From: Mya arenaria
Taxonomy: Eukaryota; Mollusca; Bivalvia; Myida; Myidae
Direction of reading: 5' to 3'
DNA length: 64,000 nucleotides
Assembly (NCBI RefSeq): GCF_026914265.1
Contig: NC_069133.1
Span: 51,225,182 to 51,289,181 of the forward strand
Shown piece after piece: positions 1 to 64,000 of this stretch (positions are counted from its first letter, which is position 1; each line of letters opens with the position of its first letter). The notes beneath the pieces were generated by a model, which saw only the letters and a program-made list of their open reading frames with translations, ran no database searches and was not told the origin of the DNA. Position numbers and translations under genes: made by a program.

Positions 1-800
1 AAAAACTTTCACATCGGTAGAGCGTCGTCGTCTTCTTTTTTGTGAAGGAACATTCCCTACTCTTAAAAGTATGATTACATTGAACACATCGTCCGGGTTG
101 ATATAAAATTGAAAGTGCATTCATTGAGAATTCTTTAAGAATGATATGTTTTCAATGAAGAACTCGCGGAATTGCTATTGATCAATGGCACATGTTGTTG
201 CTTTAAAACTGAGAGTGATTTATTTATATTTCCAAAATTCGAGGATCTGATAGGATTCATTCAAACAAACATGTTTGGTAGAAAATAGTTATCTATATAA
301 GCGTATCACGACCTGTATTTGTTAACTCATTTCTTAAAATTAATGCATCATTATGTAAAACTCATTAGACTTTAATGATTTGAGCGCTTTTGTAACAGGG
401 AGAATTCGTTGCCACGTGGCTATTAATTAAAAAATCTCATTTATAAAGGCTATTTTTTGACCTGCACACAAAAGCTTTTTTGTTATTATAGTCAAATGAG
501 TTAAAGTTAATAATGAATTAAATTTAAACGAAAAAATGCATCATCTTATGGTGTGTCCCATTTGTACAGCATTAACCAATGGTAATCGCAGTTCTATTTA
601 CAGTAAGATTAAACTATGACGTCATTTTATTTTCCTACGTCATATTAGCTATAATACACGCTTATGTTTGTCCCGGTGAGTTGAATACTAAATTATAATG
701 ATGTATTAAATTAAGTATAAATTTAACTGGTATACATTCCTAATCATTTCTTACTTAATCACCAAACCTGCATAATGACTTTAAAATAATATTTCCTGAC
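1..800. other. Intergenic or intronic sequence without recognised feature
   Basis: This is AT-rich sequence downstream of the GPS exon. I looked for a seven-transmembrane exon on the minus strand and saw no convincing hydrophobic frame with splice sites. Confidence 0.5.
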
Positions 801-3800
801 CTTTACATTGTTTATTTTTATCAGTACAGCAAAGCTGGTGGTGTGGTCACATCTGCATGTTACCGTAAACTCATCCTCGCCAACAACTTCACAGCCTGAC
901 ACGGACCATACTCTGAAGTGGAATTCACAGTAACGTACAAGGTACATGTAGGTAGTTGTAGGTACGTCTTAAATCTTTAGATATAAATCCAAGATATGCC
1001 CAAAAGATCTAGGGTACAAAAACATCTAAAGAAAATCTTACCATATTTAAACTTAGCTGTAAAGTTTGGAATTTTAATGTTACTTGAAAAAACAACACTA
1101 ATTCTTTAAAATGGTGTTTTCATAAAAACACACTGATGTGTCCATACTTATATTGCAGAATATAAACTAAACATAACTTTTTCAATCCGTGAAATAGAAC
1201 AAGTAAGTGATTTTTCGAATTTAAGGAAAAGTTACATTTTTAAGAAGAGCCTTCTGGAATACATATTCAGTAAGCTCTTTAGATTTCATTTCATTTTAAG
1301 ATTTGATCCAAGTGATTTGATTGGAATGTAAAAATAACTGTCGAATGAACTGAATTGAATCACTAAGGCGTGTCTAAGGATATGGAAAAGAACTCAAGAT
1401 ATCGTTTATCGCAGGTCTCGCGGAATTTTGGGTTTTGGCGAATATCCTGTTTGGGTTAAAATTCCTCCGTGAGCTTCAATATTTTATTTAAGTAACATTT
1501 AGGGATGAGACGTGGTCAAGCTATTATGCAGCAATAAAATGGCACGGGCAGAACTTTAACAATTAAACAACAACAACAACCCCTGGTTGTTTAATATTAC
1601 TTTACATGCATCAATTACTGTACAATTGCCATAAGTCTGTGTGATAAAGAAATCTCACCTCATGCTTGTATTGTAAAAGCCACAAATCAATCTGTTGTTT
1701 GTGCTGTTTCCATTTGAAAGGATCTTCGAGTCCTTAAACATAAATACGAATATAAAAAATGGCCACTGTCACAGTTCATTTAGTCTTTAGCATGGACAAC
1801 TCGAATAATAATCGACAGCAAATATGTGTACTTTTTACTTTCATTTTATTTACCCTCTTGGTTTGGTCAAAGAATTGTTTATACAACCATTGTGAGACTT
1901 TCTGAACATAAAGTTTTAGATCTTAAACTTTAATTAATCGAGCTTTGTCGGATATCTGTCTGTTTTTCATGACTGAATAGCTTTGAAGTGTCGAAACTGT
2001 TGCTCAGGTTAGATGTATACATTGCAGATGTTGGCTCTATTTGGTCGAAGAGTACCTTAACTCGGTTTATCGATTAACATGATTCTAATCATTCTTCATT
2101 GTCTTCAAGTTTCCTCCGATTATATTTGTATGATTTGGTTATGCTATTGCTGATAAATCTTTCGACATGTGTGAGATTGGGCCAATACACTAGTTTAATC
2201 CCCGTGTTTAACAGATGTGTCCCTGACTGTTCCAGTATCGTAACCCGTACATTTCCTAATGAGTGTTCTGATACATTGTCATGCCAGTGTAATATGCATA
2301 TGATGTTTGGCGGCAGTTTGTTTCTCTTGTTTAGTGTCTGTAAACCTTAACCTAATGCTTCTTACGTGTCTTTGTTGTGTTTGTTGTGCTATTTGGAGTG
2401 TCGCTTAAGTTCTTATTGTTCCATTGAAATATGTACAACTTATGCAACAACAGGCTTTTTTTTACCTGATATCTCTAGCTAGGAGATTTCACCTTAGGAA
2501 ATGGGAATAACGAATAATATAAACTGTGTGCTTTTTTAATAATAATAGAAATAAAAATATAGAAAAAATATTTTTCCATCAACCCATCACATTTAAGAAG
2601 AATTTCAAGTACAGTTTATACCTTCACATGCTCTATTAAATAAAACATGGTAAACTCCACTACGGCCGAAATCCTGACATCATTCGAGAAAACTGCCATG
2701 GTCAAAATTGGACTGGCCAGGTACACGCCCTCATCTGCAGCCCTGCAACAAAGTAATGTGGTTGATTTATAAACATTTGGCGGTAAATGAGCATACTTAT
2801 TTGACGTTGGTCCGTACTCTCTGACGTCATTACCAACATGGCTATTCAAATCATGCCTCGATGAACTTTTACCATTTCTTTCGAATATTATCAACATTTT
2901 GCTCAGCACAGGAAACGTTCCATCAGAGTTTAAAGGATCTTATGTTCGACCTCTTTTGAAAAAACAAACATTGGATCAAAACATTTAAAAAAATTATAGA
3001 CCTGTTTCAAATCTATCATTTGTATCAAAGACACTAGAAACATTAGTGAGTTCTCGCATTGATGAACACTTGACAGAAAATCAACTTCAAGAAAAACATC
3101 AGTCAGCCTATCGTAAATTCCATTCGACAGAAACTGCACTTATCAAAGTCCAAAATGATGTTCTTAAATCCCTTGACCATGGTAATGCAACCATCTTAGT
3201 AATGCTAGATCTATCGGCAGCTTTTGACACAATCGATCACAAAACTTTGTTACATAGACTTGAAAATGTGTTCGGAATCGTTGAAAAACCACTGGAATGG
3301 ATAACATCATACCTTCAAGATAGAAAACAGACAGTAAACATTGATGGGGTGCTGTTATACCCGGTCACACTGAATTTTAGTGTTCCACAGGGGTCCGTAT
3401 TAGGACCGAAATTTTATACAATGTACACTAAACCCCTTGGTGCCATTTGCAAAGAGCATGGGCTGCAATACCATCTCTACGCCGATGACTCACAGCTGTA
3501 TCTATCTTTCAAACCATTAGATGGCATTTCTAAGGAAGAAACATTACAACGCATTCAATCGTGCCTTCGAGACATAATATTATGGATGAATCTAAATATG
3601 CTCAAACTTAACACTGATAAAACAGAAGTCATCATGTTCTCATCTCCTCATAACTCCAAACACATTGAAGATCTATCTGTAACCGTCGGTGACTCGAAAG
3701 TTAAATAGTCTGTTAAAGTAAAAAAAAATAGGTGCCATCTTTGATTCAAACATGAACATGGAAGATCACGTTAATTCAGTATGCAGATCATGTTATTTAC

Positions 3801-6800
3801 ATCTTAGACAAATAGGCAGAATTCAGAAACATCTGACAGTTGATGCATCTAAACAACTTGTGACTTCATTGGTTATCTCGCGCCTAGATTACTGCAATGC
3901 ACTACTGTATGGAGTTTCTCAAACATTAGTCAACAAACATACAGCTGCCCGCATCATCACCAGAACCTTGCGGTACGATCATTTCACACCTGTACTTAAA
4001 GAACACTATTTCAAACAGGCGTATGAGTAGGATTTTTACCAGGAATGATCTGTGACAGTGATTCACAAAGAATGTGTGGCCATTATGTGATTTTAAACAT
4101 AATTTTACAACCTGTTTTATTTCTACCATGATCTTTTAGTACAGTTACATATCCTATGTAAACTGTTTTAGACTATTGATACAATATATAAATGCAATTT
4201 AGATGTCAGGCGTAAATTAATTATACTAATATAATTTTTAAATTTTTTCAAAGTTTCGCTAGACTACTTTTTATCGTATGATATTGATATTTATTGTTTT
4301 TAATTCAGACGACCAGTTAAATACCACATTTCATTTTATTGTGTTTCATATTTTTTAGTATGTTGTACATTTATAATAATTAGTCTGAGTTTGAGACTCA
4401 AAACTCCAAATATTACTTTAAATGTAAAATTGCAATATGAAAAGTAATAATGGAACAATTTTCTGCGTAAGATAAAAAAAATCTAGTTTACAGTTACATA
4501 TTTTACATTAATTTAAACACGTTTTGACAAGAACAAGTATTTAAAAGATACGTTTAAATCGTTTAAATTCGTGTTTCGGCTGTGTCTTGTACTCACCAAG
4601 TACCTCCTAGTAAGTGTTGTTTGGGACACATACACCTACCACTCCATATAAGTCACCATACTGGTAAAACTCATTATCTCGTTTAAATCACTTGCATTAT
4701 TGGACAAAATTCATTTTTTTCAACATAAACCACGTTTTCCGACCTGGTCTGGTGTAGAGTCAAGTAGGCGGAGTACCACACACCCCAAATAAGTCACCAT
4801 ACTGGGACACTTACTATGTGGTACTCCGCCTTACATTCTCTAGTGAGTAGCAGACCCAGCCGGAAAACGTTTTTTTTTTGTGACGTGTGCTTTAAGCGAG
4901 ATTTCCCAAAGCCATGACCTATATTGTCTGGCAGATGGGCGTGTCCCCTATCACACAAACACATTCTTTGCGCGTTCTTAAAGAAATGTTTTTGAGATAA
5001 ATAATAATCCAGACAAATAATGTATCCGCCGAATATATCCGCAGGCCGCAAAAAAAGTTTTCTGGCCGGAAAATAGATTCTCCCGCTGGAGATTACATTT
5101 TCCGTCCAGAAAACCTTTCATGCTGTCCGGCTAACTTTTAGCACCTCATATACTTGATGTTATTCTTCTGGGTTTTTTTTAAAGTACAAGAAAGTAAGAT
5201 TATTATTTTGCTTGAAATATAACACAGCGACTTGTACTATCATGAATACTTATTATCAGATAAAAGTGTGAGGAAATATGGGTGCTGGTCTGAAATAAAT
5301 CTGCAGCAAACGGTTCCATAAGGACGACTTTGTGCGTGATATTGGTGTATCATCAAAGGATTAAACAGACGAAAAAAAAGATACAAATATTCTTGATAGA
5401 AACATCAGTTTTGTTATTTTTTGGAAAGTCTGTATCACCACAAAACACGAATTCTTGAACAATCCGTTAAAATCTAAGACATCTCGCAACGTGTAATTTC
5501 GCACATACACACGCACGCACGAACGTACGCAGTAGTAATTGGAAATGTTTCCATCCTGTATCTTTACATCAACCGTAACACGTATCAAATTCTTTAAATA
5601 CCTCGATGGTATATGCTGTTAAAATCGTCACATAACACTTAGGGTGTCGAAATTTTCCATATGTGTTCCCAATACATTTTACCATCGTCTATATACGCCT
5701 GTACAGAGTTGCACCTAGCTGAGTTCTATTGCAAGGTTTATATCACACAAACTATCGTTAAACCAGAAAAACGTTGATCAAATTGTAAACAAGGTCATGA
5801 AAAGTGTATAAGAAAGCAGCACGGACTTTACATGTGCACATTGTTTCTTTTGAATCTCAAAAATAACTTAGGTTGAAAAGGGTTTAGGTTTTGCACAAAA
5901 TTTATACTTTATCATATGACAGGGATTAGTATTTGCTAAACATGTGCGTTTTGCTGACGCAGGGTTTGTGCCATATTTCATTTTAATAATAGTATCGTTT
6001 ATAGTAAAGCAAAATATTTACATAATTACAAAAGTCAGTGACTGCATGTGTGAAGACAACAATGCAATGGCAATAATCGGACTTATCGCATTGGTGAAAG
6101 GCTTTGAAATTATGTTGCTGTTGGCTCTATAGTGTCAAAAAATACTATTTTCGGATGTACATCTAATTTATAAACTTGACGGTTTATTTTTATGTTTTGG
6201 GTTCAGAAGGAGTTAAGTTTTATTACTCTCTTCTTCTGCTTAAATGTAGACACTTGTTATTGATCGGATTGGTTTTTTTTTCCAAAGTTATATCTAAGTA
6301 CGGTCAATCCCTAATGCAAACATAATAAAAACATAGTGGAATTGAAAATATTCAAATTAGTTAAGGATCTTTTAAAAATATATTGCTATTTGTTAAAATA
6401 TTATTCCAAAAATGGGGAATTTCAGAGGCTTTTTGGGGAAGAAAAACCACGGTCCGTCGCTTGTTTTTTAAATAAATAATTTACCTAGGTCTTCCGGTTA
6501 GCAGGATACGTCACTTAACTAAAGAATACGTGAGACTCGCAAGGGGGTTATAAGTCTCTATAGGCAATACATAACTGAAAACATATATATGTAAGGTTTT
6601 AAAAAAGGTTAAATAGTTTGCACTTAAATATTATATTTGATATGTTTTCAAAGAAATTGTTGTTGTTTTTTGTGGAGAAACTTTCATGTCAAAGCTTCAT
6701 CTTATTGGTACCTCTCACGGGCTTACCGACTTAAATATAAACCACTCAAAACGTTTCATTTCCTTTATTTCTTCGACATTAATCATTTGTCCAAACTGGG

Positions 6801-6920
6801 GTCAAACAACTATCGCCAAAGAAAGAGCACAGGTCACAAATCAGACGTGTTTTTAAAGTACAGGAAAACAGCATTTATATATTGTTCATTCAGAGATAAT
6901 ATCGAGTGAGGAATAACACA

Positions 6921-6997
<77 letters not shown>

Positions 6998-9900
6998 ATA
7001 ATATACGAATAACTTTTATTTGACAGCTCTGATAATCAAATGTTAACACTTACGTATTATCCAACGAAACAAGTTTCATAACGCTTTTGTCAAGCACTGC
7101 AGCTACCAATATTACATTTCCTGGAAGAGAAAATAGATATGTATTTTCAAAAACGTAGCAGAAATTAGAAGTTTATGAAAACTTGACCAGTTATTTTTGT
7201 AAATAATGAATCAATCTAAAATATAGTCTTATTTTGTTATATGACTTACACAAATATGGTAAACAATATTTTATATAATAAAAATAACACTCAAGTGGAA
7301 TGAAATGTGTCACATGTGCCGGAAGAAGTATTGTAATATTAAGAGTGATTGCTAAGTTAAATGTAAACGAGCATCTATTTATCTTACAAGAATCAGTACA
7401 CTGAACAAAATTTTTAAACGTCCACTTAATGAAATTCATTCAATAGAAAACTACTCAATGTATCGACTTGAAAATTGAAACGACATCGTTTTGCCTAGTA
7501 CTCTATCGATTTTTATAAAGAAAATCACACCTTAAAATTACTGTCGAGGTTAGCCATGCGAGACGATAGGTGCGATTTCCGATTTTTTGACACGAGAATT
7601 ACGAGGATTATGAAGTTATCGCTAATTTTCATGTTAACGCAAAACATGTTGAATTATCAGCTCGAAAAACAGAAAAAATGGCTAGAATGACTATTGAAGA
7701 GCGGACAAGGGCCGTCGGCATGATTGATGCAGGTACTCCGATTCGGCAGGTTTGGCCAATTTTGTAAATTAATAAATAAATTCCGATATAATGTGCGAAC
7801 TAATATAAAAAAATTGTTTAATTAAACCAATGACGCATAATAATCAATGAATTTTAGGTTGTACGGCTGTTTAATAGGCAACACTCGAGTATCCGTCAGC
7901 TGTGGGAGAAATTTAGAAGAACCGGAAGTGTTGCTGACATACACCGGAGGCCCAAACGCAGAGTAACAACTCGCCACCAAGATAGATATATGGTTCTTTC
8001 TCACCTACGCAACCGTTTCACTCCGGCTACGTCAACGGCACGGCAGACCGTTGGCACGCACAACCGGGCAATTTGCCCACAGACCGTCCGCAACCGGCTC
8101 CGGGCCATCGGTAATCGCGCCCGTCGGAAGGTTCCTGTTCTTGCTGCGGGGCACAGAGCAGCACGGCTAGCATGGGCGAGACGGAATCTACGGTTGACTA
8201 GAGCTGACTGGGCTAATGTCATTTTTGTGGATAAGACAAGACTGAAGCTCCGTGGGTCAGACGGGCGCGTATGCATTTACCGACGGAGGGGAGAGCGAAA
8301 CAGGGAATGTTTTTTGATTGACGCAGACCAGTTCGGTGGTGGTTCTGTGATGGTCTGGGCAGGAATTTCCACCCACACAAAGACTCCGATTGTCCATATC
8401 CATGGTTATTTAAATGCACTGAGGTATCAGAACGACATTATTCAACCTGTATTGATACCGCACATTCAAGCTAATCGAGGCATGATGTTGTTGCAAGACA
8501 TTGCGCCTTCAATGTCATGTTGCACGCAGAACTCAGAATATGCTGGCAACAAACAACATTCGTGTTTTAGATTTTCCGGCAAAAAGCCCAGAGCTGAATC
8601 CAATAGAAACTGTGTGGGACTTGTTAAAGAGAAAGGTTAGGGCTTTGCCCCAACAACACAATGCCGACGAAATCAGGCGTGATATTCGTCGGATGTGCGA
8701 CATTATCCCACAGAACTTCATTCACAGATATTAGGTTTCAATGAGGTCAAGGTGCCTTGCAGTTATTGCTGCAAATGGTGGACACACAAGCTACTGAATT
8801 GAACATGTTCTCCTGGACAGTTCTTTGTGACTTTCGATTTAACGAGTGACTAACTTTAACATTGTTTCTTGCAATGAATTAATAGTTCCGATGAAATTAA
8901 ATTTTATTAAAATGTTTTCAATAAATGCGTAAAACTATGTCTATTAAACAGGTTTTGTGATAATGTTATTTTATTCACATATTTTAATAGAACATATAGT
9001 GGACGTTTAGAAATTTTGTTTAGTGTATATACCTAAAGCTTAAATATGAAGTATAGTTGTAATTTACATTAGATCTTTTATTTAAAAACAAAATTGTAAC
9101 ACATTACTTGTTATTGTGTTAAATCTGATCATATAAGTTATTCAAAAAATATAAATATAACTATTCTATTGTTACTTTTTAGACATGTTAAAGCTTTAAC
9201 ATGTTCTAGCCATATTTTAAAAAACTGTCAGCCCATTCATGAGTTATTGACTGGGCAACGAATTTGCTAAATTCTAATTTGAAAAGGGGACATTACTTCG
9301 TAAAGAATTAAAGTGGTTTATTTTTTCATTTTAAAAAAATACTGAAAGGCAAGACGAATTTAACAGATTGTTTGAAAAAATGGATATTGTCTTACGTTAA
9401 ATGATCTGCAAAGCGGAATTTCAAATTCGAGTACTGAAAAAAAGTGCGCGACCAGATGTATTGTTGAAAGAATTTCTTATCAATTTGAAGTTTGAACCTT
9501 CACTTTTCTTGAAAAAACTGTTCAATAGAATTTTACACATTGGATGTTTTCCAGATATATGTTCTGAAGACCTGAGCGTGTCAAATCATAAAAAGGGGAG
9601 TATTAGTTATTTAAACAACTTAGGTATTGCACAGCTAAGAATTATTGGAACATTATAAACAATTGTAATTAACAGTGGGTTGTCAAATTGGAAAAATGTA
9701 CTCCTGAAGCACAGGCATGTTCTGGGGCTAAGTTTGGAACCACAGACAATATATTTGCCTTGCATAGACCAATAACCCATTTTATTAACCAACATTCTGC
9801 ACATTTATTGATTTTTCAAAAGCATTTGACTATATACTAAGGGAAACCCTTTGTTTTAAGATATATAGAGTTAAGCTTCAAAATGACATTCTAGGTGCAA

Positions 9901-12900
9901 TTTTGAACGTTAGCTAGGGTTAAGGCAGGATGAGGCCTTTCTCTGATTTTGTTTTCTCTTTATATGAATGATAAAGAAGATTTAGTGATTTTTCATAGGA
10001 GCTAAAAGAGGCGTTTTGGGTTATTAATTATTTTTCTGACTTTTGTACGCGATGATTTTCAATTTTGCACAATCTGCGGAGGAATTTCGATATTATCTTG
10101 ATATGTTATGCGATTTCTTAAAACAATGGAAGCTTATGGCCAATATAAATAAAACAGAAGTGATTATTTTCAGAAAAGGCTTAAGACTTCTAACAGTATA
10201 AGCATGTTTATATGATGGTAAGCCATAAATGTTGTTAAAAAATACGTATAATTTAGGAATAGATTTTACAATAGGAATATCTTTTATGCAGGCCACAAAA
10301 TCGTTAGGTGGTCAAACACAAAAGGCAACTTAAACGTTAAGAAAACATTTCGATAAATTTTCCAGTATTACTATTTATCATAAAATTGAACTGTTTGATA
10401 AACGTATGAAGCCAATAAAAATTTTATTGTATGGGTTTGAAGTTATGGCTTCCATGATTTTTATATTGTACAAATACATACGAAATTTATCAAAAGTATA
10501 GACCACAAAATGACTTTACCCTATCAGAGACGGAGATACTGGATCTTATGATGTAAAGCAAAGAATAACAGTCTGTCAAAAATTAATATGCTAGACTCAA
10601 CGATTCTTCCAGGGTCTTGTTGTATAAAACTAGTTTGATTTCCAATTTTATTCAAAATGTTTTTATATTGAAAAGTAAACTAATGCTCTAAAATTGAGAG
10701 TATCATCGCATAGGCTTAATCTTGAAACTGGGAGATGGAAAAAAAACAGACATTGTTGATAGGACTTGTCCATCATGAAACATTTTTGAAAACGAGTTTC
10801 ACTTCCTTTTTGAATGTAATTTGTGTTTCGAAATAAGACAAATATACCTCCCTAGATCTTATTGTAGAAATCCAAGCATGCTTAAAACCATTGAGCTTCT
10901 CAGGTCAATGAATGTTAATATAGTTAAAAAAACCTCGTTGTATTTGTATATAGAGCTTTTGAAATAAGCACTCAGTTCACTTTTAGACTGAGCATGTTTA
11001 TAGAAGACATTTAATTGTGCTAAATGTCTTCTGAAAACGTAATCACTATTGGCATGTCAAGCTCTAATTAAGATTTATTTTCTTTAGAATCCAGTTATTG
11101 TATTTATTACAATATGCCATATTGCGTTCATAAATACTTAATCTTCTTTATATATCAACACGTTTTATTTCCTCTCAATGATCAAGGGACATTTTGCTAT
11201 ATTTTATTGTATGTAATTATGTTGAAAGTTTGAATTGAAATAAATCAATGTCCTCCTTGAAACCAAAGTCAAAGTTGACCGACCGCAGTATTAACAAGTA
11301 TATCAAGAATAATCTAAATAGTACAACCTTTTATGAGTTATTGTCTGGACAACGCATTTTTGGCAAATTCTAACTTGTAAAGAAGTCATAAGAAGAAAAA
11401 TAGTTGGTTTGCAATGATGGTCAAACTTTACCTGTATTCTATGGGTTTCAACATGTGTTTCAAAACAAAACAAAAATAAAACAACAAACAAAACACACAC
11501 ACAAACACCGACAACAAACAAACAATCTACTACACCACAACAACAAAAAACACGCTTTGTAGTGATATAAATACAATATAGCATTCAACTTTGCTACTTG
11601 AAAAGAAATCTACCTATTGTATACATACCTGATATGTTATGACCCTGTTCGTATGTCTGAACTTTGTTTATAACACATCCAGCAACGGTACTTTCAAACA
11701 CAGTGTCTTGTTCTGGTTTTAGGTCTATGCCGGCCAATTCTACAGGTATCATTTAAAGATAAACATATGTTGTATAAACGTTCCATCCGAAATCATTTTC
11801 ATTCAAATGGTATTCCGATATCATCACGAATCTTATTCAGTATGTAAAAATATCCGCAAAGAAATTAAACAACAGTTTAGCAAGACGGTTAATACACAAC
11901 AATGACCAAAACAAAGCATATCTCATGAAGCCAATGAGCACCAGTCACTTCCATCAATGTAATCAGGCTTAATTTATTTTTTTGAACCTGGTTAATTTAA
12001 GTGAGTCAAGGCTTACAAATGTTTATTAAATAAGTTACCCGTGTCTTCTGCGGTGAGGCTAAGATAATTTCCAATGTCGACAGCATATATTACTGCGTTC
12101 AAAAGCTCTTCTAAAAAGTCCAGGACATTTATATGCTGTAATGTAGAAATGATAAAGTATGAAATTTGGTTTCAGCTCCATTTTGAAGATATCTATATAC
12201 TGATTTGCCTTTTCCTGAGGATAATAATGCAATATGAAACTACCATCTAGAAGTGAACCGATATGAAACTGCCCGTAAGTACTATACAATTATGAAACTG
12301 TCCGCCAGAATAATATGAAATGACCGCTATAACTGTACCGATATGAAACTGCCCTCTAGAACTGTACGAATATGAAACTGCCCGCCTGTATTGGACGGAT
12401 ATAAAGCTGCCCACTATCATTGTTAGAATATGAAACTGCTTGCTAGTACTGTTCGAATATGAAACTGCCCGCTAGTATTGCACGAATATGAAACTGCCTT
12501 CTAGAACAATATGATCATGACCGCTAGAACTGTACACATACCAAACTGCCGGCTAGTACTGTACGAATACGACACTGTCAGCTAGTACTGTTGGAATACG
12601 AAACTGCACACTAGTACTGTACGAATATGCAACTGCCTGCTAGTACCGTACGAATATGAAACTTCCCGCTAGTACTGTACTAATATGAAACTTCCCGCTA
12701 GTACTGTAGTAATATGAAACTGCTTGCTAGTACTGTTCAAATACCAAACTGCCTGCTATCACTCGTTCGAATATGAAACTGCCCGCTTGCGTTGAACGAA
12801 CACTTCTCAGGACAATATACACTTGAAACAATTTAAATGATAATACTTTCTTACATGATTGCACGATTGAAACGTCAGATCCTCTTGCAGCTCCGCTCTG

Positions 12901-15900
12901 ATCACAGCCAGTATATCCTGTTAGACGAAATCGAAGTACACACTTTTATTACCAGTCTTACAGCTAAACAAAAGAATACAAACACAATCATACTTCTAGC
13001 TGAGAAGCGTCTGACTTTAGAAATTGCATTCAGTGTGTGGCTTTTCACTAATATTTATGTGTCGATTTAGTATAATCTGACAAACTTATAACTAAACTGA
13101 TGTCAGTGTATCTTATTTTTCGTTTTACATTTTTATGCTATAGTTTTGGAAATATTATACACCATATTTCGATCCAGTTTAACAAGAAAAAATGCATTTT
13201 ATGCCATTTGTATACCTATAGTTATACAAGTTCAAATAATAATAAACTAAAGCAGTTTAAAATGGTAGAACAACATGCTCGTTTGTCTTTATATACTCAA
13301 CATGTTGTATTAATAAATATGGGAATATTCGTCTGCACTCTTATAATTGAGAGATTGTGATTCAGTTATGTATACCAACTACAATATGGCGAAATACAAT
13401 TTGGCTGTCGCCCCAGCATATTTATTAGTATGCGAACAAGTCTAGACACATGTTTGTTATTCTGAATTTAGTTAACGCCTACGTGCCATTATTGGACTGT
13501 TTCTAATGCAAGTTGATGCAATTATTCTGTAGTCGTACCCTTTTTAAAGATTTATGCACATACCATGATGAGCGAGGGTTTGTCGGGGAAATCTAGTGGT
13601 ATAATTCGGTCCAAGGGAATGGACTTTTGACAAAGTATTCTTGAAGAATGGATGATATATTGAATGCATTCACTTCTGGTTGTTTTGTGAGACATGAGCG
13701 AGCACTACAATAAAATAAATACTTCCATTAGATTCTGCAAAGGCCTTGTTTAAGGCGGGACAACAGCAGCTGGACAATTGAAAGGAACGCCTAGTTTTAC
13801 CCTTCTTCAGGTATCGCCCCCCCCCCCCCCCCCACAGCGCCGAAAAAAAATCAAAATAAAAAATCTAACATTCATTGGTGCCTATTATTCACGATCAGAA
13901 CTAATGTCAATATTGATCTGTCAAAGCATATTCTCCGGGGCATACTCTCTTTTTGCACAGCCCTAAAGGGGATTATAATTGCAGCCAAACCATAAACTAT
14001 GACTTTAAATGGACACTAGTATTCAGATCAGATCAGTTTTATTTGGGTGCAATACACTGTTCACCGAGTGAGCGGCAAAAGCTATATTTCACGCGTGGCG
14101 TAGCCGAGAGCAAATCATTTAATTTTGGTGTTAATGAGGTGCAATGATTTGCAATCTTACACTGAAATAAAGTTTTTTTTGTTATCATGATAGGCCTAGA
14201 AAGGCATCGAATGACAGTTAAGTAAAGTTTTCTTCAGAGACGTCTATCAAATTGTATGAGAACTTAAGATTATTTCGGCAATGACATCGTAAGACGTGTG
14301 TTCTAGTCATGTGCGCGCTGACGTTTGAATTTAGAATAGTGTGTTTGTACGACGTGATAAATACGTCATAAATGCTACGTCGGAAGGCAACATTTTGCTT
14401 AAAATGAAGACTTAAAACCAAGATAACTTTTCTTTTTCTTCAATCCTTTAAATGAAGTAAAGGGCAGTCTATTCTGCTTAAATAGCCCCACCTTCGTTTC
14501 ATTGCCGGAGTTTTATTAGGTGATTAGTTTCCTTAGACACTTCGACCTGTTTCCAAACTAATGTTTTGAAATTGCTCCATCGGGAGGAGGTTTTTTGAAA
14601 AGGTTTGTCGAAGTGTTTCCAGAAACTAATCTATCAATCAAACTTTGGTAAAAGCTATGTTTCATTTAAAATGGTGAAGAAATAGTCGTTATCTTAGTTT
14701 AAAGGCTTCATTCAAAGCAAAATATTGCCTTCCGACGTAGCATTAATGACGCAATTTATCACGTGGTATACAGACACTGGAATAGAGAGCGGGCAAAATA
14801 ATTTTTCTATACATTACGACCATCAACCTGTTCTGTTCTGTTCCTGTGTTTACCGTGTTCCATCGATGACTTGTATCGAAATGGGAAGATGCACTTCAGC
14901 TGTGGATCAACGGTCTTATACGATAATTGCGTTATTTCAAGGAATGAAAAACCAAAGCAACACACTGAATTGTATTAGGTAAAGACAATTACATTACTAA
15001 AGAGGCCTCTGCTCAGTGGATTGTTGGCCATTCTTTCATTTCCCGTGAGGTTTGAATCATGGTCTGTCAGATTTGCAGATCCTGTAAATGTAATAATGTC
15101 AACAGATGTATGTCCTCTATGTATTTCAAGCAATCAATGATATGCCATAGGCGTTTATAACAGACCTTAGGTCATTGTTCTACTCTGTTCAGAAAACAAT
15201 AGCAGTTTGTTATATTTGATTTATTTGCATGACCGAATTATCAAAAATGGGAACATTGACCCATAATACTCTGGTGTCATGATAAAAGACAACATGACCA
15301 TGTGTCCATTTTATACATACAAAACGGTACTAAACAGCAAAAACAAACTACTAGGGCATCGTACAGCCTCAACATCCTTTAGTTTGATAAAGAGATAATT
15401 GGGCCGATTATTCAGAATTTTGCTAAAAACGACGTTGTTAACGTCATATTTCTTAATTTCCAAATCCTGAAACTTCTGGAAATTGAATTAACACAGTAAG
15501 GCTTTTGATCTGCAGTGTTTCAGTTGTACTTTTGTATAAATATATTACCACATCATCAACTATTTCACGTTAATAATATTGCCGTTAATCAGGTTGTTAA
15601 GTTTTAGAAAGTCCTGAGCAATTCACTTATTATATCATAGTGTGAATACATGTGTACATGTTTATAGGTAATTAAGCTGACTCCTTTGCATTTTGAAAAA
15701 AAAAGAAGATGCAAATGTTATTCTTTTTTGAATTCATGGCATACAGATAGAACTCACAAGGGCGTATGTGTTCCACATATACGCAGATATTACGTTTAAC
15801 ATACTTGATCCGACAAAACGTCACTTGTATATCATAGAAGGGAAAACGTTGGTTGACGTTTAGCACCAGTACCTACATTTTAAAAATTCCGTTGACGTTG

Positions 15901-18900
15901 ATCGCGTAACGATACCTGCGTTTTATTACGTTTGTTGACGTTATTGGCGTAACGATACCTACATTTTAAAACGTTCGTTGGCGTGCATGGATGGCTTATC
16001 AGTACCTATGCTAGAAAACGTAGTACTACGTTGATGTTAATGGCGTAATAGTACCTACGTTTGAAAACGTTCAAAAAGTTTGAAAGTGTAACAGTAGCTT
16101 TATTTTAAACCGTTTGTTGACTTTTATGGCGCAATATTTCCTGCATTTTGAGGCGTTTGTTGACGTTGATGAAGTAACGGTCCTTTAAACGTTCGTTAAA
16201 GTTGCTGGTGTTACAGAAACACTTTAAGAAGTCCAATGACTTAAATGGCGTAAAACATTTTAAAACGTCCGTTTAGGTTGACGGCCTAGACTGTAAACGT
16301 AGTCAGTCGTATCGGAAGTCGCAAACCTACTTCATAAACATCAATGAGTGGTTATGTGAAGAACATGGCTTACAATATTAGCAATTCTTATTTTTTATGC
16401 CCCCTTTTGAAAAAAGTGGGGTATATTGTTTTGCACATGTCGGTCGGTCGGTCGGTCGGTCGGTCGGTCGGTCGGTCTGTCTGTCTGTCGGTCGGTCGGA
16501 ATACCAAATGGTTTCCGATCAATAACTTGAGAACGCTTTGACCGAGGGACCTCATACTTGGTATGTGTATTGGTCATCACCAGCAGATGAACCCTATTGA
16601 TTTTGAGGTCAGTGGGTCAAAGGTCAAGGTCAGTGTGACCTTTACATGAAAAACGGTTTCCGATCAATAACTTGAGAACGCTTTGACCCAGGAACCTCAT
16701 ACTTGGTAGGTGTATTGGTCATGACCAGCAGATGAACCCTATTGATTTTGAGGTCAGTGGGTCAAAGGTCAAGGTCAGTGTGACCTTAACATGAAAAACG
16801 GTTTCCGATCAATAACTTGAGAACGCTTTGACCCAGGGACCTCATACTAGGTAGGCTTATTGGTCATGACCAGCAGATGAACCCTATTGATTTTGAGGTC
16901 AGTGGGTCAAAGGTCAAGGTCAGTGTGACTGTAAGCTGAAAAAAGGTTTTCTGATTGTCCATATTTTATTTAAGTGTCCAAATCCTACTAACAATTTGGC
17001 TCCCAAGGGGGCATAAATGTTTCACTAACATCTCTTGTTTCTGAATGCAATGAGACATAGAGATTACGTAAATGGCCAAGACGAAAACAAGATAAATCAA
17101 TTATTGCACTGCTGACAAAATTCATAGAGTTAAGATAAATGGCAGGGGATGGGTTACTCAACCACCTATGTATAAAAAACAATGCATTAGGAAGTGTTAG
17201 GGAAAACATGATTTCCTCTAGTTTGTTGTGGTTCAACTTGCAGCGCGCCGACAATGTTGATGGTAATTTGAATCCTGCAAGGCATTAAAATGAAATTCCT
17301 CAAAAATGCACGACAATGCGTGTCCACATACTGCAAGAACTATTGGTAGTTTTCTTGCAAATGGCAACGTTAGAGGGTTAGAGTGGCCGTTATGTAATTC
17401 CGACTTTAATCCTATCGAGCCCATTTGGGACGAGATCGACACACGCATTCGTCGGCGGCCACGGTAGCGGAACGTAGCCCATCTTGAGCATGCCCTCTCC
17501 AAGATTGGGAACATTTTACTACATAGTTTTTTTTTCACAATTATGTCGTGAAATTACTCCGTTTGAACACAAACACACACAATTTGAAACAATAGGTGTT
17601 ATTTGATTTCAAATAATTCCCTCCAAAGTTTGTTAAAATCGAACTGGTGCTTATTGAGGAATTCATAAAAAGTATTAAGTGGCGGTTTGTAACTATCTAT
17701 CAGTATATTTTTATATGACATCAGCCTTCGTGAACGTTTTCGACTAAATACTGAATAATATAAAACTTGAATTTCACACCACCGACTACCTTTTAAATCC
17801 GCCTCGCAGAAGAAGGGCAGTAGTTCAGCACAGTTGGTTGGTAGCCATTCTCCTTTCCAGGTAATAGCAGCGCAGTCGTCTCCTGCGGAAATGACCTTTC
17901 ATATTAAACACAACACAGAACACCCCCTCCCCCAAACAGCACAATACTATATTGGGCCGATTGTTTAGAACTTTCTATAAGTAAACAACGCAATGATGTG
18001 CTCATATACATGTACAGTCGAACCCCGTCGGCTCGAACTTGTTTGGCTCGATTTTTCCCGTTGGCTCAAACTGGATGTTAAGCACCGATGTTTTGTATAT
18101 ATACAGTTAGCATTTTTGCTTGGCTCCAATTTCCTGAAGCTTGAAGTATTCTAGCCGGTTCCTGTAGGTTCGAGACAACGGGGTTCGACTGCAGTTTAAT
18201 ATGAACCAGTACAACTAAAACTCTCAAATCTTGTTAGAAATAGAGCATATCACAAGTATATCCATTGAACTTTCAGAACAGTTTCGTTTTGAAAGTTAAC
18301 AACGGTGACATTTACAATTTCGTTAATTTTAACAAAGCTCTGAACAATCGGGCCAAAACTTAATACAATGGGAACTACTTGGACCAGCACGGCAATCTAA
18401 CGTGTTTCACGGCACGATGATCAAGTCCCATCAGAAACGCAATAAAACAACAACGCCATGAGACAACAGACATAGATTATAACCATCTGGTCGCTCATCA
18501 AAGATAGGTTCATCCCAAGCATAGCGTAGATTGTTTTGCTGAACAATGTTTACCGAATTTCCATAGAACACTCTACGCAAGGGTCGGTATGAACCTATCT
18601 TTCAAGAAGAACAAGAAACGAGCGGCCATGGTAGAGGTTTTTCTTCAACCTCATTTAAACAAAATATAGTAAAATAGTATTTTAATTGATTAATTGATGC
18701 ATATGGGATCATTTGATTATCCTTGCCCATGTGCAAGATAAAGATTTTCAGTATGGCCAAATATTTGGATCTACATGTACCTAGCTTGGATAAGAGAATA
18801 CGTAAATATCAACATATCGCTATCATAATTTTTTGAAACGGCCTTAATTTCAAATAAATAATTGAAAGAGAAATTTCAAGACCACACTACCGCGAAGCAC

Positions 18901-21399
18901 CATGCCAACGGTCACGATTTCGATATTATAATGCATGTTGTAATATAATGTATAAAAAACGACACAATCGACTAGAAATAAATGCCGTTTAATATATTAA
19001 ATTAAGATTTTAAAAATATGTAATTTATACATTTTATAAACATTTGTTCACTTTCATTACCCCGGATTAGGTTAGAAAAGGGCCAATTGAAATGATAAGC
19101 TTATAGTTTAATTGTTAAAAACTACTTCTATTTTTTCTATACATTCAAGCTTTCTAGTAGCCTCGTATATTACATTTAGCCATGGTCTGGATTTGTTTAC
19201 CGAGTGTGTAGTTGGCATCCTTCAGAAGACCAAAGGAAGATGTTGGGTCGTCCGTCCATACCCAGTCACTCTCCTGGAAGGCATGGACACAAGATAATAT
19301 AAACTGATCATTATAAAGTCTTTTACCCCAGATTTCACACTTTTCTGAACAAGTTTTATGAAGGTTTCATAAAAACTATTGAATTTATTACATGGGGAAA
19401 ATACTTCCTAAAATTTGATCAAGTGACCTAGTTTTAAAACTGAGGTGACACATATACAAAAATGTTCAAGACAACATGTAGACAATCAATCTGACACAGT
19501 CTCATAGCAATTGAATAATCAATCAATCAATCAATCAAATCTTTATTTCCTCCTATACAGAAGATATGCAAATATATTTACAAAGTGTAAAGTGCTCTAA
19601 CATTGAGCAATATAGAACAAGTTAACACAATAAACAGGGAAAACGTATCTAACATAATTATATATAATATGTATACATTTAGTTACACATATGTACATTG
19701 GATGCTTTTGTTTTTAGGTTTTGTATTCTATTTTTTTCATCTTATAACGGGTCCACATTGTTATTTGAGCTAGCGATTTAATTAGTGATTATAAACATAG
19801 CTTTGATGAGTATAATAACAGGTATGTATAAGAAAACGATGCATGCATTGTATACAAGTATTGCTGTGTAATCACCCTAACGAAACAGAACAAGAGGCTT
19901 TTACGTAACATGTTTCTATACTGTTCGGTTTATCTGTGACCGTAGATAAGTTGAGGTAAAAGTGATTATGATTATGGTCATAATCGGTAGTTGATTAGCA
20001 ACCAAGCTACGGTTATTATGATAAGCGCTATTAAATGTCGCTTCAACAAACTCTAGTCAAAGTATGCACGTTTACACCGTAATGTATAATTGTATGAACA
20101 TTGCAGAAGTAGAGCGTTGTTGTCCGTGTCTATAAAAGGTTCTAAAGGTGCTCCGAGAAGTCACAGAGTCCATTGTATTTGTTCTAAGTTATTTAAGCTT
20201 TCATAGTCATGTCCATTCAAAATAGTATTCATTTGGGTAGTAAAGTCTTTTGTAATTGCCAATGTGTGGTAATACTCGCTTAATATATGTACAAGCTCTT
20301 CCTGAAAGGTAAAGTTACACTTAGCACAATGTCTGTTTCGTAAAATCGAAGGTCTGCACCACAATTTTGCTATTATCCTTGCTGTGTGACGAAAACTACT
20401 TTTTCTTGAAATAGTATACATAATAGTAGGTTGTAAATATGGATGAAGAATACGAAATAACATAAAATCGCAATCATTGGAAGTACGGATATCCCAGCAT
20501 AACTTGCATTTAAGTATAACAGCATTATTAACCATGCGTGTCCAAGTTTGTTTATCTTGGGTGGCTCTTTCTACGGAGAAGTAGCTATTTAGCACAAATT
20601 GCATGTTGTATTTGGTCAACAGCTTACATATATCTGGTATAAATCCTCGTTTGATTGAGTTGTTATCAAGAATGTAAGAAATATATTTTCTCACAAAAAT
20701 TTGTTCGCTTATACATTTGTTTGGAAGCATTAACAACTTGTGTAAGAACATCAGTTTTCTTTTTTCGACGTAGGTATCTAACTTATTTAATCCTAGAATA
20801 GATTCCGACATATCCGATTTGGTAGAGATAGGCAGTCCTTGTATCTTTTTGTCTACGAAGTGTTGGAGACGGTTGATGGCTAAGGTGTCAACGTTAGTCA
20901 TTTAGTTCCAGAGTTCGGAGCCGTAGAGAGCAATGGGAATTATTCTGACAAAGTTTCACTGCAATTGGATAAAACCTATATACTTTATGACATGGAATAA
21001 AACTGAAACGCAGAATTGTAACGCCCGTCAGCCCGCCTGGTTTTCGCCATTCCATAACCCGTTAAAACCGCCTTAGTCCTCCAATTAAAACAGTGATTAT
21101 AAAACTGTCTTAGACCTCCAATGACAATAGTGTTTTTAAAAAACTGTCTTAGACGTCTAAACGAATATAATAGTTACATACATTCTTATAGAATCCAATC
21201 CAGTGCGTGCTGTTGAAGTTAAAAGGCCTCATATTTAGGATTAACGTCTGCTCTGCGATGTCATTCAGGTTCACGAGATAACCGTTGTCATGGCTGCACG
21301 ACGCCGAGGCTCGTTGCCAGGAGACAGCTGTGCTGTTGACATGGTAACAACGGCTTTTCTCAATCAGCCATGTCTTTTCACATCTCTTTGTACTCAGTC
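801..21399 (-). CDS. Adhesion-GPCR-like receptor gene with C-type lectin, GAIN and GPS domains (partial, multi-exon)
   Basis: This is my reconstruction of a split minus-strand gene. Exons in transcription order are 21182-21399, 19201-19273 and 17790-17882 (C-type lectin domain), possibly 13564-13704, then 12039-12135, 11629-11739, 7054-7120, 2622-2742 and 1659-1732 (GAIN domain), and about 807-912 (GPS). All junctions within the lectin block, and all from 12135 down to 807, agree in phase, and most sites are canonical AG/GT. The link between the lectin block (exit phase 1) and the GAIN block needs at least one exon I did not find. The start, any signal peptide and the 7TM segment are also not seen; the 7TM should lie left of position 800. 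In known adhesion GPCRs the GAIN domain self-cleaves at the GPS and leaves the extracellular fragment tethered. A lectin domain in front suggests glycan or protein binding outside the cell. Two separate genes (a lectin and a GPCR) remain possible. Confidence 0.72.
807..912 (-). CDS. GPS exon 2 (GPCR autoproteolysis site)
   Basis: After the acceptor CCACTTCAG|A the frame reads WSVSGCEVV, then VTCRCDHTTSFAVL. This is the core of a GPS motif: W, GC, CxC, His two before the cleavage Thr, then F-A-V-L. Known sites are usually H-L-T or H-L-S; here H-T-T keeps the essential His and Thr, so self-cleavage is plausible. Two donors are possible (GTAAAG ending the exon at 807, or GTCAGG ending it at 801). 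The first transmembrane exon would come next and is not recognisable in bases 1-800. Confidence 0.78.
1659..1732 (-). CDS. GPS exon 1 (first GPS cysteine)
   Basis: This exon has 74 bases: 24 codons plus AG. The acceptor is ATGTTTAAG|GAC and the donor ATGAG|GTGAGA. It reads NGNSTNNRLICGFYNTSM, giving the first GPS cysteine and the aromatic 'C-x-F-Y/W-N' motif. The AG joins A of the next exon to make Arg. Two N-glycosylation sequons (NST, NTS) are visible. Confidence 0.75.
2622..2742 (-). CDS. GAIN subdomain B exon (penultimate strands)
   Basis: This exon has 121 bases: 1 + 40 codons. The acceptor is TTTGTTGCAG|G and the donor GTGAAG|GTATAA. The peptide includes VYLASPILTMAVFSNDV and VEFTMFYLIEHVK, matching the 'V-x-S-P-V' strand and the final 'F-T-hydrophobic-H' strand of GAIN domains. 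It exits in phase 0 into the exon at 1659-1732. A LINE fragment begins only about 60 bases upstream in the gene, inside the intron. Confidence 0.8.
2803..4030 (+). pseudogene. Non-LTR retrotransposon (LINE) reverse transcriptase fragment, broken
   Basis: The plus strand encodes the RT core of a LINE. It starts in the region preceding the fingers (PTWLFKSCLDELLPF), then NYRPVSNLSFVSK, LDLSAAFDTIDH, VPQGSVLGP, and the catalytic box YADDSQLY near 3479. An in-frame stop at about 2986 and a one-base frameshift near 3710-3730 break the frame. The C-terminal part (RLDYCNALLYG, HTAARIITRT) continues to 4030 with a short internal loss. The endonuclease part is missing, so this is a 5'-truncated dead copy. 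It sits in an intron of the minus-strand receptor gene. Confidence 0.88.
4131..6921. other. Receptor intron; little recognisable content
   Basis: This is AT-rich intronic sequence. The only structure I noticed is a 15-base perfect inverted repeat (AGGCGGAGTACCACA) at 4766-4780 and 4817-4831, and a loosely related CACC/ACTGG segment at 4640-4660. There is no supportable coding exon. Confidence 0.4.
6922..6997. repeat. (AT)n/(AC)n dinucleotide microsatellite
   Basis: About 60 bases of AT repeat run directly into a short ACACAC tract. The apparent Tyr-Ile-rich reading frame across it is only the repeat translated. Confidence 0.95.
7054..7120 (-). CDS. GAIN subdomain B exon (beta strand)
   Basis: This exon has 67 bases with a strong acceptor (CTCTTCCAG|GA) and donor (ATAC|GTAAGT). 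Only one of its three frames is open, reading NVILVAAVLDKSVMKLVS. That is the hydrophobic strand and loop seen just before the last third of GAIN domains. Both phases fit: G|GA upstream and AC|G downstream. Confidence 0.78.
7399..9025 (+). mobile_element. Tc1-like DNA transposon, nearly complete, with 28-bp TIRs and TA target site
   Basis: The left end at 7399-7426 (CACTGAACAAAAT...) and the right end at 8998-9025 are inverted copies agreeing at 26 of 28 positions. Each is flanked by TA (7397-7398 and 9026-9027), the target duplication of the Tc1/mariner superfamily. The 1,627-bp length is normal for that group. The transposase gene inside is in plus orientation. The element lies in an intron of the minus-strand receptor gene. 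Confidence 0.9.
7678..8734 (+). pseudogene. Tc1-like transposase, frameshifted, with an intron-like 108-bp gap
   Basis: The frame starts at ATG 7678 (MARMTIEERTRAVGMIDAG), breaks at 7750, and resumes at 7858 in exact register (VRLFNRQHSSIRQLWEKF, a helix-turn-helix). The gap 7750-7857 begins GT and ends TTTTAG. The DDE catalytic part follows: VIFVDKTRLK (first D), LLQDIAPS (second D), then a +1 frameshift around 8501-8520, then DFPAKSPELNPIETVWDLL (third acidic residue). The end FIHRY and stop lie at 8734. The frameshift makes it inactive as it stands. The Tc1 family cuts and pastes its own element at TA sites. Confidence 0.9.
9340..10970 (+). pseudogene. Highly decayed LINE, RT to C-terminus
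   Basis: Broken frames line up in order with a non-LTR RT: SARPDVLLKEFL and LFNRILHIGCFPDI (9420-9560), FIDFSKAF-like remnant near 9820, VRQ-like remnant near 9920, CDFLKQWKLMANINKTEV (about 10110-10160), FIYDGKP and LGIDFT (10205-10270), and at the 3' end ETGRWKK and FENEFHFLFECN (10725-10815), ending near 10968. Many stops and frameshifts show it is old. It is a different lineage from the LINE at 2803-4030. Confidence 0.75.
11629..11739 (-). CDS. GAIN domain exon
   Basis: This exon has 111 bases: 2 + 36 codons + 1. The acceptor is CCTGTAG|AA and the donor ATATCAG|GTATGT, a near-perfect donor. The peptide runs LAGIDLKPEQDTVFES and ends GHNIS, resembling the early beta strands of GAIN. Both flanking phases match neighbouring exons. 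The acceptor lies at 11740-11741. Confidence 0.75.
12039..12135 (-). CDS. GAIN subdomain A exon
   Basis: This exon has 97 bases, 32 codons plus one. The acceptor is ACATTACAG|CAT and the donor ACGG|GTAACT. It encodes an amphipathic helix (VLDFLEELLNAVIYAVD) followed by YLSLTAEDTEL, the pattern of helix then edge strand found in the A part of GAIN domains. The single trailing G joins AA of the next exon to make Glu. Confidence 0.75.
12228..12805. repeat. Diverged minisatellite, about 36-bp unit
   Basis: About 16 units share the core AATATGAAACTGCCCGCTAG followed by TACTGTACG. Copies differ at many positions, so the array is old. It lies just upstream (in gene sense) of the GAIN exon at 12039-12135. 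Confidence 0.9.
13564..13704 (-). CDS. Candidate linker exon before the GAIN domain
   Basis: This is a 141-base stretch with a good acceptor (TTTATTGTAG|TG) and donor (ATCATG|GTATGT). Frame 1 is open throughout (47 codons) and exits in phase 0, as the GAIN exon at 12039-12135 requires. The second frame is open for 37 codons, reads more like ordinary protein (SILQEYFVKSPFPW), then hits a stop. I cannot tell whether frame 1 is right or a frameshift separates the two. It does not join directly to the lectin exon at 17790. Confidence 0.38.
14325..14790. mobile_element. Foldback or MITE-like element with about 110-bp inverted arms
   Basis: Bases from about 14330 to 14440 reappear inverted at about 14670-14785. 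Both arms share GCTACGTCGGAAGGCAA and CACGTGATAAAT-like segments. A second inner inverted pair contains ATTAGTTTC and ACACTTCGAC (about 14523-14546 and 14606-14630). No protein is encoded. Ends and target duplication are not clear. Confidence 0.6.
15850..16285. repeat. Strongly diverged tandem repeat, roughly 65-bp unit
   Basis: Successive segments repeat the pattern 'GTTGACGTT ... GGCGTAACGATACCTACATTTTAAAACGTT'. About six or seven units are recognisable. Divergence makes the exact period uncertain. Confidence 0.65.
16396..17015. mobile_element. Non-autonomous TIR element with (GGTC)n and three 145-bp repeats
   Basis: The ends are inverted: TATGCCCCCTT at 16396 and AAGGGGGCATA ending 17015, 13 bases if flanking T/A are counted. 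Inside are a GGTC/TGTC microsatellite (16439-16498) and three near-identical repeats starting at 16510, 16655 and 16800. Each repeat ends with the same AGGTCA-rich stretch (see findings). No coding frame. I recall similar sequences scattered in bivalve genomes; a library search would settle the family. Confidence 0.8.
17250..17535 (+). pseudogene. Tc1/mariner transposase C-terminal remnant
   Basis: The plus strand reads MHDNACPHTARTIG (second catalytic D in the usual 'DNARPHTA' motif), then LEWPLCNSDFNPIEPIWDEI (third acidic residue in 'NPIE-WDE') and a few Arg-rich residues before a stop near 17466. A decayed 'GNLN' segment precedes it. This is a dead fragment, clearly from another Tc1/mariner lineage than the copy at 7.4-9.0 kb. 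Confidence 0.85.
17790..17882 (-). CDS. CTLD exon 3 (C-terminal end of C-type lectin domain)
   Basis: This exon has 93 bases: 2 + 30 codons + 1. The acceptor is TTTCCGCAG|GA and the donor AAAAG|GTAGTC. It supplies the last three cysteines of the fold in DDCAAI, TNCAEL and FFCEAD, with a tryptophan in GEWLP where classical lectins carry WND. The missing D argues against the usual calcium-dependent sugar site. It leaves in phase 1, so the next exon must start with two bases; that exon was not found between 13.7 and 17.8 kb. Confidence 0.8.
18015..18191. mobile_element. MITE-like element, 177 bp
   Basis: CAGTCGAACCCCGT at 18015 is the reverse complement of ACGGGGTTCGACTG ending at 18191. The interior has the degenerate alternating words GGCTCGA and GGCTC. 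No coding potential. Confidence 0.7.
18499..18603. repeat. Inverted repeat around AAAGATAGGTTCAT
   Basis: AAAGATAGGTTCAT followed by GCGTAGA-type sequence at about 18499-18530 is inverted at about 18572-18603. The arms are about 30 bases with a few mismatches. It may be a small MITE or the end of a larger one. Confidence 0.5.
19201..19273 (-). CDS. CTLD exon 2 (middle of C-type lectin domain)
   Basis: This exon has 73 bases: 24 codons plus one base. The acceptor is CCTTCCAG|GAG and the donor CTCG|GTAAAC. The peptide ESDWVWTDDPTSSFG follows directly on WIGFYKN of the previous exon and matches the usual 'W-W-T-D-G' stretch of lectin folds. The EPN or QPD calcium and sugar-binding triplet of classical lectins is not visible, so binding may be unconventional. 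Confidence 0.8.
19512..20945 (-). mobile_element. 5'-truncated LINE with 3' tetranucleotide tail
   Basis: On the minus strand a LINE C-terminal coding part (20161-20945) is followed by about 600 bases of 3' UTR and ends in a run of GATT/ATTG units at 19512-19537, the usual 3' tail type of many mollusc LINEs. The tail fixes the insertion's 3' edge. It lies in the intron between lectin exons 1 and 2. Confidence 0.8.
20161..20945 (-). pseudogene. LINE ORF2 C-terminal fragment
   Basis: The frame of 246 codons from ATG 20901 contains RLQHFVDKKIQGLP, ILGLNKLDTYVEKRKLMFLHKLL and a cysteine motif (HCAKCNFTFQEELVHIL), which form the usual C-terminal region after the RT of this LINE group. Just upstream, in frame, is YGSELWN followed by a stop and then the ATG, so the open frame is a remnant and not a gene with its own start. 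The RT core itself is missing. Confidence 0.82.
21182..21399 (-). CDS. CTLD exon 1 (N-terminal half of C-type lectin domain)
   Basis: This exon has 218 bases, two to finish a codon plus 72 codons. It starts after a TAAGTAG acceptor and ends at AAT|GTATGT. Read on the minus strand it has the start of a long-form C-type lectin fold: a first cysteine pair (CEKTW and RCYHV), then SWQRASASC with the conserved W, A and C, then GYLVNL, and the hallmark WIGFY. Exit is in phase 0, matching the exon at 19201-19273. The true start could be a few bases different because two AG dinucleotides lie close together. Confidence 0.8.
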
Positions 21400-22139
21400 C
21401 TACTTAAATAATATTTGTAGGTTGACATACAGCATAAATTCAAACGTAATGATAGTATTACCGATATTATTATACTAAAAGATGCACTCTTACTCCCGAA
21501 TAAGATTTACCACAATTAATAAAATTGTTTTAATATACCAAAAAGGAAGAATAAATGTCGAAATCAATGGCCTTTTTAAAGGATACCGAGTTTAATTTGT
21601 AAGAAAGATGCAGAAAACACGGTATTTCTACCTTATGAGACGATAGTAGATCGCAGTAAATCTTTTAGCACTCACCAATCCTTTAATTTGTTTGTGTATT
21701 CAGCTATTAAAAATTCGGTTACAATTGTGTTATCAGTCATTTTCCATGAAGGCACTAATTAGGAGGTAGTTTTTTTCATTTTCTCAAAATTCATGTTTGT
21801 AATACAGTACGTGCATGTGTATATATTGATTTTGAATAAGAGAGTCACTTAAATTTGTACAAGGTAAACACAGAACATGAATTATAACAATATGGTTTTC
21901 TTAATATGTACTGTCGTTTGTAATTTGCATGCCTACAGAATAAGACTTTTAACAGCAACATATTGTATCGTAACGAATAAAAAGAAGACTTAATAAAATT
22001 GGTAAATGTTACTTTTAATTAAACAATATTTTTTTAAATTAACCTTGATGATTTGTACAGATCTATCAGAATCGAATATTACATATTTATGGTGGCTGAT
22101 TTCTGCCTTTTTGTATTTTCACAGCTAAAATACCAAAAT
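21400..22139. other. No recognised feature
   Basis: This AT-rich stretch lies upstream (gene sense) of the first lectin exon. I expected upstream receptor exons here and found none I could support. Confidence 0.4.
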
Positions 22140-22905
22140 ACGACATTACGAATATACGCCGGGTGGCCGGGCGATAAACGACAATACGAACATACGCCAG
22201 GTGGCCGGGCGATAAACGACAATACGAACATACGCCGGGTGGCTGGGCGATAAACGACAATACGAACATACGCCGGGTGGCTGGGCGGTAAACGACAATA
22301 CGAAGATACGCCGGGTGGCCGGGCGATAAACGACAATACGAACATACGCCAGGTGGCCGGGCGATACACGACAATACGAACATACGCCGGGTGGCTTGGC
22401 GATAAACGACAATACGAACATACGCCGGGTGGCCGGGCGATAAACGACAATACGAACATAGGCCTGTTGGCCGGGCGATAAACGACAATACGAACATAGG
22501 CCGGGTGGCCGGGCGATAAACGACAATACAAACATAGGCCGGGTGGCTCGGCGATAAACGACAATACGAACATACGCCGGGTGGCTGGGCGATAAACGAC
22601 AATACGAACATAGGCCGGGTGGCAGGGCGATAAACGACAATACGAACATAGGCCGGGTGGCAGGGCGATAAACGACAATACGAAAATAGGCCGGGTGGCA
22701 GGGCGATAAACGACAATACGAACATAGGCCGGGTGGCCGGGCGATAAACGACTATACGAACATAGGCCGGGTGGCCGGGGGATAAACGACAATACGAACA
22801 TAGGCCGGGTGGCCGGGGGATAAACGACAATACGAACATAGGTCGGGTGACAGGGCGATAAACGACAAAACGAACATAGGCCGGGCGATAAACGACAAAA
22901 CAACA
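22140..22905. repeat. 38-bp minisatellite, about 20 units
   Basis: The GC-rich unit runs GCCGGGTGGCCGGGCGATAA then ACGACAATACGAACATAC. Units are highly alike. Because 38 is not a multiple of three and none of the minus-strand frames meets a stop, long spurious frames (up to 274 codons) run through all three minus frames. Confidence 0.95.
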
Positions 22906-24239
22906 GGTGGAAGATCAGCCATCATACATATTCAATATATCAGCGAACACCCGCATTCCCTGTACTTGTAAACTATTTTTTCGGGCTTGCTCAAAATTAT
23001 GTTTGTTATCAAGCAGTATTGTATCAAATCGCGCTTGTTCAGCCAAAAGGCTAATTTTAATGAGTGAAAACGACGTGACCAGTTTAAAAACTTTGAACCG
23101 ATGTAATGTTTAAGTAATGCATGAAGGTAAATATCATATCAAAAGCTTATTCTGTAAAACATGCATAATACAATGCGCATGAGTATGTTTAAGAAGCAAA
23201 CGGTTATTCATGTCAACACTTATATTGCCAATGAAACTAATGAACACAAAAATAAACTAAAGAAAGATAACAACGCCAGAAGTATAGAGAGAAGTGTTTC
23301 ATGAAAACACAATTACCTGACAAAATGTTCAGAAATGTAATCACTAGAAAACGACCACCTGCAAACAAACACTGAACGCTTTAAAAAGCGTCATTTGCAT
23401 TGATTATTTATAAATATTCTAGTACAGGCTTTATAGGATATAACATTATATTACAAGTTGATAAATTCACTATTTTAAACATTAATGGTCAATATCAATA
23501 ACGTCATTTTCTGTATGACGTCATAAGCCTAACAGTTGATTTGCTTTTCGAATTAAATAAAAAATAAAACAATATCGTTTTAAATTTAATCCATGTATGA
23601 ACTAAAAGTATAGAGTTGCAATTGTTTCCCCTTGTGAACACGAACGGTACATATTTCCCTTGTTCAAACTAACTTTTAGTGTTCACTCCGTTAAATGTAT
23701 AACCATCTTACACTGAAACAAAACTATCCTCCACATAAAATTTAAAATTAAATCTAAACTAATTTTGTTCAAATACGCATACCCATGTTCCAGCTAACAA
23801 ACCAAAACTGAGAGTATGAGATCCTAAGAATACTTAAAAGGGATTCAAAGAATACTGAACGGTGTATCAATGTTGTCAGGCAACCGATAAGGAAATTGTT
23901 TCAAGATTTCCAAACGTTGGCAATTGCAATAATTTCATTGTTTTCGTGGACAGTTCAAAAGAATTGAGAACAGAGAACGTTTCTTGACTATTGATATAAA
24001 GAGCTTCTAGAACAATGCAAACAGACGGCATTGTTTATTATGTGATCATCTGAATGTGTTTATTTGTCAGAGAAATAATAAAACATAGGAAAATGATGAC
24101 AGAGAAAGCTATTTCTCGCGGTATCCAGTGTCTATCGCTAAGACACGAACTGATTTTCAAGATAAATGCCATAGACATTGTTTGTAAAGATAACAGTCGA
24201 GCTATGGCATTTGGTACAAAATTACAGACATTAATTTAT
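22906..24239. other. No recognised feature
   Basis: AT-rich sequence. I saw no coding exon with convincing splice sites and no repeat structure. Confidence 0.4.
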
Positions 24240-25075
24240 TTACTTTTGACATTTATTTATGTTTGTTTATTTATTTATTTGTTTGTTGATTCGTTCGTTC
24301 GTTCGTTCGTTCGCTCGCTCGCTCGCTGGTTCCTTCCTTCCTTCCTTCCTTCCTTCCTTCCTTCCTTCCTTCCTTCCTTCCTTCCTTCCTTCCTTCCTTC
24401 CTTCCTTCCTTCCTTCCTTCCTTCCTTCCTTCCTTCCTTCCTTCCTTCCTTCCTTCCTTCCTTCCTTCCTTCCTTCCTCCCTCCCTCCCTCCCTCCCTCC
24501 CTCCCTCCCTCCCTCCCTCCCTCCCTCCCTCCCTCCCTCCCTTCCTTCCTTCCTTCCTTCCTTCCTTCCTTCCTTCCTTCCTTCCTTCCTTCCTTCCTTC
24601 CTTCCTTCCTTCCTTCCTTCCTTCCTTCCTTCCTTCCTTCCTTCCTTCCTTCCTTCCTTCCTTCCTTCCTTCCTTCCTTCTTTCCTTCCTTCCTTCCTTC
24701 TTTCCTTCCTTCATTCATTCCTTCATTCATTCATTCATTCATTCATTCATTCATTCATTCCTTCATTCATTCCTTCCTTCCTTCCTTCCTTCATTCATTC
24801 ATTCATTCATTCATTCATTCATTCATTCATTCATTCATTCATTCATTCATTCATTCATTCATTCATTCATTCATTCATTCATTCATTCCTTCCTTCCTTC
24901 ATTCCTTCATTCCTTCATTCATTCATTCATTCATTCATTCATTCATTCATTCATTCATTCATTCATTCATTCATTCATCATTCATCATTCATTCCTTCAT
25001 TCCTTCATTCATTCATTCATTCATTCATCCATCCATCCATTCATTCCTTAATTCATCCATCCATCCATCCAAACC
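24240..25075. repeat. Compound tetranucleotide microsatellite
   Basis: The tract runs (TTTA)n, (GTTC)n, (GCTC)n, then a long (TTCC)n, a (TCCC)n block at 24478-24540, (TTCC)n again, (ATTC)n mixed with TTCC, and ends in (ATCC)n. Four-base blocks translate as Ser-Phe-Leu-Pro and Ser-Phe-Ile-His runs, and as Arg-Lys-Glu-Gly on the other strand. None of these is a gene. Confidence 0.97.
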
Positions 25076-25244
25076 ACTTTTGAATTGTCATTTTTCATAG
25101 AGGGTCAATCATTTGCAATTTCAAATTTATCGCACCATACTGGAGACGTCTTAAGTTTAAACATGATATTTTTCACAAAGATTGTGAAGAAAGTTATGAT
25201 AACTCATACTAAGTCACTCTTGTTTACACGATGTTGCGCTAAAG

Positions 25245-25340
25245 TGTGGTCTTGTGATGGGGGAAACCGTAGTACCCGGAGAAAACCCACTCGTCCGGCT
25301 TAGTGACTACTAACCAAACTCACATTCGGACACGTCTATC
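25245..25340 (-). mobile_element. tRNA-derived SINE fragment (3' part)
   Basis: Read on the minus strand, the sequence AGCCGGACGAGTGGGTTTTC then TCCGGGTACTACGGTTTCCC matches the body of the SINE at 60660-60830 on the plus strand. The tRNA-like head is not recognisable here, so the copy is truncated. Confidence 0.65.
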
Positions 25341-28300
25341 GACAATTATGTTTTTGAGCGAAATTGTACAGATTGTTAAAAAAACAAAAGCTTATGATGA
25401 TAGGTGAAATTGACTTCCTGCAGATATCTTTCCTAGAGTGGAACCCGAATGTTGTAAAAATAGAAATTTTAATGGATTACTATGCATTTCATATATCAAT
25501 GATTCAAATATTTGAGACCCTCATAGTTCATATCTCCAGATATAGTTTTAGTAACCAATGGACAGATGTTATTGCAAATGACATTCAAACAACTCAATTT
25601 TAAAAAAGAATATTCAGAGCCGCAGTTATGACGATGGACATTGAATACTATATACATGTATGCATGGTATATGAAACCCAATTGCACACAGCTTTCCCTT
25701 CGAAGGAGAAGAAATCACTACAAAACCACAATACGTTGATGATTATTTAAAACCCTTTTAACACCTAAAACTTCTTTCATTCTTGTAGGAACCCTGCTAT
25801 TAAATTCAAATTCTCCATTAAATTTTCATCCATCACCTTTCTCTGCTATATGATTTGTAAGCGACTGTAGTCTGTTAATGACCAGTGAATGCGATTTTGA
25901 GAGTTGTCGGAATTAGTATGGTTGCGGATTCCTACTTTATAAACAATATCGTACACCAGAGTGATGATGCTATGCGTACCACAATTAGGTTTAGCATTGT
26001 CGAACATTTAGTAAATGAAAATGAATTTACATGCAATAGTGCATATTGCTGTCGGTGTCGGCCTGCAACGAAATCCCTTTCTTTGCTCTACGTTAAATTG
26101 CTCTTGTTTCCCTCTTTATTATGACTCCAGAAAAAATCACCTTTAACACTATTTTTCCACAAATTATGAATACTTTGTCGGTTGGTGTAATATCTTTTTG
26201 CTATCATGATCTTTTTACAGTCACAATCTATAATGTCCATGTGAAACAGTATTGGCCGCATCTCTAGGTCCATCGCTAAATTAATCCACCCTAGAAAGAG
26301 GCCATTCTAAATATAATTCAAGACCACATGAACGTCTTCAAATATGATATAAATCATGTGTAAATTTGAAAATACACACAATAATGCCATTTTAGCATCA
26401 TAAAATAAAAACTTATCTGAAAGAAAGATTTAAAAGTAATGTACATCAGGGCTTCAACGACGCGGAAGCATTTCGCTTCGGGGCCGACACTTATCATTGT
26501 TTAGTGCAACCTTCTCAATCACCTTTACACACACCGGCAAGAGATACTTCGGACAAACAGAACACTGTTAATCTTTCAACGGTTGACTAGCTCCACCATT
26601 ACGATATTAAACATCATCATACCATAGTTTATGAGTCTTTTTTTGTTTGTATCAGCGAAAGAACAACAGTGCACAGTAAAAAGTGTAATAACACCGTGTA
26701 GAACTACTTTTTAAGTAAATTGTAGTTACTTCCCTTTGATTTTAAAATCGCAAATTATGTCGATTTTTTTGCCGATGTGTGGATATTTTGGTCGAAATTT
26801 CCTATATAATGTATTAAGATATGTTAAAAATTGACCATTTTATACATTCAGTTTTACAATAGTGATATACCCTGATTTTGGTCGGTCTGGTACAGAATCT
26901 CGGTCCTCCAAGGAATACCTAGGGGTTTAGTTATTTAAAGAGTTATGAAAGGGTGCTTTACCATGTCCTTTTTTGGTAACTGTCAACGTCATCGGCGACC
27001 GCATGAGGCGCCTCACGGGTAGCTAAGCGGTATACTCAACAGGAACATCAGGGGGCATCAGAAAAAATACGAGAAAATCTCCGAAAATAATCATATTAAA
27101 AATAAAACAGTTTTAGATTATATTTTATTTTCCACATCAGTTTACACTTTCCATAAGTGCGTCTTGATTGGATTTGCGTTCCTTAGTTAATTGTGCAAAG
27201 CCAAAAGAATACCATACCAATAAAAGGAGCTACATTTGCAAAGAATGCATATTTAATGTTCGATTCAGATACAGGTCGAACCTCTCGTTTGATATATTGA
27301 GTTGGATTGGATGATTTTGTTGTATTGTCTGAGTATATCATGTTCTTTCGTGGTCCTTGTGAAGTATTTTAAAATAGTAACAGAGCAGAATGTTTATTTC
27401 ACTTAAAACGAGTACAAGCATATATAGCTAATCGCCATAAACACAAAACAAAAACAATTAGTGCACGCAAGAAAATACATAATTTATCAATATAGTATTT
27501 ACAAACAGATTTTTCACTATCATGAAAACTTAAGATACTTTTAATGCCATTATTGGGATGATTTACAAGATGAGTTGATAATTCCAATTTCTAATCTTAA
27601 AACACTTGATGCAGAAAATGGTTACTATATATATATATAATATCAAACTTAGATTTCTAACGTATTATCTTGGAATATAGTCTTGTTGTTTAACATTATA
27701 AATTGATATCGAACAATTTGAAATTCATCTCCAATACCGTTGAACTAACATGGAGTGTATTTCCTATCCTGTCCATGGATAGTGTTCTGTCAATCTTGCA
27801 TTATGGGAGAACAATCTGAGAAAAAATATTTGTATAATTGAAATATTCCAGTTAAACAATGTAAGTTGACAATTTTCACGTTTTTTTTAAATTCCTTATA
27901 CCTAAACAAAGAAACGTAGTAGCTCGCCAACATGTTATAAAATACATCTTGTAATACACCTCTGAACATAGAAAAAAGCATCTTGAATTTGAACACATTT
28001 TAAACATGGTTAGAATCTGTTGGTTTGTAATTAAATCAGAACATTGCCAACACCATTTTGAGGTGAGAAGGGAGACGACTGGAAGAGACCTTTGAGATTT
28101 GCCACCACATGCGTGTTAGTGTTCATTGTGTCAGGCCATGCTATACTCTATCATTTTAATCATTATAAAAGTTTGGTGTAAAACACTCATTAATGATAGT
28201 CAGCACATTGCATAATGGTTGAATAGCTGGCTCTATGAAAGGTCAGTCTAATTGGGCTAATGAGGTAAATATTTTTTGGACATTTTTCAGGTCTATATTA

Positions 28301-28849
28301 ATCATAGGTGTTCCGATAAGTAATCGTTCTATATATATGTTAGAGTTCAATTGGCAATATACAGAATATGGAGCGAGCGCAGCGTATTTTTGCATATACT
28401 GGTATCGGAGCTTTATTTTGACCAGTTATGTTATATTTGTCAATGGTGAGTTAGAACTCACCAAATGTTTGTTTGATATTAGTAATTATTAATTATTGTG
28501 ACACTTCTCTATTCAGGGCCTTCCAAAACACGGAAAGTTTCATAGTTTATTAAAGACTCGTCAATACAACATATATCCATTTCATGATTAAATATTAATT
28601 ACATATATTGTCACTCAAAGTATGAGTTATAAGAGACTATTGAGTTGAAAACAGCAAGGGAATAACAACATGAAAATAATCCGGACTACCATGTATGATT
28701 TAGAAATAGAAGTAAATATTACGTGCATTTTAACTTTTAATATTTTGCCTTTTTATGTTAAATAAAAGATCATATTGTTTAGAATAGTGTTGCAGGTTTT
28801 GGCACAAAATCTTGACATCATAATTATTAGTCTATATCAGACATAGGAT
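25341..28849. other. Intergenic; no supported gene
   Basis: Short frames only. A GC-richer patch at 26450-26550 and a segment at about 26990-27045 (shared with 49220-49275) suggest decayed interspersed repeats. A short (AT)n run lies at 27628-27640. Confidence 0.4.
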
Positions 28850-28854
28850 AGCTC

Positions 28855-30060
28855 CTTGCAGACTCGGGGCTGCTCATAGAAGAGCAAGCCGGCTTTCACA
28901 GACAAAGCACTGCAGAACATACGCTGTCCTTAAAGTTGCTCATAGACTATTTACTTGCAAAGCATAGCAAATTGTTATGCGATTTTATATTGCAAAAAAA
29001 GTGTTTAACTCTATTCATAAGGTTACACCCTGGCATAAAGTGTTACATACTACCAATAATAATACCGATCGAAAATTAGCAAAGTCATTTTTAATGTGTA
29101 TGGTAAGGACATGTCGTATGTTTAAGTTTGACATTGATATGTAAATATTGTTTTTGTCGTTTAGGAGTGCGCCAGGGAGAAAATTTGTCTCCGCGCCTTT
29201 TTTCTATTTTTCTTAACGATCTTTATACTTTTATTTCCAGCAAATTTAATGGAATCAAACTTACAACTGATGATATCAATAGTTTTCTAGATTAAGAGGA
29301 CTTTGAAGGTGTTTTTTTTTCAAAACATTTATATATTATGAAATGCAGATGACACGGTTGTTTTGGCTGAATCGGAAAAGGATCTGCAATTGATTCTTAA
29401 TGCCATAAATGATTATAGCGCTTTTTGGAACCTAACGGTGAATGCTCAAAAATCTCAAGTTGTTTTGTTTTTTAGAGGAAAGTTGAGGAATAAGCCTTCT
29501 TTTTATTACCAAAAGAATAAAGTTGGGGTTGTTGATCATTTAAGCTACCTTGGATTTTTGTTTAATTTAAATGCATAAGTAACTACTTACCTTTGTAGGC
29601 AAGTCCAAAAAGCTATAACTAAAATACGTGTTATGGGATTATCAGTTGATTTATAGACCCATCCTTTCGTTACAATGGTTTGCTCAATTGTACTATATGC
29701 AACGGTATATGCAAGTATGGTGTTGTGAAATCAACACTATCATTTATTAGTTTCAGCGGAAGTTTCTAAACACTATTTTTAATGTATGCCAAGAACGCCA
29801 AATATCATGTTGTATGGCGAGTTAGGGGTTTCTCCTTTTTTTGTTCAAATTCAATCTAAGCGTATGAACTTTGGTGTAACATCGTAAGTGGTTCACTAAA
29901 TTAGATTTCCTGTTTACTATATCGACTTACGTATCAGTTACAAGTGTCAGATACTGTTTATTCAAGCTGGTTAAGTTTAATACATTCTATGTTGAATGAC
30001 CTTGGATTGATGTTTTTTGTAACGCACATGGTGTTTAGCACATTTCGTCTTTAAAACATA
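28855..30060 (+). pseudogene. Decayed LINE, RT and C-terminal region
   Basis: Ordered fragments of a non-LTR RT are present: EEQAGF near 28880, VRQGENLSPRLFSIFLNDLY at about 29170-29230, NADDTVVLAESEKDLQ (the YADD box with Y changed to N) near 29345, WNLTVNAQKSQVVLFFRGK (29425-29480), HLSYLGFLF, then VQKAITKIR and MLYGELGVSPFF. Several stops and frameshifts. This LINE type is different from the one at 2.8 kb. Confidence 0.82.
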
Positions 30061-30074
30061 CTGTTAAGAGAGCG

Positions 30075-30158
30075 TTACAACTTTCTTTGGTAAGATAAAT
30101 ATCATAAGACTAAGCCTGTTTTCAGTCTTATGATATTAATCTTACCAAAAAGGTAACG
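30075..30158. repeat. Hairpin-forming inverted repeat
   Basis: CTTTGGTAAGATAAATATCA and TAAGACT at 30085-30111 are inverted at 30124-30150 with one or two mismatches and a loop of about 12 bases. Outer GCGTTAC / GTAACGC pairs extend the stem past a small bulge. It sits at the 3' end of the decayed LINE and may be a tiny MITE. Confidence 0.6.
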
Positions 30159-31494
30159 CGCATATTTAAAAGATAGCTATATAATTATCACGAAAATTAA
30201 GAAGTAAACACGATACATTTGCGAACTTTAACAGGTTATCTTACGGCAGTAATATGTCACCAAAGTTATGGCTTCTTGATAATCTATTTTCAAATATGGA
30301 TACTTGAAATATGAAGATAATAATTCTTAATAAAATGTAACAGAAAACGCTTAGTTTTGACGAAAGCGTTAGTAACGCTATTCAAAAAAAAATATAATTG
30401 TCGACGTGGAGTTATGAAATATGGTCAAATATGTATCCGCCAGTTGCTGTTTGGTGTTTGTTCATGAAAGTTAGTTTTAAAAAAAATCTCAAAAGAAAAA
30501 GGAAATCGTTTTCAGATTTGCTTATAATTATGAATGTCATTTGAAATTAACAAACTTACTGTGAAATATTTATCATTAAATAATACATTTTGAAAGAAAG
30601 GTCCTTTGCAAGGAAAAACAACATCCAGGGTATGAACTCAGCAGTGTATAACTATCAGCAACTATTACAATATGTTAATGAATGTTTGGCTCTGTATAAT
30701 TATGCTTCTCCAAAAATATTCATATTTTTAACCGTACTGTTTCCCAAAGTGTAACGTTATTGTACTATAAACAAATATAAATATAGAAATACTAAATATA
30801 TGTAAACTTTATACAACATACTAGTTATTTCACCTTGTTGATGTCATAAAAAATTTATCCTTATTTCTGCACTTACAATGTACATACACATGTCATATAT
30901 AAGATAACTGTACGTGTTTAGACGATGTACTTATGTTAAAGTTTTAACAAACGTCTGTTCTGTTTTGTTTTCTGTGCCTTGACGGTAAACTTAACATGAA
31001 TGAGGTATTATCGATCGCTTTTTTATAATAGTAAATAAAGGATTTTAATCGTAATTTCAATTTTTGATAAAACATTGTAAATGTCAAAAATGGCAATGTA
31101 TCGGAAATTTCCTCAATTTCTTGTTCATTTCCAATGTTAATTAAATCTCAATTTACACATATATTTAGCAATATAATGAAACTTTGGCACTAAGATAATT
31201 TCAATTTACGAATGAAATCGATGAAAGATCATTATTGAAACTCCCCTCTGTTGAACACATGTTTGAGCCATTCTCCCTCTTAGAAATAGCTTTTCTGTCT
31301 TCACAGTCATAGTACGTGCTGAAAAATACATAAAAAATATCAATAAATTGTTGATGCCAACCTATTGTTTTCAGCAAAAGTAATGATTCAGATACGACCA
31401 AATTGAAATCAAACTGATGTTAAGTATTTAACGCAATATCACTTGAGATTCACCTATGTTTATTATCGTTTGTGTAACTGGATTTTAAATGTAT

Positions 31495-32655
31495 ATCATT
31501 AAACAATCTCACAGTAGTATTTGTATCATTGAATAACCTTAAGTAGTATTTATATCATTAAACAACCACACAGTAGTATTTATATCATAAAACATTCTCA
31601 AAGTAGTATTTGTACCATTTAACAACCTCACAGTAGTATTTGTATCATTAAATAACCTCACAGTAGGATCTGTATCATAAAACAAGCTCACAGTAATATT
31701 TGTATCATTAATCAACCTCAAAGTAGTATTTGTATCATTGAACAAGCTTAAAATAGTATTTGTATCATAAAACAACCCCACAGTAGTATTTGTATCATTA
31801 ATCAACCTCAAAGTAGTATTTGTATCATTAACAAACACACGGTAGTATTTGTATCATTAACAACCACACGGTAGTATTTGTATCATTTACAACCACACGG
31901 TAGTATTTGTATCATTAACAACCACACGGTAGTATTTGTATCATTTACAACCACACGGTAGTATTTGTATCATTTACAACCACACGGTAGTATTTGTATC
32001 ATTAACAACCACACGGTAGTATTTGTATCATTTACAACCACACGGTAGTATTTGTATCATTAACAACCACACGGTAGTATTTGTATCATTTACAACCACA
32101 CGGTAGTATTTGTATCATTAACAACCACACGGTAGTATTTGTATCATTAACAACCACACGGTAGTATTTGTATCATTTACAACCACACGGTAGTATTTGT
32201 ATCATTAACAACCACACGGTAGTATTTGTATCATTTACAACCACACGGTAGTATTTGTATCATTAACAACCACACGGTAGTATTTCTATCATTTACAACC
32301 ACACGGTAGTATTTGTATCATTAACAACCACACGGTAGTATTTGTATCATTTACAACCACACGGTAGTATTTGTATCATTTACAACCACACGGTAGTATT
32401 TGTATCATTAACAACCACACGGTAGTATTTGTATCATTAACAACCACACGGTAGTATTTGTATCATTAACAACCACACGGTAGTATTTGTATCATTAACA
32501 ACCACACGGTAGTATTTGTATCATTTAACGACCTCACGGTAGTATTTGTATCATTTACAACCACACGGTAGTATTTGTATTATTTAACGACCTCACAGTA
32601 GTATATGTTTTATTAAACAACCCCATAGTAGTATATGTATCATTAAACACAATTG
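31495..32655. repeat. 29/30-bp minisatellite, about 39 units
   Basis: The unit is TAGTATTTGTATCATTAACA then ACCACACGG. Left copies are 30 bases and diverged; copies from about 31830 onward are 29 bases and nearly identical, alternating between ATTAACAACC and ATTTACAACC forms. The last few units drift again. Confidence 0.95.
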
Positions 32656-35355
32656 TTAACAAACCTTGTGCACGATCATGTGATCGAGGTCAGAATTATT
32701 TATTCCATCGTGTTAATTTTGTTTTATACATGTACATGTATCACTTGTCTTTTTCCACGTATTATTGCAACAGTAAATCTTTTGATTATGCTCAAACTTT
32801 GTAAATCTGGATATTTAAATGTTACATTGAAATCAATGGTATTTAAACCAAGGCCAGATTTACAACTATCGCCAAATGAGGCATTATTTTCTTATACAAA
32901 CACTTGAGTTTTGTTTATTTACACACCACCAAAAACGTTTGCTATAGTAGGTCAAGTACAAAACTTGTATCACGGACAGAAGTAGCAATATCCGAATGGT
33001 TATTTATTGTTTGCTAGCGAGACATAATTGTATACGTATACCTTTCATTGGCATATTTCGAATAGCTTAACTATAACAAAACATGTTCGCGTATACGTAC
33101 GAAGTGATGAGTTGCGCATTAGTTTCAATATACAAATACAACCTTTATATATATTCGAATGGTCTTTAAAATACATGTATTTGTTTACATTACAAATAAT
33201 AACAAATGTTGCAGCTGCCTTATGACGTTAAATGTCGTTGGGCTGTATTGAACGTGAATTTAACCCTTAAGAATGTTTAAGATGTTAACACATAAAAGGC
33301 CCTATTTTCTTTGAATATGTTTTATTTCAATCAATAATGAAATGTATGTTTGAAAATCAATGAATGTTTTTTTTTACTTTTTTACCATGTCATCTTTTAT
33401 GGTCTTGTTCACTCTGTATAATAATATTCAAACCATATCAACGCGTGCATTGAAAACATCTAGCAACTCATCATTGCAAACAGAAGGCAACGATAGCTTA
33501 CAAATGCAAGCTGATACAGCAATACAAATCTTATTCTACGATGCCACATTTACGTCATGATTGATAAGACAATGACTGGTTTCTATTTAACGAGTTGCCG
33601 TATGTGACCATGTAGAAATATGACATTTTAAAATGACTAGCTTTTAGGTTACTCCTTCTTACAAATGAACAATTCCGCAGAGGCACAAAATCATTATGTT
33701 TATACATATTAGTGGGATTTTTTTCTCTTAATGAGTTGAGTTCCAGTCAAGTAAATTAATCTGGATATCTTTTAAAATGGGTAAAGTTGAGCTAGACGAC
33801 GCAAACTAGGGAAGTCAAAATACTTTGTTTTGATTTGTTCAAAAATACCATTTTACAATTTTGAAATAAGTGTATTTTTTCTTATTTTTTATAAGAGTTT
33901 GACTACAGATTAATACGTGTATTAACGAAACAGTCATAGCAAAGCATCTCATTTTTAAAAAAAAATGCATATTACGATCGTTATTTATTTTTTTTATATA
34001 TTTTGAACTTGGGGTTGTCGTATTGTTGATGATTTTTAGACTTTAATTGTTTAACAGTCATCAAAATACCAAAATGCCATTCACTCTATTTGTCTTGCAG
34101 AATCTTTAAAATAATGGCTTAATCCATGTAATCAGCAAACATTTTAATTTGATGGAAAGAACGTCAAAATATATATATAAATAAATAAATGATGTTTTCA
34201 GTCATTCTGCAAGCAATATGCTTTCAAATGATACCAAAAATCAGACACGCGATAAAACAAACAAATACGCCATTTTGTACATCATTTCATGATTTCAAAC
34301 GGGCACTGAGGTATTAATAAAACGATTAGTAAATTGCGAGTGTTTGGACGGCATTCAAGTGAACTCATGTTCCTCCTTAAAATGCCTTCCAGAAACTGTT
34401 CAACAAATACGGAAACGTACTTTAATCATTGACCATTGTGTAACTTGGTAAATACCCGCCTTAAGCTCTAATGATTTTCATGCGTCATGACCAAAGGAGA
34501 TTGTCGTCAAACCGTTTGCAAATATTGGAACATCTTTTCCAGCGTACAGCAACCATCTTAATCAAGGGAATGTTGAAGTGGGTAGAAAATCCAACAACTT
34601 GTGGATTACATAAGCCCCCGTACGTCTTGTGGGCACGGTTAGACGGAAAAATTGGAAAATTCATACCATGATGAACGAGTAACATGAAAATTTACAATTG
34701 TATAACATTTATCATTAATTATTTTTCAAGACCAGGCAGGTAAACATCATGTATTTCTACACCGTGGCCATTAACTTTGACTTGTTAATAAATTATTCGT
34801 ATACTTATATCCTTAAAAACATATTTTCAAATATAAGAAGTAGCATTGCCTTTACGAACGAAAGAGAAAAGTCGCGTGAACCGATGTTGGGACTGATCAT
34901 TCAATACAATTTTCAATTATTTTGATAAAATAATGACCCTAAAAAATTTTAGTATTTTTTTATTTTATTTTGAATCTACAAAATTCTCGTCACCCATTAA
35001 AAAACACTAAATCGAATTTGAGTCGATAACATGTTTACAATAAAACGGATGATTAAAATACTTAAATGGGCTATTTTAAGATTTATCTCTAGCCTGGATG
35101 TACATATATAACATGCTTAAACATGACAAAATGATTTTGACCTAGTATTTATTCATTAAGAAATATGACGGTGTCATGTTTAAGTTATTATAGAATATTT
35201 ACTAGATTAGTGTTTTGATACTCATTTATGAATGAACTCGCGCGCATTTTATAGAGATAGTCGTCATAAGGGCGGAAATACCTTCGTAAATTATATCCGA
35301 TCATCAAGCCTCTTCAAACATTGATACACGTCACATCATCACAGCTAAAGAGGGT
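32656..35355. other. Intergenic; no supported gene
   Basis: AT-rich sequence upstream of the first P450. Overlapping short frames on both strands at 34471-34685 are of similar quality and unlike anything I recognise, so I do not call either. Confidence 0.4.
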
Positions 35356-35437
35356 TTAATTAAAATTATCGATAATGCGATTGTTTCTTGCGCAAGACAA
35401 TAGCCCCGCCTTCTGTAAACAGTCAGCAGATATTCCG

Positions 35438-35446
35438 TATATAAAG
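35438..35446 (+). promoter_or_regulatory. TATA box of P450 copy 1
   Basis: TATATAAAG lies about 30 bases before the likely transcription start near 35468 and is conserved in copy 2. A TTGCGCAA palindrome (C/EBP-type) is found about 50 bases upstream at 35387-35394. A 5' non-coding exon of about 120 bases follows and ends at the donor GAAG|GTAAGT at 35589/35590. Confidence 0.7.
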
Positions 35447-35717
35447 CAAGTCAATTCTTCCATATTTCACAAACTACCTGCGATATCAGCCGATTGAGCA
35501 TTAAAAAGCAAATACAGTTCTAAAGTATATTGCACTTTAGAAGACAGCGTTCAAAAGGACATCTCTGCAAACTTTATTAACTTTTGAAGGTAAGTGCTAG
35601 ACAGGCAAGCGCATCTGTAACATGCTTTTGTTCTTTCATCGCACACTGATTGCAATGCGTCTGCAATTTAATGCAACATCATTAAACATGTTTTTGTTTC
35701 TAATTTTCAGAAAGAAA

Positions 35718-35890
35718 ATGATTGCGGTTTCAATTTATTTGGCGGTGTTGGCCGTGATCTTGGTTGCAGCATACATCAAACTTTTCGCAAGAAAAAGGTA
35801 AAATAAATTTCAATTATCTGGATTTGCGTATTAGGTCTTATTGTTAAATGCATATAATAATAATTATTATTATTAATATAATGATGATGA

Positions 35891-35962
<72 letters not shown>

Positions 35963-37907
35963 TATGCTTCGGAAGCAATGATCAATGTGGAACTCCTTTG
36001 AAGTGTATTAATTCCTCCGCACTAATAAATGCACCAATTCCTTAAAGGGCATACAAATATGATATAAGATGAAAGGAAATTTATTAACATTTTTTTGTTT
36101 TCAGAAAAAACGGTGAACCTTTCATTGTACCTGGACATTTCCTATGGGGAAACGGTAAAGATTTTGCTGAGAATGCCGTAGACTTCATCCATAAATCAAC
36201 GGAACGCTTTGGAAAAGTTTTCACCATTCGCTTGTTGAATCAACATTTAACAATCGTCAATGACCCACACTCATACGAGAGGATGTGCAAGGAGAAGAGC
36301 TTTGATTTCGAGGCCATTCAGAAGCAGGTCAACAACAACGTATTCAATTTCCAATTATGTGACTCTAAGAAAATGATCAAAGAAGCCTCTAAGAAAGTAA
36401 AAGGACAACACATGTTTGCCAATATGCATTCTTTCGCGAAGAACTTAACTGAAGCATTTGATGACAGCTTTGATTCGGATGTAAGCGAAGACGATTGGTG
36501 CACAGATGGACTGAGATCGTTCGGTTCAAAAACCATGTTTAGAGCGATCTTTAGGACAATATTTGGCAAGGAAGCCAAGGGCGATGTATTTGAACCGAGC
36601 AATGTGTACCGAAATTTTGATTTGTTCCACAAATACTTTAACTTTTTGTGGCTTGGGCTTCCGATTAAATTGTTTCCTAAAGCTGGTAAAGCTTTGGATG
36701 TTCTTGCTCAAATGCCTTGCTCAGATGACATTTTAAACAGAGATGATGTCTCCGAATACATTAAATACTCAACCCAGTTTATGAAAGCAAATGGTCAAAC
36801 GGAATCGGATGTAATTGGACACAATTTAGTGTTTCTTCATGTCAACTACAATACATTCAGGGTAGCTTTCTGGTTAATATACTATCTGACAAAATACCCA
36901 GAAGCATTGGAAGCACTCAAAAACGAAATAGATGAAACAATCGAAGCCAAGGCGGAATGGTATGGATCTGATGAAGAAATTGGCATCACCATGCAAGATC
37001 TGGACTCGATGCCAGTACTGAGTAAGTGTTTCATTGCGTTAAATATTTCATGGTCATTATAACTATTTAAATGATTTGAGATGACCTATTAAACTTATTT
37101 CAGCGCATTACTTACGTCAATACATGTAATAATAGTAAAGTATCATGTTCAGCCAAACAGACACATTATTTCTATTGTCATTTTGTGTTCATTTACAGAT
37201 AGCATCCTGAACGAGACCATTCGATACACTAGCGGTGTCTTCATGGTCCGAGCAGTGACAAAGGACACAGTGTTCGAGACGGAAGATGGCGAAAAGTACA
37301 GTCTGAGGGCTGGAGATCGAGTAGCTATGTACCCACCTGCCATACATAAAGATCCCGAAATCTTCGAAAATCCATTGGTAAGAACAGTTCAATGGTTGTT
37401 GCCATTATAAAACTATATTATTGCCAAGAAGCAATTTTACATTTTATGAACTAAAAAGGTTATATCCTGAAATAATATTTAACTGCAGTTTTGATATTGT
37501 ATTTCTATGTTCTTTTACATAAACTCAACAACAACTTCTCAAAGTTTTGATACAGTGTTTAACACACTACATATATTGCAAAAACATGATTAAAAACCCA
37601 TACTTTTTACTTTCAGGAATTCAAATATGACAGATTCATCGATGCGAAATTCTCCAAAAATGGTCGGGAAGTCAAAAATCCACTTCTTGCGTTCGGGTCT
37701 TTATGTCCAGGGAAAAAGCTGGCGATGACACAAGCGAAATGGTTCATTCTTAACCTGGCTCACAACTTTGAATTTACAACTTCGAACAGTGATACATGTG
37801 AGCCGGATGTGCACTACCATGGACACGAAATATTACCACCATCCAATGATGTACCGATTGAGTACAAGCGAAGAAACAATAGGCGCAGACTTTCATTTGT
37901 TCAATAA
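35718..37907 (+). CDS. Cytochrome P450, CYP7/CYP8-like, copy 1 (four coding exons)
   Basis: Exons are 35718-35797, 36105-37021, 37199-37377 and 37617-37907, all with GT/AG introns, totalling 1,467 bases and 488 residues. Residues 2-24 form the ER membrane anchor. The I-helix region (about 268-283) ends in AFW and lacks the A/GGxxT motif, as in CYP7 and CYP8 enzymes. ExxR is E338-R341 (LNETIR); KYDRF is the PERF-like motif; the heme cysteine is C422 in AFGSLCPGKKLA. The tail PSNDVPIEYK resembles PTGIS and CYP8B1. Those relatives oxidise or rearrange sterols or prostanoids; the substrate here is unknown. Oddly, the heme loop is three residues shorter than F-x-x-G-x-x-x-C. The 5' non-coding exon and intron (35590-35710) precede the ATG. 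Confidence 0.93.
35893..35961. repeat. (ATT)n microsatellite in intron 1 of P450 copy 1
   Basis: About 23 units of ATT/TTA. Copy 2 has a longer version at the same place, which accounts for most of the difference in intron 1 length (307 versus 359 bases). Confidence 0.95.
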
Positions 37908-38135
37908 TTCGTGGTTGTATTTGCTGTTTTCAAATCGGTTGTACACATATTGTATTAATTTATGTATCTATCGAAGGTCAGGAGCATTACACTATTTCTT
38001 GGTTGTGGGAGTGACGTTGTGACATGTTAATCCTAGTTGCATTTCAGTGATAACTTGCGCATGATCAAAACAATTTATCGCCATATTGTTTTATTTGTTT
38101 AATTTATTTGTTATGTTCCTTACTTGGAATAACGA

Positions 38136-38141
38136 AATAAA
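38136..38141 (+). terminator. Polyadenylation signal, P450 copy 1
   Basis: AATAAA lies about 230 bases after the stop codon and is followed by an A-run. The same hexamer is conserved at 46033 in copy 2. Confidence 0.6.
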
Positions 38142-38325
38142 AAAAAATCAACTGTACATACAAGCCTTTGTTTTACCCTAATGCCCAAACATGTCCATCA
38201 AATAACATATTGCCAACTTTGTATAATGTACACATTTGAATTAGGCGATGATTTAATAGTATTAAACGTTTACTATAATACTTCCCTTAGTCAAGTTGTG
38301 AACTGCATTTGTAAAACTATGACGA

Positions 38326-38706
38326 CCATTTTAGGTTATAGAGAGGCAGTACACGAGTAACATGCTCTCTTTCTGTTTTTTCGAAACATTTTGCATTTAT
38401 AAATAATTTTAGTATGCAGTTAGGATGTTTACCTTTTTCAGCACTCCGATAATAAGATATTTAATCAACTCCAGTAGACGAAATAAATACCGCGTTCGAT
38501 AGTACCGGGCCATTTTAGGTTATAGAGAGGCAGTACACGAGTAACATGCTCTCTTTCTGTTTTATCGAAACATTTTGCATTTATAAATAATTTTAGTATG
38601 CAGTTAGCATGTTTACCTTTTTCAGCACACCAATTCTAAATTCTTGAATAATATTTAGAACTAACTGCAGTAGGCGAAAGCTTAAAGAAATACCGCGTTC
38701 AATAGT
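38326..38706. repeat. Tandem duplication of a 184-bp block downstream of P450 copy 1
   Basis: The block starting CCATTTTAGGTTATAGAGAG at 38326 is repeated from 38510. Unit 2 has only one copy of it (46228-46410), so this duplication arose in unit 1 after the segmental duplication, or was lost in unit 2. Confidence 0.85.
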
Positions 38707-39284
38707 ACCGGGCCAATGCCAGAACACAGAACAACAACAAAGACATCCACAAACAACACACACCATATAAAATATATTAAACTAGGGATGTTTATCAAAG
38801 AAAAAGTGAGAAAGTTTTGAACGCTCTGTTCTTAATGGCAAACATTAGGTAATTGATAAGGCACATACTCTAGAAAAAATAATGAAAAAATAACATAATT
38901 TAAAGCGTGGATTTCTCCGTTTAAATACATTGGAACTTTGTCGGAGAATGTTGATCTTTTTTTAGGAAGGATAAACTGAACTCAGTCATTAACCGGGCAT
39001 TCAACATCTGTATCATAATGTTGCTATCACAAAAAGGGTCGTCTTAAAATAATCGGAAATGGTTGTTAAACTTATTGTTGAAGCACCAGCATGATATACA
39101 AAGCAAATAAATTGCTGTCATTACCCTCAAATAAAAAGGAGAAAAAGTGCCAGTTGCACAACTACGGAGGTCAAACTAGAAGTGAACTCTTTCAGACAAA
39201 ACTATTTTATAGTATTATTTGAATATCTGAATTGATATTTGTGAAATATCGTTACTTTACAGTTCTGTATTAAAGTCATGTGTA

Positions 39285-39535
39285 TATCAAATCAGAATAT
39301 GAACAATGCTGTTTATACCCAAGTATAGGCATAATGTACAATATGCAACCAAAATATGAACAATGCTGTTTATACCCAAGTATAGGCATAATGTACAATA
39401 TGAAACCAGAATGTTATCAATGCTGTTTATACCCAAGTATAGGCATAATGTACAATATGCAACCAGAATATGAACAATGCTGTTTATACCCAAGTATAGG
39501 CATAATGTACAATATCCAACCAGAATGTTAACAAT
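39285..39535. repeat. 57-bp tandem repeat, about 4.5 units
   Basis: The unit runs GAACAATGCTGTTTATACCC then AAGTATAGGCATAATGTACA then ATATGCAACCAGAATAT. The period is a multiple of three, which yields short spurious frames on both strands. Unit 2 has only about two diverged copies (46990-47095). Confidence 0.9.
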
Positions 39536-40467
39536 GCTGTTTATACTCAAGGATCTATTAACACAATGTACATTACGGACGGTTTCTCTAAATACTCTTG
39601 TCATGATTTCAATTTTGTGAATCACAACCAGAATTAGTATTTAACGCCCAGAATTGTGTCATGAACAAAATGCTTTTCAACAAAATTTATGTATTGGACC
39701 GTACTAAGTCTTGCACTAGGTAACATTGTTTTGAACGTTTGAGGACAAGGATAAATTAGAATTTATGATATGTGTGAATTTATATAAGAATTACCGTACT
39801 TTTAAATTGATAATGTAAAAAACATATGATAAAGTGCACATGTGAATTCTTTGAAATATTATTATATACAAAATAAAATACCCCGCAAGTTGGCACCTTT
39901 ATATTATGTTTCGTTGTTTATTACCCTATAGGGTTAGATAATTATTATTTTATGTTTGCCATAAATGAAATGCTATAGCGGGAAACGTATCGTAAATGAT
40001 TCAAATCCGCCTAAGAGCTGTCTTGTTTCTTCCTCCATTACTGGAAATATACATGCAATTAAATATCATTACGGTATTCATATTATAAATTTAAAAGTTA
40101 CACGATATTAAAATCAAAAGCATGATTATGCATTTAACACAAGTGTGTATATATTTTGCTTATGGTAAGGTACAAAGATATCCATGCATATACTTATTTA
40201 TAAGTAACTTTTAACTCAGTGGTAAATTAATATAAATTATCTTTTGATAGCACAATGTTTTCTACTTCGTTTAACAGTGGTAAGATAGGAGCACCGAGAA
40301 GTCTAGGTTAAAAGTATGTTTCATCTAGAAACAATAAGTTTGCAAGGAATTGCGTCCCAAATACATGAATGTCACATATACGAGTGAGAAAAAACATTTT
40401 CGTAAATGACGTTTATAATATCGATGTCGCCACGCATTCATTTACACTATGTACTAGCACATCTGTC

Positions 40468-40617
40468 ATTGCTCAAGCGAAAAGGTTCTTACTTAGCCAG
40501 GATAATAACCCTGAATTTACAACTTCGAACAGTGACAAAGATGAGTCCGATGTTCACTACCATAGACACGAAATATTGCCTCCATCAAATAATGTACGGA
40601 TTGAGTACAAGCGTTGA
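40468..40617 (+). pseudogene. Relic of the last P450 exon (unit 1)
   Basis: The reading frame IAQAKRFLLSQDNNPEFTTS and the end YHRHEILPPSNN then VRIEYKR match the part of P450 exon 4 after the heme cysteine. The heme-binding segment and everything before it are missing. It lies about 2.6 kb after the intact gene and a counterpart lies at the same place in unit 2, so the relic predates the duplication. Confidence 0.88.
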
Positions 40618-41629
40618 AACAATTAAAATAACATTGAGCGTACTATTTGGTATACTCTATAAAAGGGTGGCACAATACAAATTATCGGTAATTCTATAAG
40701 GATTTCGTCTGAATTTTACCTTATTTGGTTCCTTAGGCATATCCTTCAAGTTATGTGTATGACTATTTGTAAATCCCCTTTGTATGTGATTATTTATCAT
40801 TTATTTTATTTCTCTATATCGTCATTATTGGAGACAATTAAGTGTTGAATTAAGTTAGATTATGTAATCACCAATAGTTCGTGGGCGCCCAGAAATCCGA
40901 TCTACTTGGAAAGACGTTAGAGGGATCAACATGTGAATAATGAACTCGCCACCCTTTGACTTACCTCGCATTAAACGAAGGTTTACAGAAGGTTAACAGA
41001 ATCATGTTAAAAAAGATATATTTTTACCAAAAATATAATATTCGTTACCGATACGTATGCGTTATCTACCGCGATAATTGCGTAATGTGAAGGCATTTCC
41101 ATGTCATTCAAAAATGAACATGCAACTTTTGCCACTGCCAGGCGCATTTTCGCAGACAACGTAACATATTGATGCCACAATGTTTACATGAACTTTGAAT
41201 GTAAATTATCTCATGTTTTATAATGCCAGATATTGAAAACCTTTAATGATGTGTGTACGATGAACAAAGTGATTGAGTCTTCAGACAGAATCTGCTCCAT
41301 TTTGGTTTTTTTATAAATAATTTGAATACTTGATTGTTTTAGCAATACACAATTATAAATTAAGTGCTAATGAAAATATACCTAAACACTGTACATAATA
41401 TATAAAATTAGAGGTAATAATTATTCATATCAACAAAATAAACATTGCAAAGAAGCATCCACCATAATGTTTATTTTTATATTGCATGTGTGCATATCGA
41501 GCAGAGTACAGCATGCTAATTTCAAACTGTAACATCTAAGAAAATCACGCACCTAATTGTAATTTTGAGCACTCTCAAACAAAACACTCTACAGAAAATA
41601 TAAGTTTACCAAAAAAGTAAAAAGTGTAG

Positions 41630-42275
41630 CTGTTTTGTGCATGCAAACCTAGGTCAACAGACACATGTAAGTGGCTACATGTTTGACATGTAGCTGTATT
41701 GTGCATGCAAACCTAGGTCAACAGACACATATAAGTGGCTGCATGTTCGACATGCAGCTGTATTTTTCATGCAAACCTAGGTCAACAGACACATATAAGT
41801 GGCTACATGTTTGACATGCAGCTGTATTGTGCATGCAAACCTAGGTCAACAGACACATATAAGTGGCTACATGTTCGACATGTAGCTGTATTGTGAATGC
41901 AAACCTAGGTCAACAGATACATATAAGTGGCTACATGTTCGAATTGCAGCTATATTGTGCATGCAAACCTAGCTCAACAGACACATATAAGTGGCTACAT
42001 GTTTGACATGCAGCTGTATTGTGCATGCAAACCTAGGTCAACAGACACATATAAGTGGCTACATGTTCGACATGTAGCTGTATTGTGAATGCAAACCTAG
42101 GTCAACAGATACATATAAGTGGCTACATGTTCGAATTGCAGCTATATTGTGCATGCAAACCTAGCTCAACAGACACATATAAGTGGCTACATGTTTGACA
42201 TGCAGCTGTATTGTGCATGCACCCCTAGGTCAACAGACACGTATACCTGGCCACATGTTCGACATGCAGCTGTAT
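41630..42275. repeat. 64-bp minisatellite, about 10 units
   Basis: The unit includes TGCATGCAAACCTAGGTCAA, CAGACACATATAAGTGGCTA and CATGTTCGACATGCAGCTGT. It carries AGGTCA and CAGCTG words. A pair of units is itself repeated (41880-42010 and 42060-42190), showing a higher-order step. It is homologous to the 58-bp array of unit 2. Confidence 0.92.
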
Positions 42276-43209
42276 AATAACTTTAACCATAGGTTTAAAT
42301 TACTGCTTTACTCTTCTTGCCATATAATTATGTTTTATTACACTGCTGCTGGGTAGATTTCTATTTAGAAATATTAATGTAACTGAAACCATACAGATTT
42401 GTAATTTATGTGCTTAACCAATTTGAGAGTAATCAAATCAAGTCTTAAGACACATTTTATAGACCGTTCAATTAACTGTATAGAAATATACAGGTATAAA
42501 TACGAAAAGATAGATATTTATAGTTTCACAGTTTTTTTTCTGTTCAAAAAACGGAACCCCTTTTCAACAATAAAATTAAATATATCGTTTAACATACAGT
42601 GTTTATGAACACTCAAATGCTAAAACAAGAATTTACACGCAATAAATTAATTTGCAACTTCTATAGTTTGGAATATAAATAGAAAAACAACAACACACAT
42701 TACTTTAAAAAGGTGTGTAAAACGCAGACATTTAAACTAATCCATCATACAGTCTCTGCAAAATTGAAATATTTTGTCATTGAAAAAGTCTGAAAATATG
42801 TCAAATATGAAACCTTTTGAGGTTCATGCTTGAAACAATATACAGCTAGAAGAAAATAAGTCCATCAAGTACAATGACCCAACACGACTACCTATAATGT
42901 TAAAAATATTCATACGTCGTTTAATTCTTTTTCTTTAAATATGGAAACAGGTAACGGCATTTAATCCGTTCTTTTATGGATTTTAAACAACTGGTAGGAA
43001 ATTTCTCGATTTTCTTAAGTACTTTAACTGCCTTAAGTACGTATTTAGTCCAGTAATAAAATCAAGCAGGTGGTTCAGCACGTTTAACAGTTATTTGCGT
43101 CAACTATGTAGTCAAGATTTAAGTCAGTATTTTTTTCTATCAAATACGCCCGTCATAATATCGCCTGGAGAGCATACGCAAGAGGTCTGCGTTAACATAC
43201 CTAAAGATG
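42276..43209. other. Spacer between P450 units
   Basis: No gene seen. The right part resembles sequence after unit 2 (near 53000-53050 and 53750-53825), so it belongs to the duplicated block. Confidence 0.5.
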
Positions 43210-43289
43210 TTTTAATTAAATCATATCGATAGTATATGATTGTTTCATGCGCAAGCCCCGCCTTCTGTAAACAGTCAGCAGATATTTCG

Positions 43290-43298
43290 TATATAAAG
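43290..43298 (+). promoter_or_regulatory. TATA box of P450 copy 2
   Basis: TATATAAAG in a conserved context (CAGTCAGCAGATATTTCG upstream). The 5' non-coding exon ends at 43440 and its intron runs 43441-43559. The upstream palindrome is ATGCGCAA here instead of TTGCGCAA in copy 1. Confidence 0.7.
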
Positions 43299-43566
43299 CA
43301 AGTCAGTTCTTCCACATTACACAAAATACCTGCGATATCAGCCGATTAAGATTTAAAAGCAAAGAACGCGCTGAAGTATATTGCACTTTAGAAGACAGCG
43401 TTAAAAAGGACATCTCTGCACACTTTATTAACTTTTGAAGGTAAGTGCTAGACAGGCAAGCGCATCTGTAACTTGCTTTTGTTATTTTATCGCACACTGA
43501 TTGCAATGTGTCTGCAATTTAATGCAACATCATTAAACTCTTTTGTTTGTCTTTTTCAGAAAGAAA

Positions 43567-43701
43567 ATGGTTGCGGTTTCAATTTATTTGGCGGTGTTGG
43601 CCGTGATTTTGGTTGCAGCATACATCAAACTTTTCGCAAGAAAAAGGTAAAATAAATTTCAATTATCTGGATTTGCGTATTAAGTCTCCTTGTTAAATGC
43701 A

Positions 43702-43758
<57 letters not shown>

Positions 43759-43793
43759 GATAATGATGATGATTGTTATTATTTTTTTATTTA

Positions 43794-43866
<73 letters not shown>

Positions 43867-45804
43867 GCTTCGGAAGCAATGATCAATGTGGAACTCCTTT
43901 TAAGTGTATTAATTCCTCCGCACTAATAAATGCACCAATTTTTTTAAGCGCATACAAATATGGTATAAGATGAAAGGAAATTTATATGAATATTTCTGTT
44001 TTCAGAAAAAACGGTGAACCTTTCATTGTACCTGGACATTTCCTATGGGGAAACGGTAAAGATTTTGCTGAGAATGCCGTAAACTTCATCCATAAATCAA
44101 CGGAACGCTTTGGAAAAGTGTTCACCATTCGCTTGTTGAATCAACATTTAACAATCGTCAATGACCCACACTCATACGAGAGGATGTGCAAGGAGAAGAG
44201 CTTTGATTTCGAGGCCATTCAGAAGCAGGTCAACAACAATGTATTCAATTTCCAATTATGTGACTCTAAGAAAATGATCAAAGAGGCCTCTAAGAAAGTT
44301 AAAGGACAACTCATGTTTGCCAATATGCATTCTTTCGCGAAGAACTTAACTGAAGCATTTGATGACAGCTTTGACTCGAATGTAAGCGAAGACGATTGGT
44401 GTACAGATGGACTGAGATCGTTCGGTTCAAAAACCATGTTTAGAGCGATCTTTAGGACAATATTTGGCAAGGAAGCCAAAGGCGATGTATTTGAACCGAG
44501 CAATGTGTACCGAAATTTTGATTTGTTCCACAAATACTTTAACTTTTTGTGGCTTGGGCTACCGATTAAATTGTTTCCTAAAGCTGGTAAAGCTTTAGAT
44601 GTTCTTGCTCAAATGCCATGCTCAGATGACATTTTAAACAGAGATGATGTCTCCGAATACATTAAATACTCAACCCAGTTTATGAAAGCAAATGGTCAAA
44701 CAGAATCGGATATAATTGGACACAATTTAGTGTTTCTTCATGTCAACTACAATACATTCAGGGTAGCTTTCTGGTTAATATACTATCTGACAAAATACCC
44801 AGAAGCATTGGAAGCACTCAAAAACGAAATAGATGAAACAATCGAAGCCAATGTGGAATTGTGTGGATCTGATGAAGAAATTGGCATCACCATGCAAGAT
44901 CTGGACTCGATGCTAGTACTGAGTAAGTGTTTCATTGCGTTAAATATTTCTTGGTCATTATAACTATTTAAATGATTTGAACTGACCTATTAAACTTGTT
45001 TCAGCGCATTACTTACGTCAATACATGTCATGATAGTAAAGTATCATGCTCAGTCAAACAGACACATTATTTCTATTGTCATTTTGTGTTCATTTACAGA
45101 TAGCATCCTGAACGAGACCATTCGATACACTAGCGGTGTCTTCATGGTCCGAGCAGTGACAAATGACACAGTGTTCGAGACGGAAGATGGCGAAAAGTAC
45201 AGTCTGAGAGCTGGAGATCGAGTAGCTATGTACCCACCTGCCATACATAAGGATCCCGAAATCTTCGAAAATCCATTGGTAAGAACAGTTCAATGGTTGA
45301 TGCCATTATGAGACTAAGCATTATTGTAAAGAATTAATTTTGAATTAAAAAAGGTTTTATCCTGAAATAATATTTTAACTGCAGTTTTGATATTGTATTT
45401 CTATGTTCTTTTACAAAAAACTTAACCACAACATCTCAAAGTTTTGATACATTGCTTAACACACTAAATTTATTGTAAAAACATGAATAAAAACCCATAC
45501 TTTTTACTTTCAGGAATTCAAATATGACAGATTCATCGATGCGAAATTCTGCAAAAATGGTCGGGAAGTCAAAAATCCACTTCTTGCATTCGGGTCTTTA
45601 TGTCCAGGGAAAAAGCTGGCGATGACACAAGCGAAATGGTTCATTCTTAACCTGGCTCACGACTTTGACTTTACAACTTCGAACAGTGATACATGTGAGC
45701 CGGATGTGCACTACCATGGACACGAAATATTACCACCATCCAATGATGTACCGATTGAGTACAAGCGAAGAAACAATAGGCGCAGACTTTCATTTGTTCA
45801 ATAA
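43567..45804 (+). CDS. Cytochrome P450, CYP7/CYP8-like, copy 2 (four coding exons)
   Basis: Exons are 43567-43646, 44006-44922, 45100-45278 and 45514-45804, each the same length as in copy 1, so the product is again 488 residues. By eye about 14 residues differ from copy 1 (about 97% identity). The changes cluster before the K-helix (AKAEWYG in copy 1, ANVELCG here) and near the C-terminus. The anchor, ETIR, KYDRF and the short loop AFGSLCPGKK are unchanged. Intron 2 has the same length (177) with roughly 5% difference. No break in the frame. The likely role matches copy 1: an ER-bound monooxygenase or isomerase of the CYP7 clan, substrate unknown. Confidence 0.93.
43700..43866. repeat. (ATT)n microsatellite in intron 1 of P450 copy 2
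   Basis: Two (ATT)n blocks separated by GATAATGATGATGATTG and a T-rich piece. Long Ile, Leu or Tyr runs in all frames are artefacts of this repeat. Confidence 0.95.
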
Positions 45805-46032
45805 TTTGTGGTTGTATTTGCTGTATTCATGTCGGTTGTAGATATGTTGTATTAATTTATGTATCTATCGAAGGTCAGAAACATTACACTATTTTTTGGT
45901 TGTGGGAGTGACGTTGTGGCATGTTGATCCTGATAGCATTTCCGTGATAACATGCGCATGATCAAAACAATTAAAAGCCATATTGTTTTATTTGTTTAAT
46001 TTATTTGTTATGTTCCTTACTTGGTATAACGA

Positions 46033-46038
46033 AATAAA
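46033..46038 (+). terminator. Polyadenylation signal, P450 copy 2
   Basis: AATAAA about 230 bases after the stop codon, in the same context as copy 1. Confidence 0.6.
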
Positions 46039-47480
46039 AAATCAACTGTACATACAAGCCTTTGTTTTACCCTAATGCCCTGACATGTCCAGCAAATAAC
46101 ATATTGCCAACTTTGTATAATGTACACATTTGAATTAGGCGATGATTTAGTGGTATTAAACGTTTACTATTATACTTCCCTTAGTAAAGTTGTGAACTGC
46201 ATTTGTAAAACTTTGACGACCATTTCAGGTTATAGAGAGGCGATTCAGTACACGAGCAACATGCTCTCTTTCTGTTTTATCGAAACATTTTGCATTTATA
46301 AATAATTTTAGTATGCAGTTAGCATGTTTACCTTTTTCAGCACTCCGATAATAAGATTTTTAATCAACTCCAGTAGACGAAATAAATACCGCGTTCGATA
46401 GTACCAGGCCAATGCCAGAACACAGAACCACAACACAGACAACCACAAACAACACACACAATAAAAAATGCATTAAACTAGCGGTGTTTATCAAAGAAAA
46501 CATGAGAACGTTGTGAATGCTTTGTTCGTAATGGCAAACATTATAAAACTATGAAATTGATAAGGGACATACTTGTAAACTTAATCAGAAATTATATAAT
46601 TTTCAGCTTGGGTTTCTCCGTTTATATACATTGTAACTTTGCAGGCGAATGTAGATCTTCTGTTGAAATGAAAAACTGAACTCCATCACTTACCGGGCAC
46701 TCAACATCTGTAACATATTGTTGCTGTCAAAAAGAGGGTCGTCTCAAAATAATCGGAAATGGTTGTATAACTTACTGCTGAGGCACAAGCATAATATACA
46801 AAGCAAAACACTAGTGCCATTACCCTCAAATAAAAAGGAGAAACAGTGTCAGTTGTACAACTACGGAGGTCAAACTAGAAGTGAACTTTTTTAGACAAAT
46901 CAATTTAATAGCATTATTTTAATTTTCTAATTGATATTTGTGAAATATCGTAACTTCACAGTTCTGTGGTAAAAGGCATGTGTATATCAAATCAGAATAT
47001 TAACAATACTGTTTATACCAACGAATGGACATACTGTACAATATCAAACCAGACTGTTAACAATGTTGTTTATACCCAAGGATCTATGAACATAATGTAC
47101 ATAACGAAGGGTGTTTCTAAATACCCTTGTCATGAATTCAATTTTGTGAAGCACAAAAATAGTTAGTATTTTAAGCCCAGAATTGTGTCATGAACAAAAT
47201 GTGCATAAGTGCATATGTGAATGCTTTGAATTATTATTATATATGAAATAAAATACGCCGCTAGTTGGCACCTTAATATAATGTTTCTTTGTTTATTTAT
47301 CTAAAGGGTAAGATAATAAGTACTTTACGTTTGGCATTAATGAAATGCAATAGAAAACATAATGGCACATGATTCAAATCCGCCTAAGATTTCTCTTGTT
47401 TCTTCCCCATGCTTGGAGATAAACATGCTATATACAAATTATAACGGTATTCATATTATCAATTAAAACGTTACACAATA

Positions 47481-48080
47481 ATATTTACACCTCAACTTCC
47501 ATTCCTTAAATGAACTGCCTTTCGGCAATTGCGTTCATCAATCGATGAACGCAACATCTTCGGATATGTTCGTATCGTAATTCATTGCATAACAATATAC
47601 ATGAAAGCTATTGATCTTGTTATTGGTTGTATTGTGTCTGCAGGTCCCGTAAAATATAGATCAACATTTTTAAAAGTGTTAGTTTATTATATTTTAAATA
47701 TATTGGTACCAGAAGTGTTTAAATTTTACGTTTTAAAGTGATTTCAAGTGGTTGATCTTTTCCCGCGTTATTGTGACGTCATTTGAAAAAAATGTTTCCG
47801 GTTATAGTCGGGTCGTTCTATTTACAGAATGGGTAAGAACGGATTACTGAAAAGTTTTCTTAAATGAAATGAAGTATTTTTTTAACAATTCTTGAATGAA
47901 ATAATGAACTATTGGTGTAAATATAAGGAATGAATTGCGGGGTTGATATCATTATCGGGGATATGAACGCAATTGGGTTGGTCAAAGTACGCGTGGAGTC
48001 CTTCGGACTCCACACACATTGACCAACCCAACTGCGTTCATACCCCGATAATGACATCAACCCCGCAATTCATTCCTTAA
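47481..48080. mobile_element. 600-bp insertion specific to unit 2, with a 154-bp palindrome
   Basis: Unit 1 goes straight from GTTACACGATA to TTAAAATC, whereas unit 2 carries 600 extra bases between those points. The insert starts ATATTTACACC and an inverted copy (GGTGTAAATAT) occurs at 47914-47924. Then comes a near-perfect palindrome at 47925-48078 centred on GGAGTCCTTCGGACTCC. A small hairpin (TTGCGTTCAT/ATGAACGCAA) lies at 47529-47555. No transposase, so it is non-autonomous. Confidence 0.75.
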
Positions 48081-48417
48081 TTAAAATCAAAAGCATCGTG
48101 ATGCATTTATCACAAGTGTGTATATATTTTGCGTATCGGTCAGGTACATAGATATCCAAGCATATACTTATTTATAAGTAGCTTTTACCTCAGTGGTAAA
48201 TTAACTAATATAATAATTTGGTAAAATAAGGTTTTCTACTTCATTTAACAGTGGTAAGATAGGACGCACCGAGGAGTCTAGGTTAAAAGTTAGTTTCATC
48301 TAGAAACAATACGTCTGCAAGGAATTGCGTCCCAAATACATGCATGTCACATATAAATGACGTTTGTAATATCGATGTCGCCACGCATTCATTAACACTA
48401 TGTACGAGCACATCTGT

Positions 48418-48580
48418 CATTGCTCAAGCGAAATGGTTCTTACTTAACCAGGATAATAACTCTGATTTTACAATTTCGAACAGTTATAAATGTGAGCCCG
48501 ATGTACACTACAATGGACACGAAATATTACCTCCATCAAATGATGTACCGATTGGGTACAAGCGAAAAAACAATTCAAAT
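48418..48580 (+). pseudogene. Relic of the last P450 exon (unit 2)
   Basis: The frame IAQAKWFLLNQDNN then FTISNSYKCEPDVHYNGHE and ILPPSNDVPIGYKRKNN matches the post-heme part of P450 exon 4. It is the duplicated partner of the relic at 40468-40617 and is somewhat closer to the intact exon. Confidence 0.88.
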
Positions 48581-48987
48581 AACATTGGGCGTACTGTTTG
48601 GTATACTCGATACTAGGGTGGCACAATACAAACCAGCGGTAATTTTATAAATTTTTCATCTTTTTTTTTCTTATTTTATTCCTTAGACTTATCCTACACG
48701 TTATGTGTCTGTTTATTTATTAATTCCTTTTCTATGTGTTTCTTTATTGTTTTACTTTATTTCTCTATATCTTCATTATTGGAGGCCATTAAGTGTTGAA
48801 TTGAGTTGAATTATGTAATCACCAATAGATCGCCCAGAAATCCGATCTGCTTGGAAAAACGTTAGAGGGATCAAACATGTGAAAATGAGCTCACCACCGT
48901 TTGACTTACTTCGCATTGACCGAAGGTTTACAGAAGGTTAACAGAATCATGTTAAAATAGATATATTTTTACCAAAAATCTAGAGGA

Positions 48988-50175
48988 TATTTGTTTATTT
49001 CAGTGTAAGATCGTATTTTATTTCACGAGTGTCATAGAAAAACATATTTTCACGAGTGGCGAAGCCACGAGTGAAAATGTATTTTTTTATGATCACGAGT
49101 GAAATAAAATACGATCTTACACTGAAATAAACAAATTTTCTGTTTCTTTTATGCTTATTTTCGGAGTTTTATTTGTTTTTTATTTATTTCTGAATTACCC
49201 CCGTTTTTGAAAAGGGTGGGCTATAGGCCGCTACCCGTGGGGCGCCCCTCATGCATAGTTATAGCTGTCAACTTTTCTACTCTCGGTTTGCTGAGAAAAA
49301 GTTCTCTGCTATTCATTCTTATAGCTTAATATTCGCTTGTTTTTTTATTGCAAAGCTTTATGAACAGTAAACAATGAAGTATTATTAGTGCACATAAGTT
49401 CCAAAAAATAATGAAAACACTTTTTATTTTAAGATGGGCATGAATACAAAACCAAATTACTACGCCGTTTAAAGAATGAAAATTTGGAAGGTCAAATGTG
49501 TTAGCAAAACAAATGTGGATACTCATTGGATTTTAACCATTCTTCTTAGTTTAAGACTGCATGTACGCGCGTTTTTATAGTAAGTTAATATTCAGTCATC
49601 TTACTGTCAGAGACCAGTCTGTTTCGATTTAAAATGTTTGTTTTCCAGATAAAGATTAAATGCCACGCTAGTTTGTTGACACATTTTGAGGTGTGGGTGG
49701 GGTAAAAAATATCGGATCTATCTGTAAATTGTGTGAATTCTCCAGGAAGCTCATTTTACTAACTACAAACGGTTAACAGTTCAAAATACATTTGAACGAG
49801 GATATAAAATTTTATTTATGTTCGAACAGTTGTTTTTGTCTGTAATTTGTTTGGTATGAAAGCAAATGTTCGAACATTCAGCTTCAAAGATCAGTATAAT
49901 GGTTGATAAACGGATAACCGGTAATAAATGGTAAGTTGTTAATTTCCAATTATATATTTATTTAAATTTATAAAATATTTCTTTCTTTTTTTTAACATTT
50001 TTTTACATAATTTACTGAAGTCCAATGTTCTGTTTTGATCAAGGCAAGTACATGTATCAACAAAGGAATTTAAAAGTAGTTCTGAAAGTTGATATTTTCT
50101 CTCCTTATTTTGCAGTGAAAATATCATATTGATATTTTCACTGTTGTTATTTCACTGTTAAACCCCATATTTCAT
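48988..50175. mobile_element. About 1.2-kb insertion specific to unit 2
   Basis: Unit 1 reads ACCAAAAATATAATATTCG without interruption; unit 2 is split after ACCAAAAAT. The insert opens with the inverted repeat at 48989-49137, contains a segment also found near 27 kb (49220-49275), and closes near a small palindrome (AGTGAAAATATCA/TGATATTTTCACT, 50114-50141). No protein is recognisable, so it is either one non-autonomous element or nested ones. Confidence 0.6.
48989..49137. repeat. 149-bp inverted repeat with four CACGAGTG words
   Basis: The outer arms (TTTGTTTATTTCAGTGTAAG at the left, its inverse at the right) pair for about 34 bases. The inner arms pair around GTGGCGAAGCCAC. CACGAGTG occurs four times, always in the same orientation, so those positions mismatch in the fold. 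Confidence 0.8.
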
Positions 50176-50562
50176 CGTAAAGCATGGAAGAAATAATATT
50201 CGTTACGTTATCTCCCGCGATAATTGCGTAATGTGGAGGCATTTCCATGTAATCAAATACCAGATAAATAAATGCAATTGGATTATAAAATGCATCTTTT
50301 AACAGGGTATAAAATGTAAATTGGAGGGTATTTTCAAATATAGAATCGAAAAAAGCGCTGATAGGCGATGATGTACAATGTCTGCAAAAATGAACATGCC
50401 ACGTTTGCCTCTCCAAGGCGCATTTTCGCAGACGACGTCACATATTGATACCACAATGTTTACATGAAACTTGAATGTGAAATTTTCTCATGTTTTATAA
50501 TGCCAGATATTAAACATTTGAATGATGTGTGTGAGGTGAACAAACTTATTGAGTCTTCACAA

Positions 50563-50750
50563 TAAGAAACTAATGGTTCATCATTATGTTTTATCTGTGT
50601 TAATTCTTATTTTTTCGCTTTTCCTTCTTATTTTGCCATGTATCATTGTGACCATAATAATTGTTTATCTACACATCATGTTTTGTCAAGAAACTGTTAT
50701 TTACATGTTTACGACAATAAACAACTATGTCTGTCTGTCTGTCTGTTCAT
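50563..50750 (+). mobile_element. LINE 3'-end insertion with (CTGT)n tail
   Basis: This stretch is absent from unit 1. It ends ACAATAAACAACTATG followed by four CTGT units, which looks like a LINE or SINE 3' tail. Only 3' UTR-like sequence is present. Confidence 0.55.
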
Positions 50751-50858
50751 AAAACATGTATTCAAAATTAGACAGAAGGTGCTTCATTTTGTTTTTTATG
50801 AATAATTTGACTACTTTTTTTCTAGCAATTGACAATTATATTATAAGTGCTAATGTAA

Positions 50859-50960
50859 GTCGACACTTAAAATAGTTTTTGCGCTGAGCTATACACTAAA
50901 ACCATTTTATTATTGAATAGAGGGGATCATACGAGGGTCATTCAATTTCACGTCGACACT
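50859..50960. mobile_element. 84-bp insertion with 9-bp direct flanks
   Basis: GTCGACACT occurs at 50859-50867 and again at 50952-50960, bracketing 84 bases that unit 1 lacks. This is the footprint of an insertion with a 9-base target duplication. The insert has no frame. Confidence 0.55.
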
Positions 50961-51329
50961 GCACATAATTTATATAAATTAGAGGTGCGAATTATTCATA
51001 TCAACAATATAACCATTGCAAAGAAGCATTCGCCATGCAGTTCCATTTTTATAAAGCAGGTGTTTGCATATCAAGCACAACACAGCGTGCTAACGTCAAA
51101 CTGTAACAATAAACGAAATCAGGCACCTAAATGTAATTTTGGAGCACTTTCAAACAATAAACTTTTCAAAAACTATAATTTTACCCAAAAAGTAAATAAT
51201 TTTGTGCAATATACATTTGGACGTCATTAATATCTTCAGTTATATAACCACGATTCTAAGAAAATTTTGGCTCAGTTTATTTTATTTAGAATAATGTTTT
51301 ATATACCCTTAAAAGATTAGGGTTAGACA

Positions 51330-52680
51330 TGTAGCTGTATCGTACCTGTTACCATAGAGCAACACACTATATCATGGCTGCAGCTTTGACATGTAGCTGT
51401 ATCGTACCTGTTACCATAGAGCAACGCACAATATAATGGCTTCAGCTTTGACATGTAGCTGTAACTCTAGGTCAACACACACGTACACTTGGTTACATCT
51501 AACAGTATTGTACCTGTAACCCTATGCCGATACAATCATGTATACATCGCTAATTATTTGACATGCATCTATTTCATACCTGTAACTCTAGATAAACATG
51601 TGACCACATATTCGTTATATAGCTATACTTTGCTGGTTAACCTAGTAAAACAAGCACGTATACCTGGCTAAATGTTCCAAATATAGCTGTATTGCACCTG
51701 TACCCCTAGGTCAACACACACGTTTACCTGGCTACATGCTCGACATGCAGCTGCACCTTTAACCATAGGTCAACCCACACGCTACCTGGCTACATGCTCG
51801 ACATGCAGCTGTACCTGTAACCATAGGTCTACCCACACGCTACCTGGCTACATGCTCGACATGCAGCTGTACCTGTTACCATAGGTCAACCCACACGCTA
51901 CCTGGCTACATGCTCGACATGCAGCTGTACCTGTAACCATAGGTCAACTGACACGCTACCTGGCTACATGCTCGACATGCAGCTGTACCTGTAACCATAG
52001 GTCAACCCACACGCTACCTGGCTACATGCTCGACATGCAGCTGTACCTGTAACCATAGGTCTACCCACACGCTACCTGGCTACATGCTCGACATGCAGCT
52101 GTACCTGTTACCATAGGTCAACCCACACGCTACCTGGCTACATGCTCGACATGCAGCTGTACCTGTAACCATAGGTCAACCCACACGCTACCTGGCTACA
52201 TGCCCGACATGCAGCTGCACCTTTAACCATAGGTCAACCCACACGCTACCTGGCTACATGCTCGACATGCAGCTGTACCTTTAACCATAGGTCAGCCCAC
52301 AGGTCAACCCACACGCTACCTGGCTACATGCTCGACATGCAGCTGCACCGTTAACCATAGGTCAACCCACTCGCTACCTGACTACATGCTCGACATGCAG
52401 CTGTACCTGTAACCATAGGTCAACTGACACGCTACCTGGCTACATGCTCGACATGCAGCTGTACCTGAAACCATAGGCCAACCCACACGCTACCTGGCTA
52501 CATGCTCGACATGCAACTGTACCTGTAACCATAGGTCAACCCACACGCTACCTGGCTACATGCCCGACATGCAGCTGTACCTGTAACCATAGGTCAACCC
52601 ACACGCTACCTGGCTACAATTCGACATGTAGTTGTATTGTACATGGAACCTTAGATCAACCGCCACGTTTACCTGGCTTC
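51330..52680. repeat. 58-bp minisatellite, about 17 good units plus diverged edge
   Basis: The unit runs CTACCTGGCTACATGCTCGA then CATGCAGCTGTACCTGTAAC then CATAGGTCAACCCACACG. Units at 51330-51700 are diverged; those from 51740 to 52620 are nearly identical. Homologous to, but shorter per unit than, the 64-bp array of unit 1. Confidence 0.93.
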
Positions 52681-54004
52681 TGCTTTGGAAATACAAACAT
52701 TGTTATTTCTTGACATTTACTGTTGTTGCTCTATGGTTATGTTGTTGTTGTTTTTGTATTTTACACTGCTGCTCTAAACAAAAAGGCATATAATATTTAG
52801 GTACAGATAAAAAAAAATGAGCGATATAAAGGTAAATATTTTTTATTCTGTACCTAAATCATGTATTTTTTTGGTTTTAATCAATTAAGTAACATAAGTT
52901 CAACATGAAATGCATCTAACAAAACAAAAAAAACAGCAGCATCCTATATCCTATATTGTGCGCTTTTAACAGAGAAACAGCCATTTCCAAACTGTATGCT
53001 GAACTGAAGTATTTGGTCATTGAAAAAGTCTGCGAATATGTGATTATCTTAGAACTGGAAATAACGCAATATAGACGGAGGTACTTGTGTAATATCAACT
53101 TCAAATCATAGCATAAACGGTAAGAAATAATTGGGGAAAACAACGCATTTTAAGACAACACTTCGCCCCTGCAATCCATTGATCTGCTCATACTCAACTT
53201 CTGATGTATCGTGTGGTGTGGTGTAACGCTGTTTTCACTGTTATTGTCTGAACAATGACTGTCCATGTTGAACTATGTTGCAGTCCATTCTTAAAACAAG
53301 GGACAGGTAATAGAAAAGAAGTGCGCCAAACAGTACAATAACCTAACACGTCAACCTCATATGTTTAAAATTTCGAGCCTCGGTTGATTCGTTTTCTCTG
53401 ACATAATTGCCAGTTTTCGGCAGTACTTCATACTATTAAACAACTTGTTGGATTTCTTTAAACTCTTCAAGGGCTAGTTTAAGGAATGTTTGACATGATA
53501 ATTCTCTGCGGTGTTTCTCCCGTTAATTGCACTGGTGTCACAGTAGAGGCTAATTTCCTGTGTATCCGTTATTGGCTCAGGGCCATTAAGGGTCCATTTC
53601 CATAATAAAACTTCTAAAACTGCACAGCAAGATACTCTGATCGGATATCTGATAAGAGGGATCAAGACAAGTAGATTAAGATCAATAAACAGAGGTTGTG
53701 TACTATACATATTTTTTGGGCGGGGGGGGGGGAAGGCTTAACCTAGGCCTTTAAGCACTTTTACTGCGCTGAACACGTATTAAACTCAATAATAAAAGCA
53801 AGAAGGCGAATGAGCGTGTTAAATGCTTAATTTTACAGGTGGCTTTTCTGACTAACAATATCACGTCTTATCCAGTTGAAAACGTTCATATCAACACACC
53901 GAACTTGACGTGATACAGGACGTCAACATGACGTGTGTTCGTAATATACACTTTAAAAAGCAGATAATGTACGGCTAATGTAATGCTACACACAGTTATC
54001 ATTA

Positions 54005-55762
54005 TTATTCTGTTTTCAAGTCTTGCATCGTAACCAGTTCTACCTTTTCAGTATTGCCACCAAATAGTTCTTCAACGATGTGTTTCCGAAAGGAAAACAA
54101 ACAACGCTTGTCGAAGTCTTGCGGAGGTGAAGTGAACAGACTTACAATGACCCCAACAACTAACGCTACTAGAAAGCCAATCAGTGAAAATAGGATAAAT
54201 GAGGTACGATATATTTCGTCCAAAGCTGACAGCTCGACTTCAGAATTATTTGTAGATGGCGAAAGTGTTGTAAACGAATCGTTTAGCGACAGTGACATGT
54301 TGCCAAAGAACGGCGTGGTGAAAGCAATGGAGCAGTTGTCCATAGGTCCATTAGGTAATTTAGGGTCGGATGGTAGGCCGCTAAGAAGCTTCCCAATATT
54401 CAGCCACAGAGCTACTGCTGCTCCACACAACGCTCCGGTCAGAACACCCTTTGTTGTAGCCCTGTGGAACATTGCAGACAGCAAAAATATGGCGCAAGTT
54501 GGTCCATCCATGCATGCCATCGTGCTTTGGAATAAAGAGATGACACTTCCAGGAAGCGAGGTAATTAGAAACGAAACACCCATGCCGACCGCTCCGAATC
54601 CTACAGTAACAAAGCGTGAAATAGTAGTCGATGTACTAGGGTCTATCTGCGGGTTGTATACCTTTATTATGTCTTCGTACACGATAGCAGATAAACTGCT
54701 TAGACATGAGGAGAGGGTACTGAACGCTGCACTAGATAATGCCGAAATAAAAAGTCCAGGTAGTCCAGGCATATTTTGAAATATGTCAGTGATCGCATAT
54801 GGTAGGATTTCGTTTACATTCTTGACAGTTCCATTTCCATAGATATCACAACGTTTGTAAGCGTAGTACGCAAATATAAACACGCCCTCAATTACGGGAA
54901 GTACCTGCAAAAAAGAATATAGAGGGACACTCAAAAGATACATTCTCCTCGCGGTCTTCGTAGTCGGTGTGGCAAAAACCCTTTGCATCGCAGACTGTGT
55001 GTAACTGTAATACAGGGACAAGGTCAAAGACCCAAAAGTTACGTTCCAGAACGAAAATCTTATTCTCGGATCAAATCGAAAGTCCGTGTGAGTGAAACGG
55101 TCTCCGGCGTGTTCAACTATGTTTGACATTCCTCCAACTTCATACGACGTCTTCGCCATCACAGCAACAAACCCAGCGCACATGACTACAAACTGGAAAA
55201 CGTCTGTCCAAATGACAGCTTTGATGCCACCAATTGATGTGTATAACGTCGTCACACCGGTATATATAACTATGGTGGCCCAGTAAGGTACTCCCATGAC
55301 TACCTCCAACGCAATACAAGTCCCGTACGTTACCGTCCCAAAATAGAACACTTGGAATACCGAACCGAACACCATAGCAAGGATTCGCAGAGCGTTGTTG
55401 CCATATCGAAGGTTAAGATATTGGTAAACTGTTGTCAGTTTCAAGGGATGAAACACTGGCACAATAAAGTAAGCCGTGAATAACAGTGTTATGAGTTTTG
55501 CTAGTCCGTAGAAACCGTACATCATTCCATTAACGTATCCTTCCGCGGGAAAGCCAAGGTACATGACCGAGGATTGGAAGGTGACAATGAACGACAGCAT
55601 CACAGGAACAGTGGGCGACTTCCGTCCGGCGAGGAAGTAATCCTCAGGTGTGTTTGTCTTCCTTCGCCTGTCTAAGACAGCAAATAAAATTCCTATCGAC
55701 AATGATATCAGAATTGTTGCTGCGAAAACAACGTAATCCACAACAGTGAACTCCGACGCCAT
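54005..55762 (-). CDS. SLC5-family sodium-coupled solute transporter (SMCT/SMVT-like), single exon
   Basis: One open frame of 585 residues from ATG at 55762 to the stop at 54005. The plan is that of sodium:solute symporters: about 13 hydrophobic segments, an early EDYFLAGRKS loop, TFQSSVMYLGFPAEGY (sodium-site region of TM1), and the family signature GGIKAVIWTDVFQ. It resembles SLC5A8, A12 and A6, which move monocarboxylates or vitamins with sodium across the plasma membrane; the substrate here is not determined. A large loop near residues 460-510 is rich in Asn-Ser/Thr sequons. The lack of introns could mean a retrocopy, but the frame is intact and has no poly-A trace. The length is slightly below the usual 600-640. 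Confidence 0.93.
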   Translation of the reverse strand: MASEFTVVDYVVFAATILISLSIGILFAVLDRRRKTNTPEDYFLAGRKSPTVPVMLSFIVTFQSSVMYLGFPAEGYVNGMMYGFYGLAKLITLLFTAYFIVPVFHPLKLTTVYQYLNLRYGNNALRILAMVFGSVFQVFYFGTVTYGTCIALEVVMGVPYWATIVIYTGVTTLYTSIGGIKAVIWTDVFQFVVMCAGFVAVMAKTSYEVGGMSNIVEHAGDRFTHTDFRFDPRIRFSFWNVTFGSLTLSLYYSYTQSAMQRVFATPTTKTARRMYLLSVPLYSFLQVLPVIEGVFIFAYYAYKRCDIYGNGTVKNVNEILPYAITDIFQNMPGLPGLFISALSSAAFSTLSSCLSSLSAIVYEDIIKVYNPQIDPSTSTTISRFVTVGFGAVGMGVSFLITSLPGSVISLFQSTMACMDGPTCAIFLLSAMFHRATTKGVLTGALCGAAVALWLNIGKLLSGLPSDPKLPNGPMDNCSIAFTTPFFGNMSLSLNDSFTTLSPSTNNSEVELSALDEIYRTSFILFSLIGFLVALVVGVIVSLFTSPPQDFDKRCLFSFRKHIVEELFGGNTEKVELVTMQDLKTE

Positions 55763-56464
55763 TTTGATATTATTACTGAACGCTACAAAATATGTCTTAG
55801 CGCGTGTCTATTTTAAAGAAGATCCTTCTTTGGTTCAGTAACTTGTAATCATAATACCTATCTTAACGCTCACTTGTATTGAAATTTGTAAACGAGAAGA
55901 TCTTATTAATCGTAAGGATATGCATAAGTGTACATCTTTCGTATGCGAGTTTAAATTAGCATTTAAATAGCGCTTCCTATTTCCATACTTGACATGACTG
56001 ATGCGTGTTATCTTGCGTTTTCGCTTTGCCATTCTAGTCAAAATAAGATATCGTCTTTAAAGCTGCAGGCTCTGCATTTAAAGCTGTATACATCAAAGCT
56101 AAAATGGACCTACTCACTGTAACGTATTTTAATGAATGATTTTCACATCAAAACAATTACAAACTAGGATTATGTAGTTGTTTTCAGAGACAATTTACGT
56201 ACTGTTTCAAAGATGCCTGGTCGCAACAAAGAGGCAATGGTCAAAGGTTTTGAACGCTGACAAACGTGGCATGCGATTCGTACACATGAGAGCATTTAGT
56301 GTCAAAGGCGACGTCTGATCGTTCCAGAAGAGTGCCGAATGATATTATCTGATGCCATACATGTTGCTCGAACCTGAAACTCTAGAAATCCTTTAAAATT
56401 CCGATGATAAACAATACTCATAGACGGTGAAATAAAATTTCAAGCAAACCCCCCAAAAAGGTGA
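55763..56464. other. Upstream region of the SLC5 gene
   Basis: This should contain the promoter of the minus-strand transporter. No clear TATA box on the minus strand near the ATG. Bases 56200-56400 are slightly GC-richer and may be a decayed element. Confidence 0.35.
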
Positions 56465-57095
56465 ATCTCTAGTTTTAGAAGCGAATCATTATATTCCGAG
56501 TCGAATCTCTATATTTAGAGGTGAGTCTCTATATTTAGAGGTGAGTCTCTATATTTAGAGGTGAGTCTCTATATTTAGAGGCAAATCTCTACATTTAGAG
56601 GTGAATCTCTATATTTAGAGGTGAGTCTCTATATTTAGAGGTGAGTCTCTATATTTAGAGTCGAATCTCTATACTTAGAGGTGAATCTCTATATTTAGAG
56701 GTGAGTCTCTATATTTAGAGTCGAATCTCTATATTTAGAGGTGAGTCTCTATATTTAGAGGTGAGTCTCTATATATAGAGGTGAGTCTCTATATTTAGAG
56801 GTGAGTCTCTGAGGCTATATACTTAGAAGTGGATCCCCATATTAGGAGGTTAATATAAGAAAAGAATCGCTATATTTAGAGGTGAGTCTCCATTTTTAGA
56901 GGTGTATCTCTATATTTAAAGGTGAATTTCTATTTAAGAGGTAAGTCTCAATATATAGAGATTAGTTTCTATATATAGAGGTGAGTCTCTTTATTTAGAG
57001 TTGAGTCTCTATATTTAGATGTGAGTCTCTATATTTAGAGGCAAATCTCTACATTTAGAGGTGAGTCTCTATCTTAAGAGGAAACTCTCTTTATT
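56465..57095. repeat. 20-bp minisatellite, about 31 units
   Basis: The unit is AGGTGAGTCTCTATATTTAG. The first half is regular; after 56815 there is a disturbed stretch and then more units to 57095. Variants include TCGAATCTCT and CAAATCTCTAC units. Confidence 0.95.
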
Positions 57096-57336
57096 TAATG
57101 CACTTCTATTTTTGCTATTCTGTCGACTTTAAGTCTATTTTAACCTTTTAGTTGTAGCTGGGAGTAGGATTAAAGCTATTGGTCCCAGGTTCTAGTGAAT
57201 GTGGCAATGCATTATAAGACAGCATCGAGGGATCATCTTAATACACATACCGGGAGAAAAAGATTCGCATTGTTGTTGTTTTTTATCCAGTACACCGGAT
57301 ATTACCTCTTTACCGAATACACAGTGGTTGTGCAAA

Positions 57337-57500
57337 AGTCAATTGAAACCACGGCCCCCAGGTCCGGGGAATATCGGGGACTTTGACTTTCGGTCCAGCT
57401 TATCCTAGGTAAAATCCCCATGGAAGGTAAAACACGGCCCATTTCCTCCGCGGTTCCTGGTATACCCCGGACCTGGGTGGGGGCGTGGTTACAATTGACT
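57337..57500. mobile_element. MITE-like element, 164 bp, with about 35-bp inverted ends
   Basis: AGTCAATTGAAACCACG then CCCCCAGGTCCGGGG at the left is mirrored by CCCCGGACCTGGGTGGGGGC then GTGGTTACAATTGACT at the right. There is one base change and one small indel in the arms. No coding content. Confidence 0.75.
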
Positions 57501-59464
57501 GGTGCATCACGCTCAGCCAGATTTTTTTATAAGAAACGTGACATTTTTTTCTAACATTGTTTAATGTTAAGGTGTATCTTTCTTCCCATTTCTGTTGTTT
57601 GGGGTCGTGAAGCACTTGAAATAGAAGTTATCTCGCGTGCAAATTGGTCAATTGACTACAAAGTACATAGAAGTTGTATTTAATGGTGTCTGATTTTGAT
57701 TGGACTTGTTTGTTGAATTCTCAATTCATGGAGGGCAATCATTGGAGCCATAACAGTTTGTTATGTGTTGAAAATGCTCAAACGCGTCTTCCGTTTTAGT
57801 GCCAATGAGTGGAATATGGATGTAAACAGTGAGTATGGTTTCTTATTTTCATTTTTAAGGTTTATACGAGTAAATTAAAAATAATGGAGAATATAGTTCC
57901 ACATAGGATTGGCTATGAGTTGTTCTAAATGTTAAAGTGTTGAATGAAATTTAAAATCTGATCGTCTAGAACTTGCATAACTTTCTAGAGGTAAGTGTTG
58001 ACAACGTACACATCTGAATTTTCGTGGGAATTATTATCGACCCTTAGGTTTAAGCAATTTCTTTACATGTGTGTGCCTTTGTTATTGACAAATGTTTGCC
58101 TCGTTACAAATCTTGGAACTTTGTTATATTTGTTATACTTGGTGCACTATGCTCGTTTTTTTAACGCTGTGGTGCCAATGAATAGGTTGTGATACTCATG
58201 AATTGTGATTTAGTAGGAAACGAATTGTGAAAAAATGTACCGATTTCATAACATGAAAATTAACAATTCCCAAAATCACAGTCACTGAATTAATATCATA
58301 ATTCAATGATTACCCGTCGTGTATTTCGTAAAATATGCTATTCTCTGAAAGGTGTTGAAGATTGCTACAGATTCAAACATAAATGATTTAGAACACAACG
58401 TACATTTACAGCTAATGAAATTGCAGATTAAGTTGTATGCTCAATAATTAGAATTTCAATTTTCGCATTTAAAGGTCCGTCCACTGCTTCTTATCCGATT
58501 CACAATCCCTGCGTCAGATTTTGCGTTGACAATGTGTCAGTCAATGTGGTTGCATTCCAAGTCAGTGAGGTGACCTGAATTAAAATCTTAATGATAAAGA
58601 AGGGCTCATACGCTCACTCCGCTCGTTCTTAATCATTTTTATACTATTATTTAGTTTTGATGTGAACTATTTTGCAAGGGTAAACATACACCCATTGCTA
58701 AAAAAATGTTTCATGTTATCGTACTATTACATAAAACTTGACTTTTAAAAATTATGTTTTGGTCCTTTACACACACTTTTGCATTGTGGCAATTCCTTGG
58801 AACATTGACATTCTCCTCGTTACATGTAGCTTGAAAAACAAAGTTGGTACGTTTTTGTGACAGCAAATAAGCAACAATACAAACAAAAGTATTAAGTTAC
58901 TAATACGTTTGTTAATTAATTACTCAGTGATGTCATACTCATAATGATTTGTTTACGTCACAGTTTACAAAAGGTAGGGTTTAATATGAATATTAATTTA
59001 AAGGAATGCCCTACTCGCCAGTACACAACATGTTTATGGGATTGGCCTAACACCAGTATAAGCGGCTTACAACGACAGAAGCGACCTTAATTATCGATGG
59101 CACCGAATGATGACTGGTAAATGTCGAAATGGTACTGTTCAGGGGAGACGGCAAACTTAAAAAGATGAAAATAAAATTCTGAACCTGCACTTTTTGGTTA
59201 TTGCAAAACTGATGTAACTCTATGAATTGTATACGGAATTGAAACTGTCTTCTACTTACCCTGCAAATACATTGATTTCATTCATCCAATGCACATACTG
59301 CCTTTTATCACATGGTGTTTTTTTTTTTTGCTTTCTTGTTGGCTTTCGGCCAAAGAAGTGCAAAATTAAGCATATGCAAGAAAGTAAAAAAAGGTTTTTG
59401 CGCCAAAATGCATATACTGTTTTGTTTTTCTCTCATTTGATGCCATCTTAATGCTGATTCGGAA
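57501..59464. other. No recognised feature
   Basis: AT-rich with short frames. A TTTTAG|TGCC ... AAACA|GTGAGT stretch at 57799-57829 looks like a tiny exon but is too short to call. Confidence 0.35.
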
Positions 59465-59785
59465 CTCGGTGGTCATTTTTATCGAAAACAACCTCGGATG
59501 TATTTTGACGGTTTACAGACTTAAAAAGTGGTACGTTTAAGGCCGCTGCAAATAGATCGCGTAGTAATTTTATTTTTCAGTTAAACTTTATGATTTTACC
59601 TCTTGGGAATCTTAATTATGTTTGCAATTATATAATTCATTTGTAATCAATTTAAACTTAGATCAATAAAATTAATACAACTCTAAAACACTACATTTAA
59701 ATAGTGATATGATTCAAAATTTACGAACTACTTCAACTGATGTACCGGCATACATCCGAGGTTGTTTTCGATAAAAATGGCCGAG
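59465..59785. mobile_element. MITE-like element, 321 bp, with about 35-bp TIRs
   Basis: ATTTTTATCGAAAACAACCT then CGGATGTA at the left (to 59502) is matched by its exact inverse from 59751. The outer CTCGG / CCGAG also pairs. The interior is AT-rich and non-coding. Confidence 0.78.
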
Positions 59786-60307
59786 GCGTTATGTTTATCC
59801 ATAACAAATATGTTATGGTGACTTTGAATCAGAAATACGTGTACATATAACGCGTAAACTTTAAACTAGCACCGGGTGACCATGGATTATGTTCTAAATG
59901 TGTGTAATTATTTGGAAATTGTTAGTGTAATATATTAAAATAAATATTGTTTATACCAAGTTTGTATGTTTGTGCGATTCTGACAGACAAGGGACAACAA
60001 TGCACCATACACATGTTTTGCTAATGATGCCGCACCTTAGTGAACATTATCAACTAAGTGAAAAATGCTCTTTTTTAGTTAAATTTAAGGGACACTAGCA
60101 ATGTTTGATACCAAAATTACGAAAATAAGAAAAAATAGGATCCAAATCGAAAAGCCATATGAATAAATAAGTTGTGATGTACACACGTAAACTACTTATA
60201 TCAGCATGCAGAGTTAAATACATCATTATGCTGATGTACGCTAACACAGGTGTTGTCTTCCCTACTGTCACTCCTACGCTCATGATATATAAGGTAGAAT
60301 AATCTCT
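59786..60307. other. No recognised feature
   Basis: AT-rich; would be the 3' UTR and downstream region of the minus-strand gene whose last exon starts at 60552. Confidence 0.35.
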
Positions 60308-60552
60308 CTATGTGCTTATCCAGTAATGCTCTCCCTGGGCCAATTTATGACCATTGTGCGCAAGAGTGATGTGGCAGTTTTTCTCCAAGAGAGCCACGCG
60401 CGTCACTCCGCGATATACCACCAGCTGACACATAGATATGGTGTTAGCTAATTTAATCTTGGGCATAGACATCTTCCCGTTGGCAACGGCGATGGTGCTA
60501 TTCTGCAGAGAGGTGGCAAGATTTGCTTGTTGTTGAATGCCAACGCGATTCA
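60308..60552 (-). CDS. Terminal exon of an unrecognised gene
   Basis: A strong acceptor (TATTTTCACAG|TG at 60553-60555) opens 80 codons that end in a TAG stop. The composition is clearly richer in GC than its surroundings. The peptide begins NRVGIQQQANLATSLQNSTI and includes KIKLANTISMCQLVVYRG and a final His/Gly-rich stretch ending GEHYWIST. I do not recognise the family. Upstream exons would lie to the right, possibly beyond the window. Confidence 0.6.
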
Positions 60553-60659
60553 CTGTGAAAATAATATAAATGAGTTTGTATGTATGTCAACATTCAGAAG
60601 ACCACCAGGAACATTTGACATTTGTATATACATCCTGATTTGCATGTTTTGATATTTTT

Positions 60660-60830
60660 CCAGGTAAGCTTTGTGGGCAGCGCACTCGCATCTCACCTAG
60701 GCCACCCGGGTTAAATTCCTAGCCAGGGTGCATGAGAGTTTGGTTAGCGGTCACCCAGCCGGACAAGTGGGTTTCTTCCAGGTACTCTGGTTTCCACCAC
60801 AACACCACGAAACATCATTGATATAATGTT
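60660..60830 (+). mobile_element. tRNA-derived SINE copy
   Basis: The head has tRNA-like promoter boxes: AAGCTTTGTGGGCAGCGCAC (A box region) and CCGGGTTAAATTCCTAG (B box, normally GGTTCGATTCC). The body then reads AGCCGGACAAGTGGGTTTCT and CCAGGTACTCTGGTTTCCAC, shared with the minus-strand copy at 25245-25340. It is not a functional tRNA gene, because the B box is changed and no cloverleaf forms. Confidence 0.7.
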
Positions 60831-61424
60831 ATAATACAATTTCACATGCATACGAAGCAAAAGGTTCCAAACACAAATTGTGGCAGCTAAAACACCTGGC
60901 TCCTCTGTTCTTATACATATCCCAATTGAAAAAAACAACAACATTGCTTATATAAAAACACAGAAAAATACTAAACTGAAAGATGAATATACATGAGATT
61001 GGGCAAGAACATGCTTTATGCAACCCATTTCCCTGTATAGACTTCGCAATTTTTAATTCGATGTTTAATTTATCATTCAAAACAAATTATCCTTGAAGTA
61101 GCCTCTTAAAAACGTATGAATAACTTATCTTATGCCTAATATTACCATTATCACATTGTACCGTTAATATGATAAATAAGTATACAAGGGCTAATTATAA
61201 AACATCCATTTATATATGTATATATTCACTCGCGCAAAGTTTTTCAATAAAAAATCAGAACAATAATGCAAGTTTTAATGTATTTTCAGCTGAAACAAGC
61301 GATTGATACATTAAGAGGACAAGCCAAAGGTATTAAGGAAGCGATAATTTCAAACATGCCTCTGTATTAAAAGCTTATGTCATTAACGTGTCACTGTACG
61401 ATCAGTAACTGCCACTTATGAAAC

Positions 61425-62120
61425 AGTAAGAGAGCGCCACATAATGAAAAGTGACAGGGAATCAAAATCCATCTAGCGGTCACTGTAAGGGAGGTCCACT
61501 TACTCACCAGTGACAGGGAATCGAAAGACATTTTACGCTCACTGTAAGGCAGGTCCACTTATTAACCAGTGACAGGGAATCGTAAGACATTTTAGGCTCA
61601 CTGTAAGGGAGGTCCACTTACTCACCAGTGACACGGAATCGAAAGCCATTTTAGGCTCACTGTAAGGGAGGTCCACTAACTCACCAGTGACACGGAATCG
61701 AAAGCCATTTAAGGCTCACTGTAAGGGAGGTCCACTAACTCACCAGTGACACGGAATCGAAAGCCATTTCACGCTCACTGTAAGGGAGGTCCACTAACTC
61801 ACCAGTGGCAGGGAATCGAAAGACATTTCACGCTTACTGAAAGAAGGGGCACTTAGCTATCAGTGGAAAGGGGGAGCTACAAACCATCAGCGACAGGGAA
61901 TCAGAAGCTATAACCTCGCTATTTAAGCGGAGGCAACCAATCCACAAGTGATTATTAACTACTCAGTGTAGCGTAAGGCCTATTACTCACCAGCGACAGG
62001 GTATCAAAAGCTATCAACGCGCACTGAAAAGGGAGGCAACCAATCCACCAGCGGCTAGGACTCGAAAATCATTGAATGCGCATTGTAAGGCAAGAATACT
62101 CATCGATGACAGGGAATCGT
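61425..62120. repeat. 59-bp minisatellite, about 11 units
   Basis: The unit runs GTCCACTTACTCACCAGTGA then CAGGGAATCGAAAGCCATTT then TAGGCTCACTGTAAGGGAG. The central copies are close; the edges after 61840 are diverged. Confidence 0.93.
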
Positions 62121-62455
62121 AATCGTAAGGCCATTTTTATTCTATGAAAATATGAGTAAGCCTCATATTAAGTGGATTAATGATGAAGTTCTCTTTTGCA
62201 TGATGAACCAATTAACATTGTACTGAGCAAAATGACTATCCAAAGCCAGTTTTTCTTCATTGGCAACTTCACTGAGAGGTATTTGTAGAGGTGGTGGTAT
62301 ATTTGGGGTCTGTTTTTTGTTGTCTTCGGTGACATTCTGGCCGACCCCTCCAAATTCCCTATGCGGCATTACAGCATTTGTAGGGATTTGATGGTACATG
62401 AAACCCGATATAATACTATAAAACCGAATTTGTAGACTGGCAAGGATAAGTATGT

Positions 62456-64000
62456 TAAATGACAGGGGACCACCTAGGTTGAGTGCCTAGACTTACAGGG
62501 ACTCACCAGGAAAAGTGCCTCAATTAACAGGACCTGCCCAGATTAAGTGGCTCGATTTTCGGGGATTGGGAAGACATAGTGTCTCCATTCACGGGGACTG
62601 GTCAAGTTTAATGCCACGGTTACAGGGTCTGACCAGGCTTAGAGCCTCGATTTACAGGGACTCACCAGACAAAGTGCCTCAATTAACGGGGACTGGCCAG
62701 ATTGAGTGGACCGATTGTTGGGGAATGGATAGGCATATTGCCTCAATTGACGGGGACTGGCCAGGTTTCGTGCTTAAATTGACGGAGACTGCCAAGGCTT
62801 AGTTCCTCCATGAAAGTGAATTAACCAGGCTTAGTGCCTCAATTGACGGTGACTAACCAGGCTTAGTGCCTCAATTGACGGGGACTGACCAGGTTTAGTG
62901 CCTCAATTGACGGGGATTGACCAGGATTAGTGCCTCAATTGACGGGGATTGACCAGGATTAGTGCCTCAATTGACGGGGATTGACCAGGCTAAGTGCCTC
63001 AATTGACGGGGATTGACCAGGCTTAGTGCCTCAATTGAAGGGAATGGATAGGCATATTGCCTCAATTGCCGGGGACTGGCCAGGTTTCGTGCCTACATTG
63101 ACGGAGACTGCCAAGGCTTAGTGCCTCCATGATAGGGAATTGACAAGGCTAAGTGCCTCAATTGACGGGGACTGACCAGGCTAAGTGCCTCAATTGACGG
63201 GGATTGACCAGGCTTAGTGCCTCAATTGACGGTGACTAGCCAGGCTAAGTGCCTCAATTGACGGGGACTGACCAGGCTAAGTGCCTCAATTGACGGGAAT
63301 TGACAAGGCTTAGTGCCTCAATTGACGGGGACTGACCAGGCTAAGTGCCTCAATTGACGGAAATTGACCAGGCTTAGTGCCTCAATTGACGGGGACTGAC
63401 CAGGCTAAGTGCCTCAATTGACAGGGATTGACCAGGCTTAGTGCCTCAATTGACGGTGACTAGCCAGGCTTAGTGCCTCAATTGGACGGGGACTGACCAG
63501 GCTTAGTGCCACGATTGACAAAGACTGGTCAGGCTTAGTGCCTCGATCGACGTGGACTGACGAGGCTTAGTGCTTCGATCGACAGGGACAGGCCCAGGCT
63601 TAGAGCGTCAACAGACGAGGACTGACCTTGCATAGTGCCTAGGTTTACATGGACTGACCACGCTTAATGCTTCGATTGACAGGTACTGATCAGGCTTAGT
63701 ATCTCCATTGACAGGGAGTCGCTAAATTGAGTGCCTCGATTGACAGGTACTAACCAGTCTCAGTGCCTCAATTGAAGGGAACTGGCCAGGCTTTATGCGT
63801 CCATTGACGGGGATTGGCCAAACTGAATGCCTCCATTGACGGGGACCGCCAAGGCTAAGTGCCTCCATTGCCGGTGACTGTCCAGGCTCAGAGCTTCAAA
63901 CGAAGAGGCTGGTCAGACTTAGTGCCTCAATTAAAGAGGCTGGTCAGGCTAAGTTCGCCGACTGAAGGGGCTGGTCAGGCTAAGTATCTTTATTGAGGGG
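62456..64000. repeat. 32-bp minisatellite, about 48 units, running off the window
   Basis: The unit is CAGGCTTAGTGCCTCAATTG then ACGGGGACTGAC. Copies between about 62830 and 63500 are the most regular; both ends are diverged. The right edge is not in the window. Confidence 0.95.

Follow-up and report, generated by a model that had tools for sequence, protein, structure and literature searches.

The window, by which we mean the whole 64,000-nucleotide stretch of Mya arenaria DNA analysed here, holds on its minus strand a series of 12 small exons, running from 21399 to 801, that encode a C-type lectin domain, a GPS motif and a sequence resembling a tethered agonist. Judging from these ectodomain exons alone, we consider it quite likely that they form the outer part of an adhesion GPCR with a C-type lectin-like domain, the membrane part of which would lie left of base 1, beyond the window. 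The gene is real and looks ordinary, and it probably adds a new member to a type of receptor that is already known.

Gene model

The exons were marked by eye on the minus strand of positions 23000 to 1, and their frames, phases and splice sites were then derived by script. AG or GT stands at each exon edge inside the gene, all 11 junctions are in phase, and the spliced reading comprises 419 codons without a stop. The exons, all on the minus strand, are as follows.

Exon 1, 21182..21399, minus: first half of the C-type lectin-like domain; phase 1 in, 0 out; one of three frames open; PF00059 at 2e-6 on its own
Exon 2, 19201..19273, minus: lectin core (WVWTDD); phase 0 in, 1 out; one open frame; in the NCBI model
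Exon 3, 17790..17882, minus: lectin end with the last three cysteines; phase 1 in, 1 out; one open frame; in the NCBI model
Exon 4, 14993..15081, minus: linker with N-glycosylation sequons; phase 1 in, 0 out; one open frame; in the NCBI model
Exon 5, 13564..13704, minus: possibly optional linker of 141 bases, entered and left in phase 0; in the NCBI model
Exon 6, 12855..12917, minus: presumed GAIN subdomain A; phase 0 in and out; two open frames; in the NCBI model
Exon 7, 12039..12135, minus: presumed GAIN subdomain A helix (NVLDFLEELLNAV); phase 0 in, 1 out
Exon 8, 11629..11739, minus: presumed GAIN; phase 1 in, 1 out; one open frame; absent from the NCBI model
Exon 9, 7054..7120, minus: 67 bases, presumed GAIN subdomain B; phase 1 in, 2 out; sole open frame is the required one
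Exon 10, 2622..2742, minus: presumed GAIN subdomain B strands (SPILTMAVFSNDVRISAVVEFT); phase 2 in, 0 out; shares one alignment to ADGRL3 with the GPS
Exon 11, 1659..1732, minus: first part of the GPS motif (ICGFYNTSM); 74 bases, phase 0 in, 2 out
Exon 12, 801..912, minus: rest of the GPS (PF01825), HTT cleavage tripeptide and tethered-agonist-like TSFAVLI; phase 2 in, 0 out

A single frame is open in 10 of the 12 exons, two frames being open in exons 6 and 11, and the assigned frame has the top leave-one-out codon score in 11 of the 12, with codon statistics taken from no more than two further frames in the window and the remaining exons. The exception is exon 5, which scores negative in all three frames and by this measure looks non-coding; skipping it also keeps exon 4 in frame with exon 6 and leaves 372 codons. 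Frame 1 of exon 5 is more protein-like by eye and was rejected, having a stop inside and fitting no neighbour, and frame 0 was kept because the NCBI model uses it. Splice-site strength is mixed across the exons, several sites being weak on the rough consensus score that we used. The acceptors of exon 1 (-2.7) and exon 8 (-2.5) lie slightly above the window median of -3.0; exon 11 has an acceptor of -1.6 and a donor of 6.5, which exceeds the 99th percentile of all GT sites (4.1), and exon 12 has an acceptor (at 912) of 1.5 and a donor of 4.0.

An earlier sequence-only reading had placed a receptor gene between 21399 and 801, and these end points are indeed the bases at which lectin exon 1 starts and the GPS exon ends. 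Its nine minus-strand exons, for which it gave no coordinates, we infer to be exons 1-3 and 7-12, and exons 4-6 now connect the lectin block (exons 1-3) to the block formed by exons 7-12. All seven junctions whose phases it had reported to fit, two in the lectin block and five in the GAIN/GPS block, do so, and its further observations, an acceptor and a donor for every exon and a single open frame, the required one, in the 67-base exon (7120-7054), agree with our model, in which AG and GT bound all 12 exons. Scans upstream gave no convincing signal-peptide or start exon and no further strong exons, and by eye no open segment of 800-1 on the minus strand resembled a transmembrane exon.

The lectin-like domain

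The peptide joined from exons 1-3 matches the Pfam family Lectin_C (PF00059) with an E-value of 8.9e-15 and 55.8 bits, against a cut-off of 22.6, which bears out the C-type lectin domain of the sequence-only reading; exons 2-3 alone reach 0.0017, below the cut-off. When compared with the PDB, this peptide finds 113 sequences at E ≤ 0.001, and among the best 60 of these 113 the multi-lectin receptors lead, for example lymphocyte antigen 75. It contains six cysteines, the number found in the long form of the C-type lectin-like domain. The calcium-sugar motifs of sugar-binding C-type lectins, EPN/QPD and WND, are absent, and the clam peptide reads WVWTDDPTSSFGLLKDANYTLGDDC and GEWLPTNC; a protein ligand is therefore likelier than a calcium-dependent sugar.

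The GPS and the putative tethered agonist

Exons 11-12 match the GPS family (PF01825) with an E-value of 4.9e-13 and 49.8 bits over profile positions 2-45 of 45, and the encoded peptide has four cysteines. Compared with the PDB, the 62-residue GPS peptide finds 89 sequences at E ≤ 10, and all 14 with E ≤ 0.0052 are adhesion GPCRs (best ADGRF1, 2.1e-6), a comparison that is lopsided against the polycystins because the PDB, to our knowledge, holds no polycystin GPS. The weaker matches within the best 60 of the 89 are mostly WD-repeat proteins, with a few adhesion GPCRs. The GPS of the sequence-only reading and its affinity to adhesion GPCRs are both supported.

The right split of these exons was found through a scan for filler exons, which gave seven candidates for the acceptor at 912 and nine for one at 967. 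The top candidate for the former, 1732-1659, completes the GPS, raising its score from 41.1 to 49.8 bits and its coverage from profile positions 15-45 to 2-45 of 45; the top candidate for the latter is a 31-base exon at 1636-1606. A start of the GPS exon at 967 was rejected: it would have to be entered in phase 1 although the preceding exon leaves in phase 0, an in-frame stop lies just upstream, and its acceptor score of -4.9 falls below the window median. A frameshift or pseudogene at the GPS exon had been considered first, and was resolved by exon 1732-1659 together with the 912 acceptor. As a control we generated 2000 artificial introns that matched the real one in first-order composition, redrawn for each donor threshold, and counted those with a right-phase filler carrying a C-x-aromatic-like pattern at the right distance; there were 48, 26, 0 and 1 of 2000 at donor scores of at least -2.5, 0, 4.1 and 6.4, respectively, numbers that are a rough guide since the pattern was chosen post hoc, with the real exon already seen, and acceptor strength was ignored.

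The GAIN domain of the sequence-only reading fared less evenly. No Pfam profile recognises it in any version of the exon peptide scanned, so that the profile search which that reading had proposed for the spliced peptide succeeded for the C-type lectin and the GPS and failed for the GAIN; the sole support on the GAIN side comes from the PDB, where exons 6-12 align with ADGRL3 at 2.2e-6 over residues 111-210, a stretch that takes in the GPS and the final GAIN strands. Adhesion GPCRs make up 16 of the 17 matches of exons 6-12 in that database at E ≤ 10, and exons 6-10 without the GPS find nothing relevant there, the single match having an E-value of 1.2. The GAIN domain is described in review literature as highly variable in sequence. 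The assignment of exons 6-10 to a presumed GAIN fold therefore draws on their position, the strand alignment and this high variability. Sub-threshold Pfam matches to UL45 (0.0034 and weaker) and to DrsE_2 and DUF6664 (0.027 and weaker) were not used.

Review passages also state that many adhesion GPCRs, though not all, cleave themselves at the GAIN, typically at a tripeptide His-Leu/Ile-Ser/Thr, and that their tethered agonist has the consensus TxFxxLM. At the clam cut site, CDHTTSFAVLIK, H occupies P-2, and T occupies both P-1, where L or I is typical, and P+1, making a His-Thr-Thr that departs from the cleavage tripeptide; the agonist stretch TSFAVLI has the T, F and L of the consensus and ends in I instead of M. 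With T at P-1 and a TSFAVLI that lies mostly on the consensus, the agonist thus seems largely kept, while the cut may be weak. Since not all adhesion GPCRs cleave, HTT bears on cleavage and not on family membership, and CELSR1, one of the PDB matches, has HSA at the tripeptide position, so other members also depart at the cleavage site. In ADGRF1 and ADGRL3 (e.g. PDB 7wu3 and 6vhh) the GPS cysteines, the tryptophan and the post-cut T-x-F-x-x-L align with the clam peptide, the cut site being HLT in these two receptors and HTT in the clam.

Public annotation

The gene is already annotated, in truncated and misread form. The entry is the 213-residue 'uncharacterized' Mya arenaria protein of NCBI LOC128210774, presumably the RefSeq model, which was the sole match at E ≤ 0.001 when an early 365-residue query was compared with about 5.8 billion proteins, and which we could rebuild letter for letter from the window; this identifies the DNA as Mya arenaria and agrees with the mollusc origin assumed in the sequence-only reading. 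It starts with a 60-base piece of exon 1 (21342-21283), read in another frame and ending at the donor GTTATC, continues through exons 2-6 exactly as in our model, with five junctions (2/3 to 6/7) in agreement, and then reads through the exon 7 donor to a stop ending at 12013, without exons 8-12. Its lectin score of 17.9 bits (E 0.0052) is below the Pfam cut-off. The 12-exon model is better than the public one at the lectin and the GPS ends. The sequence-only reading had called the gene hidden and expected annotation to miss it, which is not so in that LOC128210774 spans exons 1-7, but holds to the extent that this model is truncated, has exon 1 out of frame and goes under 'uncharacterized'. 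The case shows that raw clam DNA can suffice for reading a receptor ectodomain at a locus for which public data offer a fragment of 213 residues whose lectin score does not pass.

Among candidates of about 200-640 and 410-1320 residues we found no annotated protein with the GPS exon, using queries in which the first GPS residues were wrong and the last 37 residues right. Queries lengthened with X returned no full-length relative at E ≤ 10 (921 GAIN/GPS and 33 lectin candidates), a result that says little about the absence of relatives because the GPS part of the GAIN/GPS query began with incorrect residues and a strict word filter applied. According to the genome report, the Mya arenaria assembly was built from PacBio contigs with Hi-C scaffolding and 10x polishing, and its annotation was aided by RNA-seq; clam RNA-seq data of the project are under BioProject PRJNA874712 (PMC10663159).

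Alternative explanations

A gene of the polycystin-1 type (PKD1/REJ) would likewise have both a GPS and a C-type lectin domain ahead of its first transmembrane helix, to be followed by a PLAT domain and up to 11 helices, and its membrane part would also lie beyond the window. In this family C-type lectin domains occur in SpREJ1-3, human PKD1 and PKD1L2, and a GPS in all sea urchin and human members except SpREJ10, upstream of the membrane part as in the clam (PMC1934368). We regard this origin as improbable. Against it stands the sequence behind the cut: the clam TSFAVLI is near the adhesion-GPCR consensus, whereas the polycystin junctions given in one construct table read HLTAFGA and HLTFFSS (PMC7728438). 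Moreover, Pfam finds no REJ or PKD repeats in the 12 exons, and what the GPS peptide finds in the PDB at E ≤ 0.0052 are adhesion GPCRs, in the lopsided comparison described above. An open segment at 120-1 on the minus strand, which begins MHFQFYINPDDVFNVIILLRVGNVPSQKRRRRR and runs off the window edge, resembles a polycystin stretch; this reading of it was dropped. The segment has no Pfam or PDB match, and by eye the one upstream AG that gives the right frame leaves an in-frame TGA.

The locus might instead be decaying or encode no receptor, being either a pseudogene or the source of a short lectin-like transcript that ends after exon 7, as could be suggested by the NCBI model, which ends by reading through the exon 7 donor and of which we found no longer version, by the poor codon score of exon 5 and by the start exon missing from the upstream scans. 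Against this stand 12 exons with 419 stop-free codons and AG/GT at the edges inside the gene, and the six lectin and four GPS cysteines, all of them kept, so that we give this explanation little credence. That the NCBI model covers exons 1-7 only would also suit two adjoining genes, a lectin gene made of these exons and a separate GAIN/GPS gene made of exons 8-12. This we hold to be very improbable, given that the phases of exons 7 and 8 fit at their junction, that the reading of exon 8 has no methionine and that helices resembling GAIN subdomain A are seen by eye in exons 6-7.

Relation to known receptors and possible mechanism

We know of no C-type lectin in ADGRF1 or ADGRL3, of which the latter carries a rhamnose-type lectin, a different fold. 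A parallel is found in amphioxus, from which a 2008 report described C-type lectin domains as a novelty among adhesion GPCRs; the lectin stands there at the N terminus, and many of the amphioxus members of the family have a GPS (PMC2246102). Amphioxus is a chordate, however, and the likeness is one of domain description, with the clam receptor known from its ectodomain exons. One table of a 2014 survey lists Lectin_C among the N-terminal domains of a 7tm_2 group (PMC8687355), and in a Ciona survey the one lectin passage concerns vertebrate receptors. Among the papers listed by searches towards mollusc, bivalve or invertebrate cases, none describes such a case in its title or the start of its abstract, from which we do not claim absence from print. 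A mollusc candidate would now join the amphioxus receptors and help to address whether bilaterians acquired the combination early or more than once; being a single gene, it leaves the general picture unchanged.

If the exons do belong to an adhesion GPCR, the lectin-like head would most likely bind a ligand on a neighbouring cell, the matrix or a microbe, and ligand binding or pull would loosen the grip of the GAIN/GPS on the TSFAVLIK strand. This strand could then act as a tethered agonist on the predicted seven-transmembrane part, and G-protein signalling would follow. One could also speculate that the head has lost calcium-sugar binding and that HTT cleaves poorly or never, such that the agonist would become exposed while the head stays attached, and that the receptor belongs to a bivalve lineage without close annotated relatives; taken as one joint reading, this is tentative and on balance rather unlikely.

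Surroundings in the window

Two frames on the plus strand lie within introns of the receptor gene, a reverse transcriptase frame at 3046-3708 (PF00078, 2.6e-22) and a Tc3-type transposase frame at 7990-8640 (PF01498, 8.4e-9), while the intron between exons 1 and 2 contains a 246-residue minus-strand frame (20161-20901) without a Pfam match, which gives the impression of being possibly a transposable-element end. Between exons 6 and 7 there is a diverged 29-base minisatellite of 19.6 copies (12231-12787). A 38-base minisatellite, also of 19.6 copies and with 93% matches, lies about 0.7 kb upstream of exon 1 (22140-22885), and the three long minus-strand frames inside it look spurious. It is followed by a TTCC array of about 180 copies (24330-25049), with long low-complexity frames on both strands. 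Farther along, the minus strand carries a sodium:solute symporter at 54005-55762 (PF00474, 4.8e-40), whose uninterrupted frame of 585 codons contrasts with the finely split receptor gene. On the plus strand, two cytochrome P450 frames (36232-37062 and 43986-44963) are identical at 267 of 276 residues and, from this similarity, look like a recent tandem duplication.
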